From: Lachnospiraceae bacterium AC2012
Lineage (GTDB): Bacteria; Bacillota; Clostridia; Lachnospirales; Lachnospiraceae
Direction of reading: 5' to 3'
Assembly (NCBI GenBank): GCA_000702525.1
Contig: JNIN01000001.1
Span: 124,001-188,000 of the forward strand
DNA length: 64,000 bases
The translations under genes were made by a program, and so were the position numbers. This document shows, one piece after another, positions 1 to 64,000 of the stretch. Each line of letters starts with the position of its first letter. Positions within the stretch are counted from its first letter, which is position 1. A model generated the notes under the pieces. That model worked only from the letters and a program-made list of their open reading frames with translations, made no database searches and had not been told where the DNA came from.

Positions 1-2
1 AG

Positions 3-449
3 TTCCCAGAGTGGTTAATGGAAGTATCTCTTTTATTACAAAGTGAAAATGTGCAGGTGGCAATTTTTAAATCCTATGAGCAAGCACCGAAGGTATTGCG
101 TCCTCAGTTATCAAAGATGATACTTTCTCTGCAGCAGAATCCCGCATCGATAAAACCATATCTGGAATTCTTGCAGGAGTTTGTATTGCCGGAAGTTCGT
201 TCTACGATGAAGATGCTCTATTCCATTTCCGAGGGAAGTGGAGGAGATGCCGATGATCAGATTCAGGATATGATTCGTAGAAACCAGGTGATGATGGATC
301 AGGCAGAGCGTATCAAGAGTGAGGATCGTATTGCCGGGATGTATGCGCTGTTTCTTGCGCCGCAGTTGACGGCAGGCGCAAAATTACTGGTTGATATGAT
401 ACTTCTTCTGGCGGTCTATATGGGACAGATGGCAAATGGTGCAATGTAA
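3..449 (+). CDS. Type II secretion F-domain (TadB/TadC-like) membrane protein, 5' truncated by window edge
   Basis: The open frame runs in from the window edge (codon phase from base 3), so this is the C-terminal part of a longer protein; the ATG at 18 is probably internal. The start, reading FPEWL followed by a segment with LLLQSENVQVAI, resembles the cytoplasmic helical domain of GspF/TadB/TadC inner-membrane platform proteins. After about 100 residues a hydrophobic segment near the C-terminus (LLVDMILLLAVYMG) gives a last membrane helix. These proteins form the membrane platform on which a TadA-type ATPase drives Flp pilus or pseudopilus assembly. The small TadE-like and single-span membrane proteins that follow support a Tad-type locus. 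The family call comes from pattern memory, not a search. Confidence 0.6.
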   Translation, partial: FPEWLMEVSLLLQSENVQVAIFKSYEQAPKVLRPQLSKMILSLQQNPASIKPYLEFLQEFVLPEVRSTMKMLYSISEGSGGDADDQIQDMIRRNQVMMDQAERIKSEDRIAGMYALFLAPQLTAGAKLLVDMILLLAVYMGQMANGAM

Positions 450-485
450 GCAGGATGAGGAAATGATGCAGTAAGGAGGGAAAGG

Positions 486-815
486 ATGGAAGCAATTGTA
501 AAAGCCTTCTTTGGAGTATTTCTGATGCTTCTGCTCTCGATGATTGGATTTGGTTTGATATCGGTTTCGATTGACATTCGAAACGCAGAATTCTACGCGA
601 CAACCGTATCTGATAAAATCCGTGCAGCAAATTATATGGAGCAGGTTGTGGAGCAGTGCGAAGAAGAGGCGAAGGAACAGGGATATACATTGACGACAGA
701 GGTTTATCGTTCCGAAGATGGTAGTACAAAATATGGAAATCTGATATTGGATTACGATGTGAAATATCCGGTCTTTCAATTTATAGAGAAGAGAAGCATC
801 TCGATCGGAATCTGA
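486..815 (+). CDS. Small TadE-like/DUF4320-like pseudopilin candidate
   Basis: A 109-aa protein with one N-terminal membrane helix (about residues 5-28), followed by a short polar domain. The layout, a hydrophobic N-terminal span and then a small extracytoplasmic domain, is that of TadE-like or DUF4320-type minor pilins of clostridial Flp/Tad loci. A strong ribosome site (AAGGAGGG) lies 6-8 bases before ATG 486. It follows the F-domain protein by 36 bases and is probably co-transcribed. The family is tentative; the membrane topology is clear. Confidence 0.5.
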   Translation: MEAIVKAFFGVFLMLLLSMIGFGLISVSIDIRNAEFYATTVSDKIRAANYMEQVVEQCEEEAKEQGYTLTTEVYRSEDGSTKYGNLILDYDVKYPVFQFIEKRSISIGI

Positions 816-870
816 AGATCGGGAAGTTTGTCTTGGTAGTATTTTTGTGATGTGAATGGAGGAAGGTAAG

Positions 871-981
871 ATGAATGGAATACTGGAAGATTTTGGATTA
901 TCTATAATCTATGGATTGTTTGGACTCTTAATCTGTTTGTTTATGTATGCGCTTTATCTTATTTCATGGGAGGTTTTATGA
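871..981 (+). CDS. 36-aa single-span membrane protein
   Basis: A very small frame that I read directly: ATG 871 to TGA 979-981, 36 residues, preceded by GGAGGAAGG about 5 bases upstream. After a short polar start (MNGILEDFG) almost the whole chain is hydrophobic, so it should be one membrane helix. Its stop overlaps the next start (ATGA at 978-981), a sign of translational coupling. The opening resembles those of the next two proteins (M-x-x-x-[IL]-x-x-[YF]-G). It is probably a minor component of the Tad-like machine; the function is unknown. Confidence 0.6.
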   Translation: MNGILEDFGLSIIYGLFGLLICLFMYALYLISWEVL

Positions 982-1103
982 AGGAGATCATCGAACAGTA
1001 TGGATTTACGATTTATGCAGGAATTGGGTGCGGATGGATGATGGTTTTATTGCTAGCGATAATTTTTGGCCCATTTCGTATGTTTGTATTGGAAGTCTTA
1101 TAG
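978..1103 (+). CDS. 41-aa single-span membrane protein
   Basis: A frame of 41 residues from ATG 978 to TAG 1101-1103, starting inside the stop of the previous small gene. It opens with MKEIIEQYG and then has one hydrophobic helix (about residues 13-30). It lies in the same operon as the Tad-like genes, with the next gene 15 bases downstream behind a strong ribosome site. I do not recognise the family. The conserved layout of three successive proteins suggests paralogous minor membrane subunits. Confidence 0.6.
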   Translation: MKEIIEQYGFTIYAGIGCGWMMVLLLAIIFGPFRMFVLEVL

Positions 1104-1118
1104 GGAAAGGGGGATGGC

Positions 1119-1613
1119 ATGCAGCAGGTTCTTAGGCAATATGGTAATTTTTTGATTGCAGCTGTGACAGTAAGCGCGATACTATCGGCACTGCTGGTTC
1201 ATTTCTGGGGTGCGGATGGCGGGCTTCTTGGCTTTATAGGTTCGGATTTTGAAGTGGTAAGTAAGGAAAATTCGACAGATTATAATCCGCAATCCCTGGC
1301 TTCGAATGAAGAGGTGATAAAAGCGGTGGAGTCAAAGCAGCCGGAAGTGAAAGCCGTGGGCGGTTTGAAGACGGGAATCACCTATTCTGGAGAAGATTTG
1401 GTAGTCATTGATGGAGCATATGAGAGCGTTCGTATCATAGAAGTGTATGATTGGTATAGAAATAATATGACTGGAGCAAAGGATGAACTAACATGGGATC
1501 CGACCCAAAATACGATTACCTTTGTCCAGTCAGGTGTTTACATTATTCGAATAAAAATAAATACAGAAAAACAAAGTTATACAAGAGAATTAGTAGTTGG
1601 CATATCCGGATAA
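1119..1613 (+). CDS. Membrane-anchored extracytoplasmic protein of the Tad-like locus
   Basis: A 164-aa protein. Residues 1-9 (MQQVLRQYG) match the openings of the two preceding mini-proteins. One membrane helix (about 10-30) follows, then a roughly 130-residue outside domain rich in beta-type residues, ending in a VYIIRIKI strand pattern that looks immunoglobulin-like. The ribosome site is a GGGAAAGGGGG run just upstream. The 3' end overlaps the convergent nrdG by 24 bases. Likely a surface or pilus accessory protein; the exact role is unknown. Confidence 0.5.
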   Translation: MQQVLRQYGNFLIAAVTVSAILSALLVHFWGADGGLLGFIGSDFEVVSKENSTDYNPQSLASNEEVIKAVESKQPEVKAVGGLKTGITYSGEDLVVIDGAYESVRIIEVYDWYRNNMTGAKDELTWDPTQNTITFVQSGVYIIRIKINTEKQSYTRELVVGISG

Positions 1614-2123
1614 AGTGATTTCGCCGGATGCACGCGTTGCCGGAACATCGATGATTCTCTGGTTGGAAGAACCACGGAATCGAAGGGTGATATCCTTCTG
1701 ATCCAGCATGAATTCTCCATCGACTAAGATGTCAATCATCGACAGGATAGCATCCGTATCTTCGGTATGGCATCGCTTGTTCGATGCATCGGTTAATTCT
1801 TCATAGGTATAGCCACTATAGATCCAGATGGTTGCATGTGGAACCTCTCGCTTGATACGTTCTAGAAGAGGTCGAATTTCCTTTTGATTTCTAGGTTCCA
1901 TTGGTTCTCCACCAAGAAGAGTGAGACCGTCGATATGCGTAGGTTTTAGGGATTCTACGACTTTGTCTTCTAATTCTTTGGTGAAGGGATGACCATAATC
2001 GAAGTTCCAGGTCTCCTCATTAAAGCAACCCTTACAGTGATGGGTACAACCACTGACAAATACAGCGGTTCTACATCCGATACCATTTGCGATATCTGTA
2101 TAGTAAATCTGTCCAACGTTCAT
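1590..2123 (-). CDS. nrdG: Anaerobic ribonucleotide reductase activating protein (radical SAM)
   Basis: A 177-aa radical SAM activase. It shows the CxxxCxxC cluster motif (C26, C30, C33 in CTHHCKGC) and the GGEPM motif that follows in this family. NrdG uses a 4Fe-4S cluster and S-adenosylmethionine to install the glycyl radical on the class III reductase NrdD, allowing dNTP synthesis without oxygen. Length is normal for the family. The start has GGAGAT 6 bases upstream. It lies just downstream of a DUF4250 gene on the same strand, probably co-transcribed. The partner nrdD is not in the window. The gene end overlaps the plus-strand gene before it. Confidence 0.93.
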   Translation of the reverse strand: MNVGQIYYTDIANGIGCRTAVFVSGCTHHCKGCFNEETWNFDYGHPFTKELEDKVVESLKPTHIDGLTLLGGEPMEPRNQKEIRPLLERIKREVPHATIWIYSGYTYEELTDASNKRCHTEDTDAILSMIDILVDGEFMLDQKDITLRFRGSSNQRIIDVPATRASGEITLSGYANY

Positions 2124-2140
2124 GGGTAATCTCCTGTATA

Positions 2141-2320
2141 TTAAATAAACTGATTTGTGACAGCATCATATTCATAATCGATGTCACGTAATTTGTTTTC
2201 GATTTCTGTTTCCTCAATAGAATAAAATTTACATAATTCTGAAAAATTAGGGAAATGATCACGCAGCTGTGTATTCACAACGGATAATAACAGCATAGGA
2301 TCTTTTGGTAATTGATTCAT
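2141..2320 (-). CDS. DUF4250 family small protein
   Basis: A 59-aa protein that I translated by hand (ATG complement at 2318-2320, stop at 2141-2143). The opening MNQLPKDPMLLLSVVNTQLR, the later LCKFYS and the ending YEYDAVTNQF match what I remember of DUF4250, a small family common in Clostridia. Residues about 17-50 could form a compact helical, HTH-like fold, but no function is established. It lies 17 bases upstream of nrdG on the same strand and is likely the first gene of that pair. Confidence 0.75.
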   Translation of the reverse strand: MNQLPKDPMLLLSVVNTQLRDHFPNFSELCKFYSIEETEIENKLRDIDYEYDAVTNQFI

Positions 2321-2445
2321 AATATCCTCGCTTTCTGTTCGGTATTATAACACATCTATTCTTCAATTTTTTTGGTTTTTCTTAGAGTTTGCGATAAAAT
2401 AGTTTCGGAAACTTAAAATTAGAACTAGAAATAAGGAGAAGAAAG
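2321..2445. promoter_or_regulatory. Divergent promoter region between DUF4250-nrdG and the carbonic anhydrase-like gene
   Basis: The two genes are transcribed away from each other. On the minus strand TATAAT with an upstream TG (TGT-TATAAT, complement near 2343-2350) gives an extended -10. On the plus strand TTGGTT (2372-2377), a 17-base spacer and TAAAAT (2395-2400) form a weaker candidate. Both are read by eye. Confidence 0.45.
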
Positions 2446-2961
2446 ATGAGTGAGGGTACACCAAAGGTAGATGAAACATTATTTTTAGCAGATGGAGCAC
2501 ATGTGACAGGAAATGTCACGATTGGTAAGAATGTTGGAATCTGGTATAACGCCGTTGTGCGTGGGGATGAAGCAACGATCGAAATTGGGGATAATTCGAA
2601 TGTACAGGATAATGCCGTAGTCCATGTAGGATACGGATATGACTGCAAGATTGGTAATGGTGTAACGATTGGACACGGAGCAATTGTTCATGGATGTACG
2701 GTAGGAGATCACACCATTATTGGCATGGGTGCGATTATTTTAAATGGCGCCAAGGTTGGTAAGAATTGTATTATCGGTGCCGGCGCGCTTGTGGCAGAGG
2801 GCAAGGAGATTCCGGATAACTCCGTTGCATTTGGAAGCCCCGCCAAGGTATTCCGTGAGATGCGTCCGGAAGATATCGAACATAATAAGCAGAATGCGAT
2901 GGAATATGTACAATTAATTGAAGATTATAAAAAGGGAGTTTTCCATGAGTACAAGAAGTAA
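2446..2961 (+). CDS. Gamma-carbonic anhydrase-like hexapeptide-repeat protein
   Basis: A 171-aa left-handed beta-helix protein of the YrdA/PaaY/gamma-carbonic anhydrase type, built from repeated hexapeptides such as VTIGKN, IGNGVT and VGDHTI. Three histidines sit where the trimeric enzymes bind zinc (H60, H77, H82). The N-terminal stretch with GIWYNAVVRGD is typical. Family members bind a metal and are proposed to hydrate CO2, though many are untested. The start at ATG 2446 has AAGGAGAAG upstream. The 3' end overlaps the CapA-like gene by 17 bases, suggesting coupling. Confidence 0.88.
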   Translation: MSEGTPKVDETLFLADGAHVTGNVTIGKNVGIWYNAVVRGDEATIEIGDNSNVQDNAVVHVGYGYDCKIGNGVTIGHGAIVHGCTVGDHTIIGMGAIILNGAKVGKNCIIGAGALVAEGKEIPDNSVAFGSPAKVFREMRPEDIEHNKQNAMEYVQLIEDYKKGVFHEYKK

Positions 2962-4138
2962 GGGAAAATCCAGAAGAAGGAAAAAGCATCTTTGGGTTCC
3001 GGTGTTAAGCATTCTGATTGTTATTGTGGTTGGTATAGGCTTGTTTGCGTTTGCATTTCCAGAGGAAGCAACTGCGATTTTCGGATTAAAAAACCAGTCG
3101 GAGAATAGTCAGGCAAATCAGACGGGTGATTTGAACGAGGGATTAGAGATTGAAACTTCAAAAGAGGATGATGCGGAGATTTTATCGCAGCAGGAAGAGC
3201 CGGTAGATGACACGACTGAATTGATTTTTACGGGAGATGTGCTTCTTAGTGATTATGTTCTTAATAATTATAACGCCAGTGGAATCGATGGTGTGATTGA
3301 TGAGAATTTGAGAACACAGTTACAGGAAGCGGACATTCTGGAAGTAAATAATGAATTTCCATATAGTACACGTGGTACGCAGGCTCCAGATAAACAATAT
3401 ACATTTCGAGTGGATCCAAGTTATGTCAGCATTTTGCAGGAGATGGGTGTGGATGCAGCAGGTCTTGCGAATAACCATGTGCTGGATTATGGCAAAGATG
3501 CGCTTTTGGATACGTTTACTACGCTGGATGGTGCTGGAATTGACTATACGGGCGCAGGCACATCGGTGGAGGATGCAAGTAAGCTTTTAACCTATGAGAT
3601 CAATGGAAAGACTTATGGTATCCTGGCGGCGAGTCGTGTGATACCGGTTGGTTCGTGGAATGTTGAGAATTCACAGCCGGGCGTTTTTTGTACCTATGAT
3701 CCGACACTTCTTGTGGAGAAAATCAAAGCGGCTAAGGAAACTTGTGATTATGTATTTGTCTGTGTTCATTGGGGCGTAGAGCATACGGATGAACTTACGG
3801 ATTATCAGCAGAGTATGGCGCATCAATTTGTGGATGCGGGAGCAGACGCTGTGATTGGCGCACATCCGCATGTGTTGCAAGGAATCGAATATTATGAGGG
3901 TAAGCCGATTTTCTATAGTCTCGGCAACTTTATCTTTAATCAGAATATCGATTCTACGGTGGCAGTGCGATTTACGATTTCCGGAGATTCGATGCAGACA
4001 CAATTGATTCCTGCAACAGCGAGTGGAGCGAAGACTTCCCTTGCAAATGACAGTAAGAAGGAATCGATTTATACATATCTGGAGAGCATTAGTAGTACGG
4101 TACAAATTGATGAAAATGGTAAACTTGACGAAAAATGA
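2945..4138 (+). CDS. CapA-family (poly-gamma-glutamate synthesis type) metallophosphatase-fold protein
   Basis: About 397 aa with an arginine/lysine-rich start, one membrane helix (roughly residues 17-38), an acidic linker and an extracytoplasmic CapA domain. Conserved pieces include FTGDVLLS, NNEFPYS, LANNHVLDYG, HWGVEH, GAHPHVLQG and YSLGNFIF, the metallo-phosphoesterase-like blocks of CapA/PgsA proteins. I chose ATG 2945 because AAAGGGAG precedes it; a longer in-frame start at 2918 has no ribosome site. No capB or capC neighbour is present, so a role in poly-gamma-glutamate synthesis is unlikely to be inferred from context. Many clostridial CapA proteins are of unknown function. Confidence 0.85.
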   Translation: MSTRSKGKSRRRKKHLWVPVLSILIVIVVGIGLFAFAFPEEATAIFGLKNQSENSQANQTGDLNEGLEIETSKEDDAEILSQQEEPVDDTTELIFTGDVLLSDYVLNNYNASGIDGVIDENLRTQLQEADILEVNNEFPYSTRGTQAPDKQYTFRVDPSYVSILQEMGVDAAGLANNHVLDYGKDALLDTFTTLDGAGIDYTGAGTSVEDASKLLTYEINGKTYGILAASRVIPVGSWNVENSQPGVFCTYDPTLLVEKIKAAKETCDYVFVCVHWGVEHTDELTDYQQSMAHQFVDAGADAVIGAHPHVLQGIEYYEGKPIFYSLGNFIFNQNIDSTVAVRFTISGDSMQTQLIPATASGAKTSLANDSKKESIYTYLESISSTVQIDENGKLDEK

Positions 4139-4157
4139 ACTTTTTTAGATACATCTA

Positions 4158-4185
4158 TTGTAATAAGTGCTGACGATGTTATGAT
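4158..4185 (+). promoter_or_regulatory. pta promoter
   Basis: TTGTAA (4158-4163) and TATGAT (4180-4185) with a 16-base spacer, about 75 bases before pta. Read by eye. Confidence 0.5.
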
Positions 4186-4261
4186 GGTAGGGAATCAAGT
4201 GGATGACACTTGCGTATTGAGAAAAGAATAAGATAAGTAATGAAGTGAGGTAGTTTTTACA

Positions 4262-5251
4262 ATGAGTGAATTTGGATTTGGTCAGATGATCGAAAAGTTA
4301 AAGAAGGACCCAAAGTCTATCGTATTTACAGAAGGTAATGATCCACGAATCTTGGAAGCAGCATCCAGATTATTAGCTGCAAATTTCTTACGTCCAATCT
4401 TACTTGGTAATAAGGAAGAAGTAGAAGCCGTTGCGGAAAGAGAAGGTTATAACATTCGTGGTGCTGAGATCATCGATCCAGAAAACTATGAAAAGATGGA
4501 TGAGATGGTTGCAGAATTCTGCGAACTTCGTAAGAAGAAAGGTGTAACACCAGAACAGGCCAGAGATATCTTATCTCATGGCAACTATTTCGGAACTATG
4601 CTTGTTAAGATGGGACTTGCAGATTCTCTTCTTGGTGGAGCAACTTATTCCACAGCAGATACAGTTCGTCCAGCGTTACAGTTATTAAAGACAAAGCCAG
4701 GCAATTCGATTGTTAGTTCTTGCTTTATCCTGGTTCGTCCATCCGCTACTGGTGATCCAGAAGTTCTTGCAATGTCTGATTGCGCAATCAATATCAAGCC
4801 AAACGAAGATGAGCTTGTTGAAATCGCTGCGGAAACAGCAAACTGTGCGAAGATCTTCGGTGTAGATCCAAGAGTTGCATTCTTAAGCTATTCTACACTT
4901 GGCTCTGGTAAGGGCGAAGATGTAGATAAGATGAGAAATGCAGCTGCGAAGGCAAAGGAGAAATATCCAGATCTTCCAATCGAAGGAGAGCTTCAGTTTG
5001 ATGCTGCTGTTTCTCCACGTGTTGCAGAAACAAAGTGCCCAGGTTCTAAGGTGGCAGGTCGTGCAAATACCTTTATCTTCCCTGATATCAACGCAGGTAA
5101 CATTGGATATAAGATTGCACAGCGTCTTGGTAACTTCGATGCATATGGCCCAATCCTTCTTGGATTAAATGGTTCTATTAATGACCTTTCTCGTGGATGT
5201 AATGCGTTAGAAGTTTATTCTATGGCAATTATTACAGCTGCATTAGCATAG
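4262..5251 (+). CDS. pta: Phosphate acetyltransferase
   Basis: A 329-aa enzyme that interconverts acetyl-CoA and acetyl phosphate, the energy-yielding step of acetate fermentation. The full single-domain PTA_PTB length is present, with typical blocks VFTEGNDPRI, GGATYSTADTVRPAL, SSCFI and the C-terminal SDLSRG-like region (NDLSRGCNALEVY). The codon choice is narrow (GAA, AAG, CCA, GGT), unlike its neighbours, consistent with high expression. It has its own promoter and a terminator directly behind it. The usual partner ackA is not adjacent. Confidence 0.95.
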   Translation: MSEFGFGQMIEKLKKDPKSIVFTEGNDPRILEAASRLLAANFLRPILLGNKEEVEAVAEREGYNIRGAEIIDPENYEKMDEMVAEFCELRKKKGVTPEQARDILSHGNYFGTMLVKMGLADSLLGGATYSTADTVRPALQLLKTKPGNSIVSSCFILVRPSATGDPEVLAMSDCAINIKPNEDELVEIAAETANCAKIFGVDPRVAFLSYSTLGSGKGEDVDKMRNAAAKAKEKYPDLPIEGELQFDAAVSPRVAETKCPGSKVAGRANTFIFPDINAGNIGYKIAQRLGNFDAYGPILLGLNGSINDLSRGCNALEVYSMAIITAALA

Positions 5252-5295
5252 AGAGCGTAGTAATCCTGATTCGTAACGAATCATTTCCATAAGAG

Positions 5296-5352
5296 AACAC
5301 CCTGTCTGGATGTTTGCATGATCGCAAATTCCAAACCAGGGTGTTTTTTGTT
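5296..5352 (+). terminator. Intrinsic terminator after pta
   Basis: AACACCCTG (5296-5304) pairs with CAGGGTGTT (5337-5345), with an inner TTTGC/GCAAA stem, followed by a T-rich run. Confidence 0.85.
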
Positions 5353-5445
5353 TAGCATTCAGATACTGCTGGTCGGATGATGACAAGAATAGGCGGAAAT
5401 GCTAATATTTTAAAGGGCATATAAATAGAAAAGGTAGGTAGGTTT

Positions 5446-6498
5446 ATGAGGTTATTTTTCATTCTTTTACTGATTTTTTTAGCTGTTTTGGCATTGGTTG
5501 GGTTTGTCTTTACAGAGATTATGTTTAAAATCAGTTATCGTGCATATCAAATCGAGAAGTATTCTCCGATGAAACATTTCTGCGATTATGGAAATAAGTA
5601 TAAGCGAGAGATTGTGCATTTCCAGTCAGGAGAAAATAGATTGCAGGGGTATATTTTTGGAGAGCCGGAGAAGGCGAAAGCATTGATTGTTTTTTCGCAT
5701 GGAATCTGGTCTGGACCGGAGGAGTATTTGACGATTATCACCTGGTTCTTGGACAGAAATTATGCGGTATTTGCTTATGATTATACGGCGTATAATGGTT
5801 CCGAAGGGAAGCGGGCGAATGGGCTTTTGCAGTCGCCATTGGATCAGTGCGCAGCGCTGGATTTTATAGAATCCTATGATAAAGTAAAGCATTTGAAGAA
5901 GGTCACCCTGGGTCATAGCTGGGGCGCCTATGCAACGACAGCAGGGTTACGATTTGATCATGATATCGTGGCTGCCTGTGCGATGTCCGGTTTCAATGAT
6001 CCGGTGAAGATTTCGGTGGAGACGGCAAAGATGATGCTGGGACCATTTGGCGAGCTGAACCGTCCATGGATTTGGCTGATTAATCGCGTTCGTTTTGGAA
6101 AATATCATCGAATGCTCGCCGTGGATGGTATTAATCATGCCGGGATTCCAGTGCTTTTGACACATGGAAGAGGCGACGATTTTATACGCTATGATATCTC
6201 TAGTATTGTCAGTGCCAGAGAGCAGATTACAAACCCGAACTTAGAGATCTACACGGTGGAAGAAGAGGGACGATTTGGACATACGGATTTCTTCCTCAGC
6301 CTGGATGCTTCGAAATATATGAGCAGTATTAATAAGGAGTTTGAGGAACTTAAGAAGAAGTATAAAAAGGGCAACGTACCAGAAGAGGTAAGGAAGGAAT
6401 TTTTTGAAAAGGTGGATAAAGAACGCGCGAATGCACCAGCAGAGGAGTTCTTTGAAGTGATTGATGATTTCTTTACGCGTGCACTGGAGGAATCGTGA
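5446..6498 (+). CDS. Membrane-anchored alpha/beta hydrolase
   Basis: A 350-aa protein with an N-terminal membrane helix (residues 2-25) and an alpha/beta-hydrolase domain. The nucleophile elbow is GHSWG with Ser158, the oxyanion region is SHGIWSG (84-90), and the likely acid and base are the Asp in HGRGDDF and the His in FGHTDFF. A charged C-terminal tail of about 50 residues follows. The substrate is unknown; such anchored hydrolases act on esters or lipids at the membrane. The gene stands between the pta terminator and recJ. Confidence 0.8.
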   Translation: MRLFFILLLIFLAVLALVGFVFTEIMFKISYRAYQIEKYSPMKHFCDYGNKYKREIVHFQSGENRLQGYIFGEPEKAKALIVFSHGIWSGPEEYLTIITWFLDRNYAVFAYDYTAYNGSEGKRANGLLQSPLDQCAALDFIESYDKVKHLKKVTLGHSWGAYATTAGLRFDHDIVAACAMSGFNDPVKISVETAKMMLGPFGELNRPWIWLINRVRFGKYHRMLAVDGINHAGIPVLLTHGRGDDFIRYDISSIVSAREQITNPNLEIYTVEEEGRFGHTDFFLSLDASKYMSSINKEFEELKKKYKKGNVPEEVRKEFFEKVDKERANAPAEEFFEVIDDFFTRALEES

Positions 6499-6574
6499 AA
6501 AGTGTAAATTACGAAATCGTGAAAAGCATAAATTGAGAGAAAGAAGTAAGAATAGAAAGAAGTAGGAATAGAAT

Positions 6575-8353
6575 TTGAATAGTATTTGGAACATGTATGC
6601 GAAGAAAGCGGATTTTTCGGCGCTTTCCGAGAAATACAAGATTGATCCCGTTGTGGCTCGAATTATGGTAAATCGCGATGTGCCGGAGGAGGAAATGGAG
6701 CATTATCTCCATCCGTCACTGGACCATCTGCATGACCCACATCGCTTGAAAGATGTGGAGAAGGCGGTGGATTTGCTTCTCCTTGCCAGAGACCGGGGCG
6801 AGAAAATCCGGATTATCGGTGACTATGACATCGATGGTATTAATTCGACTTATATTTTGCATCAGGCGCTGAAACGTGTGGATGCCGTGGTGGACTATGC
6901 CATTCCACATCGTATGGAAGACGGGTATGGTATGAATCCATCGATGGTGGATAAGGCGAAGGAAGCCGGTGTGAAACTGATCATCACATGCGACAATGGA
7001 ATCGCTGCCAGAGAGGCTTGTAGTCGTGCGAAGGAATATGGCATGACAGTGATTGTGACGGATCATCATGCGATTCCTTATGAGGAAATCGATGGTGTGC
7101 GAAGAGAAGTTCTTCCGGATGCGGATGCTATTGTCAATCCACATCAGGCGGATTGCGCGTATCCATTTCCAGAAATTTGCGGAGCAGTCGTTGCATGGAA
7201 GCTGGTTTTTGTGTTATTTGAGCGCGCAGGACTGGGAGCGGAGCAAGCCTATGATTATCTTGGAAATGCTGCGTTTGCGACGGTTGGGGATATCATGCCA
7301 CTTCGTGATGAGAACCGAAGTATCGTAAAGCTTGGACTTCGAGCAATTGCAAATACGACAAATCCGGGGTTGAATGCGCTGATGGAGCGTTTGAAGATTG
7401 ACCGTACGAGACTGAGTGCTTATCATATTGGATTTCTACTGGGACCTTGTTTCAATGCGAGTGGACGCTTGGATACGGCGGTGGATGCGATTGCCCTGAT
7501 GGAGGAAATGGATCCGAACCGCGCCATCGCAAGAGCTGCAGAACTTGTGAATATGAATGAGGAGCGAAAGGCGCTGACGAAGCAAGGCGATGAACGAGCG
7601 TTTCAAATCATTGAAGAAGAGCATTTAGACGAAGATCACGTTCTGGTTGTCTATATTCCGGAGTTACACGAGAGTTTGGCTGGAATTGTTGCAGGACATA
7701 TTAAGGAGCGCTATTTCCGTCCAACGTTTGTTTTGACGAATGCGCAGGATGGCGGCCTCAAGGGAAGTGGAAGATCCATCCCGGCCTATTCCATGTATGA
7801 CAAACTCCACGAATGTGAGGAGTTTTTGAGTAAGTATGGTGGACATCCGATGGCGGCTGGTATTTCGATGCCGAAGGAGAATCTGGAGGGCTTCCGTAAG
7901 AAGATGAACGAACTCGCTAATCTGACAGAGAAGGATATGACACCGGTTGTACATATTGATGTTCCGATGCCGCTCTCTTATGTAACAGAAGAGCTAATCC
8001 ATGAACTGGACTTGTTAGAACCTTTTGGAAATGGGAATGAGAAGCCGATTTTCGCTGTGAAACATGCGCCGGTAAAGCGCATTTCCTACATGGGAAAAGA
8101 GAATCAGTTCCTGCGATTTATCTTAGGAATGGAAGATGGTCGTGAGATGACAGCGCTTTATTTCCGAGGCAGTGAAGAGCTGGAGCAACAGATTCGTGAA
8201 GTCTATGGAGACAGTGCTTGGGACAGTGCTATGCGAGGAATGGGAAATGATATCCATCTTACGATTACGTACTTCCCGCAAATCAATGAATACCGCGGGA
8301 ATATCTCATTGCAGGCATTGATTACAGGGGTTAAAACAGATAAAATGAAATAG
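6575..8353 (+). CDS. recJ: Single-stranded-DNA-specific exonuclease RecJ
   Basis: A 592-aa DHH/DHHA1 nuclease that degrades 5'-ended single-stranded DNA in recombinational and mismatch repair. Motifs seen are GDYDIDGI (motif I), TCDNGI, VTDHHAIP (the DHH motif), INPH-type VNPHQADC and the C-terminal GGHPMAAG block of DHHA1. A TTG start at 6575 is used because the N-terminus with a Trp and KKADF matches other clostridial RecJ proteins; the ribosome site is weak. An ATG at 6593 would cut this off. The length is a bit above the ~560 aa of many RecJ proteins because of a normal C-terminal OB-like domain. Confidence 0.9.
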   Translation: MNSIWNMYAKKADFSALSEKYKIDPVVARIMVNRDVPEEEMEHYLHPSLDHLHDPHRLKDVEKAVDLLLLARDRGEKIRIIGDYDIDGINSTYILHQALKRVDAVVDYAIPHRMEDGYGMNPSMVDKAKEAGVKLIITCDNGIAAREACSRAKEYGMTVIVTDHHAIPYEEIDGVRREVLPDADAIVNPHQADCAYPFPEICGAVVAWKLVFVLFERAGLGAEQAYDYLGNAAFATVGDIMPLRDENRSIVKLGLRAIANTTNPGLNALMERLKIDRTRLSAYHIGFLLGPCFNASGRLDTAVDAIALMEEMDPNRAIARAAELVNMNEERKALTKQGDERAFQIIEEEHLDEDHVLVVYIPELHESLAGIVAGHIKERYFRPTFVLTNAQDGGLKGSGRSIPAYSMYDKLHECEEFLSKYGGHPMAAGISMPKENLEGFRKKMNELANLTEKDMTPVVHIDVPMPLSYVTEELIHELDLLEPFGNGNEKPIFAVKHAPVKRISYMGKENQFLRFILGMEDGREMTALYFRGSEELEQQIREVYGDSAWDSAMRGMGNDIHLTITYFPQINEYRGNISLQALITGVKTDKMK

Positions 8354-8386
8354 AATACTTATAATCCGGGGAGAGGAGTAAATGTG

Positions 8387-9325
8387 ATGTTTGGAAAAAA
8401 AGAAAAGCTACAGGATGAATTGACAAGAAACAAAGATCGCGTTGAAGAACTTGAATTTAAGCTGAATCGTTCTTATCAGAATGTTACGGATGTCAGAGTG
8501 GAATTAGATCAGGTCGAAATCAGTGCAAAGGGCATGGATGATGGTCTGGACCGCGTGGTGACAGATATTAAGACCATTGGTCAGATGCAGGAAGCGCTTG
8601 GTCGGGAACTGCAGACATTATCCGGGCAGATTGAAGAGAAGAAGAGCTCTGTGAAGAGTTTGAAAGATGACTATGACCAGACGGCCAAGGATGCGAACGA
8701 GCTTTCTGATAAAGCAAAGAAATTGATGGAAGGAAGCAAGCATTATACAGGTATTGCGAAGAAGCTTTCTACCGCAGTGGAAGGTTTCCAGGAGGAGAAT
8801 AACGGTGTTCTTCTGGAGACGGGTAAGATGTCAGAACTCGCTTCGAATATGGGCACTTTGGCGCTCAATGCAGCAATTGAAGCTGGACGTATGGGCGAAG
8901 GCAGTATGAAATTTGTGAAGGCTGCGGATGAGGTGCGTTCTTTTGCGGAAGAGTACGAGAAATCTGCCAATGCAGCAGAGGAGCATGCGAAGAATCTGCA
9001 GGCGAATTTCGGTGAGACAGCAGCAGATATTCAAAAATTAATCGGATTATTAAAGGATAATAATGTTTTGCTTCAGAAGATCGCGGATTCGGCGGAGCAG
9101 ATGCATCATTTCCTGGAAGAAAATAAGCATGGACATGCGGCCAGTGGGTTTGTGGATATGTCCGAGCAGATGACGAAGATTCAGGATGCGTCCGAGGAAA
9201 GCGTGGAGATGAAGCGTGTCATCTTGGAAGAGATGGAAAAGGTTGGCCAGAGCTATATGGAGGCCTATGAAAGTTTTAAGAAGATCGCTGTGAAGATTGA
9301 GGAAATCAAGTCGGATAACAGCTGA
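8387..9325 (+). CDS. Soluble coiled-coil protein with MCP-like signalling hairpin
   Basis: About 312 aa with no membrane segment. Long heptad-rich helices surround a segment (LALNAAIEAGRMGEGSMKF, then VRSFAEEY) that matches the conserved hairpin tip of methyl-accepting chemotaxis proteins, where CheA and CheW bind. It also resembles the soluble domain of other sensory or cytoskeletal coiled coils. There is no ligand-binding domain. I chose ATG 8387 (AGGAG with 8-base spacing) over GTG 8384. No chemotaxis or flagellar genes are nearby, so it may act in another polar or signalling array. Confidence 0.7.
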   Translation: MFGKKEKLQDELTRNKDRVEELEFKLNRSYQNVTDVRVELDQVEISAKGMDDGLDRVVTDIKTIGQMQEALGRELQTLSGQIEEKKSSVKSLKDDYDQTAKDANELSDKAKKLMEGSKHYTGIAKKLSTAVEGFQEENNGVLLETGKMSELASNMGTLALNAAIEAGRMGEGSMKFVKAADEVRSFAEEYEKSANAAEEHAKNLQANFGETAADIQKLIGLLKDNNVLLQKIADSAEQMHHFLEENKHGHAASGFVDMSEQMTKIQDASEESVEMKRVILEEMEKVGQSYMEAYESFKKIAVKIEEIKSDNS

Positions 9326-9375
9326 TGTATAAATAATTAAGGGATAAGGGTTAGACTAGGAGGAAGCAATTTAAG

Positions 9376-10326
9376 ATGGCTATCAAAGAGAATTACACAT
9401 TTGTATCGAGTGACAAGGAGAATACAACCATGCATGGTGTGAAATGGTTGCCGGAGCAGGGGGAAGTGAAGGCAGTTCTTCAGATCAATCATGGCATGCA
9501 GGAGTATATCGAGCGTTATACAGAATTTGCAGAATACCTGACACAGCATGGATTTGCAGTGTTTGGACATGACCATATCGGCCATGGAGAATCGGTAAAG
9601 AGCGAGTCCGATTGGGGAATTATGCATACCGATACCCCAAGTGACACGATGGTAGAGGATATGTTTACCAATTTTACGATTGCGAAAAAGCAGTATCCAG
9701 AGGTACCATTCTTTATTTTGGGTCATAGTATGGGTTCTTATCTGCTTCGTAAATTCCTTGTATTAAAGGCAAAGGATTTGAAGGGCGTGAATGGTGCCAT
9801 TATCATGGGTACAGGTACAGAGGCGGACCTTACCATCAAGGGTGGTATGGCTGTTGTGAAGATGCTTGCATCCATGAAAGGCTGGGATTACAAGAGTAAA
9901 TTTGTTGCGAATTTGATGTTTAGTGCACCTTATAAGAAATTTGACGTAACCGGTGAGGATAAGGCAAATAGCTGGTTGTCTAGAAATGTGGAGTCTGTAA
10001 CAAAATATTATAATGATCCAAAGGATACCTATATGTTTTCTTTGAATGGCTATCGTGTGCTGTTAGAATGTACGGCATTTGATAATAAGATTTCAAATAT
10101 TCAAAACATGAATCTGGATATTCCGGTGTTCTTTGTTTCCGGTAAGGATGATCCGGTTGGTAATCTTGGAGCAGGTGTAGAACTTGCTTATAAGAAATTC
10201 CAGAAGGCTGGTGTGAAGGATGTCAGCATGAAATTATATGACAAGGATCGTCATGAGATTTTAAATGAATTAGATCGCCAGGATGTATATGAGGATTTAT
10301 ATCACTGGTTTGAAAAGCATATGTAA
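9376..10326 (+). CDS. Alpha/beta hydrolase, monoacylglycerol lipase-like (serine aminopeptidase S33 type)
   Basis: A 316-aa cytosolic hydrolase. The nucleophile elbow is GHSMGS, the N-terminal block NHGMQEYIERY and the FGHDHIGHGES segment are typical of the lysophospholipase/monoacylglycerol lipase group, and the acid and base are likely the Asp in SGKDDPVG and the His in DRHEILNE. It probably cleaves monoacylglycerols or lysophospholipids. It has AGGAGG upstream and a strong terminator behind. The position just before the fatty acid operon may be coincidence, since a terminator separates them. Confidence 0.85.
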   Translation: MAIKENYTFVSSDKENTTMHGVKWLPEQGEVKAVLQINHGMQEYIERYTEFAEYLTQHGFAVFGHDHIGHGESVKSESDWGIMHTDTPSDTMVEDMFTNFTIAKKQYPEVPFFILGHSMGSYLLRKFLVLKAKDLKGVNGAIIMGTGTEADLTIKGGMAVVKMLASMKGWDYKSKFVANLMFSAPYKKFDVTGEDKANSWLSRNVESVTKYYNDPKDTYMFSLNGYRVLLECTAFDNKISNIQNMNLDIPVFFVSGKDDPVGNLGAGVELAYKKFQKAGVKDVSMKLYDKDRHEILNELDRQDVYEDLYHWFEKHM

Positions 10327-10352
10327 GTAAGGACGGGTATCGTTTTAGGTTT

Positions 10353-10391
10353 CGGCTTGTAGCTGTGAAGGCAGCTATAAGCCGTTTTTTA
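10353..10391 (+). terminator. Intrinsic terminator after the lipase-like gene
   Basis: CGGCTTGTAGCTG (10353-10365) pairs with CAGCTATAAGCCG (10372-10384), followed by six T residues. Confidence 0.88.
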
Positions 10392-10444
10392 TTGTGTAAA
10401 TAGATATAAACAAATTATAAACTTAAAAAAATTTAATTAGATAC

Positions 10445-10473
10445 TTGACACGAGTTATAACAATGGGTAATAT
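10445..10473 (+). promoter_or_regulatory. Strong sigma-A promoter of the fatty acid operon
   Basis: TTGACA (10445-10450), a 17-base spacer and TAATAT (10468-10473). This is the best promoter match in the window and gives a start near 10480, about 90 bases before acpP. Confidence 0.8.
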
Positions 10474-10485
10474 CGAAGTGTAACC

Positions 10486-10501
10486 GTTAAAACTTTTTAA
10501 C
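10486..10501. promoter_or_regulatory. Candidate operator of the fatty acid operon
   Basis: A perfect inverted repeat, GTTAAAA-CT-TTTTAAC, begins about 6 bases after the predicted transcription start, the place where a repressor would block initiation. GTAACC/GGTTAC (10480-10485, 10514-10519) is a wider second inverted pair. The likely ligand is the MarR-type regulator encoded at the end of the operon. This is inference from position and symmetry. Confidence 0.5.
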
Positions 10502-10568
10502 TAAAAACTTATAGGTTACTCACACACACATTATTTTTCAACGAAGTAACATGTAAAGGAGAAACAAA

Positions 10569-10799
10569 ATGACTATTGAGAAATTAGAAGAGCTTATTGC
10601 AGAAACATTAGCTTGCGAAGTAGAAGAAGTTAAGCCAGAAGCAAATCTGATTGAAGATTTGAAGGCAGATTCTCTGTCGATTGTGGAACTTCAGATGAAC
10701 ATTGAAGATGAGACTGGAGCTAAGATTCCAGATGATGAGATTCCAAATCTTCACACAGTAAAGGACGTGTATGATGCCATTCAAAAATATGCAGCTTAA
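10569..10799 (+). CDS. acpP: Acyl carrier protein
   Basis: A 76-aa acidic four-helix protein. The phosphopantetheine attachment Ser35 lies in the ADSLSIVEL motif. It carries the growing acyl chain for all the Fab enzymes encoded downstream. AAAGGAG precedes ATG 10569. It is the first gene of the operon after a consensus promoter. Its last 29 bases also hold the start and ribosome site of accD. Confidence 0.97.
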   Translation: MTIEKLEELIAETLACEVEEVKPEANLIEDLKADSLSIVELQMNIEDETGAKIPDDEIPNLHTVKDVYDAIQKYAA

Positions 10800-11640
10800 G
10801 TTTTCTATTTTTCCAAAGAAGGAGGATTATCCGGAAGCTTTGGATAAAAAAGGAAAAATTGAATTTGTTACATGTAAAGCATGTAAGAGACGTTCCACAA
10901 AAACAGATTGGAACGAGCACTATTTTGTATGCCCCCAATGTGGGGCATATCGTCCTATTAGCGCAGATTATCGTTTGGATTTGATTTTGGATAAAGGAAC
11001 TAGAAATGATTTAAATCCTGGGATCGTTGCACATGATCCGTTACATTTCCCGGATTATAAAGAAAAGATAGAGAGACAGATTGCGAAGACGGGATTGGAA
11101 GAATCCGCAGTTACAGCAACGGGCAAGATTGGTGGACATAAGGTTGTCGTTGCCATTCTGGATAGCCGATTCTTTATGGGAAGTATGTCGACGGTTGTTG
11201 GCGAGAAGGTTACCAGAGCGATTGAATATGCGGATGAGAATCAGTTGCCTCTGATTATTTTTTCAGCCAGTGGTGGTGCGAGAATGCAGGAAGGTATATA
11301 TAGTTTGATGCAGATGGCAAAGACAGCCGCTGCCATTAAGAAATTCTCGAACAATGGAGGACTCTATATCAGTTATCTGACGCATCCGACAACGGGTGGT
11401 GTTACCGCAAGTTTTGCGACACTTGGAGATATTACATTAGCGGAGCCACATGCACTTGTTGGATTTGCGGGACCACGAGTCATTGAGCAGACCATTGGTA
11501 GAAAGCTTCCGAAGGGATTCCAGAGAGCAGAGTATCTTTATGAGCATGGATTCGTGGATCGTATCGTGAAGCGAAAGGAGATGCGTGATGTTCTGGTGCA
11601 ATTACTTGCCTTGCATAGTGATAAGGAGGTGTTCTCATGA
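10771..11640 (+). CDS. accD: Acetyl-CoA carboxylase carboxyltransferase subunit beta
   Basis: A 289-aa crotonase-fold subunit with an N-terminal four-cysteine zinc ribbon (CKACK, then CPQCG). The catalytic core includes SASGGARMQEG and the TTGGVTASFA block. With AccA it transfers CO2 from carboxybiotin to acetyl-CoA, forming malonyl-CoA. Its start overlaps acpP by 29 bases. AAGGA at 10761-10765 supports ATG 10771 or 10774; an ATG at 10789 has no ribosome site. The stop overlaps accA (ATGA). AccB and AccC must be encoded elsewhere. Confidence 0.95.
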   Translation: MMPFKNMQLKFSIFPKKEDYPEALDKKGKIEFVTCKACKRRSTKTDWNEHYFVCPQCGAYRPISADYRLDLILDKGTRNDLNPGIVAHDPLHFPDYKEKIERQIAKTGLEESAVTATGKIGGHKVVVAILDSRFFMGSMSTVVGEKVTRAIEYADENQLPLIIFSASGGARMQEGIYSLMQMAKTAAAIKKFSNNGGLYISYLTHPTTGGVTASFATLGDITLAEPHALVGFAGPRVIEQTIGRKLPKGFQRAEYLYEHGFVDRIVKRKEMRDVLVQLLALHSDKEVFS

Positions 11641-12653
11641 TTCGTAAAATCTTAGAGCAGACAGAGAAAATTGATACGAAATTAAGTACACTCAGAGATT
11701 TGTCTGCGAAAGCAACACGGGAAATGTCTGCGAGAGTTTCGGGAGATGCCATTACCCGAGAGGATTATAAGGAACATCATGATAACTGGACGACCTATGA
11801 AAAGGAGATTCGTCACCTTACAAAGTTGAAGGAAGATATCCTGGAGCAGGCGAGAGATTTAACACCTGCGGAACGAGTGTATCTGGCTCGTTACAGTAGT
11901 CGCCCACATATCGATGACTTTATCGATGGACTTTTCACAGATTTCTTTGAACAGAGAGGAGATCATCTCCATGATGAGGATCAGAGTATCCGAGGAGGTA
12001 TTGCACGTTTCCATGGAGTGCCGGTAACGGTTGTGGGGCATCGAAAGGGCAGAACGGTAGAGGAGAATATTGAATGCAATTTTGGTATGCCACGTCCGGA
12101 AGGCTATCGAAAGGCGCTCCGTATCATGAAGGAAGCGGAGAAATTCCATCGACCAATTATTACGTTTATTGATACACCGGGAGCTTATCCTGGGTTAGAG
12201 GCAGAAGAGCATGGACAGGGAGAAGCCATCGCGCAGAACCTTGCGGAAATGAGTACGTTCACCGTTCCGGTCATCGCCGTTGTTACAGGCGAGGGAAATT
12301 CCGGTGGAGCCTTAGCGCTTGCTGTGGCCAACCGCGTACTGATGCTCGAGAACGCCGTTTATTCCATCCTTTCTCCAGAGGGATTTGCAAGTATCCTCTG
12401 GAAGGATGCCAATCGACGAGATGAAGCATGTGAAATCATGCAGCTTACAGCCGCAGACCTAAAACGCGCAGGTGTGGCGGATGAAGTGGTACCAGAACCA
12501 CTGGGAGGAGCGCAAGAAGATCCACAGGCACTGTTTGAGGTTTTAGATCAGATGCTGTTGGATACCTTGAAAGCTTACAGTGGTTTATCAGGAGAAGAGA
12601 TTCGTTTTGATCGTAATGAAAAATATAGAGAAATCGGGAGAGAGGTAGGCTGA
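11637..12653 (+). CDS. accA: Acetyl-CoA carboxylase carboxyltransferase subunit alpha
   Basis: A 338-aa partner of AccD. Core blocks include the FGMPRPEGYRKALR region, FIDTPGAYPG, GEGNSGGALAL and the SPEGFASILWKD segment. An N-terminal helical extension of about 80 residues is usual in AccA. The start is ATG 11637, coupled to the accD stop. The stop overlaps the fabH start by one base (TGATG). Confidence 0.95.
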   Translation: MIRKILEQTEKIDTKLSTLRDLSAKATREMSARVSGDAITREDYKEHHDNWTTYEKEIRHLTKLKEDILEQARDLTPAERVYLARYSSRPHIDDFIDGLFTDFFEQRGDHLHDEDQSIRGGIARFHGVPVTVVGHRKGRTVEENIECNFGMPRPEGYRKALRIMKEAEKFHRPIITFIDTPGAYPGLEAEEHGQGEAIAQNLAEMSTFTVPVIAVVTGEGNSGGALALAVANRVLMLENAVYSILSPEGFASILWKDANRRDEACEIMQLTAADLKRAGVADEVVPEPLGGAQEDPQALFEVLDQMLLDTLKAYSGLSGEEIRFDRNEKYREIGREVG

Positions 12654-13621
12654 TGAGAAGTTTAAGGATTCTCTCTTGCGGTGGCGCTCATCCAAAACGT
12701 ATGGTGACAAATGATGACTTGGCGAAAATTGTGGATACGAGCGATGAGTGGATCACGACAAGAACAGGTATCAAGTCTAGATATTTCTGTTCGGAAGGGG
12801 AAACAGCGAATTCGATGGCGATAGAAGCTGCATCGGTTGCATTGAAACGAAGTGGTGTAGATCCTGCGGAAATCGGTTGCATTGTAACGGCAACGATTTC
12901 TGGAGATTATGCTACGCCATCGATATCCTGCATGATACAGAAGGAATTGGGGTTGCCAGAGGAGATTCCGGTTTTGGATGTCAGTGCGGCATGCTCTGGT
13001 TTTATCTATGCACTGGAGGTTGCAAGAGGACTGTTAGAGAGTACGGGCGGAAGATATGCGCTTGTGACTGGCTGCGAGCAGTTATCCAAATTATTGGATA
13101 TGACAGATCGAAGCACTTGTGTGCTTTTTGGGGATGGAGCAGGAAGTTGTTTAGTAGAAGCATTTGAGGATGAACAGAGTGAGCAGAAGAAATTTGTGAC
13201 GTCCTTAGGTGCAAAAGGGGATATGGCGATTACAGCCGAAGGCGTTGGAACTGCAAAGACGCGCATACAGATGGACGGAAAAGAAGTCTTTCGCTTTGCA
13301 GTATCGACGATACCGAAATGTATCCAAGATGTGTTAGAAAAATCAAATCAAGTAATCGATGAGATAGATTGGATTGTTTGCCATCAGGCAAACGCCAGAA
13401 TAATAGAGCATTGTATTAAGAAAATGAAAGCTCCGGCGGAGAAATTCTATATGAATCTCGACCATTATGGAAATACCAGTGGTGCTTCGATTCCTATGGC
13501 ATTGAATGAGATGTATGAGCAGGGACTCCTAATCCCGGGTCAAAATCTGATTCTAGTGGGATTCGGTGCTGGCCTGACATGGGGCGGTGCATTTCTTACA
13601 TACAAAGGAGTAGACAGATAA
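12653..13621 (+). CDS. fabH: 3-oxoacyl-ACP synthase III
   Basis: A 322-aa initiating condensing enzyme that joins an acyl-CoA primer to malonyl-ACP. The catalytic triad is visible: Cys114 in SAACSGF, His244 in CHQANARI and Asn274 in HYGNTSGAS. The primer choice (straight or branched) cannot be read from this. The start overlaps the accA stop by one base. It is followed 5 bases later by fabK. Confidence 0.95.
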   Translation: MRSLRILSCGGAHPKRMVTNDDLAKIVDTSDEWITTRTGIKSRYFCSEGETANSMAIEAASVALKRSGVDPAEIGCIVTATISGDYATPSISCMIQKELGLPEEIPVLDVSAACSGFIYALEVARGLLESTGGRYALVTGCEQLSKLLDMTDRSTCVLFGDGAGSCLVEAFEDEQSEQKKFVTSLGAKGDMAITAEGVGTAKTRIQMDGKEVFRFAVSTIPKCIQDVLEKSNQVIDEIDWIVCHQANARIIEHCIKKMKAPAEKFYMNLDHYGNTSGASIPMALNEMYEQGLLIPGQNLILVGFGAGLTWGGAFLTYKGVDR

Positions 13622-13625
13622 CGAT

Positions 13626-14525
13626 ATGAAGAAGATAAGTGAAGTTCTGGGGACGAAATATCCGGTGATTCAGGGCGGCATGGCGAATATCGCAACCGGT
13701 GAATTTGCGGCGGCTTGTTCTGAGGCGGGAGCGCTTGGAATGATCGCAACGGGAGGATTGGACCCAGAAGGACTGAGAAGAGAAATTCAAATCGCAAAAG
13801 AGAGGACAAAGCAGCCATTTGGCGTGAATATCATGCTGATGCATCCGGCAGCAGATGAGTTTGCGAAGATTGTTGTCGAAATGGGCGTGAAGTTTGTTAC
13901 GACGGGTGCAGGAAATCCTGCGAAGTACATGAAGATGTGGAAAGACGCCGGAATCAAGGTGATGCCAGTTGTTGCAGCGCCGATTCTTGCAAGAAAACTT
14001 GCATCGATTGGTGCGGATGCCATCATTGCTGAAGGATCTGAGAGTGGTGGACATATTGGGGAAATGTCTACGATGACATTGGTTCCGCAGGTGGTGGATA
14101 CCGTGGATGTACCAGTGATTGCCGCAGGTGGTATCGCAGATAAGAGACAGGTAAAAGCTGCATTTGCTCTGGGTGCAAGTGGTGTGCAGATTGGCACTTG
14201 CTTACTTGTCAGTGAGGAATGCCCGATTCATGAGAATTATAAGCAGGCTCTGCTTAAGGCAAAGGGAACCGATGCGGTTGTTACGGGAAGAATTGGTGGT
14301 ACACCGGTTCGTGTACTTAAGAATCAGATGACAAGAAATTATATCCAGGCAGAGAAGAAGGGTGCTACATTGGAAGAACTCGAGAAGTTTACCCTGGGTA
14401 GCCTTAGAAAAGCCGTATTTGACGGAGATACAAAGACGGGTAGTCTGATGTCAGGGCAGACCTGTGGTCAGCTGACATCGATTCGACCGGTCAAGGAGAT
14501 TTTGTCAGATCTTTTCGAATGTTAG
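13626..14525 (+). CDS. fabK: Enoyl-ACP reductase II (FMN-dependent)
   Basis: A 299-aa TIM-barrel FMN enzyme of the nitronate monooxygenase-like family that reduces trans-2-enoyl-ACP. The opening YPVIQGGMANIATGEFAAA, the EGSESGGHIGE block and AAGGIADKRQV are typical of FabK. It replaces FabI, which is absent from the operon; FabK-type reduction is normal in many Firmicutes and insensitive to triclosan. It lies between fabH and fabD, in the usual clostridial place. Confidence 0.93.
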   Translation: MKKISEVLGTKYPVIQGGMANIATGEFAAACSEAGALGMIATGGLDPEGLRREIQIAKERTKQPFGVNIMLMHPAADEFAKIVVEMGVKFVTTGAGNPAKYMKMWKDAGIKVMPVVAAPILARKLASIGADAIIAEGSESGGHIGEMSTMTLVPQVVDTVDVPVIAAGGIADKRQVKAAFALGASGVQIGTCLLVSEECPIHENYKQALLKAKGTDAVVTGRIGGTPVRVLKNQMTRNYIQAEKKGATLEELEKFTLGSLRKAVFDGDTKTGSLMSGQTCGQLTSIRPVKEILSDLFEC

Positions 14526-14534
14526 GAGGTTAGG

Positions 14535-15497
14535 ATGAAATTAGCAATAGTATATGCCGGACAGGGAAGCCAGCATCCTGGCATGGGACAGGATTTATAT
14601 GAAGGAAATGCAGTCTTTCAAAAAACATGGGATGCATGCAATGCGGTAGATTTTGACTTAAAGGAAGTTTGTTTTAAGGATTCCCATGGATTATTAAATC
14701 AGACAGCGTATACACAGCCATGCATGGTTGCTTTTCAAACAGCGATGACAGCAGTGTTAGAGAATCTTGGGATTTTGGAGAAAGCGGACTATGTGGCTGG
14801 TCTTTCTCTGGGCGAGTATTCGGCACTGCAGGCAGCAGGTCTCTGGACACCTTCCGATGCAGTGAAAATTGCAGCATTTCGTGGAAAGGCTATGACAGAA
14901 TCTGCCGAGGGTGTGGACTGTGGAATGACAGCAATTATAGGTCTTAAGAGAGAGGAATTAGAACCTCTCTTAGAGGAAAATTGCTTTATCACGAATGATA
15001 ATTGTCCTTCACAGCTTGTGATTTCAGGAGAGAGAGCCAGTGTAGAGAAGACGAGTGAAAAGGCGAAAGAAGCAGGTGCAATGAAAGTGGTTCCGTTGAA
15101 GGTCAGTGGTCCATTCCATACCCCTTATATGAAAAAAGCGGGGGAAAAACTCGCGAAATTCCTTCCGACGATTGCAAAGAATGGGATGAAGAAGGAAGTG
15201 GTTTATAACTTCCTGGGACGTCCTGAAGCGGATGCGGATGTAACAGATTTACTCGTGAATCAGGTGCAGAATGGCGTTCGTATGAGAGAGAGTTTGATCT
15301 ATTTATTAGAACAGGGAGTAGATACCTTTGTAGAAGTCGGACCGGGAAAGACACTCAGTGGATTTGTGAAGAGAACGGCGAAGGCACTCGAAAAGGAGAA
15401 CGGTCTTCCTAACGGTCTGAAATCTTCGGATATCAAGACCTATGTTGTGGAAACCGCGGAGGATTTGGATGCATTGAGAGGAGTTCTATATGAATAG
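14535..15497 (+). CDS. fabD: Malonyl-CoA:ACP transacylase
   Basis: A 320-aa enzyme that moves malonyl from CoA to ACP. The nucleophile Ser91 lies in GLSLGEYSAL and the catalytic His in SGPFHTPYM. The N-terminal YAGQGSQ and C-terminal EVGPGKTLSGF blocks are typical. AGGAGG precedes ATG 14535. The 3' end overlaps fabG by 8 bases. Confidence 0.95.
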   Translation: MKLAIVYAGQGSQHPGMGQDLYEGNAVFQKTWDACNAVDFDLKEVCFKDSHGLLNQTAYTQPCMVAFQTAMTAVLENLGILEKADYVAGLSLGEYSALQAAGLWTPSDAVKIAAFRGKAMTESAEGVDCGMTAIIGLKREELEPLLEENCFITNDNCPSQLVISGERASVEKTSEKAKEAGAMKVVPLKVSGPFHTPYMKKAGEKLAKFLPTIAKNGMKKEVVYNFLGRPEADADVTDLLVNQVQNGVRMRESLIYLLEQGVDTFVEVGPGKTLSGFVKRTAKALEKENGLPNGLKSSDIKTYVVETAEDLDALRGVLYE

Positions 15498-16251
15498 AGT
15501 GGATGAATTCGTAACGCCAACCGTTTTGATTACAGGTGGAAGTCGCGGTATTGGTAGAGCTTGTGCCATTCAGTTTGCAAAGATGGGATATCACGTAGGT
15601 ATCAATTTCGCAGGAAATGAAGCCGCGGCGGATGAGACGATTTCGCTCTTACGCGATATCCGTCCCGAAGGGATTTTTCGTAAATTTCGTGGTGATGTAG
15701 CAAATGAAAATGATGTCAAAACGTTTGTATCTGAATTTCTGCAGATTTATGGAAGAATCGATGCCTTCGTTCATTGTGCAGGAATCACCCGAGATGGACT
15801 CCTTGTTTCCATGAAACCGGAAGCTTTTGATGATGTGGTTCGCGTGAATTTAAGAGGAACCTATCTTTGTTGTAAGGAAGTCTTTCGACCAATGATGAAA
15901 CAGAGATGTGGACATATCGTAAATCTTTCCAGTGTTTGTGGTGTGCATGGCAATGCCGGTCAGGCAAACTATGCCGCTTCGAAAGCAGGAGTCATTGGAT
16001 TTACAAAGTCGTTAGCGAAAGAAGGTGCTGCAAGAGGAATCCTTGCCAATGTGATTGCACCGGGATTTGTGGATACCGATATGACATCGGTACTTTCCGA
16101 GGCGACCAAGAAGGCTATGACGGAGCAAATTCCATTGAAACGTGCGGCCAGAGCAGAAGAGATTGCACGTGCAGTAGCATTTTTATCATCTGCTGAAAAT
16201 ACCTATATCACGGGTCAGACATTAGAAATTGATGGAGGAATGTTTTTATGA
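15490..16251 (+). CDS. fabG: 3-oxoacyl-ACP reductase
   Basis: A 253-aa short-chain dehydrogenase that reduces 3-ketoacyl-ACP with NADPH. The Rossmann motif is TGGSRGIGRA and the catalytic residues are in NLSSVCG (Ser) and YAASKAG (Tyr, Lys). The start overlaps fabD, and the stop overlaps fabF, so translation of the three is tightly coupled. The N-terminus is a few residues longer than many FabG proteins. Confidence 0.95.
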   Translation: MNRVDEFVTPTVLITGGSRGIGRACAIQFAKMGYHVGINFAGNEAAADETISLLRDIRPEGIFRKFRGDVANENDVKTFVSEFLQIYGRIDAFVHCAGITRDGLLVSMKPEAFDDVVRVNLRGTYLCCKEVFRPMMKQRCGHIVNLSSVCGVHGNAGQANYAASKAGVIGFTKSLAKEGAARGILANVIAPGFVDTDMTSVLSEATKKAMTEQIPLKRAARAEEIARAVAFLSSAENTYITGQTLEIDGGMFL

Positions 16252-17498
16252 TGAAGAGAAGAGTTGCGGTTGTAGGAATTGGAACCGTGAATCCGGCAGG
16301 AAATTCCGTTGATGAAAGCTGGCCTAAGATTAGAGACGGTATCACAGGAATTGATCGAATCACATCTTTTGATCCGGAGGAAGTAGGCGTTGGTGTTACC
16401 CTCGCCGGTGAGGTCAAGGATTTTGATCTTACAAAACGTCTGGATAAAAGAGAAGCGAGACATGAGGCGCGTTTCACACAGTTTGCATTATACGCGGCAG
16501 CGGAAGCCATCGAGATGAGTGGGATTTCCTATGAGGATTCCGAGGAAGATGCCAGAAGAGCTGGCGTTATCGTCTCCTGTGGAATCGGTGGACTGGATGT
16601 CATTGAAGAGCAGCATGTCAGAGGGATGGAGAGAGGATATGACAAGGTCAATCCATTCTTTATTCCGATGACGATTTCGAATATGGCAGCTGCGAGAATT
16701 GCGATTGCTTATCACCTGAAGGGGATGTGTTCTTGCCCGGTGACTGCCTGTGCAGGCGGTACGAATGCGGTAGGCGATGCCTTCCACAGAATTCGTGATG
16801 GATACGAAGATGTGATGGTTTGCGGTGGTACGGAAGCAAGTATTACAAAGCTTGCCATCGCTGGATTTAGTAATATGAAAGCCCTTTGTCAGGCGACCGA
16901 TAAGAATCGTGCATCGATTCCGTTTGATGCAGAACGAAGCGGTTTCGTCATGGGTGAGGGTGCTGGAATCCTCGTATTAGAGGAAATGGAACATGCCAAA
17001 GCAAGAGGGGCCAAGATCTTAGCAGAAATCGTAGGATATGGAAGCAATTGTGACGCTTATCATATTACCAGTCCGTCGCCAAATGGCGAAGGTGGAGCAG
17101 CCTGTATGTCACTGGCCATTGCGGATGCAGGGATTGAACCGGAAATGATTGACTATATCAATGCGCATGGAACATCCACGCATCTCAATGATTCCGGGGA
17201 AACAAATGCGATTCATCAGGTATTTGCAGATCATGCATCAAAAGTTGCGGTTTCCTCAACGAAGGGCGTGACAGGCCATCTTCTTGGTGGCGCCGGTGGT
17301 GTAGAAGCCGTAATTTCTGTAAAGACTTTGATGGAACAGACCATTCCACCAACGGCAAATTATTGTGTGGAGGATCCGGAATGTGATCTGGATTATGTTC
17401 CAAACCAGCCAAGAGAGACAGAAGTAAACTATGTACTTTCCAATAGTCTTGGATTTGGGGGACATAATGCGTCTGTGATTTTCAGAAAGGCGGAGTAG
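16248..17498 (+). CDS. fabF: 3-oxoacyl-ACP synthase II
   Basis: A 416-aa elongating condensing enzyme. The triad is Cys168 (VTACAGG), a His in NAHGTSTHLND and a His in VTGHLLGGAGG. It extends acyl-ACP with malonyl-ACP. The start overlaps the fabG stop (ATGATG at 16248; either ATG possible). One base separates its stop from fabZ. Confidence 0.95.
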   Translation: MMKRRVAVVGIGTVNPAGNSVDESWPKIRDGITGIDRITSFDPEEVGVGVTLAGEVKDFDLTKRLDKREARHEARFTQFALYAAAEAIEMSGISYEDSEEDARRAGVIVSCGIGGLDVIEEQHVRGMERGYDKVNPFFIPMTISNMAAARIAIAYHLKGMCSCPVTACAGGTNAVGDAFHRIRDGYEDVMVCGGTEASITKLAIAGFSNMKALCQATDKNRASIPFDAERSGFVMGEGAGILVLEEMEHAKARGAKILAEIVGYGSNCDAYHITSPSPNGEGGAACMSLAIADAGIEPEMIDYINAHGTSTHLNDSGETNAIHQVFADHASKVAVSSTKGVTGHLLGGAGGVEAVISVKTLMEQTIPPTANYCVEDPECDLDYVPNQPRETEVNYVLSNSLGFGGHNASVIFRKAE

Positions 17499-17499
17499 T

Positions 17500-17931
17500 A
17501 TGGCAAGAACATTAGATGCAAGGGAGATTGCGAAGATTCTTCCACATCGTTATCCCTTTGCACTGGTCGATCGAATTTTAGATTACGAACCGGGGCAGTG
17601 GGCAAAAGGAAGAAAATGCGTTTCTATGGATGAGCCATTTTTTCAGGGGCATTTTCCGGAGTATCCGGTGATGCCAGGTGTACTGTTATTAGAAGCTTTG
17701 GCACAGACCGGTGCGGTAGCAGTTCTCTCGATGCCGGAAAACAAAGGGAAGCTGGCGTTCTTTGGCGGTGTGAAAAATGCACGTTTTAAGAAACAGGTGG
17801 TACCAGGTGATATCGTGGAACTGGATACAAAATTAGTGAAGATGCATGGCCCGATCGGTATTGCGGAGGGTTGTGCTTATGTAGATGGGGAATTAGCTGT
17901 GAAAGCAGAGATCACATTTGCAATAAAATAG
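17500..17931 (+). CDS. fabZ: 3-hydroxyacyl-ACP dehydratase
   Basis: A 143-aa hotdog-fold dehydratase. The catalytic His is in LPHRYPFALVDRI and the Glu in MPGVLLLEALAQ. It completes the elongation cycle. It is the last enzyme gene of the operon. In many relatives accB and accC flank fabZ; here they are missing. Confidence 0.95.
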   Translation: MARTLDAREIAKILPHRYPFALVDRILDYEPGQWAKGRKCVSMDEPFFQGHFPEYPVMPGVLLLEALAQTGAVAVLSMPENKGKLAFFGGVKNARFKKQVVPGDIVELDTKLVKMHGPIGIAEGCAYVDGELAVKAEITFAIK

Positions 17932-17944
17932 AAGAAAAATAGAT

Positions 17945-17999
17945 TCAAGTTTTTTAGCATTTTGTGGTAAGATAAAGACAAGTTATAAAAAGATTTTAT
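17945..17999 (+). promoter_or_regulatory. Internal promoter and palindrome before the MarR gene
   Basis: TCAAGT (17945-17950), a 17-base spacer and TAAGAT (17968-17973) give a candidate promoter. A short palindrome ATAAAA-AGA-TTTTAT (17985-17999) follows the expected start, in the same relative place as the palindrome before acpP. This fits autoregulation by the MarR protein; it is inference. Confidence 0.4.
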
Positions 18000-18013
18000 T
18001 TAGGTAGGGACCA

Positions 18014-18469
18014 ATGATGCTGAAAAAAGAATTAAGAACCATGTATAACAAATTCAGATTACATTTCTATACGCAGATTCTATCTAATTTTGAAGGACGT
18101 GAGGCTACTCTTACGACGGTAGAATCTTTTAGTGTGGAAGCAATTATGATCCTCGGACGCCCAACCGTGGCTGAATTTGCAAAGATGATGAATATCTCAT
18201 CTCCGAATGCGGCATATCGTGTGAGTGCGCTGCAGAGAAAGGGGTATTTAAAGAAAGTTCGTTCAGAAGAAGATGCGAGAATCTACTATCTGGAACCGAC
18301 CGAACGTGCAAAGGAATATTTCCGTATTAATACTTCTTATCTGGACACGGTACTTGACCGCGCTGAAGAACGTTTCAGTAAAGAAGATTATGAGAAGTTT
18401 GCAGAATATCTGCACATCATTAATACAGAGCTGATGCCGGAATTGGATATCGCTCGGTTCAAAAAGTAA
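18014..18469 (+). CDS. MarR-family transcriptional regulator, FabT-like by position
   Basis: A 151-aa winged-helix protein. Residues about 55-100 hold the recognition helix and wing (ISSPNAAYRVSALQRKGYLKKVRSEEDARIYYLEPT), the standard MarR pattern with a conserved Asp-Ala-Arg in the wing. It is directly downstream of fabZ, as FabT-type repressors of fatty acid synthesis often are next to fab genes. The sequence itself does not prove acyl-ACP sensing. The start is at ATG 18014 or 18017. It ends before a bidirectional terminator. Confidence 0.78.
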   Translation: MMLKKELRTMYNKFRLHFYTQILSNFEGREATLTTVESFSVEAIMILGRPTVAEFAKMMNISSPNAAYRVSALQRKGYLKKVRSEEDARIYYLEPTERAKEYFRINTSYLDTVLDRAEERFSKEDYEKFAEYLHIINTELMPELDIARFKK

Positions 18470-18483
18470 AGACTGGAATCTAG

Positions 18484-18546
18484 AAAAAGACCTGCAGGTT
18501 CCGTGACAATGGATGTTGTCTCTGGAAAACCTGCAGGTCTTTTTTA
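18484..18546. terminator. Bidirectional terminator between the fab operon and the convergent gene
   Basis: AAAAAGACCTGCAGGTT (18484-18500) pairs with AACCTGCAGGTCTTTTT (18528-18545), with an inner GACAA/TTGTC stem. A-rich and T-rich flanks allow use in both directions. Confidence 0.88.
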
Positions 18547-19638
18547 TACTTTCTTAGACAGGAAGGCGAAAAACTTCTGGAGGAAGATGTAATCGCCCTG
18601 CATCTTCTCAACCTTCTGTCGGTTTTTCTCATTGAATCCAACCAGGATATCATGATTTGCTTCCGCCAGATAATCGATGATACCGTCGATATCGGATTTT
18701 GTATTCTTAGGGCAGCGGATGTAGCGTCTTTTATTTGCTGTGATATACAGGGTATAAGAGATGCTGAAATGGTGCCATAGGAATTTATGCAAAGTGGAAT
18801 ATTTGTAAATCCATACGATTTCCTTGATGGGAACGATGGCGACACCGTAGCTACTGGTTTCGATGAAATAGTGCTGCGTGATAAACATATCTTCCGTTGC
18901 AAGCTGTGGCAATGTCTTTAATTCTTCTTCCGCTTCTTCTAAAATCTTCTTTGGATTGCCGTAGACGTAGAGTCTTCGACAAGGTCTCGACAGCACTGGA
19001 AATGCAATCGACAGCGCACAGATAAGAAGATGCAGCACGGCATAGAGCACAAATAACGTTAAGAGCAGGACGAATAGCTTTGTAAACCATCCGGAGCTAG
19101 CTGGCTCATCGAGCATATAGCTACTGAAGGATTCGGACATACTTTCATTGGTCCAGTTTAGGTCCGTAGATAACTTCTCCATCAGAGAAGAGGCTGCAAT
19201 GGAATTCTGTACAATCTTTGCATCAATAGTGATCTCTTCTATGGTAGAGATCCCCTGATCACATGTCTTCGGATCTAATAGAACGATATATCCTCTGTCA
19301 CTTATGATGGTGTAATAATAGTAACCATTTCTTTGACCAAGCCATTCCTTGGTATAGCCTGTGAAGTAGAGATCATGTAAGGTGACCTCTACATAAGATT
19401 GATTTTTGTTATATAACGTTGAAATCTTACCGGCATTCGTAATCTTGGTTGGAAATACAAGCGAGCGAAGCGGTAGAAAGAAGGATAAAACGATAAGAAG
19501 CAGGAGAAATACAGCGGGTCCCCAGATTCTTCGTTTGTAATAATCCCGAATATTCTTCGTAATATAATGATCAAACTGCTGATCAAATTCCGATTCGTTT
19601 ATAGTTTCATTGATTGTTTCATTCATCGTATTATTCAT
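18544..19638 (-). CDS. Membrane protein with cytoplasmic YcxB-like C-terminal domain, function unknown
   Basis: A 364-aa protein that I do not firmly recognise. It opens with a low-complexity Asn/Glu-rich stretch containing two NETI repeats, then a membrane helix (about 38-57), an outside domain of about 115 residues, a second helix pair near 188-215, and a cytoplasmic C-terminal domain. That domain (residues about 250-340) has a pattern of beta strands with IVWIYKY and LYITANKRRYIRC, resembling PH-like or YcxB-like domains. It is transcribed alone, towards the fab operon. DUF6709 is a possible family label, but I am unsure. Confidence 0.5.
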   Translation of the reverse strand: MNNTMNETINETINESEFDQQFDHYITKNIRDYYKRRIWGPAVFLLLLIVLSFFLPLRSLVFPTKITNAGKISTLYNKNQSYVEVTLHDLYFTGYTKEWLGQRNGYYYYTIISDRGYIVLLDPKTCDQGISTIEEITIDAKIVQNSIAASSLMEKLSTDLNWTNESMSESFSSYMLDEPASSGWFTKLFVLLLTLFVLYAVLHLLICALSIAFPVLSRPCRRLYVYGNPKKILEEAEEELKTLPQLATEDMFITQHYFIETSSYGVAIVPIKEIVWIYKYSTLHKFLWHHFSISYTLYITANKRRYIRCPKNTKSDIDGIIDYLAEANHDILVGFNEKNRQKVEKMQGDYIFLQKFFAFLSKKV

Positions 19639-19757
19639 GACAAACTCCCACGATATGTGTCTTTTTTCGCATGTTTCTAGTATACATTAGATGCGGCTTT
19701 TTTTGTAGGAAAAATTGTGTTAGTATAAAGGTTATGTAATAAATTGGAGGAGTCTGC

Positions 19758-20516
19758 ATGGATAGCTATATGAGTTTTGCAGAGGTCTACGATCTGTTTA
19801 TGGACAATGTTCCATATGATTTGTGGACGGAGCATGTCGTGGAACTTTTAGATAAATATAACGTGCCAAAGGAACTGGTGGCGGAACTCGGATGTGGAAC
19901 GGGTGCGATTACCAGAAGAATGCAGGCGGCTGGATATGATATGATTGGTGTCGATCTGTCAAATGAGATGTTGATGATTGCCCGGGAAGCGCAGTATGAG
20001 GTGGAGAATCCGGATTTGAAACCGATTCTCTATCTGGAACAGGATATGCGTGAGCTGGATTTATTTGGTTCCGTCAGAGCGGTCATTTCCATCTGTGACT
20101 CCATGAATTACATTATTAAAGAAGAGGATCTGAAGGAAGTGTTTGACCGTGTCTATACCTTTCTTGATCCGGATGGGGTTTTCCTGTTTGATATGAATAC
20201 GCTGTATAAGTATCGAAATCTCCTGGCAGAGAATACGTTTGCCGAAAATCGGGAAGAGGGCAGTTTTGTCTGGGAAAATTACTATGAAGAAGAGACGAGA
20301 ATCAATGAGTATGATTTGACCCTGTATATTAGAAATGGTACGGGCGATACATATTCACGTTTTGAAGAGACACATCTGCAGAGAGGATATGAATTAGAGG
20401 AAGTTGTGTCATTATTAGAGCAGTCTGGTTTTACATTCTGTGAAAGTCTGGATGCAGATACGATGGAAGAAGTAAGGCCGGAGACAGAACGCATGTATAT
20501 CCTTGCGAAGAAATAG
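19758..20516 (+). CDS. Class I SAM-dependent methyltransferase
   Basis: A 252-aa Rossmann-fold methyltransferase. Motif I is ELGCGTGAITR, followed by the acidic GVDLSNEML and motif III-like ICDSMNYI. The substrate is unknown. AGGAGG-type ribosome site precedes ATG 19758. It is followed 25 bases later by hslO and possibly shares a transcript with hslO, nadE and the PAP2 gene. Confidence 0.85.
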   Translation: MDSYMSFAEVYDLFMDNVPYDLWTEHVVELLDKYNVPKELVAELGCGTGAITRRMQAAGYDMIGVDLSNEMLMIAREAQYEVENPDLKPILYLEQDMRELDLFGSVRAVISICDSMNYIIKEEDLKEVFDRVYTFLDPDGVFLFDMNTLYKYRNLLAENTFAENREEGSFVWENYYEEETRINEYDLTLYIRNGTGDTYSRFEETHLQRGYELEEVVSLLEQSGFTFCESLDADTMEEVRPETERMYILAKK

Positions 20517-20541
20517 AAGTAGAAATAGAAAGAGGTTTTTG

Positions 20542-21408
20542 ATGTCAGATTATTTAATTCGTGCAACCGCTTGTAACGAAGAGGTTCGTGCATTTGCAAT
20601 TAATTCTAAGGATTTAGTGGAAGAGGCGAGAGCTTCTCATATGACAAGCCCGGTTGTCACAGCTGCTATGGGTAGATTGTTAACCGGTGCCGCTATGATG
20701 GGTTCTATGATGAAGGGTGATAAGGATTTACTTACACTTCAGGTTCTCGGTAGTGGTCCCGTGCAGGGAATTACAGTAACGGCCGATTCTCATGGACGTG
20801 TGAAGGGATTCCCAAATGTACCAATCGTAGAAGTTCCTCCAAAGTATGAAGGAAAATTAGATGTGGGTGCAGCCATCGGTGTGGGTGTACTTCGCGTGAT
20901 TCGTGATACCGGTTTAAAAGAACCTTATGTTGGTACCGTAGAACTTAAAACCGGAGAAATCGCAGAAGATTTAACGTATTATTTTGCACAGTCTGAGCAG
21001 ACACCATCAGCCGTTGGTCTGGGTGTATTAGTGGATACGGATTATAGTGTTCGTGCAGCAGGTGGATTTATCATCCAGTTAATGCCAAATACAAGTGACG
21101 AGACCATTTCTAAGTTGGAGGAAAACTTAAAGAAGCTTCCTACCGTAACATCGATGTTCGATGAAGGTAAGACACCAGAGGAAGTACTGGGACTGGTATT
21201 AGACGGTATGGACTTTGAAATTACAGAGAAATCAGAGGTGGCTTTCGAGTGTGATTGTAGCAGAGAACGTGTACAGGATTCGATTGCAAGTATCGCAAAG
21301 GATGACATCCAGGAAATGATTGATGAAGGCAAACCGGTAGAGGTTCGTTGCCAGTTCTGTAATAAGAAATATGACTTTACAATTGATGATTTAAAGGAAA
21401 TGCTCTAG
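20542..21408 (+). CDS. hslO: Redox-regulated holdase chaperone Hsp33
   Basis: A 288-aa chaperone activated by oxidation. The C-terminal zinc site has CDC (FECDCSRERV) and CQFC (RCQFCNKKY), four cysteines that release zinc and form disulfides under oxidative stress. The N-terminal substrate-binding domain opens with DYLIRATACNEEVRAFA. I chose ATG 20542 (AGAGG upstream); a longer in-frame start inside the previous gene would add a basic stretch with no homology. This is useful for an anaerobe exposed to oxygen. Confidence 0.94.
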   Translation: MSDYLIRATACNEEVRAFAINSKDLVEEARASHMTSPVVTAAMGRLLTGAAMMGSMMKGDKDLLTLQVLGSGPVQGITVTADSHGRVKGFPNVPIVEVPPKYEGKLDVGAAIGVGVLRVIRDTGLKEPYVGTVELKTGEIAEDLTYYFAQSEQTPSAVGLGVLVDTDYSVRAAGGFIIQLMPNTSDETISKLEENLKKLPTVTSMFDEGKTPEEVLGLVLDGMDFEITEKSEVAFECDCSRERVQDSIASIAKDDIQEMIDEGKPVEVRCQFCNKKYDFTIDDLKEML

Positions 21409-21433
21409 GAGCAAATTTCGAATCGAGGTAAGT

Positions 21434-23350
21434 ATGAAAGACGGATTTATTAAAGTTGCAGCAATCACGCCGGAAGTGGAAGTTGCCAACGTTACTGCGA
21501 ATGGAGAAATTATAAGAGAACATATGAAGAAGGCTTCGAAAGCCGGTGCGAGAATTGTCGTTTTCCCGGAACTTTGTATTACCGGATATTCTTGTAGAGA
21601 TATGTTTTTCCAGGAGACACTTCTTCGTAGAGCGAAGGAAGAACTTCTTCTGATTGCCGAAGAGAGTGCTTCTCTTCGCGGAATCTTCTTTGTGGGACTT
21701 CCTTATAAACATAGAAATAAAATCTATAATGTGGCGGCAGCTGTCAGCGAAGGTAACGTACTGGGACTCGTTCCAAAGACCTATCTTCCAAATTATCATG
21801 AATTCTATGAGGCAAGACAGTTTACACCGGGGATGGATCTTCCGGAAGTAACGAATCTTACCGCAGAGATGACGACGATGATTGGTAGCAATATGCTCTT
21901 TACCTGTCCGGAATTTGATGGACTTACCATTGCAGCGGAAATCTGTGAGGATCTTTGGACGCCATGCCCACCTTCGATTCGACATGCCATGACAGGTGCG
22001 ACAGTGATCGTCAATCTGTCCGCAAGTAATGAATTGACAGGAAAGTCAGAATACAGAAGACAGTTAGTAACAAGCCAGTCTGCAAGATTATATTGTGGAT
22101 ATATTTACGCGTCTGCCGGTTCCGGAGAATCGACACAGGATGTTGTTTATAGTGGACATGATATGATTGCAGAAAATGGTCGACTTCTGGAGGAAAGTAA
22201 TCTCTTCCAGGATGGTTGTATTATGTCGGAACTGGATATCCAGGGAATTGAGAAACGTCGCGAGGCGATGACAACATACGAAGAGCTCGATGACAGCGAA
22301 TATGTCATCTCTGAATTCCATCTTGCAATCGAAGATACGAAGATTACAAGATTTATTGATCCGGCTCCATTCGTGCCATCCAATCCGCATACCCTCGAAG
22401 TTCGATGCGAGGAAATCCTGAATATTCAGGCGATGGGATTGAAGAAGAGATTGAAGCATACCCATGCGAAGACGGCGGTTATTGGTATTTCCGGTGGTCT
22501 GGATTCTACCTTGGCATTGCTTGTCACGGTGCGAGCATTTGATAGTCTGGGACTCGATCGAAAGGGAATTATCGCGGTTACCATGCCGGGATTTGGTACG
22601 ACAGACAGAACTTACGATAATGCCGTATCTATGATTCAGGAACTGGGGTGTAGTTTCCGCGAGATTTCGATTGTGGATTCGGTGAATCAACATTTCCAGG
22701 ATATCGGACATGATGATTCGATTCATGATGTGACCTATGAGAATTGTCAGGCGAGAGAACGTACACAGATTCTGATGGATTTATCCAATAAGGAAAATGG
22801 TATGGTTATCGGTACGGGAGATTTGTCTGAGCTTGCACTTGGTTGGGCAACGTATAATGGCGATCATATGTCGATGTATGCGGTAAACAGTTCTGTACCT
22901 AAGACGTTGGTTCGTCATCTAGTGCGTTACTATGCCGACCATTTGACGGATGGAAAACTGACAGAAGTTCTTTATGACGTATTGGATACGCCGGTGAGTC
23001 CGGAACTTTTGCCACCAACGGAAGATGGCAAGATTGCGCAGAAGACGGAAGATGTTGTGGGACCTTATGAACTCCACGATTTCTATCTCTATCATCTGAT
23101 GCGTATGGGATCCGAACCTGGACGAATCTATCGTCTGGCACGTATCGCATTTGAAGGCGTTTATGATGAGGAAACCATCAAGAAATGGTTACGCAAGTTT
23201 TATTGGAGATTCTTCTCACAGCAGTTTAAGAGAAGTTGTCTGCCGGATGGTCCAAAGGTCGGTACAGTTTCCGTATCTCCAAGAGGAGATTTACGTATGG
23301 CAAGTGATACGGTTGTGCAGATTTGGATCGAAGAGATAGATGCTCTGTAG
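21434..23350 (+). CDS. nadE: Glutamine-dependent NAD+ synthetase
   Basis: A 638-aa two-domain enzyme. The N-terminal nitrilase-like glutaminase has the Glu46-Lys115-Cys171 triad (FPELCITGYS, VPKTYLPN, EICEDLW). The C-terminal synthetase has the P-loop SGGLDS at 353-358. It amidates nicotinic acid adenine dinucleotide to NAD+ using ammonia channelled from glutamine. The length fits the long bacterial type. It lies 25 bases after hslO. Confidence 0.95.
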   Translation: MKDGFIKVAAITPEVEVANVTANGEIIREHMKKASKAGARIVVFPELCITGYSCRDMFFQETLLRRAKEELLLIAEESASLRGIFFVGLPYKHRNKIYNVAAAVSEGNVLGLVPKTYLPNYHEFYEARQFTPGMDLPEVTNLTAEMTTMIGSNMLFTCPEFDGLTIAAEICEDLWTPCPPSIRHAMTGATVIVNLSASNELTGKSEYRRQLVTSQSARLYCGYIYASAGSGESTQDVVYSGHDMIAENGRLLEESNLFQDGCIMSELDIQGIEKRREAMTTYEELDDSEYVISEFHLAIEDTKITRFIDPAPFVPSNPHTLEVRCEEILNIQAMGLKKRLKHTHAKTAVIGISGGLDSTLALLVTVRAFDSLGLDRKGIIAVTMPGFGTTDRTYDNAVSMIQELGCSFREISIVDSVNQHFQDIGHDDSIHDVTYENCQARERTQILMDLSNKENGMVIGTGDLSELALGWATYNGDHMSMYAVNSSVPKTLVRHLVRYYADHLTDGKLTEVLYDVLDTPVSPELLPPTEDGKIAQKTEDVVGPYELHDFYLYHLMRMGSEPGRIYRLARIAFEGVYDEETIKKWLRKFYWRFFSQQFKRSCLPDGPKVGTVSVSPRGDLRMASDTVVQIWIEEIDAL

Positions 23351-23386
23351 TCTGTAATGTAGAAACAATACGAAAGAGTTGAGATC

Positions 23387-24076
23387 ATGCAAGCTTTAAA
23401 AGAACATGTTTTGAAAACAAAAAGAAGATTATATATTCTTCTCTATTTTCCAGTGTATCTGGCGGTGTTTTTCTTTCTGGATTATCGAAAATTACCATTG
23501 TCAGAATATACGATTGTTGGAACAAAACTGGATGAGATGATTCCTTTTTGCGAATACTTTGTGGTGTTTTATTATTTCTGGTTCTTCTATATTGGGTTAG
23601 GACTGGTTCTGGCGTATTTAGAGAAGGATGGTAAGAACTATTACCAGACCTGTGCCTATATGTTTACAGGAATGACAATCTTTTTGATTGTATCGGCACT
23701 TTTCCCTAATAGAGATTTCCTTCGCCCGGAAGTATTTCCAAGAGAAAATGTATTCTCTTATCTGGTGGGATTGATTTATTCCGTGGATACACCAACGAAT
23801 TTATTTCCAAGTATTCATGTATTTAATGCGATTGTTGTGCATGTTAGTATCTTAAATTGCAGTCGTTTTGAAAATAAAGCAGTGTATAAGTGGTTTAGCC
23901 GTTTTGTCGTTGTTGGAATTATCTTATCTACGGTATTCTTGAAGCAGCATAGCGTTTTGGATGTGCTGACGGGAATCCTCATGGCGGGAGTACTTTATTA
24001 CCTGGTATACCATGTGGGGGATGAGAGGTTTTTGACTCGTGTTGAAAAATATGACAAAAATATAATAGCTTCGTAA
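23387..24076 (+). CDS. PAP2-superfamily membrane phosphatase
   Basis: A 229-aa integral membrane protein with about six helices. The phosphatase signature is PSIHVFNA (motif 2) and KQHSVLDVLTG (motif 3, with the His and Asp). The N-terminal arginine motif is less clear. Family members remove phosphate from undecaprenyl pyrophosphate, phosphatidic acid or inositol lipids; the substrate here is unknown. It precedes the L,D-transpeptidase gene, which has its own promoter. Confidence 0.8.
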   Translation: MQALKEHVLKTKRRLYILLYFPVYLAVFFFLDYRKLPLSEYTIVGTKLDEMIPFCEYFVVFYYFWFFYIGLGLVLAYLEKDGKNYYQTCAYMFTGMTIFLIVSALFPNRDFLRPEVFPRENVFSYLVGLIYSVDTPTNLFPSIHVFNAIVVHVSILNCSRFENKAVYKWFSRFVVVGIILSTVFLKQHSVLDVLTGILMAGVLYYLVYHVGDERFLTRVEKYDKNIIAS

Positions 24077-24099
24077 GAAAATCTTGGAATGAATGCTAT

Positions 24100-24128
24100 T
24101 TGACAATTGAAACGCTCGGCTTTAGAAT
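24100..24128 (+). promoter_or_regulatory. Promoter of the L,D-transpeptidase gene
   Basis: TTGACA (24100-24105), a 17-base spacer and TAGAAT (24123-24128). CGCTC/GAGCG arms bracket the -10 element and could be an operator or chance. Confidence 0.7.
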
Positions 24129-24175
24129 GTTTCATTGAGCGATTAGATTTTGTTTATAGTAGGGAGCATTGAGAA

Positions 24176-25861
24176 ATGTTAGAAAAAATGAAAGTATGGA
24201 ACTGGAAGAAAATCGGGATTATTTCCGGGATTGCAGCACTTGTATTAGCTGTTATCTATGTTGGATTTTCTATCTTTTTCCAGAGTCACTTCTTCTTTAG
24301 AAGTACAGTAAATGGTGTTTCAGCATCCGCCGCATCGGTAGATACCGTTGTAGAACGATTGGATGAAGCGACAGAAGGATATGAGCTTACCATCGTGGAA
24401 GAGGATGGTGAAGAGACCATCGACCCAGAATCCATTGACCTTGTAACAACTGCGGATGCAGATACGGTAGAAGCTTTGGTTAAGAAGCAGAATGGATTTG
24501 CCTGGGTGAAGTATCTTTTTACAGATAAGGATTATGAGAGCGAACGTATCGTTTCTTTTGATGAAGAGAAACTTGCTGCTGAGATTCAGAATCTGGAACT
24601 TGTAAAGAGAGAAGCAACGACAGAAACACAGAATGCATCTTTTGAATATTCAGATAGTGCGAAGAAGTTTGTAATCGTCGATGAAGTATATGGCGATAAT
24701 GTCGATGTGGATCAGCTGACAAAGAAGGCATCCGAGGCGATTATGTCGTTGGAACCATCTTTAGATGTTGCGAAGGATAAGCTGTATGTGCAGCCAACGG
24801 TTACAGCGGATTCCGAGGAATTGAAAGATACCGTAGATTCATTAAACGATAAGATTGGAATGTCGATTACTTATACGGTTGGTGATGCAACAGAAAAGGT
24901 TGATACCGAGACGATCGCTTCCTGGATTGTTGCAGATGAAAAGGGAGATGTTTCCTATGATGAATCTGCAATGCGTGAATTCGTAAAGACAATGGAATCT
25001 ACCTATAATACGGTTGGTAAGTCGAAGTCACTTGCTACATCCTATGGTACAACGGTTACAGTTGCAGCCGGAAATTATGGATGGAAGATTGATGAAGATG
25101 GCGAAATTGCACAGTTAAAGGAAGATCTGGAAGCTGGCAAGGACGTTTCCCGTGACTTCGTATATGCGCAGAAGGCGGCAAGCCGTTCTGGAAATGATTA
25201 CGGAAATAGCTACGTTGAAGTAAATATCACAGCACAGCATGTATATCTCTATGTGGATGGTTCTTGTGTATTTGATACAGATTGTGTAACTGGAAATGTA
25301 GCCCACAATACCATTACACATAACGGTGCTTATGCGATTGCTTATTGCGAGAAGGATGCAACACTTCGTGGTGCTAATTATACATCCGAAGTTAGCTACT
25401 GGATGCCATTCCATAATGGAGAAGGCCTTCATGATGCAAGTTGGAGAAGCCGTTTTGGTGGAACCATTTATAAGACAAGCGGTTCTCATGGTTGTGTAAA
25501 CCTTCCAACTTCTGCAGCAAAGACGATTTTCTCTTATGTGTCTGCGGGATTCCCGGTTCTTGTTTATGAATTACCAGGAACAGAGAATACAAAGCCAGAG
25601 ACAGATTTGGCACAGCCGGTAATTGATGCAATCAATGCTATTGGCGAAGTTACAACAGCATCCGGAGATGCCATCACAGCAGCAAGAGCTGCTTATGAAG
25701 CACTTCCAGCAGATGCGAAACCATATGTTACAAACCTTGGAACATTAGAGGCTGCAGAAGCAGCATTCCCAGGAGTGGTAAATCAGGCAGCTATTGATCA
25801 GGCAGCCGCAGAAGCAGCTGCAGCCGAGGCATCCATCCAGAGTGAAGGTGCTACGGAGTAG
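24176..25861 (+). CDS. L,D-transpeptidase (YkuD) with peptidoglycan-binding-4 region
   Basis: A 561-aa cell-wall enzyme. A membrane anchor lies at residues 13-36, then about 290 residues of PG_binding_4-like domain, then the YkuD catalytic domain (about 345-465) with His419 and the SHGC motif (Ser437, His438, Cys440 nucleophile). It forms 3-3 cross-links or attaches proteins to peptidoglycan. About 95 further residues follow: a three-helix repeat-like segment (ITAARAAYEALPADA) and an Ala-rich tail. Such tails are common in Gram-positive surface proteins and may bind the wall. Own promoter and terminator, so a single-gene unit. Confidence 0.92.
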   Translation: MLEKMKVWNWKKIGIISGIAALVLAVIYVGFSIFFQSHFFFRSTVNGVSASAASVDTVVERLDEATEGYELTIVEEDGEETIDPESIDLVTTADADTVEALVKKQNGFAWVKYLFTDKDYESERIVSFDEEKLAAEIQNLELVKREATTETQNASFEYSDSAKKFVIVDEVYGDNVDVDQLTKKASEAIMSLEPSLDVAKDKLYVQPTVTADSEELKDTVDSLNDKIGMSITYTVGDATEKVDTETIASWIVADEKGDVSYDESAMREFVKTMESTYNTVGKSKSLATSYGTTVTVAAGNYGWKIDEDGEIAQLKEDLEAGKDVSRDFVYAQKAASRSGNDYGNSYVEVNITAQHVYLYVDGSCVFDTDCVTGNVAHNTITHNGAYAIAYCEKDATLRGANYTSEVSYWMPFHNGEGLHDASWRSRFGGTIYKTSGSHGCVNLPTSAAKTIFSYVSAGFPVLVYELPGTENTKPETDLAQPVIDAINAIGEVTTASGDAITAARAAYEALPADAKPYVTNLGTLEAAEAAFPGVVNQAAIDQAAAEAAAAEASIQSEGATE

Positions 25862-25890
25862 AGGATAGCGCTATAAATCGTAGAATTTAT

Positions 25891-25926
25891 ATGGAGGACA
25901 CAAATCGTGTCCTCCATTTTTTTCTT
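25891..25926 (+). terminator. Terminator after the L,D-transpeptidase gene
   Basis: ATGGAGGACAC pairs with GTGTCCTCCAT across a 5-base loop (25891-25916), followed by a T run. Confidence 0.92.
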
Positions 25927-25997
25927 TTATTGTTCGCATGGTTTTGTTATGATAGACCATAAAGAAGAGAAAAGATAAAGAAAAAAGAGGATACAAC

Positions 25998-27056
25998 ATG
26001 ATGAACTGGAGAAAGAATGTACGTAGGGTAGAACCCTATGTGCCGGGCGAACAGCCCAAAGAAAAAGAGGTAATAAAACTAAATACTAACGAGAATCCAT
26101 ATCCACCATCCCCAAAGGTGGCGGAGGCATTGATGGAATTCGATTATGAGGATCTTAGGAGATATCCGGATCCGGAGAGCGCCGAATTAATTGAGGCTTT
26201 GGCAGAGACGTATCATGTGAAGAAGGAGCAGGTCTTTGTTGGCGTCGGCTCGGATGATGTTTTAGCAATGAGCTTTTTGACATTTTTTAATTCTAAAAAG
26301 CCGATTCTATTTCCGGATATTACGTATTCCTTTTATGATGTTTGGGCCGAAGAATTTCGCATTCCCTATGAGACAAAACCATTGAAGGATGATTTCCAAA
26401 TCGATGTAGAAGATTATCTTTGTGAAAACGGTGGAATTGTACTTCCGAATCCCAATGCACCCACGGGACTTCTAGAACCAATGGAAGTTTATGAGAGAAT
26501 CCTTCGCGAGAATCCTGATTCGGTTGTTATTATTGATGAAGCCTATGTTGATTTCGGCGGTGTATCGGTGCTTCCATTGATTGAGAAATATGAAAATCTT
26601 CTGGTGGTGCAGACTTTTTCTAAGAGCCGATGTATGGCGGGTTCAAGAATCGGATATGCCTTTGGAAATCCGGAGTTGATTCAATACTTGAATGATGTAA
26701 AATATTCTTTTAATTCTTATACGATGGATCGCATTACCCAGAAGATTGGGGTGGCGATGCTTCGGGATCAGGAATATTTTGAAAATACGGTGAAGCAGAT
26801 TATCGAGACGAGGGAGTGGACGAAGCAGGAGCTTCGAAGACTCGGATTTACGTTTGGCGATTCCAAGGCGAATTTTATTTTCGCAAGGCACGAAACATTT
26901 CCAGCGGAAGAGATGTTTCAGGCGTTAAAGGAGGCTGGAATTTATGTCCGGTATTTTAAGAAGCCGAGAATCGATAATTATCTTAGAATCAGTATTGGTA
27001 CCAGAAACGATATGGAGGCGTTGGTTTCATTTCTAGAGAAGTATGTAAAGGAGTGA
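25998..27056 (+). CDS. hisC: Histidinol-phosphate aminotransferase
   Basis: A 352-aa fold-type I PLP enzyme. Signature pieces are LNTNENPYPPSP near the N-terminus, PNPNAPTG, the YVDFGG region and the PLP lysine in TFSKSRCMAGSRIGY, followed by the C-terminal LRISIGT arginine. It converts imidazole acetol phosphate and glutamate to histidinol phosphate. Close homologues (cobalamin CobD, aromatic aminotransferases) share the fold, but length and motifs favour HisC. No other his genes are near. An extended -10 (TGT-TATGAT, about 25945-25953) lies upstream. Confidence 0.85.
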   Translation: MMNWRKNVRRVEPYVPGEQPKEKEVIKLNTNENPYPPSPKVAEALMEFDYEDLRRYPDPESAELIEALAETYHVKKEQVFVGVGSDDVLAMSFLTFFNSKKPILFPDITYSFYDVWAEEFRIPYETKPLKDDFQIDVEDYLCENGGIVLPNPNAPTGLLEPMEVYERILRENPDSVVIIDEAYVDFGGVSVLPLIEKYENLLVVQTFSKSRCMAGSRIGYAFGNPELIQYLNDVKYSFNSYTMDRITQKIGVAMLRDQEYFENTVKQIIETREWTKQELRRLGFTFGDSKANFIFARHETFPAEEMFQALKEAGIYVRYFKKPRIDNYLRISIGTRNDMEALVSFLEKYVKE

Positions 27057-27061
27057 TAGCT

Positions 27062-27238
27062 ATGGCTGCAAATTGCGAGATGTGTAACAATTTTGTATAT
27101 GATGATGAGGATGAATGTTACGTATGTGACATGAATCTTGACGAAGATGATATGGTGAAGTTTTTGACAGGAACATTTAGCGATTGTCCATTTTATCAAT
27201 CGGGTGATGAATACCTGGTTGTCAGACATCAGATGTAA
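27062..27238 (+). CDS. DUF6472 small cysteine-rich protein
   Basis: A 58-aa acidic protein with CxxC pairs (C5/C8, C19/C22) and a fifth cysteine (C42), so a small zinc-ribbon-like fold is likely. The pattern matches what I recall as DUF6472, common in Lachnospiraceae. I chose ATG 27062 (AAAGGAGTG with proper spacing) over an upstream GTG. It starts 5 bases after hisC. The function is unknown. Confidence 0.72.
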   Translation: MAANCEMCNNFVYDDEDECYVCDMNLDEDDMVKFLTGTFSDCPFYQSGDEYLVVRHQM

Positions 27239-27244
27239 GGAAGA

Positions 27245-27263
27245 CCCCCACCATGCGTGGGGG
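27245..27263 (+). other. Intergenic GC-rich hairpin
   Basis: CCCCCAC-N5-GTGGGGG lies between the DUF6472 gene and the LysR gene. It has no T run, so it may be an attenuator or mRNA-stabilising stem rather than a full terminator. Confidence 0.55.
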
Positions 27264-27287
27264 TTGTGCTATATATAGGAGGTTTTT

Positions 27288-28199
27288 ATGACACTGACAC
27301 AGTTGAAATATGCGATTACAGTATCCGATGAGAAGTCTATGAATGCAGCAGCAAAAAAGCTGTTTATCTCACAGCCTTCTCTTTCGGCATCGATTAAGGA
27401 GTTGGAAGAAGAAATCGATGTGGAACTTTTTTTACGGACCAATCGTGGAATTCAGATTACACCACAGGGAATTGAATTTATAGGATATGCCCGTCAGGTC
27501 GTGCAGCAGTACGAATTGATGGAAAATCGATATATTACGAAAGACGTGCTAAAGAAACGTTTCAGCGTGTCTACACAGCATTATACCTTTGCGGTGCAGG
27601 CGTTTACGGAGACTGTAAAGCAGTTCGGTATGGACGAGTTCGAACTTGCGATTTATGAGACGAAGACAAGTAGCGTGATTGAGGATGTAAAGAATTTCCG
27701 AAGTGAGATTGGTGTGCTCTATATCAATGATTTCAATCGACAGGTTTTAACGAAATTGATAGATGAGAGCAACCTGGAATTCCATCCATTATTTGACTGT
27801 AGTATTTATGCTTATCTGTGGAAGGGTCATCCACTGTTTCAGAAGAAGGAAGTGACATTGGAGGAACTGCAGGATTATCCATGTCTTGCTTTTGATCAGG
27901 GAAGTAATAATTCCTTCTATTTTGCAGAGGAAGTGCTTAGTACATACGATTATAAGAGATTGATTCATGCCAGCGATCGAGCAACGCTTCTGAACCTTAT
28001 GGTCGGTTTAAATGGTTATACACTTTGCTCCGGAATTATCTGCGAGGAATTAAATGGAGATGATTATGGTGCTGTGAAGCTCGCATCGAATGAGAAGATG
28101 ACGATTGGCTATTTGACGAGAAAGCGCATGATGATTTCCGAATTGGGGCAGGAATACATCGCGAACTTAGCAAGCTTTAAGGATAAAGTTTTGGAATAG
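27288..28199 (+). CDS. LysR-family transcriptional regulator, likely of cysteine metabolism
   Basis: A 303-aa LysR protein: N-terminal winged helix-turn-helix (MNAAAKKLFISQPSLSASIKELEEE), then a two-lobe effector domain. AGGAGG precedes ATG 27288. It lies immediately upstream of cysK in the same direction, which suggests CysB/CysL-like control of sulfur assimilation, but the effector (for example O-acetylserine) cannot be read from the sequence. Confidence 0.85.
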   Translation: MTLTQLKYAITVSDEKSMNAAAKKLFISQPSLSASIKELEEEIDVELFLRTNRGIQITPQGIEFIGYARQVVQQYELMENRYITKDVLKKRFSVSTQHYTFAVQAFTETVKQFGMDEFELAIYETKTSSVIEDVKNFRSEIGVLYINDFNRQVLTKLIDESNLEFHPLFDCSIYAYLWKGHPLFQKKEVTLEELQDYPCLAFDQGSNNSFYFAEEVLSTYDYKRLIHASDRATLLNLMVGLNGYTLCSGIICEELNGDDYGAVKLASNEKMTIGYLTRKRMMISELGQEYIANLASFKDKVLE

Positions 28200-28225
28200 T
28201 ACGAAAAGGAAAACAAAAGAAATTG

Positions 28226-28253
28226 TTGACAATCGAAGAACAAGTGTTAAAAT
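28226..28253 (+). promoter_or_regulatory. cysK promoter
   Basis: TTGACA (28226-28231), a 16-base spacer and TAAAAT (28248-28253). The predicted start is near 28260. Confidence 0.7.
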
Positions 28254-28270
28254 CTAAATATAAATCCTAC

Positions 28271-28295
28271 AATTCCTACTAGTATTATAGGGATT
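28271..28295. promoter_or_regulatory. Candidate operator between the cysK promoter and gene
   Basis: AATTCCTA (28271-28278) and TAGGGATT (28288-28295) form an inverted repeat with one mismatch just after the predicted start. CymR-type Rrf2 repressors bind AT-rich palindromes with CC/GG cores in such places. An Rrf2 gene follows cysK. The assignment is inference. Confidence 0.45.
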
Positions 28296-28350
28296 AAAAA
28301 ATAACACGCAGGATTGTAACAAAAAGAGACAGGTAAAGGAGAAGAAGATT

Positions 28351-29286
28351 ATGGCAAAGTATATTGAGAGTGCATTGGAGATTATTGGAAATACTCCATT
28401 ATTGAAGTTGAACAATTATAGCAAAGCGGCTGGTGTTGCTGATGCGAACCTCTATGCAAAATTAGAATATTTAAACCCTGCCGGATCGGTAAAGGATCGT
28501 GTGGCGGCAGCGATGATTGAAGACGCAGAGAAGAGTGGCAAATTAAAGCCGGGCGCAACGATTATTGAACCTACTTCCGGCAATACGGGAATTGGTTTAG
28601 CATCGGTAGCTGCAGCAAAGGGATATAAGGCAATCCTTACTTTACCGGATACGATGTCCGTAGAACGTAGAAATCTTCTCAAGGCTTATGGTGCTGAGAT
28701 TGTATTAACAGAAGGTGCGAAGGGCATGAAGGGTGCGATTGCCAAGGCAGAAGAATTAAATAAGCAGATTGAAGGCTCTATTATTCTTGGCCAGTTTGAA
28801 AATCCAGCGAACCCTGCAGTGCATAAAGCAACAACAGGTCCTGAAATCTACGAGCAGTTAGATGGCAAGGTGGATATCTTTATCGCTGGTGTCGGTACAG
28901 GTGGAACTTTATCTGGTGTAGGTGCTTATTTGAAAGAGAAGAATCCAGAAGTGAAGGTAATTGCAGTAGAACCTTCTACCTCTCCGGTATTATCCAAGGG
29001 TGTTGCCGGAGCACATAAGATTCAGGGAATCGGAGCCGGTTTCGTACCAAAGACATTGAACACAGAAATCTATGATGAGATTATTACCATCGACAATGAT
29101 GATGCATTCGAAGAGGGAAGAGCTTTTGGCAAGACAGAGGGTGTCCTCGTTGGTATTTCTTCTGGTGCAGCATTAAAGGCTGGTGTTATCGTAGCGAATC
29201 GCCCAGAGAACAAAGGCAAAAACATCGTTGTATTACTTCCGGATTCCGGAGATCGTTATTTATCAACAGCCCTTTTTAGCAACTAA
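28351..29286 (+). CDS. cysK: Cysteine synthase A (O-acetylserine sulfhydrylase)
   Basis: A 311-aa PLP enzyme making cysteine from O-acetylserine and sulfide. The PLP lysine is in [10 protein letters not shown], the substrate loop is [12 protein letters not shown] and the phosphate-binding [10 protein letters not shown] is present. The length is standard. It has its own consensus promoter and operator-like palindrome and is flanked by LysR and Rrf2 regulators. Confidence 0.96.
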
Positions 29287-29295
29287 TCTTTGTGT

Positions 29296-29320
29296 TATAC
29301 TATTTCAGCATAAATAGTAT
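29296..29320. promoter_or_regulatory. Promoter and perfect palindrome before the Rrf2 gene
   Basis: An extended -10 (TGT-TATACT, -10 at 29296-29301) overlaps a perfect 9-bp inverted repeat, ATACTATTT-N6-AAATAGTAT (29297-29320). This is a strong autoregulatory operator candidate for the Rrf2 protein encoded 21 bases downstream. Confidence 0.65.
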
Positions 29321-29341
29321 AAGAAAGGGATGGAAAAGCGT

Positions 29342-29776
29342 ATGAAGATTTCAACCAAAGGCAGATATGCACTTAGGCTGATGTTGGATTTAGCAACATA
29401 TAATACAGGGGAACCCATTAGTTTGAAGGATATCTCCAGACGTCAGGGTATCTCCGAGAAGTATCTGGAACAGATTATTTCCATGTTAAACAAGGCCGGA
29501 TTTGTAAGATCCGTAAGAGGAGCGCAGGGAGGTTATATGCTTCGTAGAGATCCTTCGGAATATACCGTGGGTGATATTTTAAGACAGACCGAGGGTGATT
29601 TATCTCCGGTTACTTGTGTAGGTATGGATGGAGTTGATTGTGATAATGAAAATGCTTGCGTTACCGTTCGTGTATGGTCTAAATTAAATGATGCAATCAA
29701 TGAAGTTGTCGATGGAATTACATTGGCGGATTTGGTGAATTGGCAGGCGGAACAGGCCGACCAATATGTCATTTAA
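29342..29776 (+). CDS. Rrf2-family regulator with three cysteines (IscR/CymR-like)
   Basis: About 144 aa. The N-terminal winged helix (KISTKGRYALRLMLDLA, then ISRRQGISEKYLEQI and VRGAQGGYML) is classic Rrf2. The effector segment has Cys-x7-Cys-x5-Cys, close to the cysteine set that holds the 2Fe-2S cluster in IscR; CymR lacks it. So it may sense Fe-S or redox state rather than CysK binding. I chose ATG 29342 because the conserved family start is MKISTKGRYA. It is followed by the rhodanese-TtcA gene. Confidence 0.85.
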   Translation: MKISTKGRYALRLMLDLATYNTGEPISLKDISRRQGISEKYLEQIISMLNKAGFVRSVRGAQGGYMLRRDPSEYTVGDILRQTEGDLSPVTCVGMDGVDCDNENACVTVRVWSKLNDAINEVVDGITLADLVNWQAEQADQYVI

Positions 29777-29810
29777 GATTATAGTATTAGGTATTTAGAA
29801 AGAGGTAACT

Positions 29811-30968
29811 ATGCCACAGTACGATTACATCCGAACTTTGGAAGAGATGGAAGCAGATGATAGAGAGAAATGTATCATCGACGTTCGTGGAGAAGAGGAT
29901 TTTAAGAGAGAGACTTACGAAGGCTCGATTCATATTTATTGGGAAGAATTTGGTGAACACAGAGGAGAATTACCGAAAGATCAGCCGATTTATCTGATTT
30001 GCTACAGTGGTCAGCAGTCAGATAGCATTGCACAGGATTTTGCAGAAGAAGGATACGAAATCTATAGCATTAAGGGCGGATATGGTTCCGTGATGCGTCG
30101 CCAGATGAAGGAAATGTTACAGGAACAGGAGAATGGGCAGGACATCGCAAAGGATGTAGAACGTTCTATTGTTAAGAAATTCCGTAAGGACATCTGGAGA
30201 AAGTTTACAAAAGCAATTAATGCCTATGACTTGATTCAGGATGGAGACAAGATCGCCGTTTGCATTTCCGGTGGTAAGGACAGTATGCTGATGGCGAAGC
30301 TGTTTCAGGAATTGCAGCGCCATGGTAAGAAGAATTTTGATGTTGTCTATCTCGTGATGAATCCGGGATATAATGACGTGAATTATCAGAGGATCCTGAC
30401 CAATGCCAGCATTATGGATGTTCCAATTACAGTATTTGAATCAAAGATTTATGATATTGTGGCAGATATTGATGCGAATCCATGTTATCTTTGTGCACGT
30501 ATGCGTAGAGGGTATCTCTATAGCAAGGCGAAGGAACTGGGGTGCAATAAAATCGCGCTCGGCCATCACTTTGATGATGTGATTGAGACCATTATGATGG
30601 GAATGCTCTATGGTGCACAGATGCAGACGATGATGCCAAAGCTTCATAGTACGAATTTCGAAGGAATGGAATTGATTCGTCCGATGTATTTGATTCGGGA
30701 ACGAGATATTATTCATTGGAGAGAATACAACCATTTGAAATTTATTGCATGTGCTTGTAGATTGACGGATAGCTGTTCTACGACCGGAGAGGAAACCGGA
30801 TCTAAGAGAGCAGAAGTGAAGCAATTGATTAAACAATTGGAAGATCGAGATCCTGTCATTGCTATGAATATTTTCCGAAGTGTGGAAAATGTGAATTTGA
30901 GCACGGTTATCCAGTATAAGGATAAAGATGGCAAGCATCATTTCCTGGATACGTATGACGAACAGTAG
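29811..30968 (+). CDS. Rhodanese domain fused to TtcA-like tRNA thiolation ATPase
   Basis: A 385-aa fusion. Residues 1-100 are a rhodanese domain with the persulfide-forming Cys64 in CYSGQQS. Residues about 125-350 are a PP-loop ATPase with SGGKDS at 153-158 and a CxxC (C225, C228), as in TtcA, which thiolates cytidine 32 of tRNA. The fusion probably delivers sulfur directly from the rhodanese cysteine to the tRNA enzyme. The RNA target is inferred. It lies in a sulfur block with cysK and the Rrf2 regulator and ends at a terminator. Confidence 0.85.
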   Translation: MPQYDYIRTLEEMEADDREKCIIDVRGEEDFKRETYEGSIHIYWEEFGEHRGELPKDQPIYLICYSGQQSDSIAQDFAEEGYEIYSIKGGYGSVMRRQMKEMLQEQENGQDIAKDVERSIVKKFRKDIWRKFTKAINAYDLIQDGDKIAVCISGGKDSMLMAKLFQELQRHGKKNFDVVYLVMNPGYNDVNYQRILTNASIMDVPITVFESKIYDIVADIDANPCYLCARMRRGYLYSKAKELGCNKIALGHHFDDVIETIMMGMLYGAQMQTMMPKLHSTNFEGMELIRPMYLIRERDIIHWREYNHLKFIACACRLTDSCSTTGEETGSKRAEVKQLIKQLEDRDPVIAMNIFRSVENVNLSTVIQYKDKDGKHHFLDTYDEQ

Positions 30969-31006
30969 AGGAAACTTATTAAAATACGCTTATTTATATT
31001 AAATTC

Positions 31007-31050
31007 AACCGGATTATTTCATTAATTGTGTGAAATAATCCGGTTTTTTT
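31007..31050 (+). terminator. Terminator after the sulfur block
   Basis: AACCGGATTATTTCA and TGAAATAATCCGGTT form a 15-bp stem followed by seven T residues. Confidence 0.93.
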
Positions 31051-31088
31051 GGATTTAACGAAAAAAATAGTGGATAAAATCCTAAATA

Positions 31089-31097
31089 TGATACAAT
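31089..31097 (+). promoter_or_regulatory. Extended -10 of the pel operon
   Basis: TGA-TACAAT (-10 at 31092-31097), with no clear -35. It lies about 85 bases before the pelD-like gene, after the terminator of the previous unit. No c-di-GMP riboswitch consensus was seen in the leader. Confidence 0.5.
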
Positions 31098-31182
31098 GAA
31101 TAATGTGAAAATAGGCGGTTTTCGTCGATTTCAGAATTGTTTGTGATTAAATTTTGGTTGGAGAGTTTTGTAGAGGGCAATT

Positions 31183-33381
31183 ATGGATATTTTACTTACT
31201 GGTGGTACGAGTTTTTTCATGGATGCCATGATTCATAAATTTACGAAGGAAGGGCATCGTGTTTTTGTTTTATCGGGAAATCATTCCGGGAACGATAAAT
31301 ATAAAAAAGTGTTTGAACAATATGATTTTGCATATGATGCAACAGTTATAAATGAAGTGATGGAGAGTATCAAACCAGATACTGTCATTTTTTCTGGTGC
31401 CTATGATTCGAATTATTCCAAACATTCGGATCAGTCTCAAATTGTATCCTATACAACGGGATTAGTGAATCTTCTGATGGCGCTGCAATGCAGTGATAAG
31501 AAGGTTCGTTTTATCTATTTATCCAGTGAACAGATTTTCCAGGAGAATTATGAAAAACCTTTGAAAGAAGAGGATATGCCAAAGGCATATAGTCCGTTTG
31601 AACTGGCGATTCGTCAGGGAGAGCAGAGCGTTTTAAATGCAAAGACGCAGGACAATCTGGATACGTATGTTCTTAGACTGGATCATCTCTATGGTCAGCC
31701 GAAAGAGGCTAAGGATTTTAGAGAGCCACTCTCAGAAATGTGCCGCGAGGGCATTTTCTTCCATAACATCAATACCAATAAAAATAATTCCTGTAGTTTG
31801 CTTTCTGTTGGAGATGCGGCGCAGCATATCTATACCTTTGCGATGGCAGAGGAGCCGAAACGTCGTCTCTATCATATAAGTTCTGGAAATGTTATGTCAG
31901 AGACGGACATTGCAACAGCGGTTGCGTCCGGTATGGCAAACGGTAATAAGAAGATTACGGTAACGGAACGTTCCCTCGGAAATGCACATCATACACGTCT
32001 GTCTGCAGAGGCATTTAATCTGGAATTTCATGCAGAATACAAAGATCATCCAGAGGAGCAGATTCAAAGGATTGCGTGGTACGTAAAGAAGCATGCGAAG
32101 AGGTTTTATCAGAATAAGGAAAAGAGAATCAGCTTTTCCAATCGTATTTTGAATCAGCTGTATATGATTTTTCAAATTTTGGTTCCCTATGTGGAAAACA
32201 CGATTTGCTTTATCCCATTCTTTATGTTGAATAACCGAGCGGTTGGTTCGCAGTATTTTGCCAATCTGGATTTTTATCTTTTGTATGTGCTGTTATTTGC
32301 GATTATTTTTGGACAGCAACAGGCAACCTATTCTGCAATTCTAGCAACGGCTGGTTATATTTTCCGACAGCAATATACCAGATCCAGTTTTGAAGTTATT
32401 CTGGATTACAATACGTACGTTTGGATTGCACAGTTATTTATCTTAGGATTAGTCGTTGGATATTTGAAGGATCGATTAGCTGCGATTCGTCAGGAAGATA
32501 AGCGTGAAATTGAATATCTGAAGAATCAGATGGATGATATTTCAACGATTAATACTTCGAATGTGCAGATTAAGAACGTCTTAGAAAGTCAGATTATTAA
32601 TCAGAATGACAGTTTCGGTCGTGTGTATGAGATTACATCATCTCTGGATCAGTATGCGACAGAAGAGGTTTTATTCTATGCCGTAGAAGTTGTATCCAAA
32701 CTGATTCATAGTAAGGATGTTGCGATTTATTCCATTTCCAATGGAGACTATGCCAGATTATTTGCTGCGACATCGGAGAAGGCCAGATGCCTTGGTAATT
32801 CGATTCGTTATAAAGATTTTGCGGATATGTACAAGGAGATTTCGCGAGACCGCGTATATATCAATAAAGATATGAAGGAAGGATATCCTCTGATGGCGGA
32901 TGGTATCTTCTCGGAATCGAAGATGGAGATGATTATCATGGCATGGGATATTCCATGGGATCGAATGACATTATCGCAGGCGAATATGCTTCGCGTTACG
33001 GGATTTTTGATTCAGAATGCCGTTCTTCGTGCCGATCGTTATATGGAAGCTTTGGAGGCGAAACGTTATCACGAAGGAACTTCCATTCTTGAGCAGGATG
33101 CCTTTAAGACACTTCTTGGCGCGTATATTCAGGCTTCTAGCCGTGGACTGACCGAAATTACCGTCCTTCGTTTAGAGCTTGGAAATAATTCCATCGAGGG
33201 CGCTGGAATGATTTTGAATCGTGCGCTTCGTACATCGGATTATATGGGACAGTTGAATGACGGACATCTGTATGTATTGCTTGCCAATACCAATCTTTCG
33301 AATGCCGCCTTCGTTATGGATCGTTTTAAAAACCTGGGATATGATTCCACCGTTCAGGATGTAGAGGAGATTCAGCTATGA
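31183..33381 (+). CDS. pelD: PelD-like c-di-GMP receptor with N-terminal SDR-like domain
   Basis: A 732-aa protein. Residues 1-305 are an extended-SDR/epimerase-like Rossmann domain, but its glycine motif is GGTSFF and the YxxxK active site reads Y136-SPF-E140, so it is probably not catalytic. Residues about 320-430 hold four membrane helices, 435-475 a coiled coil, 480-615 a GAF domain and 640-730 a degenerate GGDEF domain. In place of GGDEF stands LNDGHLY, while an inhibitory-site-like RTSD (R683-D686) is kept. That is the PelD plan: binding c-di-GMP switches on Pel polymer synthesis. It overlaps pelE by 4 bases. Confidence 0.85.
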   Translation: MDILLTGGTSFFMDAMIHKFTKEGHRVFVLSGNHSGNDKYKKVFEQYDFAYDATVINEVMESIKPDTVIFSGAYDSNYSKHSDQSQIVSYTTGLVNLLMALQCSDKKVRFIYLSSEQIFQENYEKPLKEEDMPKAYSPFELAIRQGEQSVLNAKTQDNLDTYVLRLDHLYGQPKEAKDFREPLSEMCREGIFFHNINTNKNNSCSLLSVGDAAQHIYTFAMAEEPKRRLYHISSGNVMSETDIATAVASGMANGNKKITVTERSLGNAHHTRLSAEAFNLEFHAEYKDHPEEQIQRIAWYVKKHAKRFYQNKEKRISFSNRILNQLYMIFQILVPYVENTICFIPFFMLNNRAVGSQYFANLDFYLLYVLLFAIIFGQQQATYSAILATAGYIFRQQYTRSSFEVILDYNTYVWIAQLFILGLVVGYLKDRLAAIRQEDKREIEYLKNQMDDISTINTSNVQIKNVLESQIINQNDSFGRVYEITSSLDQYATEEVLFYAVEVVSKLIHSKDVAIYSISNGDYARLFAATSEKARCLGNSIRYKDFADMYKEISRDRVYINKDMKEGYPLMADGIFSESKMEMIIMAWDIPWDRMTLSQANMLRVTGFLIQNAVLRADRYMEALEAKRYHEGTSILEQDAFKTLLGAYIQASSRGLTEITVLRLELGNNSIEGAGMILNRALRTSDYMGQLNDGHLYVLLANTNLSNAAFVMDRFKNLGYDSTVQDVEEIQL

Positions 33382-34322
33382 TAAATGCACATTTTTGGCT
33401 GGTTTTGGCAATCCTGATTATCAATCTGTTGATTGTGGTTGGCTATTATATCTTTATGATTTTTTTGCTTCCCATTTTTTATCAGAGGCAAAACCGCAGA
33501 GATCAAGTGGATCGCAGGAAATGTTACATCACCTGCATCGTGATGTTTTTCTGCCCATTGATTGGAGAATTCTATTTTGTACTCAGCTATGTTTTCTATC
33601 GTCTGTTCTTCCGAAGAACCGTTGATTTGGCGGACGTTGTATTTAGCAAGGATCGAGTAAAATCTCTACATCGAGGCGATGATGAGATGGAACGCAACAT
33701 CGTTCCATTGGAGGAGGCACTTGCCGTTTCAGATAAGCAGAGTCTCCGTACCCTGATGCTTAACATTTTAAAGGGTGATATTTCAGACTCTCTGCATAGC
33801 GTTTCCGAAGCTTTGAATAGTAAGGACTCTGAGACAGCCCATTATGCAGCATCCGCACTTCGTGATGAATTAAATAATTTCAGAACGGGTGTGCAGGATT
33901 TTTATACTGCCCTGAAGAAAGACGATGCCAATATCGGTTCTTCCGGTGGGGAATTATTGAATTATATGAATGCATTTCTTGCGCAAAATGTATTTAGTCA
34001 GTTAGAACAAAAGACGTATGTACAGATGATGGATGAAGTTGCCACGATTATGTATACGAAAGAGCAAACGTATATGAAGTCTCTGTATTATGAGTGGGTT
34101 TGTATGCGCCTCTTAGAAGTAAAGGATTTTGAGAATTGTGAGAAATGGTGCCTTCGCGCGAAGGAACAATATCCATCGGAATTGGGATCCTATACCTGTC
34201 TTTTAAAACTATATTTTGAAAAACAGCAGAAGGAAGATTTCTTTAGAGTCATGAAGGAATTGAAGTCTTCGAATGTTGCAATTGATCGGGAAACATTAGA
34301 GATGATTCGTACGTTTTCCTAG
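33378..34322 (+). CDS. pelE: PelE-like membrane protein
   Basis: A 314-aa protein with two N-terminal membrane helices (about 7-33 and 48-75) and a cytoplasmic helical, TPR-like region to the end. This is the layout of PelE, which joins PelD, PelF and PelG in the inner-membrane complex. Identification rests on layout and position between pelD and the pelF-pelG genes. The start is coupled to pelD (ATGA). Confidence 0.7.
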   Translation: MINAHFWLVLAILIINLLIVVGYYIFMIFLLPIFYQRQNRRDQVDRRKCYITCIVMFFCPLIGEFYFVLSYVFYRLFFRRTVDLADVVFSKDRVKSLHRGDDEMERNIVPLEEALAVSDKQSLRTLMLNILKGDISDSLHSVSEALNSKDSETAHYAASALRDELNNFRTGVQDFYTALKKDDANIGSSGGELLNYMNAFLAQNVFSQLEQKTYVQMMDEVATIMYTKEQTYMKSLYYEWVCMRLLEVKDFENCEKWCLRAKEQYPSELGSYTCLLKLYFEKQQKEDFFRVMKELKSSNVAIDRETLEMIRTFS

Positions 34323-34355
34323 ACGAGAAAGAATACGAGAAAGGAGGGAAAAACT

Positions 34356-37016
34356 ATGAGCATGGCTGTGTTGACGATATTACAGTTTATCGGTATTTTT
34401 GCAGCGTATTTAACGATGACATTGTTTCTCCCTGCCATCTTGTTTCATAAAAGAGTGCAACATTATGAGTTTTCGCTTCGTTTTATGATCTATTTCCTAT
34501 GGGGAAATTTCTATATGATGAATGTTGTTTTTATCTTACAACTTCTTCATATATGTAATCGCTTTACTTTGATTCTTGTGACATTCGTATTATTTCTTCT
34601 TTTCTATTTTTCGGAACGAGGAAGAAATATGGGGGATGCCATCAATCACCAGTTGAATGTGATTCGTAAATATCTGTCGGGCGTACTAGGTAGAAAGACA
34701 CTTGGCCGAAGCATCCGGAAAAAGAAGAGAATCTTTCGAAGAGGTTTTTTGAAATGGTTCATCAAGACCATTTGTTTTCACTTCCCGGAATTTGCGGCTC
34801 TAACGGGATTAGTGGTCTTTACCATCTATATCTTTGGAAGTACGTATCTTGTGAATTATGGATATAATGCATCCGATCTGGTCGTTCATAATTATTGGAT
34901 CAATGGATTAAAAGAGGGAAAATTATTCGTCGCCGGTATCTATCCTTTTGGATATCATATCGTTCTTTATTTTCTCAGTGAAGTTTTTGGGATTCGCGTT
35001 CTGACACTTCTTCGTTTGTTTGGATTGGTACAGATTCTCTATGTAGAATTGATGCTGATTGCTACCGTTTCGGCTTTGTCAAAATCGAAATATGTAGCTT
35101 ATTTATCCGGGATTTTATATCTCGGTGTGAATGTATGGAATCCGGATTGTTTCGCGAGATTTCATGCGCCACTGCCACAGGAGTATGGCATGATTTTCAT
35201 CCTGCCTTCCGTATGTTTTGCGCTTCGATATTTCCAGTTAAAGGAAGTGGAGCTGTACGAGAAGATGAAAGCAGATGGCTGGAAGGACATGAAGCTCTAT
35301 CGGAAATGGAAACGCCAGGAGCGAAGATATCAAAAACAGCAGGAGAAGGGAAATCGCTATCTCCCTTATCCGCTCGGATTTCGTTGGATGTCACTTGCCA
35401 AGAAATGGGCATTGCTTCGCATGTTTATAAAGATATTTCGAAGACTTCGTTTAGAGAGACATAAGAGGACGCTGTCTGCTTTTCATGAGTCCAGTTGGAT
35501 GCTGATTTATTTTGCTCTGGCATTCCAGGCGACGTTGGCGGTTCATTTCTACGATACGATTATCGCGGGAATTGCCTATATTGCCATTGCGATTGCATTT
35601 TTTAGAAAATTTATTAAGGGCGAATACTTCTGCATTTTGATGCAGACCGGTATATTGGCATTTTTATGTGCGATTTATCCATTTGTATTTGCTTTTCTTG
35701 GTGGTACACCGTTCCAGGGTTCCATGGGTTGGGCACTTGGCGTCATCAAGGGAGATTCGTCGGGCGATTCCGCTATGCAGGAAGAGTTGAATCAGGAACT
35801 GCAAAATGGAATGGAGGAAGGCGATATAGCTTTCTTTGATTCTGATGGTAATCTGGTGGCGATTCAGAAGAATGATGGTACCGTGATCGGTTCCGTTTCT
35901 TATGTGAAACAGTTCAGTCCTTATGAAGTGACAAATGGAACGGATGCGGATGCTTCGACAGAGGATGATAGCCAGGAGCAGGAGAATCAAAAACAATCCG
36001 GTATCGTAAAACGGGTTTCGTCCCTTGTGGTTTCGAAGGCAAAAGCCATGGGTAGTAAAATAAAATCCTTTGCACTTCTTTGTAAGGAGAATTTCCCGGA
36101 TTTTGTAGAGGAATATCTGCAGAACAAAGAGACGGGATTAAAGCATATGGCACTTTATCTTATGATTGGAATTTTCGTTACGCTTGCGGTGTCGATTTTG
36201 GTTCGTGTGCGTTCGTATTCCTATGGACAGATGGTTTGTGCCCTTGGTCTTTCCAGTGGTTTTCTGGCTTTGCTTTTAATGGCCGAAGGAATTGGACTCC
36301 CGGTGTTAATCGATGCGAATCGAACGAGATATTTCTTTGTTTACTTCTTTAGTATGATGCTAGGGATTCTAGTAGACGCGGTGATTTATCTTGTTGCCGG
36401 ATGGAAGAAATGGGTACGACCGATGCGAGTGCTTGCGCTTGGTCTGCTTTCGATGACGCTGCTTGTGTTTTATCAGCAGCATAGGTATGTGTCAGCATAC
36501 AAGGTGGAAGCACAGGAGACGAATGGCTCGATTCTATGTACATCAAGTATTTTAGAGACGCATACGAAGAAGGATTTTACGATTATTTCTGCAAATGATG
36601 AAATGCAGATGTTAGATACCGAAGGATTCCATACGGAGACGATTGATCTTCTTCGCGAGATGGAAGGATATGATGCGGATTCTTATTTCGCATGTCCGAC
36701 GGAGTATGTCTATGTTTATGTTGAGAAATATCCATTGGATTATTATACAAGTTGGTATGGAAGTGGCTCGGAAGTTTCAGAAGAGGGAGCTGCTTTGGAA
36801 TTACCAAAGGCAAGTGGTTTAGATATTTATGTTGGGGAAAACCGTTGGATTGTGATGTCAAAGCTCTATTATTGGGCGAAGGAATTTCAGCGGATGTATC
36901 CGAATGAGATGAATGTGTACTACGAGGATGATGATTTTATCTGTTATGAAATCAAACAAAATACGAGTGCACTACTGAATTTAGCAATTGATTACGGTTT
37001 CAATGTTGGAGAGTAA
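34356..37016 (+). CDS. Large polytopic membrane protein of the pel operon, GT-C-like
   Basis: An 886-aa protein with roughly a dozen membrane helices. An early outside loop carries an Asp (YNASDLVVHNYW) and a GIYPFGYH segment, which recall GT-C glycosyltransferases such as the PMT/ArnT group. A basic cytoplasmic section (about 285-370) and an acidic outside loop (about 470-550, rich in Asp, Glu, Gln) interrupt the helices. It ends with an extracytoplasmic domain of about 170 residues. It has no counterpart in the Pseudomonas pel operon. AAAGGAGGG precedes ATG 34356. The function (polymerase, decoration or lipid-linked transfer) is inference. Confidence 0.5.
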   Translation: MSMAVLTILQFIGIFAAYLTMTLFLPAILFHKRVQHYEFSLRFMIYFLWGNFYMMNVVFILQLLHICNRFTLILVTFVLFLLFYFSERGRNMGDAINHQLNVIRKYLSGVLGRKTLGRSIRKKKRIFRRGFLKWFIKTICFHFPEFAALTGLVVFTIYIFGSTYLVNYGYNASDLVVHNYWINGLKEGKLFVAGIYPFGYHIVLYFLSEVFGIRVLTLLRLFGLVQILYVELMLIATVSALSKSKYVAYLSGILYLGVNVWNPDCFARFHAPLPQEYGMIFILPSVCFALRYFQLKEVELYEKMKADGWKDMKLYRKWKRQERRYQKQQEKGNRYLPYPLGFRWMSLAKKWALLRMFIKIFRRLRLERHKRTLSAFHESSWMLIYFALAFQATLAVHFYDTIIAGIAYIAIAIAFFRKFIKGEYFCILMQTGILAFLCAIYPFVFAFLGGTPFQGSMGWALGVIKGDSSGDSAMQEELNQELQNGMEEGDIAFFDSDGNLVAIQKNDGTVIGSVSYVKQFSPYEVTNGTDADASTEDDSQEQENQKQSGIVKRVSSLVVSKAKAMGSKIKSFALLCKENFPDFVEEYLQNKETGLKHMALYLMIGIFVTLAVSILVRVRSYSYGQMVCALGLSSGFLALLLMAEGIGLPVLIDANRTRYFFVYFFSMMLGILVDAVIYLVAGWKKWVRPMRVLALGLLSMTLLVFYQQHRYVSAYKVEAQETNGSILCTSSILETHTKKDFTIISANDEMQMLDTEGFHTETIDLLREMEGYDADSYFACPTEYVYVYVEKYPLDYYTSWYGSGSEVSEEGAALELPKASGLDIYVGENRWIVMSKLYYWAKEFQRMYPNEMNVYYEDDDFICYEIKQNTSALLNLAIDYGFNVGE

Positions 37017-37021
37017 AAGCG

Positions 37022-38860
37022 ATGATTAGTCGAAGAAATTTCGCAATGATTTCCTTAATTATGTTGGTTCTTTTGGGACTCTTTATGTTTACGGAAGCTG
37101 CGAAGCAGGAACTGAATAAATATGATTCGAATCCTTATACAGGGGATGTAGAAAAGGGAGGAGAAAGCGATCAGGTCTATCAGGTTAGTGATAGCACAGA
37201 GAGCGCTTATTCTGTCTATATCGGCGAGGATTCCTCGGAGATTGAGATGACAGTGGAGCAATGGAGCGGTTATCATCATTCGAATCTTTTGACCTACACA
37301 TCTTGTGAGGATGCAAAGATGGATGCGGAACATAAGCCGGAATTTATTGTGATTCAGGGAAGCTCCATAGAGGAATCGGATGTGGATATCATCGGAGACT
37401 GGATTCAGCAGGGTGCATATATTATCTTTGCTGATATGCCATCGTTGAAATTAATCAAAGGAAATGAGACCCTTCGTGCTTATCTTGGTATTTCAGAAGT
37501 TTATCAGGACGAAGTGGAATTGACCGGTATGAGCCTTCGGGAAGGCTTTCTGATTGGTGGAGCGGGAGATTATGTAGAAGATACGGATTATGAAGAAGAT
37601 ATGCAGGATCTGGATTTGACTACGCCATGGTATCTTCTTTCTTCCGGTACGAAGATGTATCTGGCTGGAGAAATCGAAGATGAGGATTATAAGGAATATT
37701 TTGGAGAAGATAATTTCAATAATTATCCAACGGCATTTCTTCCTGGAATCATCTGGAGAAATAGTATCGACGATGCCAGAGTGTTTGTAGTAAATGGCGA
37801 TTATATGAAATCCGATACGGGGATTGGTCTTCTCTATGCGATGGAATATGAAGTGTCCGGTTTCCAGATTTATCCGGTGGTGAATGCACAGAGTACGGTT
37901 ATGACAGCCTATCCAACCTTTGCATCCGAAAATGGAGAACAGATGAATCAGATCTATTCCCGAGATGCGATTAGTGTTCTTAGAGATATCGTATGGCCGG
38001 GGTTGGTAGAGATTATGACAAATACCAATAGCCGTATGACCTTTATGTTGCAGACAAGAATCGATTATAGTGATCAGACGGCTATCGATGTTGGTGATAT
38101 TGCGATGCTGATGCGTTTCCTTGGAATTCAGGAAACAGAAGCAGGACTTAGTCTCGGTGGAAAAGGAACACTGAGTAGTTTGGAACAGTTACAACAGGAC
38201 AAGGAAATCTATGATACCTATCTTCCGGATTATACGTTCCAGACAGCATATATAGGGACCCAGGATGCAGGGGATGTGCAGTCTGTTTTATCGGAAGAAG
38301 GTTATACGGATGTATCGACGATGCTTCGTGATTATGAGGCGAATGGGGAAATCTTCTCGTATCTTTCCGATGATACGTTACTTCTTTCCTCCATTAATAC
38401 AGGATCTTCACATACGTATTCCGAGGATTTAAGAGCCAGAAGTATTGAGACAGCCTTTGCCTATTCCCTGATTTCTGAGGATTTAAGTGAAGTGATTTAT
38501 CCTACGACCAAAGAGCAGGAGTGGCAGAATCTGTATGAGAAGTTATCCTCTTATTGCGTTGCACTGTTTCAGCAGTATGATGCATTTGATGAATTGACAC
38601 TTTCCGAGACATCCCAGCGTGTCAGAGATTATTTCCAGGCGGATTATGAAATCCGTCGGGAAGGAAAGGCGATTACACTCACATCTGCGGAGGATTCTGG
38701 ATACTTTATCTTCCGAACACATGGAGAGAAGATTGTAGAGATCGAGGGAGCGGACTATGAGAAACTGGAAGATGATGCTTATCTTATCAGCCTGCATAGT
38801 AAGTCCGTGACGATAACCATGGATCAGGAGTCAGAGGTATATTATTACGAAGGGAATTAG
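37022..38860 (+). CDS. Membrane-anchored extracytoplasmic protein of the pel operon, DUF2194-like
   Basis: A 612-aa protein with one N-terminal helix (about 8-26), everything else outside. Residues about 80-250 look like a flavodoxin or GATase-like fold (FIVIQGSSIEESDVDIIGDWIQQG, then IIFADMPSL). The middle (about 255-470) recalls a degenerate polysaccharide deacetylase barrel, and the last 60 residues form beta strands. I associate this with DUF2194, but with low certainty. It sits where pelA, the Pel deacetylase/hydrolase, would be. I see no clear metal-binding Asp-His-His set. It lies 5 bases after the preceding gene. Confidence 0.5.
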   Translation: MISRRNFAMISLIMLVLLGLFMFTEAAKQELNKYDSNPYTGDVEKGGESDQVYQVSDSTESAYSVYIGEDSSEIEMTVEQWSGYHHSNLLTYTSCEDAKMDAEHKPEFIVIQGSSIEESDVDIIGDWIQQGAYIIFADMPSLKLIKGNETLRAYLGISEVYQDEVELTGMSLREGFLIGGAGDYVEDTDYEEDMQDLDLTTPWYLLSSGTKMYLAGEIEDEDYKEYFGEDNFNNYPTAFLPGIIWRNSIDDARVFVVNGDYMKSDTGIGLLYAMEYEVSGFQIYPVVNAQSTVMTAYPTFASENGEQMNQIYSRDAISVLRDIVWPGLVEIMTNTNSRMTFMLQTRIDYSDQTAIDVGDIAMLMRFLGIQETEAGLSLGGKGTLSSLEQLQQDKEIYDTYLPDYTFQTAYIGTQDAGDVQSVLSEEGYTDVSTMLRDYEANGEIFSYLSDDTLLLSSINTGSSHTYSEDLRARSIETAFAYSLISEDLSEVIYPTTKEQEWQNLYEKLSSYCVALFQQYDAFDELTLSETSQRVRDYFQADYEIRREGKAITLTSAEDSGYFIFRTHGEKIVEIEGADYEKLEDDAYLISLHSKSVTITMDQESEVYYYEGN

Positions 38861-38863
38861 GAT

Positions 38864-40291
38864 ATGAAGATCTGTTTGGTGGCGGAAGGCTGCTACCCTT
38901 ATGTGGTTGGTGGCGTTTCCAGTTGGATTCACAGTTTAATCAATCAGTTTCCGCAACATGAATTTATTATTTTATCCATTGTTGCAGATCGAAGCATGCG
39001 TGGAAAATTTGTCTATGATTTAGCGGATAATGTGACGGAAGTGTATGAATTATATTTGACAGATTATGATTGGTCACTGGCATCGAAAAATACGAGAAGA
39101 CGTACCTATCGATTGAATAAGACGGAGAAGGAGGCACTTTGTTCCTTACTTCTCAATCAAAATATCGACTGGGATACGATCTTTACGTTATTCCAGCGGG
39201 ATCATCTCTCTGTGGATGCGTTGCTGATGGGAGAGGATTTCTTGGAGGCAGTGAAAGAGGTTTATCGAAAGAAATATACCGATGCGGTATTTTCGGATTT
39301 CCTGTGGACGATGAGATCCATCTATTTACCGCTGTTTTTGACCTTGCAATTTAAGGTGCCAAAGGCAGATTTATATCATTGTGTGGCAACCGGATATGCT
39401 GGTGTACTTGGTTCTATGGCAAAAGCGAAATACCAGTGCGGGCTCTTGATCTCCGAGCATGGAATCTATACGAGAGAACGTGAAGAGGAATTGGTAAAAG
39501 CGAAGTGGGTACAGGGTATTTACAAGAATATCTGGATTGAGCAGTTTCGAAAGATGTCTTATTTGGGATACCAGAGAGCAGATCTGGTAACTTCCTTATT
39601 CGAACATGCAAGAGAGTTACAGATGGAACTGGGATGTCCATCACAGAAATTGCAGGTAACACCAAATGGTATTAGTGTCGAACGCTTTACCAATCTTCCC
39701 GGTAAGACGAAGGAGGATTTGGATTACTTCAATATTGGTGCCGTCATTCGTATTGCACCAATTAAGGATGTTAAGACTTTGATTCGTGCTTATTATTATG
39801 CAAAGCTGCAGGAACCAAGACTGAAATTATGGATTCTTGGTCCTTGGGAAGAAGAGATGGAATATGCCAAGGAATGTTTTGATATGGTGGATTCCATGAA
39901 GATTCAGGATGTGATCTTTACCGGTCGTGTCGATGTGCGGGAATATTATGGAAGGATGGATTGCACAATTCTTACTTCTATTAGTGAGGGTCAGCCATTG
40001 ACGATTCTCGAAGGATTTGCTGCACATAAACCGGCGATTGCGACGGATGTTGGTAACTGCCGGGGATTAATTGAGGGAGAAGCCGATGACTTTGGCCCGG
40101 CTGGTATCGTGACCTATATTATGAATGTGGAAGATATTGCGAATGCGATGGTTTCTATGGCTCGGAATCCAGAGCGTACTAACCGCATGGGAGAAGCCGG
40201 TTATCAGAGATTGATGACAAAATATAAAGTAGAGGATATGCGCCATACCTATGATGAGATTTATCAGGGGTTTGACACAGGAAAGGAATAG
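38864..40291 (+). CDS. pelF: PelF-type family 4 glycosyltransferase
   Basis: A 475-aa cytosolic GT-B enzyme. The opening MKICLVAEGCYPYVVGGVSSWIH is the hallmark of PelF. Nucleotide-sugar binding in the C-terminal lobe includes SEGQPLTILEGFAA (an E-x7-E type motif) and ATDVGNCRGLIEG. PelF polymerises the Pel chain, in Pseudomonas from UDP-sugars, together with PelD, PelE and PelG. It starts 3 bases after the previous gene and is 6 bases before pelG. It is the best single identifier of the locus. Confidence 0.92.
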   Translation: MKICLVAEGCYPYVVGGVSSWIHSLINQFPQHEFIILSIVADRSMRGKFVYDLADNVTEVYELYLTDYDWSLASKNTRRRTYRLNKTEKEALCSLLLNQNIDWDTIFTLFQRDHLSVDALLMGEDFLEAVKEVYRKKYTDAVFSDFLWTMRSIYLPLFLTLQFKVPKADLYHCVATGYAGVLGSMAKAKYQCGLLISEHGIYTREREEELVKAKWVQGIYKNIWIEQFRKMSYLGYQRADLVTSLFEHARELQMELGCPSQKLQVTPNGISVERFTNLPGKTKEDLDYFNIGAVIRIAPIKDVKTLIRAYYYAKLQEPRLKLWILGPWEEEMEYAKECFDMVDSMKIQDVIFTGRVDVREYYGRMDCTILTSISEGQPLTILEGFAAHKPAIATDVGNCRGLIEGEADDFGPAGIVTYIMNVEDIANAMVSMARNPERTNRMGEAGYQRLMTKYKVEDMRHTYDEIYQGFDTGKE

Positions 40292-40297
40292 CAGGGG

Positions 40298-41746
40298 ATG
40301 GCAGGTATAGGTGTAAAACTGAATAAAATTTATCGGAAGAAGTCGCTCCTTGCGCATCTTACCGGTTTTGCCTATAGTACAATCATTACGATTGCACCAA
40401 TGATTGTTATTATGATTACGATTGTTGCAATGCAGAAGTTGCTTGGATATGAGCAGGTGAATTATGCGAGAAGAGCACTCTTCTCCTGTACGGTACTCTA
40501 TATTTTTATCTTTGCTTTGCTTGCAGCTTCGCCATTTAATGCGGTCCTTTCGCGTTATATGTCGGATGTGATTTATCAGGAGAATTATGGTGATATTATC
40601 CCATGTTTCTATACGGGTTTATGGATGAATATTGTCTTTGGTGCCATTTTTGGAATACCATTTGTGATCCATGAATTTCTGACGAAAGAAGTGGATCCGC
40701 TCTTTATCTTTGTTTCGTATTGTGGATATTTCGCTTTGATTTTCGTATTTTATACGATGCTGTATCTATCGATTTGTAAGGATTATGCCAAGATTACCTG
40801 GTTCTATCTGGTCGGCATGTTATCCTCGATTGGGTGCAGTCTACTCCTGGTCAAGCTCTGTCATGTGGAGATTGTCTTTGGTATGTTACTTTCGCTTGTT
40901 ATAGGATTCTTACTGATTGCGATTTTAGAAATGGCGCAGGTGAAGAATTATTTCCAGGAGAATACACGTACCTATACCAAGGTATTTCCTTATTTCAAAG
41001 AATTTTGGCCGCTGATTGTGAGTAACTTTCTGTATGTATGCGGACTGTATGTGCATAATTTTGTGTTCTGGACTGGGGATTTACAGATGAAGGTTGTGGA
41101 TACGTTTGTCTGTGCAGAGCCATATGATATGGCTACTTTCCTGGCATTGATTACGAATTTTACATCGACTGTCATCTTTATTTCGAATGTGGAATTACAT
41201 TTCCATCAGAGATATAAGGCATATTCGGAATCGGTTATTGGTGGTCGATTGATGGATATTGAAAATGCAAAGAGTCGAATGTTTGGACAGTTATCGATGG
41301 AATTGTCAGATTTAACTCGAATTCAATTTATTATTTCCGTCATCATATTCCTGATTTTTATAGTATGCTTACCTATGCTTGGAATTGCCGGATTGCCGCT
41401 TCAGATTTATCCATGTTTGGCAGCAGGTTATTTTGTATTGTTTATTATGTATGGAGAGTTGATTTTCCTTTACTATTTCAATGATTTGCAGGGAGCCGTG
41501 TTGACTTCTGCCGGATTTTTCGTAACGGCAATGGTTGGTTCCTTTATCTCTATGCATTTTAGTACCATCTGGTATGGCATGGGATTATTTGTTGGTGCCT
41601 TTGTTGGATGGACGATTGGATATTTCCGATTACGTTGGGTGGAGAAACATATGGATCTTCATATTTTCTGTCGTGGAAATCTGATGAAGAAAGGTCATGG
41701 AAATCGACCAAGCGATAAAGTTTATACGAAGGAGGGGTTATCGTAA
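40298..41746 (+). CDS. pelG: PelG-type polysaccharide transporter
   Basis: A 482-aa polytopic protein with about 12 membrane helices, of the MOP/Wzx-like group. The opening with LLAHLTGFAYSTIITIAPM fits PelG, which exports Pel through the membrane in complex with PelD-PelE-PelF. It follows pelF directly, and its stop overlaps the next start by one base. Confidence 0.88.
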   Translation: MAGIGVKLNKIYRKKSLLAHLTGFAYSTIITIAPMIVIMITIVAMQKLLGYEQVNYARRALFSCTVLYIFIFALLAASPFNAVLSRYMSDVIYQENYGDIIPCFYTGLWMNIVFGAIFGIPFVIHEFLTKEVDPLFIFVSYCGYFALIFVFYTMLYLSICKDYAKITWFYLVGMLSSIGCSLLLVKLCHVEIVFGMLLSLVIGFLLIAILEMAQVKNYFQENTRTYTKVFPYFKEFWPLIVSNFLYVCGLYVHNFVFWTGDLQMKVVDTFVCAEPYDMATFLALITNFTSTVIFISNVELHFHQRYKAYSESVIGGRLMDIENAKSRMFGQLSMELSDLTRIQFIISVIIFLIFIVCLPMLGIAGLPLQIYPCLAAGYFVLFIMYGELIFLYYFNDLQGAVLTSAGFFVTAMVGSFISMHFSTIWYGMGLFVGAFVGWTIGYFRLRWVEKHMDLHIFCRGNLMKKGHGNRPSDKVYTKEGLS

Positions 41747-42111
41747 TGAATATTTCAGTAGCATTTATAGGAATGTCAATTGCGATATTAATGTTTGATT
41801 TTTTGGCATTTAGCAAGAAGAAAATGTCAGCGAGTATCAGTCTGGTATGGTTTGCTTTTGCCGTGATGTTGATTTTATTTGCCGTGATTCCCATGGGACA
41901 GCCATGGAGAAAACCAGGGATGTCAGCCCTCTATATTCCAAATTTGATTTTCTTTGGTTTTTCGGTATTTGGATTATTTTTAGCAACGATTGCAATCTCC
42001 GTATTGCAGACAAGAAATAGAGAATTGGCGATGCAGGTGTCCTTGTTAAACCAGGAAAACGAGCATATCTTACAGAGATTAGAGGCGTTAGAGAAGGTGG
42101 ACGAGGAATGA
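41746..42111 (+). CDS. DUF2304 family membrane protein
   Basis: A 121-aa protein with three membrane helices followed by a coiled-coil tail (LAMQVSLLNQENEHILQRLEAL). This pattern is DUF2304, a small partner often found beside family 2 glycosyltransferases in polysaccharide loci. Its stop overlaps the next GT4 start (ATGA). It probably helps anchor or assist the GT2 encoded two genes downstream; this role is inferred from other loci. Confidence 0.75.
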   Translation: MNISVAFIGMSIAILMFDFLAFSKKKMSASISLVWFAFAVMLILFAVIPMGQPWRKPGMSALYIPNLIFFGFSVFGLFLATIAISVLQTRNRELAMQVSLLNQENEHILQRLEALEKVDEE

Positions 42112-43316
42112 AAAAATCGGTATTGTTCGTGATTAATACGTTTAGCAAGGGTGGAGCGGAAGTTGCACTTTTGGAATTATTGAAGCATATCGATCATAAC
42201 CAATATAATATAGATTTATTTGTCCTGATGGGGCAGGGAGAATTGGTGGGACAATTACCACCGGAGATTCGACTTGTGAATAAAGCGTATGATACCTCAT
42301 CCGTACTTACGAGTCTGGGGAAGAGAGCGCTTTTCAAGCATGTTTTAAAATGCGCCTTACATCATGCGAATGGGATTCGCTTATTACCTTATATGGTAGG
42401 GAATGGGCTGGCGATGATGAGAAAGGAAAATCATCCCTACAAGAATCTGTTTTGGCGCTTGATGTCGGATAGTGCGGAACGTCTGGATCAACACTATGAT
42501 CTGGCAGTCGCATTTTTAGAGGGTGGCTCCAGTTATTATGTTGCTGACCATGTGAATGCCGATAAGAAGGTAACTTATATTCATGTGGATTATCAGCAGG
42601 CTGGATATACCAAGGAATTGGATCGTGCCTGCTATGAGAAGTTCGATCATCTCTTTATGGTTTCCAAAGAGGTGCAGGAGAAATTTTTAGAGGTTTATCC
42701 AGACCTTAGGGAGCGAACTTCCATTTTCTACAATATCATCGATCATGAGATGATTTTGCAGAAGGCGATTGAGGATGACGGATTTTTGGATGCGTATGAT
42801 GGGACACGATTGTTAACGGTTGGTCGACTTCATTATCAAAAGGGATATGATATCGCGATTCAGGCGATGCAAATATTAAAGAAACGTGGCGTTCGTGCTA
42901 GATGGTACGTACTGGGAGATGGTGCGCTACGTGATAAATTGCAGGAACAGATTCGAGAGGCTGATCTGGAAGAAGATTTTATTTTGATGGGTGCAGTCAG
43001 TAATCCGTATCCCTATTATGAGCAATGTGATATCTATGTGCATGCTACGAGATATGAGGGAAAGAGTATTGCGATTCAGGAGGCAATGATTCTCGGTTGC
43101 CCGGTCATCGCATCGAATTGTGTTGGAAACCGTGAAACGGTGGATGATGGAGTAAATGGTATTTTATGTGATCTGTCTCCGCAGGGAATCGCGGATGCCA
43201 TCGAAGATTTGATTATGGATAAGGCGCTTCGCATGAAATATAGTGTTCAGGCGTCATCCATTCGCTCTGTTACAGACAGAGAGATCTACCATCTGATGAA
43301 GATGATAGATGCATAA
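42108..43316 (+). CDS. Family 4 glycosyltransferase
   Basis: A 402-aa GT-B enzyme. The N-terminal lobe has NTFSKGGAEVALLELL, and the C-terminal lobe has TVGRLHYQKGYDIAI and an ARYEGKSIAIQEAMILG donor motif. The sugar is unknown. It is not needed in the canonical pel set, so it may add a side group or start unit. It is coupled to the DUF2304 gene. Confidence 0.85.
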   Translation: MKKSVLFVINTFSKGGAEVALLELLKHIDHNQYNIDLFVLMGQGELVGQLPPEIRLVNKAYDTSSVLTSLGKRALFKHVLKCALHHANGIRLLPYMVGNGLAMMRKENHPYKNLFWRLMSDSAERLDQHYDLAVAFLEGGSSYYVADHVNADKKVTYIHVDYQQAGYTKELDRACYEKFDHLFMVSKEVQEKFLEVYPDLRERTSIFYNIIDHEMILQKAIEDDGFLDAYDGTRLLTVGRLHYQKGYDIAIQAMQILKKRGVRARWYVLGDGALRDKLQEQIREADLEEDFILMGAVSNPYPYYEQCDIYVHATRYEGKSIAIQEAMILGCPVIASNCVGNRETVDDGVNGILCDLSPQGIADAIEDLIMDKALRMKYSVQASSIRSVTDREIYHLMKMIDA

Positions 43317-43342
43317 AACTATAGAATGTATAGGGAACGACA

Positions 43343-44152
43343 ATGAAAAAGAAGAGACATGATTTATTGGTAATCATACCTGCGTACAATGAAGAATCAA
43401 ATATTGAAGATGTTTTGGAAGAGTTGGAGAAACCACCCATTTCTGATATCGCAGATGTATTGGTCATCAATGATGCATCAAAGGATGATACGAACTTCAA
43501 GGTAAAGGTAAGAGGAAAAGCTAAGATGGTCACACACGTATTTAATCTTGGTTATGGCAGTGCGATTCAGCTTGGCTATAAATACGCCGTACGTCGACGT
43601 TACCAATATGTCATCCAGATGGATGCAGATGGGCAACATGATCCATCTAATATTCCTGTAATCTATCAGGAATTAAAGAAGAGAGATGAAAATGGTGACT
43701 TACCGGATATTGTCCTTGGATCTCGTTATATGAGACAGGAGGAAACATTTGAAACAAGCTTTGCAAAGAATATTGCCTATATCTGGTTTCGATTTATGAT
43801 TCGTATCTTTACGGGGCGAAAATTTGCTGATCCTACCACCGGTTTACAGGGGTTGAATCGAAAGGCATTCCTCTATTATTCAAAGTATGAACACTTTGAT
43901 GATAAATATCCGGATGCCAATATGATTACGCAGATGCTGCTTTTGAAGTTTAAAATCCGTGAGATACCGGCAGTGATGCATAATAGAAATACGGGTGTCA
44001 GCATGCATTCCGGAATTAAACCATTTATCTATATGTTCCGTATGACATTTTCCGTATTAGCCGTAGCTTTTCGTTTTGGTCTGTTACAAGAAGATAAGGG
44101 AGTTGGGGAGAATGATTTCTTTTGGCAGGAAAAAGAAGAAGATCTTATTTGA
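43343..44152 (+). CDS. Family 2 glycosyltransferase, dolichol-phosphate mannosyltransferase-like
   Basis: A 269-aa GT-A enzyme without clear membrane helices. It has IPAYNEESNIEDV, VINDASKDDT, the metal-binding MDADGQHDP and ADPTTGLQGLNRKAF. This group loads a sugar onto a polyprenyl phosphate carrier, and DUF2304 proteins often accompany it. The polytopic GT-C-like protein upstream would be a fitting acceptor enzyme; this is inference. The 3' end overlaps the next gene by 41 bases. Confidence 0.82.
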   Translation: MKKKRHDLLVIIPAYNEESNIEDVLEELEKPPISDIADVLVINDASKDDTNFKVKVRGKAKMVTHVFNLGYGSAIQLGYKYAVRRRYQYVIQMDADGQHDPSNIPVIYQELKKRDENGDLPDIVLGSRYMRQEETFETSFAKNIAYIWFRFMIRIFTGRKFADPTTGLQGLNRKAFLYYSKYEHFDDKYPDANMITQMLLLKFKIREIPAVMHNRNTGVSMHSGIKPFIYMFRMTFSVLAVAFRFGLLQEDKGVGENDFFWQEKEEDLI

Positions 44153-45437
44153 GGACAAAGATTTTAACAGTCGAGAGGGAATTCGATATCAGGTAAATCC
44201 AGGCAGAGGGTTTTATCAAGTCTATCCGTTTGATTTATCGAAAGAGCTGGATACCGCATATCTGGATACAACGATGGATAATCGGGATAGTCTCTGCCTA
44301 GTGGAGATTTGTCTGAAGGCTTATCGGAAATGCGAAATCCCATCCGAAGGAATCCATGCGCTGCATCGGATTTTAGAATACTTTCGTCGGAAGCAAAAGG
44401 ATGTTATTCTACGTTTTACGTATGACTTGGAAGGACATGCAGCAGAGGCGGAGCCGGAGAATCTGGAAATGATACTGTCGCATATGAAGAACCTTCTGGG
44501 GGCGGTGAAACTGTATGATCAAACGGTTCTTATGATGCAGGGTCTCTTTGTTGGAAACTGGGGCGAGATGCATAGTTCCAGATATACGACGGATCGAGCA
44601 CTGAAGAAATTGTATGAGACGTACCGATTGAGTGACGTGGGATATATCTATCTTGCCGTTCGTACACCGGCCATGATTCATCTGCTTTTGGATGAGAATC
44701 CTAGGATTCGGCGACAGATGGAAGAGAAATCTTCTTATTATTCTGAGCATTTACGTCATCTGGATAAGATCGGATTGTTTGATGATGCCATGCTTTATAG
44801 TGAGGATGATTGCGGCACGTTTAACAGGCAGTCGTTACAAGAGGAGATGGACTTTATTCAGGAGCAGGTGACGAAAGTGCCGATTGGCGGAGAAGTGCTC
44901 TATGGTATGCAGGTGACAAAAGCTTACGTGCTGGATCATTTCAAGAAGCTTCATGTGAGTTATCTGAACCGTCAATATGATCAGAGGGTATTGGATCAGT
45001 GGCGAGGAGAGGATTATTTGGATGGTTCCTTCTATGATTACATTGAGAAATACCTCGGCTATTGTCTGCATTTAAATCAGGTGATTTATGATCCGGTGGA
45101 GAATGAGATTCAGGTGGAAGTTACCAATCTTGGGTTTGGAGCACTGCAGGAGACTGCAGAATGGAAGATTCTTATTGAGCAGGAATGGACGAATTGGAAT
45201 ATGGATCATGGCGAGAAGAAGACCGGTATTTCCCTGGAGCAGCAGGCGAGATATCGTGTTCGACATGCCAGTTTACAGCCGGGTAAGACGGTAAAGTGGA
45301 ATATAAAAATAAATTCATTGCCAAAGGGAAAGTACCATTTGACAATGAATTTCGTTCGATTTAAGGATCAGCGCCCGATTTATTTTTCGAATGTAAATCC
45401 GGAAGCGATGGAGAGACTTCCCATCGAACAACCATAG
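44112..45437 (+). CDS. DUF4874/DUF4832 protein, no signal peptide
   Basis: About 441 aa. The N-terminal TIM-barrel-like DUF4874 region (about 30-200; ILRFTYDLEGHAAEAEP, FVGNWGEMHSSRY) is followed by a DUF4832 region ending in a beta-sandwich (about 310-440). The fold resembles glycoside hydrolases. I chose ATG 44112 (AGGGAG upstream); a longer start at 44076 lies deep inside the GT2 gene. Unlike its paralogue it has a basic, non-hydrophobic N-terminus, so it should stay in the cytosol. It overlaps the convergent paralogue by 58 bases. Confidence 0.7.
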   Translation: MISFGRKKKKILFEDKDFNSREGIRYQVNPGRGFYQVYPFDLSKELDTAYLDTTMDNRDSLCLVEICLKAYRKCEIPSEGIHALHRILEYFRRKQKDVILRFTYDLEGHAAEAEPENLEMILSHMKNLLGAVKLYDQTVLMMQGLFVGNWGEMHSSRYTTDRALKKLYETYRLSDVGYIYLAVRTPAMIHLLLDENPRIRRQMEEKSSYYSEHLRHLDKIGLFDDAMLYSEDDCGTFNRQSLQEEMDFIQEQVTKVPIGGEVLYGMQVTKAYVLDHFKKLHVSYLNRQYDQRVLDQWRGEDYLDGSFYDYIEKYLGYCLHLNQVIYDPVENEIQVEVTNLGFGALQETAEWKILIEQEWTNWNMDHGEKKTGISLEQQARYRVRHASLQPGKTVKWNIKINSLPKGKYHLTMNFVRFKDQRPIYFSNVNPEAMERLPIEQP

Positions 45438-46837
45438 GCGCTTTGGTTATTCTCATTTGCAAATAAGATTTCTTCGTCCGTTGCCGGATCGTAGAGGGAG
45501 AGATAAACATCATAAGTACCTTCGCCAATCTCGTTTAGAGGGAGTGTGACAGATACTTCCGTTGTTTCTCCTGCAGGAAAGAAGCGAGGATCGGTATCAA
45601 CCGGGATTTCTGTTACATCCCCGGTTTCTGTATCGACAAGGGTGCAAGTGAGATCCATAGGACGATAGGCGTTAGAGAATCCATTATTTTGGATTGCAAT
45701 CGTGAGATCCGCAGTACGAGAAAAGGATCCGCGGGATGAATCGATATCCCAATCCTGGATGACAAAGCGATATCCAAGATGTGATGAAATATAATCTAAT
45801 CCATTGCTTCCGTTCCAGATGTCATCGCCGGTGTAAGTGGACTGTCTCCATTTATCCATAACAGCTGCATCGTAATCGATATTGAGATAGGAAACGTGCA
45901 TGGTATTTAAATCTACGATGGCATTTTCAAAATCATTATAGCTATTGTCGAGGATGGCTTCCCCGCCATTTGGAACATAGGTACAAAGAGCATTTTGGAA
46001 CTGCAATTCCTGTTCCCGATTGCCCTTTATGGTATAGTCGGTGCTATTCGGGTCGAAGGTTCCGTCGCCATATGTTCCGAGATCATATACGGAACCCATC
46101 ATCCCATCATTGAAAAGACCCATACGGGATGCTAGGGTACCCTGAAATGCATCGGAAGCTGTGAGCGTATCATAGGTTTCATTGATGATACGATAATGCT
46201 GCGGCGTACGAACGGATAGGAAAATCGAAGGATCGATCACTTCTGCGAGATGCTTTGCCAGTGTTGTCATGCTGTCATTATCCATATAGATGGAGTCGTG
46301 CATTTCTCCGCAGTCACCGACGAAGATTCCTTGCATGATATAGATACTGTCTACGTGTTCATTTACAACGGTTGCGACCTGGTCCATGTGTGACATAATC
46401 TGCTCGATACTGGATGGCTCACTTTGTTTTGCTTTGCCATCCCAATCGTAGAGGAAGCGAAGGATGATTTGTTTCTGATTTTCTTCGATACCGTCTAGGA
46501 TGGTTGCAATATCGTCGAGTGCTTTATCACTCAAAGCAGTGTCTTTGTAGTTTTTTAAATTGATTTCTAAGAGAACGAGACGAGTATCTTCATCATCGGT
46601 ATCGGCCATTATGTTTTCTTTGGTAAATACCTCTTCTTCGGAGAGCATATAGCCCTTGATGTGATACCATCCTTCATAAGGATTTTGTAAGGATGCGGTT
46701 GTCTCTGCACCAATTTCGGTATGGACTTGTAATAGATAATGGTGCATAAATATATAGTAGAAGATTCCACTGATGATGAGAATCAGTACGGATAGAAATA
46801 AAAAAAACGTTAATAGGCGTGTAGTATTTTTCTTCAT
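45380..46837 (-). CDS. DUF4874/DUF4832 protein, membrane-anchored
   Basis: A 485-aa paralogue of the gene facing it. A membrane anchor lies at about residues 8-33, so the rest is outside. Shared blocks include ILRFLYDWDGKA, SEPSSIEQIMSHM, MQGIFVGDCGEMHDS and FNDGMMGS. The C-terminal part is a beta domain. The likely role is cutting or binding polysaccharide, possibly Pel, as PelA does; this is inference. GGGGGA precedes the start. A minus-strand promoter (TTGTAT, 18 bases, TATAAT, complement of about 46860-46889) lies upstream. Confidence 0.7.
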   Translation of the reverse strand: MKKNTTRLLTFFLFLSVLILIISGIFYYIFMHHYLLQVHTEIGAETTASLQNPYEGWYHIKGYMLSEEEVFTKENIMADTDDEDTRLVLLEINLKNYKDTALSDKALDDIATILDGIEENQKQIILRFLYDWDGKAKQSEPSSIEQIMSHMDQVATVVNEHVDSIYIMQGIFVGDCGEMHDSIYMDNDSMTTLAKHLAEVIDPSIFLSVRTPQHYRIINETYDTLTASDAFQGTLASRMGLFNDGMMGSVYDLGTYGDGTFDPNSTDYTIKGNREQELQFQNALCTYVPNGGEAILDNSYNDFENAIVDLNTMHVSYLNIDYDAAVMDKWRQSTYTGDDIWNGSNGLDYISSHLGYRFVIQDWDIDSSRGSFSRTADLTIAIQNNGFSNAYRPMDLTCTLVDTETGDVTEIPVDTDPRFFPAGETTEVSVTLPLNEIGEGTYDVYLSLYDPATDEEILFANENNQSAYGCSMGSLSIASGFTFEK

Positions 46838-46924
46838 AAAGAGTCCCCCTGTTTTCTATCATTATAAAGGAAGCACTTGGGGATATACAAGGAAGAGGAG
46901 AAGGTTTTTTGTAAGAGGTGATTT

Positions 46925-47176
46925 ATGGGAATTGATATGCATTGGAACGAATACAAATTAGAGCGAGTGATTGGCACAGAGTGGCTGGTTCATACGACAC
47001 AATCCGGGGAGGATTATGAGAAGGTGCTTCCATTGAATAACATGGGCGCTGAGATTTGTCAGATGTTGATCGAGGGATATTCCGAAGAGGAAGTTGTGAA
47101 GTTTCTGGCAGAGAAATACAATGTCGATGAGCAGGAAATGAAGCAGGACGTGACAGATTTTTTGGAGCAATTATGA
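46925..47176 (+). CDS. PqqD-like peptide-binding (RRE) protein
   Basis: An 83-aa protein of the PqqD fold: LPLNNMGAEICQML then EEVVKFLAEKYNVDEQEMKQDVTDFLEQL. PqqD domains bind leader peptides and hand them to modifying enzymes in RiPP pathways. It is coupled to the nucleotidyltransferase gene (ATGA). It is the first gene of a cluster also holding a candidate substrate, an exporter and a second PqqD-like domain. Confidence 0.82.
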   Translation: MGIDMHWNEYKLERVIGTEWLVHTTQSGEDYEKVLPLNNMGAEICQMLIEGYSEEEVVKFLAEKYNVDEQEMKQDVTDFLEQL

Positions 47177-48318
47177 AGACTTTATTTACAGAAGAAGAGA
47201 AAACGTTATTAGGGTTACTTCGCGGGGAAACCTGTTCGGATACCGCTTTGGTTGCACAGGCAAAACGTCTTGCCAATCAACAGGGGATCTTGCCACTACT
47301 TGGTGAGATTTTAAAGGACGATGAAGCCGTTTATCAGAGCAGTATGCGAAATGTGCGGCAGTATTATTATCTGTTATTTAAGACGAAATATTATGTCAAT
47401 CTCCTGTCGGAAGCCGGAATTGAAACCGTAATTCTAAAGGGATTCCCCGTTGCGAAATATTATCCCATTCCGCAGCTTCGTAAGTCCGGTGATATCGATT
47501 TATTACTTCTTCATCCAGAGGAGATTACGAAGGCCATCGAAGTACTGGCAGCGCATGGCGTTATGCAGATGGAGGAACAGCATGCGAATTATCATGTTGC
47601 CCTGATGACGAAAGAACAGATAGAGATTGAATTACATACATCACTGACGGAAGAATTGGATGATGCGAAAGTAAATCAGGAATTGAAACGCTTGGAGAGA
47701 ACGTTATCGGACCACGTGGAATGGACGTATATTTGCGACAATTTATTCCCTGTTCTATCGCCAGGATATCAGGCTTTTTCCCTATTACTTCACATGCTGC
47801 ATCATTTCATGCGCTCCGGTTTTGGTTTGAAACTTCTTATGGATTGGACGTATTTTTGGAATCATGGGATGGATGAGGAAGAGCGAAAAATCTATGATCG
47901 TTGTGTGGATGCCATCGGTCTTCGCGGCTTTTCAGAAATGATTTCGAGCGCATGTTATTTCGAACTTGGATTAAAAGATGCATCCCTTTTGGGCGAACAA
48001 ATCCGTCGGGAAACGGCAGAGAGTTTTTTAAAGGATGTCCTGGAATCCTATGAATTTGGGTCTATGCAGGATCAGCAGATGGTGAAGATGCGTGGAACGA
48101 AAATGCAGGATTTTCTTCGAGAATTTCATCACCAGATGCATCTGAATTATCCGAACGCGGGAAGGGTCTGGGCGATTTGGCCAGCTCTATGGATTGCTAC
48201 GTTGGTGCGGTTTTTAGTGAATAATCATACCGTTCGGAATACCTCTATGGTTGCGGTATTAAGAAATGCCAAGTCTCGTAGTTCCTATATGGAGGAAATC
48301 AAATTATTTCAAAAATAG
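47173..48318 (+). CDS. Nucleotidyltransferase family protein (NTP_transf_5 type)
   Basis: A 381-aa protein with a minimal nucleotidyltransferase core: VILKGFPVAKYYPIPQLRKSGDIDLLLL (Asp pair in GDIDLL), followed by a helical C-terminal part. This family is known beside lasso peptide and other RiPP clusters and in capsule loci. It may attach a nucleotide or sugar phosphate to a peptide or protein. It follows the PqqD gene with a 4-base overlap. Confidence 0.8.
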   Translation: MKTLFTEEEKTLLGLLRGETCSDTALVAQAKRLANQQGILPLLGEILKDDEAVYQSSMRNVRQYYYLLFKTKYYVNLLSEAGIETVILKGFPVAKYYPIPQLRKSGDIDLLLLHPEEITKAIEVLAAHGVMQMEEQHANYHVALMTKEQIEIELHTSLTEELDDAKVNQELKRLERTLSDHVEWTYICDNLFPVLSPGYQAFSLLLHMLHHFMRSGFGLKLLMDWTYFWNHGMDEEERKIYDRCVDAIGLRGFSEMISSACYFELGLKDASLLGEQIRRETAESFLKDVLESYEFGSMQDQQMVKMRGTKMQDFLREFHHQMHLNYPNAGRVWAIWPALWIATLVRFLVNNHTVRNTSMVAVLRNAKSRSSYMEEIKLFQK

Positions 48319-48331
48319 TGCGGAAATAGGC

Positions 48332-48359
48332 TATACACAGAAAAGATTTGTGGTATTAT
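48332..48359 (+). promoter_or_regulatory. Promoter before the candidate substrate gene
   Basis: TATACA (48332-48337), a 16-base spacer and TATTAT (48354-48359) with an upstream TG (extended -10). This would allow the substrate to be made in excess over the enzymes. Confidence 0.5.
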
Positions 48360-48425
48360 TAGTGTAGGTTATTTATAAAAATTTTATAAAAATGAAACGA
48401 TTGAAATTGGAGGTTGTAGAGAGTT

Positions 48426-48860
48426 ATGTTGGAAAAACCTAGTGTAGTATTAATGGACGATTTAGCAGAAGGGGTTTTTGCTGCAAGTGGTTGTTGGAGT
48501 GGACTTGTTGCAAGTCCACAGGATTTGGATGGTGGTGGCTACCATGTCTTTGAGATTCATCTTACACATTCCAAGGAAGTAGAACATATTTCCACAGCAT
48601 GTACGATTACATTAGCATTTACAGGTGCTGTTATTGACGCTTATGCAGAAAATGGCTGGTCATGTTCTGTAAATGGTAGTACCGTAACGGTTACTCGTCC
48701 AAGTCATGCAAATGCATATAAATCTGGTGAAGAAGTAACATACAAAGTATGGGCTAAGAGTGTAGATGAAGCTACAACAAAGGCTCTTTCTTGCAGCATC
48801 ACAAGCTATGATTGCTCTAAGCAGACGAACGTTCAGGGCGGCGGAGCAGACGGAAACTAA
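48426..48860 (+). CDS. Candidate exported substrate protein with leader-like N-terminus
   Basis: A 144-aa protein. Residues 1-22 (including MDDLAEGVFAASG) are acidic and not hydrophobic, so this is not a Sec signal peptide, yet an AA-S junction like a peptidase cleavage site lies just before Cys23. The rest is beta-rich: residues about 55-125 (ITLAFTGAV, ENGWSCSVNGSTVTVTRP, GEEVTYKVWA) recall CBM2-like or Ig-like sandwiches. Five Cys (23, 59, 80, 123, 130) and a Gly-rich end (QGGGADGN) are present. It lies between the PqqD/nucleotidyltransferase genes and a GT2, opposite an ABC exporter. I infer that it is the substrate of this machinery; no family is recognised. Confidence 0.6.
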   Translation: MLEKPSVVLMDDLAEGVFAASGCWSGLVASPQDLDGGGYHVFEIHLTHSKEVEHISTACTITLAFTGAVIDAYAENGWSCSVNGSTVTVTRPSHANAYKSGEEVTYKVWAKSVDEATTKALSCSITSYDCSKQTNVQGGGADGN

Positions 48861-48866
48861 AAGCAA

Positions 48867-49970
48867 ATGAATAAAAAAGTATCGATTATTATACCGGTAT
48901 ACAATGGAATGGCAACCTTATCAGGTTGCCTTCAGTCTATTGTGGAACAAACTTATGAAGAAATCGAAGTCCTGGTATTAGATGATGGTAGCGAGGAAGC
49001 AGCAGCGCAGCAATTAGATGAGATGATCGACTCCATCTTGGAATATAAGAAGCGAATAGGAAAAAAGCTGGAGATCCAGGTGTACCATTTGGAACATGAA
49101 GGAGTCTCCTCTACCAGAAATCGTGGGATTCGATTGGCGCAGGGAGACTATGTGATGTTTGTAGATGCCGATGATCGACTGTATGATGCCGATGTTGTCC
49201 AGAAATTCCTGGATGTTATGCATCGTGAAAAAGTCGACATTGTGGTAGGCAATTATGTCCGGGAAGTGGATGGTCGTATCGAGCAGACAACCTCTCATAG
49301 TGTCTATCATGCATGGAAGCAGGATAGTTTTGCATACCGGTTTTCGGGATTTTTCTCCGTCGGGCATCTTTCCTATATGTGGGGCAAGATGTTTCGTAGA
49401 GAATCTCTTTTGAGATGGGACATCCCATCTTATGCGATCGATTATGGAGAGGATAAATTATTCTCTTTTGGGTGTTATCTCCATGGCGCAACGTATGCAT
49501 TTTTGGAGGATAACACCTATATTTATGTTCGGAATCTTTCCTCGGTATCGTATCAATACCGGGAGCATTATGAAGATGGCTGGATGCGGATTTCACATGA
49601 GACGGAGCGTTTAGCAGAGCAAGTAGAATCTCTAAAGAAGTATTCTACGAGAAATGCTACTGCTGATTTGATTGCCTGTACCCTGCTTTTTGCTGTATTT
49701 TTCGACGGCAAGATGGTGTATGAAGAGAAGCGGAATCGAGAGAGTTTGCGTCGACTGATCGCATTTTATGGGGATGACGATTGGGCAAGAAAGTATATGC
49801 GATATATTCTTCAACCGAAGGTGCGAAGACAGATTCCAAATCTGGTTTATCGCGTTGGGATACCGATGTTTGAAAGAGCGTTGGACCGACATCACTATGG
49901 ACTCATTTCTATGGGAATCCGATGGATTGTGCATTTGGATATGGATCAGAAGTTTAAGAAGATGAAATAA
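48867..49970 (+). CDS. Family 2 glycosyltransferase
   Basis: A 367-aa GT-A enzyme. It opens VSIIIPVYNG, with LVLDDGSEE and the metal motif FVDADDRLYDAD. The C-terminal half is helical with basic patches. It starts 6 bases after the substrate gene with a poor ribosome site of its own, so it is translationally coupled to it. That suggests it glycosylates the substrate or a linked product. Confidence 0.82.
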   Translation: MNKKVSIIIPVYNGMATLSGCLQSIVEQTYEEIEVLVLDDGSEEAAAQQLDEMIDSILEYKKRIGKKLEIQVYHLEHEGVSSTRNRGIRLAQGDYVMFVDADDRLYDADVVQKFLDVMHREKVDIVVGNYVREVDGRIEQTTSHSVYHAWKQDSFAYRFSGFFSVGHLSYMWGKMFRRESLLRWDIPSYAIDYGEDKLFSFGCYLHGATYAFLEDNTYIYVRNLSSVSYQYREHYEDGWMRISHETERLAEQVESLKKYSTRNATADLIACTLLFAVFFDGKMVYEEKRNRESLRRLIAFYGDDDWARKYMRYILQPKVRRQIPNLVYRVGIPMFERALDRHHYGLISMGIRWIVHLDMDQKFKKMK

Positions 49971-50012
49971 AAGATGCTATTTGAGGAAAAGCCTCAAACA
50001 GCATCTTTTTTA
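49971..50012. terminator. Bidirectional terminator
   Basis: AAGATGCTATTTGAGG pairs with CCTCAAACAGCATCTT, with A- and T-rich flanks. It separates the plus-strand GT2 from the minus-strand ABC exporter. Confidence 0.9.
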
Positions 50013-50013
50013 T

Positions 50014-51786
50014 TTAAAAGTCTTTGATAAGATGTTCGATTTCATCTTCACTTAGGATGTCGCAAGCTTTATCCCGGATGGCATAGACACGGTTACAAAG
50101 GGTTAAAACCGTAGGTCGATGCGTGGTTACAATACAAAGTCTTGGATAGGTATCCGCCATGATATTCTTTAAAACTTTTCGTTCGGTTGTAATATCGAGA
50201 GCGGAGCTTGCTTCATCTAAAAGCAGAATTGGTGATTTCCGAAGAAGCGCTCTTGCAATTGATAATCGCTGCGCCTGTCCTTCGGAGAATCCGCCACCAC
50301 GTTCCTTGATTTCGCTGTTTATGCCGTCCTTCAATTTGGAGACGAAATCATAGGCACAGGCAAGTTTTAATGCTTCGATAATCTCTTCATCCGTAGCATC
50401 CGGTTTTACATTTCTCATGTTTTCAGCAATGGTACCGGACAGCATGGTATTTCCTTGTGGAACGTAGGAGAAGAACTGTCGGGTGGATGGAGACAATGGG
50501 AGTGTGCTTCCGTCTGCTGCAGAAATTTTCGCATCGCCTGCGTGTGCAGGAAGTAGCGAAAGCAGGAGACGAAGCATCGTTGTTTTACCTTCTCCGGATG
50601 GACCAACCAGCCCGATGATTTCGTGCGGATGTCCTTCAAAGCTGGCACCGTGGAAGACTTCCGTTCCGGATTGATAGGAATAGTCCAGAGAGTCGATGGT
50701 GAGTGAGACACCGCTGTCACGATGCATTTCCAGGAAATGTTTCGCTTCATCGAGTCGGGAATAGTCTTCCTGTGGCATTTCGATAATATCCATCAAACGA
50801 CCGGCTGAAGTAGTCAAGCTGATGGCGGATGGAATCATGGAAGACAGTGAGTTTACCGCACCTGTTAATGTGCCGGAGAGCGACAGGAACATGGTCATCG
50901 TACCGTAGGAGATCACACCGGACCACACGCGATAGATTCCCCAACCATAGGAACTGTAGGAGACAAGCAGTCCAACCATTCCGAGGATGATGGAAGTCCA
51001 GATGGACATTCGTGAGAATTCCATTCGCATATTTAAATAATCGGATTGCAGTTGTTTCAATCGCTCGGTATAGAGACGAACGAGGTCGAACGCTTTGATG
51101 GTCTGGATATTGGAGAAAGTCTCCTGGTTAAAACCGGACATCTTTGCGGACATCGCAGCACTTTTCTGATTGTTATTCTGCATTCTTGTTAAGAGCGTTT
51201 TACTCATAAGAAGGGAGAATGGGATTCCAAGTAGTGCGAAGATGGCGAAGGTTGCATCATAGTAGATCACCATGGCAAAGGCACTGAAGAATCGAAACAG
51301 ATTGATAATCAGGTTAGGAATATAGCTCAGGACGCCGTCGGAGATGGCGGATGCATCGCTGCTCCAGCGGGTGAGCAAATCTCCGGTATGGTAGTTTGTC
51401 AGGCTTTCCCAATCTGTGATAAGGATTTTCTCAAAGATATGGGAGCGGATTTCATTGTTTACTTTTAGAGAGATCCAACTACTCGCATAACTCGTAAACT
51501 GACTGATTACGATGGAAAATACCGCGATTCCAATCATGATGGCAAAGGTTTTCGCGAGTTCTCCCGCCTGATGGCCGGTGATGATATCGACAAGGTCTTT
51601 ACTGACCAGACTCGAAAGCAGTGCAACGACCGTTCCACTAAGCCCCAGCACGGTATAGAAAATCATTGCAATCCAGTATTTCTTGGCATAGGAATAAATC
51701 CATTTTGTCTGACGCCACATCTCTTGTACACGTCCTGATTTTATTCGACCCATGTAGAAGTCGATTCTTTCTCCAATATATGACAT
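50014..51786 (-). CDS. ABC transporter, fused permease and ATPase
   Basis: A 590-aa type I exporter half-transporter: six membrane helices in residues about 30-310, then an ATPase. Walker A is GPSGEGKTT, the signature is FSEGQ (SEGQ instead of SGGQ), Walker B is ILLLDEASSALD, and the H-loop is TTHRP. No peptidase C39 domain is present, so a separate protease would be needed for leader removal; the S24/S26-like protein nearby may do this. It follows the HPr-kinase-like gene by 27 bases in the same operon. Confidence 0.9.
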   Translation of the reverse strand: MSYIGERIDFYMGRIKSGRVQEMWRQTKWIYSYAKKYWIAMIFYTVLGLSGTVVALLSSLVSKDLVDIITGHQAGELAKTFAIMIGIAVFSIVISQFTSYASSWISLKVNNEIRSHIFEKILITDWESLTNYHTGDLLTRWSSDASAISDGVLSYIPNLIINLFRFFSAFAMVIYYDATFAIFALLGIPFSLLMSKTLLTRMQNNNQKSAAMSAKMSGFNQETFSNIQTIKAFDLVRLYTERLKQLQSDYLNMRMEFSRMSIWTSIILGMVGLLVSYSSYGWGIYRVWSGVISYGTMTMFLSLSGTLTGAVNSLSSMIPSAISLTTSAGRLMDIIEMPQEDYSRLDEAKHFLEMHRDSGVSLTIDSLDYSYQSGTEVFHGASFEGHPHEIIGLVGPSGEGKTTMLRLLLSLLPAHAGDAKISAADGSTLPLSPSTRQFFSYVPQGNTMLSGTIAENMRNVKPDATDEEIIEALKLACAYDFVSKLKDGINSEIKERGGGFSEGQAQRLSIARALLRKSPILLLDEASSALDITTERKVLKNIMADTYPRLCIVTTHRPTVLTLCNRVYAIRDKACDILSEDEIEHLIKDF

Positions 51787-51813
51787 AAATCTAGTTACCT
51801 CAAAATGATTTTG

Positions 51814-53031
51814 TTAGGATTCCTTGATTTTAGACAGGTAGGAATCGATCTCCTGTTTCATACAAATAGCAGCTTCCTCTTCCATATTGCAATAGAGATG
51901 CCAAATCGGAATCTGATGAAGGAGAGCATCCGTAAATGCGAGATTTTGTTCCATCTGTTCGATGGTCCAAAATGGTGAAATCAATCGCTGCAATACGGAT
52001 AATTGTTTCTCGTCGTCCTTTTTTACCAGAACGTGGTTATCCGCGGACTGGTGTAGGATAATGATTCCGCCCAGAGGATACTTCTCGGTGCTATAGATTC
52101 CAGAGGTTCCACACCATGGGATTCCATAGGTCATAGGACGACTTTGCTGTCCGTCCTTTTCTATGGTAATCAGGTTTAAATCTCCATTGATAAAAGGCGT
52201 TTGAAACCGTTTGTTCCAAAGTGCAGTGTGTGTTGATTTTCCTGTACCGGAAGGGCCGGAAAACAACCATGCCTGACCCTCATATAAAATGGATGCAGAA
52301 TGAAGCAGGAAGGCATCCTGTTTCTGTAACAGATAGGACATGACTAACCGAACCGCATGAAAGATATCATAGCGAAGCTTCTCGTCGGTATCCTCCCTTA
52401 CATAAAAATCCGCCTGTGTTCCATCGTTACTTAAGTGAATACTGTAGATTCCATCAGAGGATGGATATTCTAAAAGATATCCAAGATCTGTCTGATAGAC
52501 CCAAAGCTCCGAAGTATGAACGAGTAGAATACGTTTCATCAGACTCGTATCCGGATAGGGATGAAACAGAATCTGGATGGTCGAATCCATGGAAGCAGGT
52601 ATTGTTTCCTTTGGAAGGAAAAAGTCGTTGAATTCGGAAGATAAATAGCCATCTCCATCATAAAATTTTAAAAGTACACGACCGATCAGCGCCTGATGGG
52701 TTAGATGCGTATCCTCTTTTGGATTTGTATCGATTAGCACCCCAAAGGTCTGCAACATTTGGATAAAACTCGTGAGATCTCCCTGAATCTCTACGGTATC
52801 ATTTCCAGTGAAATCATGTTCTTGCTGCAAAGATAGAAGAAGCTTTTCGACGAGTGCATCTCTGGAAATGTTACGGTCCTCTTTACAGATGGTTTCAATC
52901 TCTCGATAGAGTTTTGCAGAGGATGCATTGAGTTTTAGTTGTCTATGAAAAGTTGCAACGCCCTGTCCAATGGGGAGTAAATAGTCGATTCCCTGAAGGT
53001 TTTGCAACGTATATGCTGATGATGGATACAT
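51814..53031 (-). CDS. PqqD-like domain fused to HPr-kinase-like ATPase
   Basis: About 405 aa. Residues about 20-110 look like a second PqqD-like domain (LKLNASSAKLYREIETI, then a helical region ending DLTSFIQML). Residues about 235-400 form a PEP-carboxykinase/HPr-kinase-like domain with P-loop SGPSGTGKSTHTALW near 258. Similar kinases phosphorylate lasso peptides in Paenibacillus. I chose the ATG at 53029-53031 (AAAGGGGAAAAC upstream); a longer start lacks support. It probably phosphorylates a peptide or protein bound by the PqqD part; this is inference from family and context. Confidence 0.75.
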   Translation of the reverse strand: MYPSSAYTLQNLQGIDYLLPIGQGVATFHRQLKLNASSAKLYREIETICKEDRNISRDALVEKLLLSLQQEHDFTGNDTVEIQGDLTSFIQMLQTFGVLIDTNPKEDTHLTHQALIGRVLLKFYDGDGYLSSEFNDFFLPKETIPASMDSTIQILFHPYPDTSLMKRILLVHTSELWVYQTDLGYLLEYPSSDGIYSIHLSNDGTQADFYVREDTDEKLRYDIFHAVRLVMSYLLQKQDAFLLHSASILYEGQAWLFSGPSGTGKSTHTALWNKRFQTPFINGDLNLITIEKDGQQSRPMTYGIPWCGTSGIYSTEKYPLGGIIILHQSADNHVLVKKDDEKQLSVLQRLISPFWTIEQMEQNLAFTDALLHQIPIWHLYCNMEEEAAICMKQEIDSYLSKIKES

Positions 53032-53161
53032 GTTTTCCCCTTTTCGATATAAAAAATCAATTTTTTTGTAAAACAATTCCTATTATAATGGTTTTTATGA
53101 TGTAAATGTGCGAAAATATAAATAATCTATAAGTTTTTTAAGAGTTATTGAGGTGAGTTTT

Positions 53162-53605
53162 TTGCATAAGCAAGATGTGGAGAAAATGTTAAAGGATGGC
53201 AAGGTTGTACAGCTGTTTCCACAGGGATATAGTATGTACCCACTGTTTGTGCCAAATCGTGATATGGCAGTGATTGCTCCCGTTCGAGAGGTTCGTGTGG
53301 GAGAGGTCTATCTATATCGACGGAAGAATAGCATTCTGGTATTACATCGCTTATGTAAAAAAACAAAAGATGGACTCTATTTTGTCGGTGATAATCAGGC
53401 GGAAATCGAGGGACCGCTTAGAGAAAGTCAGCTCAGAGGACAGATGGTTGGTGTACTTCGAAAGGGTAAGAAGATAGCAACGAATAATATAATTTATATC
53501 ATGTATAGTCGCGTATGGCTTTTTCTTCGCCCGCTTCGTCCGGTGATATCGAAGACAATTCATCAGATTAAGGTATTATGCAGGGAGATTAGACATGGGC
53601 AGTAG
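53162..53605 (+). CDS. S24/S26 (signal peptidase-like) family protein
   Basis: About 147 aa. The serine motif is GYSMYPLF (nucleophile Ser), and a second block has VLHRL and FVGDNQ, as in signal peptidase I-like proteins that use Ser-His rather than Ser-Lys. No N-terminal membrane anchor is present; the C-terminal part (IIYIMYSRVWLFL) could associate with the membrane. I chose TTG 53162, 8 bases after a GAGGTGAG ribosome site, because the GTG at 53153 lies inside that site. It diverges from the HPr-kinase-like gene and likely cleaves the leader. Confidence 0.75.
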   Translation: MHKQDVEKMLKDGKVVQLFPQGYSMYPLFVPNRDMAVIAPVREVRVGEVYLYRRKNSILVLHRLCKKTKDGLYFVGDNQAEIEGPLRESQLRGQMVGVLRKGKKIATNNIIYIMYSRVWLFLRPLRPVISKTIHQIKVLCREIRHGQ

Positions 53606-55301
53606 GAAACTGGTTAGAACGATAATATCCGTATTAGGTATTACCATTTCTTTGATGTGTACATTTATATTCTTCTTTCATGTGATTACGTTAAATCATC
53701 AGAATTACAAACGTTATGAATTGGAATATGGATGGACCGTTCAGGTAAATGACAAGGTATATGAGAATGTCACGTTGAGTGAATTTACATTTCCGGAAAT
53801 CATACATAAGGGCGATGTAGTGACGTTGACAACTACTTTACCGAAGAGTATTCCGGCGAATTCGACAATCCGTATCTTAAATTATTTAACCGGTGTCGAA
53901 GTAATTGTAGGAGGACAGAGCCAATACCTCTATGGTATGGATTTGCTGCAGGAGGGGAAGTTTGTAGGTAGTGGATATCACTTTGTGAATTTGGAGAAAT
54001 TCAGTGGCGGACGAGAACTTAAAATCGTATTTTATCCAGCAGAAGAAGCGGCATTTACGAATGTTCCGCCGATTGTTTTAACGGATTCGAATTATATTTA
54101 TGCTGACTTTTTTAATAGCAATGTACTGGCGATTTTCTGTGCGGTATTTCTATTTATTCTTGGAAATGTTTTATTGATTGTCGGTTTCTGCGCACATGCG
54201 AAAGATGCGATGTATCATCGACTGGTTCCGATTGGAGCGTTCAGTTATCTGATTGGACTTTGGTCTATGTGTAATACGAAATTTATGGAACTCTATTCCG
54301 TAAATTTAGAATTCAATACGGTATTGGAATACATTACGCTTTACATTGCCTTGATTCCTCTGATGGTGCTGATTATACAGGTTCGAAAAGAGGCTCTTAT
54401 GAGGGAACGATGGAAGTACTGGGTCATGATTGGACTTACCGGTATCTTAGCGTTGTTTGTATTGATTACAACGGTATTCCATGTGACGAATGTTATGCAT
54501 TATGCAGCATTTGTTTCCATCTTTCATGGGATTGCCTTACTTTGTGGATTTACGGTCGTACTTCTTGGAGCAAAGCCAATTCGTGAGATGGAGAAGGATG
54601 AGAGGGTTTTAAATATTGGTTTATTAGAGATTTTATTCTTCGGTATCGTGGATATGGTTCGTTTTAATCTGCAGAAGTATGTCTTCCCGGAGAATACGAT
54701 GATGTCAGTTAGTATTTTGCCGCTGGGAACCTTAATTTTTATCATCATTCTTCTCGTCAGCTATCTGGTGTTTATTTATACCAAAGTGTTGGATGAAGCA
54801 ACAAGAGATACGCTGACAGCGATGGCATTCGAAGATTCTATGACCGGACTTTATAATCGAGCAAAGGCAGAAGAATTATTTGAAGCATTTAATGTGAATA
54901 AAGACAGAAATTGTACGATGATTTTGTTTGATGTCGATAAGTTAAAGCAGACGAATGATACCTTTGGGCATAATCAAGGGGATGTGCTTTTGAAAGTGTT
55001 TGCGGATTCTCTTCGTCGTTCCTTTATCGACTCGGGAGCCTATGTCCTTCGAATGGGCGGGGATGAATTTCTCGTATATTGGGATCGCATGCAGGATCAG
55101 AAGAAGATCGAAAGAGATTTGAGAAAACTGATCGACAATAATCAAAAGGCTTCGCAGACGCAGCCATTTCTGGTGGAGGCATCTTTTGGTGTGGCATTCT
55201 CGGATGAAGTGGAAGAGCATGATGCAGAAGCAATCTATAAATTGGCGGATTTACGTATGTATGAGATGAAGGCATTATCTCATAAAAAGAGACAGGATTA
55301 G
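53595..55301 (+). CDS. Membrane diguanylate cyclase (GGDEF) with extracytoplasmic sensor
   Basis: A 568-aa protein. A helix at about 9-30, an outside beta domain (about 35-170), seven or so membrane helices (about 175-400, 7TMR-like), then a GGDEF domain (about 415-565). The active site reads RMGGDEF (near residue 488), intact, and DVDKLKQTNDTFGH has the metal and guanine contacts. No RxxD inhibitory site precedes it. It makes c-di-GMP, the ligand expected for the PelD-like receptor 20 kb upstream. It overlaps the peptidase gene by 11 bases. Confidence 0.88.
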   Translation: MGSRKLVRTIISVLGITISLMCTFIFFFHVITLNHQNYKRYELEYGWTVQVNDKVYENVTLSEFTFPEIIHKGDVVTLTTTLPKSIPANSTIRILNYLTGVEVIVGGQSQYLYGMDLLQEGKFVGSGYHFVNLEKFSGGRELKIVFYPAEEAAFTNVPPIVLTDSNYIYADFFNSNVLAIFCAVFLFILGNVLLIVGFCAHAKDAMYHRLVPIGAFSYLIGLWSMCNTKFMELYSVNLEFNTVLEYITLYIALIPLMVLIIQVRKEALMRERWKYWVMIGLTGILALFVLITTVFHVTNVMHYAAFVSIFHGIALLCGFTVVLLGAKPIREMEKDERVLNIGLLEILFFGIVDMVRFNLQKYVFPENTMMSVSILPLGTLIFIIILLVSYLVFIYTKVLDEATRDTLTAMAFEDSMTGLYNRAKAEELFEAFNVNKDRNCTMILFDVDKLKQTNDTFGHNQGDVLLKVFADSLRRSFIDSGAYVLRMGGDEFLVYWDRMQDQKKIERDLRKLIDNNQKASQTQPFLVEASFGVAFSDEVEEHDAEAIYKLADLRMYEMKALSHKKRQD

Positions 55302-55324
55302 GATAATGTAAGAGGTTTTTGGAA

Positions 55325-56746
55325 ATGAAGATTTCTGAGTATTTAAGACAGCAGCAGGTGCTTTTAGATATGCCATGTGGTGGGCATGGGATTTGTCAGA
55401 ATTGTAAGGTGATGGTTTGGAAGGAAGGCGAACTTCGAGCCGATGCCAAAGAGGTTTTGGCATGTCAGACAGAGTATCAGGAAGGGATGACCATCCTGTA
55501 CCAGGGAAAAGAAATAAAAAACGGTGATAATCTGATGCAAGGATTCCCTCTGCCGAATCATATTTCAGGGAAGGAAGAGGGTCCACAGCTGATTGCTGTG
55601 GACCTTGGTTCTACTACGATTGCTGTTAAAAATCTGGCGAATGGAGAATGTGCAGTCTCAGAGAATCATCAAAGAGCTTATGGGCATGATATTGTATCCA
55701 GAATCGAAGCTGCAATCTCCGGTCAGGAATATGTGCTTCATGATCTGGCTTGGGAGGATTTGTATAACCTGTTTCGACGTGTAGATTTCGATGGGAATGG
55801 ACAGGTGATAATTGCTGGAAATACGACGATGCAACATTTCTTAGAAGGTGTAGATGTCAAAGGTTTGTCGCATGCTCCTTTTGATGCGGGGGATATCTCT
55901 TTTCATAAAATGGAAGAGAGTGATTTCTATCTGATGCCCGGATTTAGTGCGTTTGTCGGAGGAGATATCGTATCTGGAATCTATGCGCTTGATATGGATC
56001 AATCAGAGGAATACAATCTGCTACTTGATCTGGGAACAAATGGGGAGATGGTACTTGGAAATAAGGATGGATTCTATATTACGAGTACGGCAGCAGGTCC
56101 GGCGCTGGAGGGCGGTAATATCGCCGAGGGCATGGCAGGGATTCCCGGTGCCATTTATGATGTAGAGATTAAGAAGGGATTCTCCAGAGCGAAGGTCATA
56201 GATAATCGACTTGCGACGGGAATCTGCGGAGCAGGTGTGATTGCTACATGTGCAGAGCTTCTTCGGGATGGATGCATGAATTCGCATGGAATTCTCAACG
56301 AGGAATATCGAGAAGAGGGATTCCCGGTTTACAGTTTGAATGAAAAGTATGTCATTCGGTTGACGCAGGATGATATACGTCAGGTGCAGCTGGCGAAAGC
56401 TGCTATCCGTGCCGGTATTCAAGTGTTGATGGACAAAGCCAAAATTGAGTGGAGTCAGATTTCCCATGTTTATCTTGCGGGAGGACTGGGGTATGCTTTA
56501 AATCCAGAGCATGCAGCTGAAATCGGGCTGATTCCAGAGGAACTATTGGACCGCGTGGAAGCGGTTGGAAATACGTCCCTTCTGGGCGTGACGAAGTGTA
56601 TTTCGAAATGGCAAAAGGAAGGCGGCTCTATCGAAGACTGTGCTGCCATTCATAGAATAGAGAAAATCCCCGCAATGGGACAAGAGATTCTCTTATCCAA
56701 TCACGAGGATTTTTCCATGTATTATCTGTCTAATTTAGATTTCTAG
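55325..56746 (+). CDS. ASKHA/DUF4445 corrinoid-activation (RACE-like) protein with 2Fe-2S domain
   Basis: About 473 aa. A short N-terminal ferredoxin-like region has CGGHGICQNC and a later LACQ cysteine, enough for a 2Fe-2S cluster. The rest is the DUF4445 ASKHA ATPase with VDLGSTTIA, AGNTTMQHFL, DLGTNGEM and AGGLGYALNP. These proteins reduce the cobalt of corrinoid proteins to reactivate methyltransferases. No methyltransferase or corrinoid protein is nearby. I chose ATG 55325 (AGAGG at 9 bases) over TTG 55319. It ends one base before the convergent DUF4317 gene. Confidence 0.87.
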   Translation: MKISEYLRQQQVLLDMPCGGHGICQNCKVMVWKEGELRADAKEVLACQTEYQEGMTILYQGKEIKNGDNLMQGFPLPNHISGKEEGPQLIAVDLGSTTIAVKNLANGECAVSENHQRAYGHDIVSRIEAAISGQEYVLHDLAWEDLYNLFRRVDFDGNGQVIIAGNTTMQHFLEGVDVKGLSHAPFDAGDISFHKMEESDFYLMPGFSAFVGGDIVSGIYALDMDQSEEYNLLLDLGTNGEMVLGNKDGFYITSTAAGPALEGGNIAEGMAGIPGAIYDVEIKKGFSRAKVIDNRLATGICGAGVIATCAELLRDGCMNSHGILNEEYREEGFPVYSLNEKYVIRLTQDDIRQVQLAKAAIRAGIQVLMDKAKIEWSQISHVYLAGGLGYALNPEHAAEIGLIPEELLDRVEAVGNTSLLGVTKCISKWQKEGGSIEDCAAIHRIEKIPAMGQEILLSNHEDFSMYYLSNLDF

Positions 56747-56747
56747 G

Positions 56748-57977
56748 TTAGAAATATTTCTTTTCTCCATTGACCGTTGTCTGATCATCGGCTTCCAATG
56801 GGATTACGAGACAACGCTGACCGTCAACGAAGGTGGCAGAGATTTGATCGACACGATCGGAACTTACCTTCAGTACGATGTCGATTTCATCGCCATCTTT
56901 GTTGATTACGCCGGCAGATTCTAATTGTTTTGTCAAATCTACAACCTTTTCCTGTAATACTTTCTTTTCGATTCTAGTTTCATTGTCTTTTAAAACTTTG
57001 GTATCGAGGAGTTCTTCTGCTTCCGGAGCTTCTTCCTGGAAGAACTGTTCATAGTCCTCTTTGATTTTTTTCACTTTATCTTCGCGAATACCACTTTCTT
57101 CCAGAATCGGAGCAATTACTTCCGGTGTCAGGATAATGGGATCGTCCTTTTCACGAAGCGGCGTTTCTTCCTCGATGTAAGCATTCAGATTGGACTGCAC
57201 TTCAATGAGCACATCTTCGGTATCTTCATTATCCGGTCCCATGGCATGACTTACCATATTGGTAAAGGCATTCTTCTTTTCGGTAGATGTAAATTTGGAA
57301 GTACATCCCAAACCATTTTCCCAGAATTCCTTGTGTGGTTCCTTGGCATTCTTTGTATAGACAAGAACAGAATGGATATCGGCACTTCTTTCTGTGAATG
57401 CAGGGAAGGTAAATCCGGATTCGGTTGCGCCAACAATCCAGTTTCTGTCAACGGCACCGATGGAATTCTCTTCCGCATGATAAGAGAGTCCTGGTTTCGA
57501 TAATGCTACAGGACAGATGGCACAGAGGATGTAGTCATATACTTCTTCAGAATCGTCTAATGCGAGATTATCGGAAGTTTTGATTGGTACATCATAGGTG
57601 TCATGGAATAATAAAATCAGATAGTTGTCGATGGTATCGTAAGTTTCAATCACATGATCATAGAACACATCGAGTAAGTCATCATTTTCAAGACCAGATT
57701 CACGAAGTGCCATCAGGGACTGCTGTGGTCCGCCGTTTACTTCTGTCTCTGTTGGAAAGGATAACTCAATCAGATTATTTCCAATCTTACCGGATAATAC
57801 CTTGTTGGCAATTTCCAGATATTTATAAAATTCTTCATCTTCCAGATTTAAAAAGGAATGACGAAATTTCACAACCTTTTCTTTGGAAGAATCAACATAG
57901 CAACCAACCATTTTGGAAATGGTTACGGATTCCTTTTTTAACCGGCGTTTAATCTCGGTTACTTCACGTTTGTTCAT
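56748..57977 (-). CDS. DUF4317 family protein
   Basis: About 409 aa, acidic, without membrane helices. The opening MNKREVTEIKRRLKKES with CYVDSSKEKVVKF matches what I recall of DUF4317, a family confined largely to Clostridia. Its role is not known. I chose the ATG at 57975-57977 because AGGAGTG precedes it. It is transcribed alone, towards the RACE-like gene. Confidence 0.82.
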   Translation of the reverse strand: MNKREVTEIKRRLKKESVTISKMVGCYVDSSKEKVVKFRHSFLNLEDEEFYKYLEIANKVLSGKIGNNLIELSFPTETEVNGGPQQSLMALRESGLENDDLLDVFYDHVIETYDTIDNYLILLFHDTYDVPIKTSDNLALDDSEEVYDYILCAICPVALSKPGLSYHAEENSIGAVDRNWIVGATESGFTFPAFTERSADIHSVLVYTKNAKEPHKEFWENGLGCTSKFTSTEKKNAFTNMVSHAMGPDNEDTEDVLIEVQSNLNAYIEEETPLREKDDPIILTPEVIAPILEESGIREDKVKKIKEDYEQFFQEEAPEAEELLDTKVLKDNETRIEKKVLQEKVVDLTKQLESAGVINKDGDEIDIVLKVSSDRVDQISATFVDGQRCLVIPLEADDQTTVNGEKKYF

Positions 57978-58065
57978 AGTTTTCACTCCTGTTTTTTCCG
58001 TTTTTACATGTTGTTTATTATAGTATTTCAAAGAATCACAAACAAGGATTGACTTTTTGGGTGGG

Positions 58066-58287
58066 GGTGTTTTTATGTGCGATGCAAGCGGGGGATTTAT
58101 TCTCGTTCGTTAAGGAAATAGAGATTGCAATGTTTTTGCGTTGTCACCGCTGCATATTCGACATCCTGTCTCAGATGCAGCTTGCGTCGCCGTCCATGGC
58201 GCCGCATGACAACGCATGAAAACATTGCAATCTCTATTTCCTAAACTCACGATATGCATCTCCCGTTTGCATCGCACGCAAAAACAC
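58066..58287. repeat. Palindromic element A, ~222 bp with branched core
   Basis: An outer stem pairs 58066-58146 with 58207-58287, imperfect outside, near perfect in 58112-58146/58207-58242 (AGGAAATAGAGATTGCAATG with its complement). Two inner hairpins lie between: GCTGCAT/ATGCAGC (58150-58183) and one around CCATGGCGCC (about 58189-58203). No protein is supported. Same plan as element B. Confidence 0.8.
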
Positions 58288-58406
58288 TTCCACGTGGTGT
58301 AGTGGTGTTCTCGCGGGGATTTCTGTGTGCGGTCTGCATAAAGTGCGTTTAGTGTAATCCTATGCCGGACTCTCATATACATATTTATGAGCCGCCAAGG
58401 ATGGCG
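58186..58406. repeat. Left copy of direct repeat flanking the insert
   Basis: Matches 59080-59237 in two blocks (58186-58225 with 59080-59119, and about 58309-58406 with 59140-59237). About 62 bases between the blocks are absent in the right copy. It consists of the right part of element A plus the left half of a B-type element. Confidence 0.8.
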
Positions 58407-58422
58407 ACAATGTCATTTAGAT
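58399..58422. repeat. Left 24-bp terminal inverted repeat
   Basis: GGATGGCGACAATGTC and the following bases to GAT match the reverse complement of 59066-59089 with one mismatch in 24. The outer part overlaps a core hairpin of the palindromic elements. Confidence 0.8.
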
Positions 58423-59065
58423 AAAAAGAGGTTCATATTAACCAATCAGAGCCACTCATAAGTATACTTACGTCTTTCCTTCATTTTATTAATTCCGGTA
58501 TTTGACTGGGTTTGTTAACGTATTTAACTGAATTATTTAGGTTCTTTGCTAGATTTACAGAATACATACTTGTTTTCAAATCCTGTTCTGTAAATGTATA
58601 ACTAAATTTTTTTAACAATATGCTGTTTTACGGAACAATTTGCTCGTTACTCTATTTTTACCGTAGTAAAAATCCTGGATTTTTCTGGGTTACAGAATAT
58701 CAAGTTGAAAAGGTGAGTTTTCTGTAATCAATCTTCTGCTCTGTTTATCAAATTACAGAAAAAGAAGAGATAAAGTAGCGATCTTCTGTAAAGGATAATA
58801 TAACTTGTTTTCAATAATAAGAGCATTACGGTATATTGCAACTGAATCAGGATTTCTACCGTAATTTGACGAAAATTACAAAATCGGCTTACGGAAGAAA
58901 ATCAAAAACAAGGATATATTCTGTAAAGTGTGCAAAATTAGCTTATAATCACGCTAAAACAATCGAAGTTGTACACCAGGTGTACCATTGTCATACCGAG
59001 AACTGGCTGTATTTTGTTTGTGATTATAATGCTTTTAATGATGCACTATTCTTAATTTATTTACA
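58423..59065. mobile_element. ~0.64-kb AT-rich insert, possible non-autonomous element
   Basis: A stretch bounded by the inverted repeats, clearly more AT-rich than its flanks. No transposase is seen. A weak frame (58836-59075) is not convincing. It contains the phased box array at 58553-58927. It interrupts the repeat elements, which suggests insertion, but a target duplication cannot be separated from the flanking direct repeats. Confidence 0.5.
58553..58927. repeat. Array of twelve alternating TTACRGAA boxes (six inverted pairs)
   Basis: Forward boxes (TTACAGAA, TTACGGAA or TTACGGTA) start at 58555, 58628, 58690, 58753, 58826, 58889. Reverse boxes start at 58586, 58659, 58720, 58784, 58857, 58919. 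Every forward box is followed by a reverse one after 22-23 bases. Start-to-start distances are 30-33 or 42, near 3 or 4 helical turns. Box 58659 (TACCGTAG) is the weakest. Either a protein-binding array or a row of hairpins. Confidence 0.75.
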
Positions 59066-59089
59066 ATCTAAATGACATTGTCGCCGTCC
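59066..59089. repeat. Right 24-bp terminal inverted repeat
   Basis: Partner of 58399-58422, one mismatch in 24. Confidence 0.8.
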
Positions 59090-59237
59090 ATGGCGCCGCA
59101 TGACAACGCATGGAAACATTTCCACATAGTGTAGTGGGGGTCTCGCGGGGATTTCTGTGTGCAGTCTGCATAAAGTGCGTTTAGTGTAATCCTATGCCGG
59201 ACTCTCATATACATACTTATGAGCCGCCAAGGATGGC
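59080..59237. repeat. Right copy of direct repeat flanking the insert
   Basis: Second copy of 58186-58406, shortened by about 62 bases in the middle. Its end runs into the core of element B. Confidence 0.8.
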
Positions 59238-59360
59238 GGCTCAAGCAGCATCTGAGACAGGATGTCGAATATGCTGCGGTAAGTATGTATAGAGGGGACG
59301 GCATACAGATTACACTTAACAAACGACACTTGCAGACTGCACACAGAAATCCCCGCGAGA
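59141..59360. repeat. Palindromic element B, 220 bp with branched core
   Basis: The outer stem pairs 59141-59198 with about 59300-59360; the first 30 positions from the ends are perfectly complementary (TCTCGCGGGGATTTC... and its complement). Inside are a second stem (TACATACTTA/TAAGTATGTA, about 59210-59219 and 59280-59289) and two hairpins: GAGCCGCC/GGCGGCTC (59221-59242) and GCAGCAT/ATGCTGC (59245-59277). It looks like a folded RNA or a MITE-like palindrome. It ends about 110 bases before asnS. Confidence 0.82.
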
Positions 59361-59402
59361 ACACCCCATCCACCCCCAATTTTGAAGAATTAGAAAATAT
59401 TC

Positions 59403-59431
59403 TTGAAAAGGATACTTTAGTGCGATAAACT
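59403..59431 (+). promoter_or_regulatory. asnS promoter
   Basis: TTGAAA (59403-59408), a 17-base spacer and TAAACT (59426-59431). No T-box consensus was seen between it and the gene. Confidence 0.6.
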
Positions 59432-59467
59432 AGATAAGATTAAAATTATTAATATGGAGGAAAAACT

Positions 59468-60853
59468 ATGGTAACCGTAAGAGAGTTGTACCGCAACAAA
59501 GAAGCCTATGGTGGCAAAGAAGTAACGATTGGTGGTTGGGTACGAAATAATCGTGATAGTAAAAATTTCGGTTTCCTCGTTATTAGCGATGGAACATTCT
59601 TTGAGACCGTACAGGTCGTATATGGAGACAAAGTCAATAATTTTGATGAAATCGCTAAGTTAAATATCGGCGCTGCTGTAGTTGTAACTGGTGAATTTGT
59701 ATTGACACCTGGTGCAAAGCAGCCATTTGAAATTCAGGCAACAAAGGTAGAGGTAGAAGGTCAGTCAACACCAGATTATCCTATTCAGAATAAAAGACAT
59801 ACATTGGAATATCTTCGTACAGTACCACATCTTCGTACGAGAACAAATACATTCCAGGCAGTATTTAGAGTTCGTTCTTTAATTGCATATGCCATTCATA
59901 AGTTCTTCCAGGAGAGAGACTTTGTATATGTACATACACCAATTCTTACATCATCAGATGCAGAAGGTGCTGGAGAGATGTTCCAGGTTACAACAATGGA
60001 TTTGAATGACATCCCTAGGGATGAAGAAGGTGCTGTAGATTTTAACAAGGATTTCTTTGGTAAGCCTGTTAATATGACAGTATCCGGACAGCTGCAGGGC
60101 GAGACATTCGCACAGGCATTCCGTAATATCTATACATTTGGACCTACATTTAGAGCAGAAAATTCTAATACAACAAGACATGCAGCAGAATTCTGGATGA
60201 TTGAACCAGAGATTTCATTTGCAGATTTAAATGACGATATGATTCTTGCAGAATCTATGCTGAAGTATGTGATCAACTATGTATTAGAGCATGCTCCAGA
60301 AGAAATGGCATTCTTCAACAAATTTATCGATAAGGGACTTCTTGATCGATTACATCATGTTGTAAATTCTGATTTCGGTCGTATCACATATACCGATGCC
60401 ATTGCGGAATTAGAAAAGCACAATGATGAATTTGATTACAAGGTATTCTGGGGATGCGATCTTCAGACAGAACATGAGAGATATCTTACAGAAAAGATTT
60501 TCAAGAAGCCTGTATTCGTTACAGATTATCCAAAGGAAATCAAGGCATTCTACATGAAGCTCAACGAAGATGGTAAGACAGTAGCAGCTATGGACTGTCT
60601 CGTACCAGGTATTGGTGAAATCATTGGTGGTTCTCAGAGAGAAGATGATTATGATATCTTAAAGGCTCGTATCGAAGAACTTGGTATGAATGTAGATACT
60701 TATGATTACTATATGGACTTAAGAAAATATGGTTCTTCTCGTCACGCTGGATTCGGTTTGGGATTTGAACGTGCCGTTATGTATATCACAGGTATGGGTA
60801 ATATCCGTGACGTACTTCCATTCCCAAGAACGGTAGGAACTTGTGAATTATAA
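59468..60853 (+). CDS. asnS: Asparaginyl-tRNA synthetase
   Basis: A 461-aa class IIb synthetase. An N-terminal OB-fold anticodon-binding domain (about 1-110; [21 protein letters not shown]) precedes the catalytic core with motif 2 ([25 protein letters not shown]) and motif 3 ([15 protein letters not shown]). [10 protein letters not shown] is diagnostic for AsnRS over AspRS. GGAGG precedes ATG 59468. It is followed by asnA, so tRNA charging and asparagine synthesis are linked. Codon choice suggests high expression. Confidence 0.96.
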
Positions 60854-60898
60854 TTTTGTTACTAGATTACTAGAACCAGGAAAAAAAGAGGAAAAAAG

Positions 60899-61909
60899 AT
60901 GGCTAAGATTTATATACCAGAGGAGTATACACCTGCTCTGAACTTAAAAGAGACACAGATTGCAATTAAGAAGGTGAAGGATTTCTTCCAGGCACAGCTT
61001 GCTACAGAATTAAACCTTCATCGAGTTTCCGCACCGTTATTCGTAACACCGGAATCCGGTTTGAACGATAACTTAAATGGTGTAGAGAGACCGGTTAAGT
61101 TCGGAATCAAGGAGTTAGAGGATAAAGAGGTAGAAATCGTACATTCACTCGCAAAATGGAAACGTATGGCATTAGGCCGTTATGGTTTCCATGTAGGCGA
61201 GGGACTATATACTGATATGAACGCTGTTCGTAGAGATGAAGATACGGATAATATTCATTCCATCTACGTGGATCAGTGGGATTGGGAAAAAGTAATTGAA
61301 AAGTCTGATCGTACAGAAGAGACACTTCGTAAGACGGTAAAAGCGGTTTATGAAGCACTTCGTGTGACAGAAAAATATGTGTCCAATCAGTATGAATATG
61401 TTGACTGTTTCCTTCCGGAGGAGATTTCTTTCGTGACATCTCAGGAGTTGGAGGATATGTATCCAGACCTTACTCCAAAGGAAAGAGAATATAAGATTGC
61501 AAAATTAAAAGGTGCTGTTTTCATCGAGCAAATCGGTGGTGTGTTAGCATCAGGAGAGAAGCATGATGGTCGTGCTCCTGATTATGACGATTGGAAATTA
61601 AACGGTGATATCATCGTTTATTATCCGGTTATTGATATTGCATTGGAATTATCATCTATGGGTGTTCGTGTAGATGAAGATTCTCTTCAGGAACAGTTAA
61701 AGATTGCCGGTGCCGAAGATCGCGCAGAACTTCCATTCCAGAAATCCATTCTGGAGAAGAAGATTCCATATACCATTGGTGGTGGTATCGGACAGTCTCG
61801 AATTTGTATGTTCTTCCTTAGAAAAGCACATATCGGTGAGGTACAGGTTTCCATCTGGCCACAGGAAGAAGTGGATTACGCTGCAGAGCGTGGTGTAATT
61901 ATTTTATAG
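60899..61909 (+). CDS. asnA: Aspartate-ammonia ligase (asparagine synthetase A)
   Basis: A 336-aa class II synthetase-like enzyme that makes asparagine from aspartate, ammonia and ATP. Typical blocks are [41 protein letters not shown] and GGGIGQSR. The length is that of AsnA. It starts 45 bases after asnS and shares its transcript. Confidence 0.95.
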
Positions 61910-61966
61910 TGAAAGTGCAATATGCTGATAACCGAGAACAAATGATAAGAAAGTTTGGGGTATGAT

Positions 61967-62254
61967 ATGAGCAAACAAGTACGCGATGAGAGTATGGACC
62001 ATTTGATGGATGGTTTTCTGACATTGAAAAACCGGGATGAGATGTATCATTTCCTGGAGGATCTTTGTACAATTAGCGAACTGGAGGCTATGAGTCAGCG
62101 TTTTGAAGTTGCTGGCATGCTTAGAAAAGAGAAGACGTATCAGGATATTGCGAAGGCAACTGGTGCATCCACAGCGACCATTAGTCGTGTGAATCGTGCA
62201 TTGACATATGGGGATGATGGATATGACACCGTGTTAAACAGGCTTGAAAAATAA
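61967..62254 (+). CDS. TrpR-like YerC/YecD family regulator
   Basis: A 95-aa helical protein of the Trp-repressor superfamily. The helix-turn-helix reads TYQDIAKATGASTATISRVNRAL, and the preceding LCTISELEAMSQRFEVAGML is characteristic of the YerC/YecD group. The ligand and targets are not known. I chose ATG 61967 over an upstream TTG (GGGG at 6 bases). It is 11 bases before dapL, so control of lysine or cell-wall precursor genes is possible. Confidence 0.85.
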   Translation: MSKQVRDESMDHLMDGFLTLKNRDEMYHFLEDLCTISELEAMSQRFEVAGMLRKEKTYQDIAKATGASTATISRVNRALTYGDDGYDTVLNRLEK

Positions 62255-62265
62255 AGAGGCAAATC

Positions 62266-63453
62266 ATGGCATTTCATGTAGAAAAAAATTATAAGAATTT
62301 AGCAGAGAGTTATCTCTTTGCAGAGATTGCAAGAAGAGTAGCTGCTTGGCAGGAAAGAAATCCGGAAGTATCAGATCAGTTGATCCGTATGGGAATTGGC
62401 GATGTTACAAGACCACTTCCAAAGTCCGTTGTGGAGGCGATGAAGAAGGCTTGTGATGAGATGGGTACGCCGGAACATTTCCATGGATATGGACCAGAGC
62501 AGGGATATGATTTTCTGAAGGGTGCCATCCAGAAGTATTATGCAAGATTTGATGTGACATTAAATCTGGATGAGATTTTTATTTCCGATGGTGCAAAATC
62601 AGATTTAGGAAATATCTTAGATCTCTTTGACAAGGACAATACGGTACTTGTAACAGATCCGGTTTATCCTGTTTATGTGGATACCAATGTGATGGACGGT
62701 AGAAAGATTCTCTATGCAGAAGCGACGGAAGAGAATGATTTCCTCCCTATGCCGGAAGAGAAATACAAGGCGGATATCATCTATCTCTGTTCTCCAAATA
62801 ACCCAACGGGTGCGGTTTACAATCGGGAACAGTTGAAGAAATGGGTAGATTTTGCACTTGAAAATCAGAGTATTATTCTCTTTGATAGTGCGTATGAATG
62901 TTTCGTAACAGAGGATTTACCACATTCTATTTTCGAAATTGAAGGTGCCAAGAAGTGTGCGATTGAATTTTGCAGTTTCTCAAAGAAGGCTGGATTTACT
63001 GGTACAAGATGTGGTTATACGGTTGTTCCAGAGGATTTGGTATTTGATGATGCATCCATAAATAAATTCTGGCTTAGAAGACAGACAACGAAGTTCAATG
63101 GTGTGAGCTATGTTGTACAGCGAGGTGCAGAAGCCGTCTTTACCGAGCAGGGTGAAAAAGAGATTGAAGAAAATATTGCTTATTACAAAGAAAATGCAAA
63201 AATCATTACCGATGTACTGGATGAATTAGGCATCTATTATACAGGTGGTAAGCATTCTCCTTATGTTTGGATGAAATGTCCAGAAAATTCATGGAAATTC
63301 TTTGACAATCTCTTAGAAAAATGTTATGTTGTTGGTACGCCGGGTCAGGGATTCGGTAAAAGTGGGGAATATTTTTTCCGCTTGACAGCATTCAATACAC
63401 ATGAGAATACACGAGAGGCTATGGCTCGAATTCGTGAATATCTCAGTAAATAA
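62266..63453 (+). CDS. dapL: LL-diaminopimelate aminotransferase
   Basis: A 395-aa fold-type I PLP enzyme. The PLP lysine is in FCSFSKKAGFTGTRCGY, the SPNNPTGAVY block and the MGIGDVTRPLP opening are those of DapL. It converts tetrahydrodipicolinate directly to LL-diaminopimelate, a short route to lysine and peptidoglycan found in some Firmicutes. It ends before a strong hairpin terminator. Confidence 0.93.
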   Translation: MAFHVEKNYKNLAESYLFAEIARRVAAWQERNPEVSDQLIRMGIGDVTRPLPKSVVEAMKKACDEMGTPEHFHGYGPEQGYDFLKGAIQKYYARFDVTLNLDEIFISDGAKSDLGNILDLFDKDNTVLVTDPVYPVYVDTNVMDGRKILYAEATEENDFLPMPEEKYKADIIYLCSPNNPTGAVYNREQLKKWVDFALENQSIILFDSAYECFVTEDLPHSIFEIEGAKKCAIEFCSFSKKAGFTGTRCGYTVVPEDLVFDDASINKFWLRRQTTKFNGVSYVVQRGAEAVFTEQGEKEIEENIAYYKENAKIITDVLDELGIYYTGGKHSPYVWMKCPENSWKFFDNLLEKCYVVGTPGQGFGKSGEYFFRLTAFNTHENTREAMARIREYLSK

Positions 63454-63467
63454 TAGTAAATAAAGTG

Positions 63468-63542
63468 CAAGCGACAATGGGGTCTCTTAATAGCCGGTTA
63501 TATGTTTTGTAATCGGTTTAGATTCCGTGTCGCTTGTTTTTT
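63468..63542 (+). terminator. Terminator after dapL
   Basis: CAAGCGACA (63468-63476) pairs with TGTCGCTTG (63528-63536), with an inner stem of AGCCGGTTA/TAATCGGTT type, then six T residues. Confidence 0.88.
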
Positions 63543-63569
63543 ATTAAATAGAAATAAAGGAAGAAAAAG

Positions 63570-64000
63570 ATGAAAGAAACTCAGAAGATGCTTTACAACT
63601 CCAGAGAACATGATGCTTGCGGTATTGGAATGGTTTGTTCCATTGATGGCAAGAAAGAACATGGAATCTTAAGCGATGCGTTATCGATCGTTGAGAAATT
63701 GGAGCACAGAGCAGGAAAAGACGCCTCTGGCAAGGTCGGAGATGGTGTTGGTATTCTGGCACAGATATCACATGATTTCTTCAAAGATGCTGCCAAAGAG
63801 AGCGGAATCGTACTGGAAAAAGAAGGCGACTATGGTATTGGTATGTTTTTCCTTCCACAGGAAGACATTAAGAGAACCTTTGCCATGCGTATGTTCCAGG
63901 TAATTGTAGAAAAAGAAGGTATGGAGTTCTTAGGATGGAGAGAGGTGCCAACAAATCCTGAGATCCTTGGAGAAGTTGCACTTGCTTGCATGCCAAAGAT
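63570..64000 (+). CDS. gltB: Glutamate synthase large subunit, N-terminal part (runs off window)
   Basis: The open frame runs from ATG 63570 (AAAGGAAG upstream) to the window end, about 143 codons read by hand. The N-terminus MKETQKMLYNSREHDACGIG has the nucleophile Cys17 preceded by a short propeptide, as in class II glutaminase domains of glutamate synthase. The HRAGKDASGKVGDGVGIL segment follows. The full enzyme, about 1500 aa, makes glutamate from 2-oxoglutarate and glutamine. Only the amidotransferase start is visible. Confidence 0.9.
   Translation, partial: MKETQKMLYNSREHDACGIGMVCSIDGKKEHGILSDALSIVEKLEHRAGKDASGKVGDGVGILAQISHDFFKDAAKESGIVLEKEGDYGIGMFFLPQEDIKRTFAMRMFQVIVEKEGMEFLGWREVPTNPEILGEVALACMPK

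Follow-up and report, generated by a model that had tools for sequence, protein, structure and literature searches.

A probable LPP-type RiPP pathway of Lachnospiraceae with protein-sized cores next to Pel exopolysaccharide genes

A small gene set located next to biofilm polysaccharide genes of a gut or rumen bacterium (Lachnospiraceae bacterium AC2012) was found to be real and conserved, and with a probability of roughly 0.7 it represents a Lachnospiraceae branch of the RiPP pathway leading to Linear Polyphosphorylated Peptides (LPP), whereby the substrate would be a whole folded domain that becomes phosphorylated, trimmed and exported as a Pel-associated matrix protein. The gene set (Table 1) resides in a stretch of 64,000 nucleotides, hereafter the window, and every gene named by a first-pass annotation was found there at its place. 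That annotation had considered the cluster undescribed, which is overstated, as its genes correspond to those of the LPP family, given in passages of the report by Popov et al. (2026; PMC13381572) as SpI peptidase, RRE, HprK, NTP transferase and MsbA-like transporter.

Table 1. Features of the cluster and its context, in window coordinates
Feature	Position	Strand	Basis or remark
Pel-type exopolysaccharide operon, context	31183..41746	+	PelG PF16933 and neighbours
Discrete RRE, PqqD family, LppB/B1-like	46925..47176	+	PF05402 43.8 bits
NTP_transf_5 nucleotidyltransferase, LppN-like	47173..48318	+	PF14907 102.2 bits
144-aa precursor ORF	48426..48860	+	five Cys, all C-terminal to leader
Leader peptide, precursor residues 1-22 (MLEKPSVVLMDDLAEGVFAASG)	48426..48491	+	counts from 93 unique precursors
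Precursor core, predicted CBM2-like beta-sandwich, five Cys	48492..48860	+	AlphaFold2 model, fold search
GT2 glycosyltransferase, accessory	48867..49970	+	PF00535 1.6e-29
Terminator-like 18-pair hairpin, between convergent genes	49969..50009	.	site prediction
MsbA-like ABC exporter without C39 peptidase, LppD-like	50014..51786	-	PF00664 + PF00005
Whole HPr-kinase-like gene, including fused RRE	51814..53076	-	
HPr-kinase/PEPCK-like kinase domain, LppK-like	51814..52728	-	fold match, conserved residues
RRE domain fused at kinase N-terminus	52729..53028	-	protein residues 1-100, ATG at 53028
S26 signal-peptidase-like peptidase, SipW/archaeal type, LppS-like	53153..53605	+	PF00717 24.8 bits (cut-off 23.3)

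A leader of the form Yx[KR]P-x9-EGVYAASG precedes, with fixed spacing, the cores of 93 unique precursors, which come mostly from Lachnospiraceae-labelled records. The non-hydrophobic start with an EGV[FY]AAS motif, on whose conservation among homologues the first-pass annotation had let its proposal depend, is hence conserved. The leader regex matched 108 of 13,797 ORFs within residues 1-75 and 3 of 1802 within residues 76-150 of longer ORFs, and this N-terminal enrichment together with the recurrence of precursor/kinase neighbourhoods places the leader signal above chance. Pro at position -10 (89/93) and Tyr at -13 (87/93) prevail at positions which the search regex does not require, and Ser and Gly of the AASG end were identified in 81/81 even when the regex left them free. 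Excluded from the 93 were the matches L119 (402 aa) and L137 (54 aa), judged chance, and L122 and L155, which look real but lack a Met at the right place; the match EGIYAATG in genome G139, with no leader ORF in the surrounding stretch, was likewise judged chance. A Sec-like hydrophobic stretch was not found in any of the 93 leaders (12-aa mean hydropathy at most 1.32, median 0.72), and in the AlphaFold2 model of the window precursor leader residues 8-19 have a pLDDT below 50. The window precursor carries LxxP, Leu replacing the prevailing Tyr, while its nearest relative possesses FxxP; the exchange of YxxP for LxxP is named as a known variation in a passage of PMC12710340. Among the literature matches listed for EGVYAASG and its variants, the bare VYAASG string alone was found, in cancer and biomaterials papers.

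Within 200 genomes of the family, a precursor match is present in 13/13 genomes with a close RRE-kinase as compared to 2/187 others (p 1e-18), whereby the kinase threshold that defines the 13 genomes was chosen after seeing the gap between E 2e-58 and 2e-29. Homologues of the precursor are thus tied to the cluster, as the first-pass annotation had supposed, the two outside matches being those in G173 (68% complete) and in G104 (weak and outside the leader). Among 80 related loci the ABC exporter was found in 69, the S26 peptidase in 62 and the leader in 61, with absences partly resulting from contig ends, and 40 of the 45 loci longer than 20 kb possess the leader. For two divergent RRE-kinase fusions (G026, 60% complete, and G076), the 18-20 kb examined contain neither a leader nor an ABC or S26 gene, hence the fusion alone does not mark the system. 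A plasmid search returned kinase-domain matches only, in 3 records. The window Pel operon comprises an epimerase, ORFs of 314 and 886 aa without Pfam match, DUF2194, DUF3492/GT4 and PelG (PF16933, E 3.6e-143). PelG is encoded by 12/13 system genomes as compared to 23/187 others (p 1.6e-9), the latter carrying it without the leader/RRE-kinase system, and it lies less than 20 kb from the system in 11/13 genomes. Owing to this tie to Pel operons, the cores were suggested to be exopolysaccharide-binding matrix proteins.

The second of the two PqqD-like modules proposed by the first-pass annotation was confirmed at the kinase N-terminus, which aligns with the cluster PqqD protein in hhalign (99.0% probability, E 4e-18), matches TbiB1 with E 0.002 and was modelled in the order strand-strand-(helix)-strand-helix-helix-helix. 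The profile of the discrete RRE matches TbiB1 (1.3e-9), TfuB1 (2.8e-7) and LppB (9x8z, 1.8e-5) in the PDB, Asp75 and Phe79 being invariant (11/11); this gene was identified in 9/80 loci by BLAST and in 10 by HMM. For the kinase, sequence profiles gave weak PEPCK/HprK-related matches only, the model (pLDDT 92.5) matches the folds of PEPCK (Z 14.7) and HprK/P (1ko7, E 4.6e-5), and G261, G263, K264, N281, G282 and D283 are each kept in 50/50 aligned rows. The fold-search matches listed for the kinase model are filled by PEPCK and HprK and are silent on the RRE domain.

In passages of PMC13381572, LPPs are described as polyphosphorylated, with a kinase (LppK) acting on a core Ser and on Ser only, and with an RRE-dependent cleavage in which a SipW-like peptidase removes the YxxP leader (YxxPxVLxHQxIxFETxxS); precursors were allowed at 35-200 aa with variable C-termini and were found by the motif Px9Fx[T/A]. 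As compared to this description, the window holds the S26/SipW-like peptidase, discrete RRE, HprK-like kinase, NTP transferase and MsbA-like exporter, and the system shares the YxxP leader in which P is followed by V and L, the constant N-terminus and variable C-terminus, 1-3 precursors per cluster, the polysaccharide loci, the lack of a cyclase and a Ser near the putative cleavage site (offset from P 16 here, 15 in LPP). It differs in that the kinase carries a fused RRE, the leader ends EGVYAASG instead of HQxIxFETxxS, the cores are Cys-rich or predicted to be folded CBM2-like domains of 55-147 aa, and the genes are linked to Pel; moreover, Lachnospiraceae are not mentioned in the main text of that report. 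That the system is ordinary LPP with an incidentally large core, the lineage alone being new, is rather unlikely. This idea is favoured by the matching core genes and precursor length range and by the unfused form in family genome G074, where a discrete RRE adjoins a kinase-only gene with S26 and ABC genes, whereas the absence of the Px9Fx[T/A] motif (Px9 is followed by EGV here, with the YxxP part retained in most precursors) and the predicted folded cargo argue against it. So does the class sample, in which the kinase match is without the RRE part in 81/83 matching genomes, and in which, among eight such stretches examined, six possess a discrete RRE and six a 43-60-aa YxKP-type peptide. Among the matches listed in literature searches on RiPPs with carbohydrate-binding modules, on Pel with Lachnospiraceae and on LPPs, only PMC13381572 was recognised as this system.

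For the 144-aa window ORF no Pfam family exceeded its cut-off, that of CBM_2 included, and the precursor profile reached at best E 0.1 against sequences of solved structures. The AlphaFold2 model of the precursor (mean pLDDT 79.6) has strands from residue 24 onwards, and its core matches the cellulose-binding domain 6qfs (Foldseek E 2.9e-4) and a CBM2-like fold (VIA Z 8.9, rmsd 2.8, 95 aligned), followed by integrin and cohesin domains (Z 8.0-7.7); the beta-rich core assumed by the first-pass annotation is borne out by this, with the restriction that Z 8.9 is moderate and that sharing a fold says nothing on function. Pfam CBM_2 was exceeded by L098 (27.3 vs 24 bits), the sole scanned member of a core type with five members. 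Altogether the cores comprise 55-147 residues and fall into several families without profile match to each other; the main and the Cys-rich family share the leader at a profile-profile probability of 0.1% between their cores, in support of the proposal that RiPP-like logic is applied to protein-sized substrates. Two or three different precursors are encoded in 23 of the 68 stretches yielding unique ones, and substrates distant from the cluster were found at G000:C2 and G032:C51, and by profile only at G025:C55. Such diversity behind one leader, the scattered orphan substrates and the uneven occurrence of LPPs among Bacilli, read by Popov et al. as typical of conflict genes (passages of PMC13381572), would suit exported weapons or signals of bacteriocin-like kind, in which one leader and machine serves fast-changing cores. 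This was judged unlikely, as 59/93 cores form one linked family, another type matches CBM_2 and the Pel genes are closely linked.

Equally unlikely is a covalent joining of the protein to surface polysaccharide, for which a phospho-Ser would be extended by the nucleotidyltransferase and glycosyltransferases into a glycan or phosphodiester link. Here, NTP_transf_5 (D107 and D109 each in 25/26 rows) was found in 39/80 loci, a flippase-like gene (representative just under the Pfam cut-off) in 33 and a Stealth phosphotransferase in 18, and in the window GT2 starts 6 nt past the precursor stop. Against it, the published LPP system showed no effect of an lppN deletion (passage of PMC13381572), the NTP transferase and the glycosyltransferases (GT2 in 11/80 loci) are inconstant, and the neighbouring genes may be plain polysaccharide genes.

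The S26 peptidase falls below the cut-off of TIGR02228 (5e-7) and keeps Ser27, His65 and Asp80 in 47/47 rows, Asp80 being the probable equivalent of LppS Asp93 despite differing spacing. In the SipW/TasA biofilm secretion of Bacillus a SipW-type peptidase matures matrix proteins; the system described here differs by leaders without a hydrophobic Sec-like stretch and by a dedicated ABC exporter and RRE. The exporter is closest to MsbA_rel among NCBIfam models, below cut-off, and the Pfam scan matched ABC_membrane and ABC_tran but no C39 peptidase.

The LPP-type reading thus assumes that a cytoplasmic precursor with a non-Sec leader of 22-24 residues would be held at the [Y/L]xKP part of its leader by the kinase-fused RRE, in the window by the discrete RRE too. 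Next, the kinase may phosphorylate the Ser that is invariant within the AASG end, the candidate counterpart of LppA Ser3, which is in line with the Ser-only specificity given for LppK in PMC13381572. The S26 peptidase would cleave inside the VYAASG stretch, and the MsbA-like exporter would carry the core out independently of Sec. Finally, the exported cores, putative CBM2-like beta-sandwiches or small Cys-rich domains, several in some genomes and some encoded remotely, would bind exopolysaccharide as matrix proteins. More tentatively, RiPP parts may have been turned into a Sec-independent secretion and maturation route, in which the RRE-kinase phosphorylates the mature N-terminus and so licenses S26- and ABC-dependent delivery of folded glycan-binding modules, several kinds in some cells, into the Pel matrix of gut Lachnospiraceae biofilms. 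The recognisable cargo, i.e., CBM2-like domains beside a Pel operon, renders the function of an LPP-type RiPP, whose role is left open in passages of PMC13381572, directly testable. If true, RRE/leader logic would serve protein secretion beyond peptide natural products, a peptide-tailoring pathway would extend to structural proteins, the leader could be used for domain export from anaerobes, and candidate matrix proteins would be at hand in gut commensals, e.g. Roseburia, Coprococcus and Fusicatenibacter.

A degraded or split lasso-peptide cluster is highly improbable and was rejected: RRE, HprK, NTP transferase, ABC exporter and the [Y/W]xxP leader logic are common with paeninodin-like lasso clusters, but B2 protease and cyclase are missing from the cluster, the cores are protein-sized and the system is conserved across genera without B2. 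In agreement with the first-pass annotation, the B2 protease (PF13471) exceeded its cut-off in one of 14 cluster genomes only (G123), with weak partial matches below it in G000 (22.5 vs 26 bits), G003 and G103, and no asparagine-synthetase-like cyclase was matched among the ten scanned window genes at 43343-53605. The HPr-rel-A system (TIGR04352/TIGR04353) likewise combines a PqqD-like with an HprK-related protein, but the cut-offs of HprK_rel_A (15.1 vs 200) and PqqD_rel_X (19.4 vs 35) are far off. A second PqqD match of the genome (C1:1491762) sits among transporter-like genes, with no link to the cluster seen. The separate promoter which the first-pass annotation had assigned to the precursor gene was not supported, as the 16 promoter-like sites of the region show no excess over the 15.0 expected from shuffles. 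Five terminator-like sites were found (4.8 expected), among which the hairpin between the convergent genes has by far the longest stem.

In its parts, the cluster corresponds to what was reported for the Linear Polyphosphorylated Peptides (LPP), for which passages of Popov et al. (2026, PMC13381572) describe the same gene set, a YxxP leader and location in polysaccharide loci, the role being given as unknown. According to these passages, LppK polyphosphorylates Ser3, an activity abolished by S3A, S3T and S3Y, and the SipW-like LppS cleaves with RRE assistance. Judged from sequence, the window system is LPP-like by its parts, but Px9Fx[T/A], the precursor search motif used in the cited passages, is absent from the leaders found here, hence the system is called an LPP variant; furthermore, none of the 10 passages in which that paper names HPr, kinase, signal peptidase or related terms refers to a fused RRE-kinase. 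Building on the cluster anatomy documented below, it is proposed that the leader would be held by an RRE, that Ser21 would be marked by the kinase, that the S26 peptidase would cleave within VFAASG, and that the ABC exporter would deliver a core which may bind glycan. Taken as a whole, the system may be a route, assembled from RiPP components, by which matrix proteins are secreted, a tentative reading whose probability is put at roughly 0.4.

The genes listed for the cluster in the first-pass annotation were recovered at the places and of the kinds claimed. For the kinase gene, the ATG at 53028 is the best reading, the listed start being a TTG further upstream. Kinase residues 1-100 constitute a second RRE: this part gave 99.0% (E 4e-18) against the cluster's own PqqD in a profile-profile comparison, matched TbiB1 (E 0.002) and LppB (9x8z, 0.059) in the PDB, and in the kinase model (pLDDT 92.5) runs strand-strand-strand-helix-helix-helix, apart from a short additional helix. 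Residues 100-404 match PEPCK in a fold comparison of the model (Z 14.7, rmsd 4.7, 251 aligned) and HprK/P 1ko7 in a fold search (E 4.6e-5), the Walker and NGD residues being kept in 50/50 aligned rows. The fused RRE carries Asp84 in 42/50 and Phe88 in 43/50 rows and the discrete RRE Asp75 and Phe79 both in 11/11, and in the alignment both pairs fall on the D-x3-F motif that TbiB1 and LppB share and of which TfuB1 retains the Asp only; for LppB, passages of Popov et al. (2026, PMC13381572) report contacts of Asp70 with the leader Tyr and of Phe74 with the Pro. Conservation was likewise found for Ser27/His65/Asp80 of the S26 peptidase (47/47 rows) and for the Asp pair of the NTP transferase (25/26 rows). 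Because a GGDEF diguanylate cyclase gene (53595-55301) overlaps the S26 gene at its end, the locus may be under c-di-GMP control.

Of 61 genomes, 4 encode a relative of the 144-aa protein, and one same-genus genome holds the whole neighbourhood in identical gene order. A set of 200 family genomes, in which each genus is represented once, includes 13 with a close RRE-kinase match (E < 1e-55, the next best being 2e-29), the alignments extending over the RRE part. The leader DNA motif was found in 11 genomes, 10 of them among these 13, its reversed control pattern in four with one match each, and the precursor profile matched 15, namely all 13 plus G104 and G173; co-occurrence counts were assessed with Fisher tests. 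G173, which is 68% complete and contains PelG, gave no kinase match in this search; its three leader matches each lie on a different contig. Two weaker kinase matches, G026 and G076, are RRE-kinase fusions as well, with leader, ABC and S26 gene absent from the stretches read, hence the fusion alone is insufficient as a system marker. The family also contains an unfused form, as in G074 a discrete RRE gene lies directly beside a kinase-only gene, together with S26 and ABC (stretch L199, 7242-10599), regexes finding neither leader nor YxKP peptide in this stretch; this arrangement is possibly a forerunner of the fused RRE-kinase. The odds are unaffected by these three genomes because close RRE-kinases still co-occur with precursors in 13/13.

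Across 84,980 species genomes, 211 kinase-related stretches were found, the best 80 of which form the locus set; 65/80 are labelled Lachnospiraceae or a genus which we take to be its member, and 15/80 have other or unresolved labels. Conditional on the kinase as bait, ABC was counted in 69, S26 in 62, NTP in 39 and discrete RRE in 9 of these loci, and a leader ORF in 61/80 (40/45 of those longer than 20 kb). In the class-wide sample, the kinase profile at E 1e-20 matched 83/291 genomes, whereby the RRE part is covered only in the window's own genome and G025, the rows of the other 81 starting at residue 102 or later. Eight kinase-only stretches of this sample (L187-L194) look like the published LPP form: a discrete RRE is present in six (L187, L188, L190, L191, L192, L194), while five have ABC and four S26 (L190, L191, L192, L194), and a YxKP-type peptide occurs of 43-60 aa in six (L187, L188, L190, L192, L193, L194), one of these with WxxP-type spacing variants nearby. 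The peptides of 54-60 aa in L187, L188, L190 and L193 are probably LPP-like precursors of published form.

Features with coordinates in the window or, where an L-handle is given, in a DNA stretch read out of another genome or contig (G, genome; C, contig; G000, the window's own genome)
Feature	Location	Remarks
Gram-positive Pel-type exopolysaccharide operon	31183-41746	directly upstream of cluster; epimerase, an 886-aa ORF lacking any Pfam match, DUF2194, DUF3492/GT4, PelG
Two DUF4874/DUF4832 proteins	44076-45437 and 45380-46837	facing each other; ORFs overlap by 58 nt
Second leader-bearing protein, window's genome	L078 9056-9421 (G000:C2, about 474056-474421)	121 aa; other contig, far from machinery
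Leader matches in G173	L195 8762-9175; L197 2301-2660; third on G173:C7	EGVFMASG in the two read out
Divergent RRE-kinase fusions	L198 9245-10441 (G076); L200 9244-10350 (G026)	
Small Cys-rich precursors	L068 9390-9635; L077 9339-9584	~80 aa (CQ[AS]CSATxG); two genera; same leader
YxKP peptides beside kinase-only HprK genes	L187 9136-9300; L188 10605-10784; L190 10508-10690; L193 861-1028	54-60 aa; other clostridial families

In the window, the cluster comes after the Pel-type operon (PelG, E 3.6e-143) and the two DUF4874/DUF4832 proteins. According to passages of Whitfield et al. (2020, PMC7112168), DUF4832 accompanies pel as an accessory in streptococci and clostridia, and the pel loci of Roseburia are embedded in larger gene clusters together with genes resembling those for capsule or teichoic acid. 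PelG exceeded the cut-off in 35/200 family genomes, comprising 12/13 with the RRE-kinase and 23/187 others. In 11/13, PelG and the kinase share a contig and are at most 20 kb apart; in G028 PelG is on a separate contig, and the genome search found none above the cut-off in G123. Pel-operon homologues lie within the stretch in 25/80 loci (19/45 of those longer than 20 kb).

A relaxed regex for the leader recovered 108 ORFs in 78/96 stretches (the 80 loci plus 16 earlier ones, partly repeating genomes), leaving 93 unique precursors after four were dropped and identical sequences removed. The Met-to-Glu distance is 16 in 71/93, and outside the regex Pro occurs at -10 in 89/93 and Tyr at -13 in 87/93; Ser and Gly are each found in 81/81 when the regex does not require them. 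Information content is 4.3 bits at the last leader Gly, which is regex-fixed, 1.6 at the next residue and <1 in the following five. The window precursor has Leu-x-x-Pro in its leader, and the second substrate of the same genome has Tyr.

Core grouping by BLAST linkage and hhalign gave a main family of 59, a CBM2-type group of 5, a Cys-rich group of 14 and smaller groups. The main family, the CBM2 type and the 14-member and a 2-member Cys-rich group are unrelated in the sense of sequence profiles (hhalign 0.1-1.4%), and two further 2-member groups may, by the same measure, be related to the main family (46.6% and 11.8%). Some profile-unrelated groups may share a fold, because the main-family model itself resembles CBM2. 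The window core was modelled as an all-beta domain from residue 24, the leader being at low confidence. By fold, the core was closest to 9ifr, a domain of a fibrillar adhesin (E 1.6e-4), and to 6qfs, which is a cellulose-binding domain (E 2.9e-4; Z 8.9, rmsd 2.8, 95 aligned). Beta domains from chitinases, a cellulose-binding domain and an endoglucanase make up the top six VIA matches (Z 9.0-8.0). Integrin and cohesin domains come next (Z 8.0-7.7), so that the similarity must be rated as moderate. Within the CBM2-type group, the one member scanned passed the Pfam CBM_2 cut-off.
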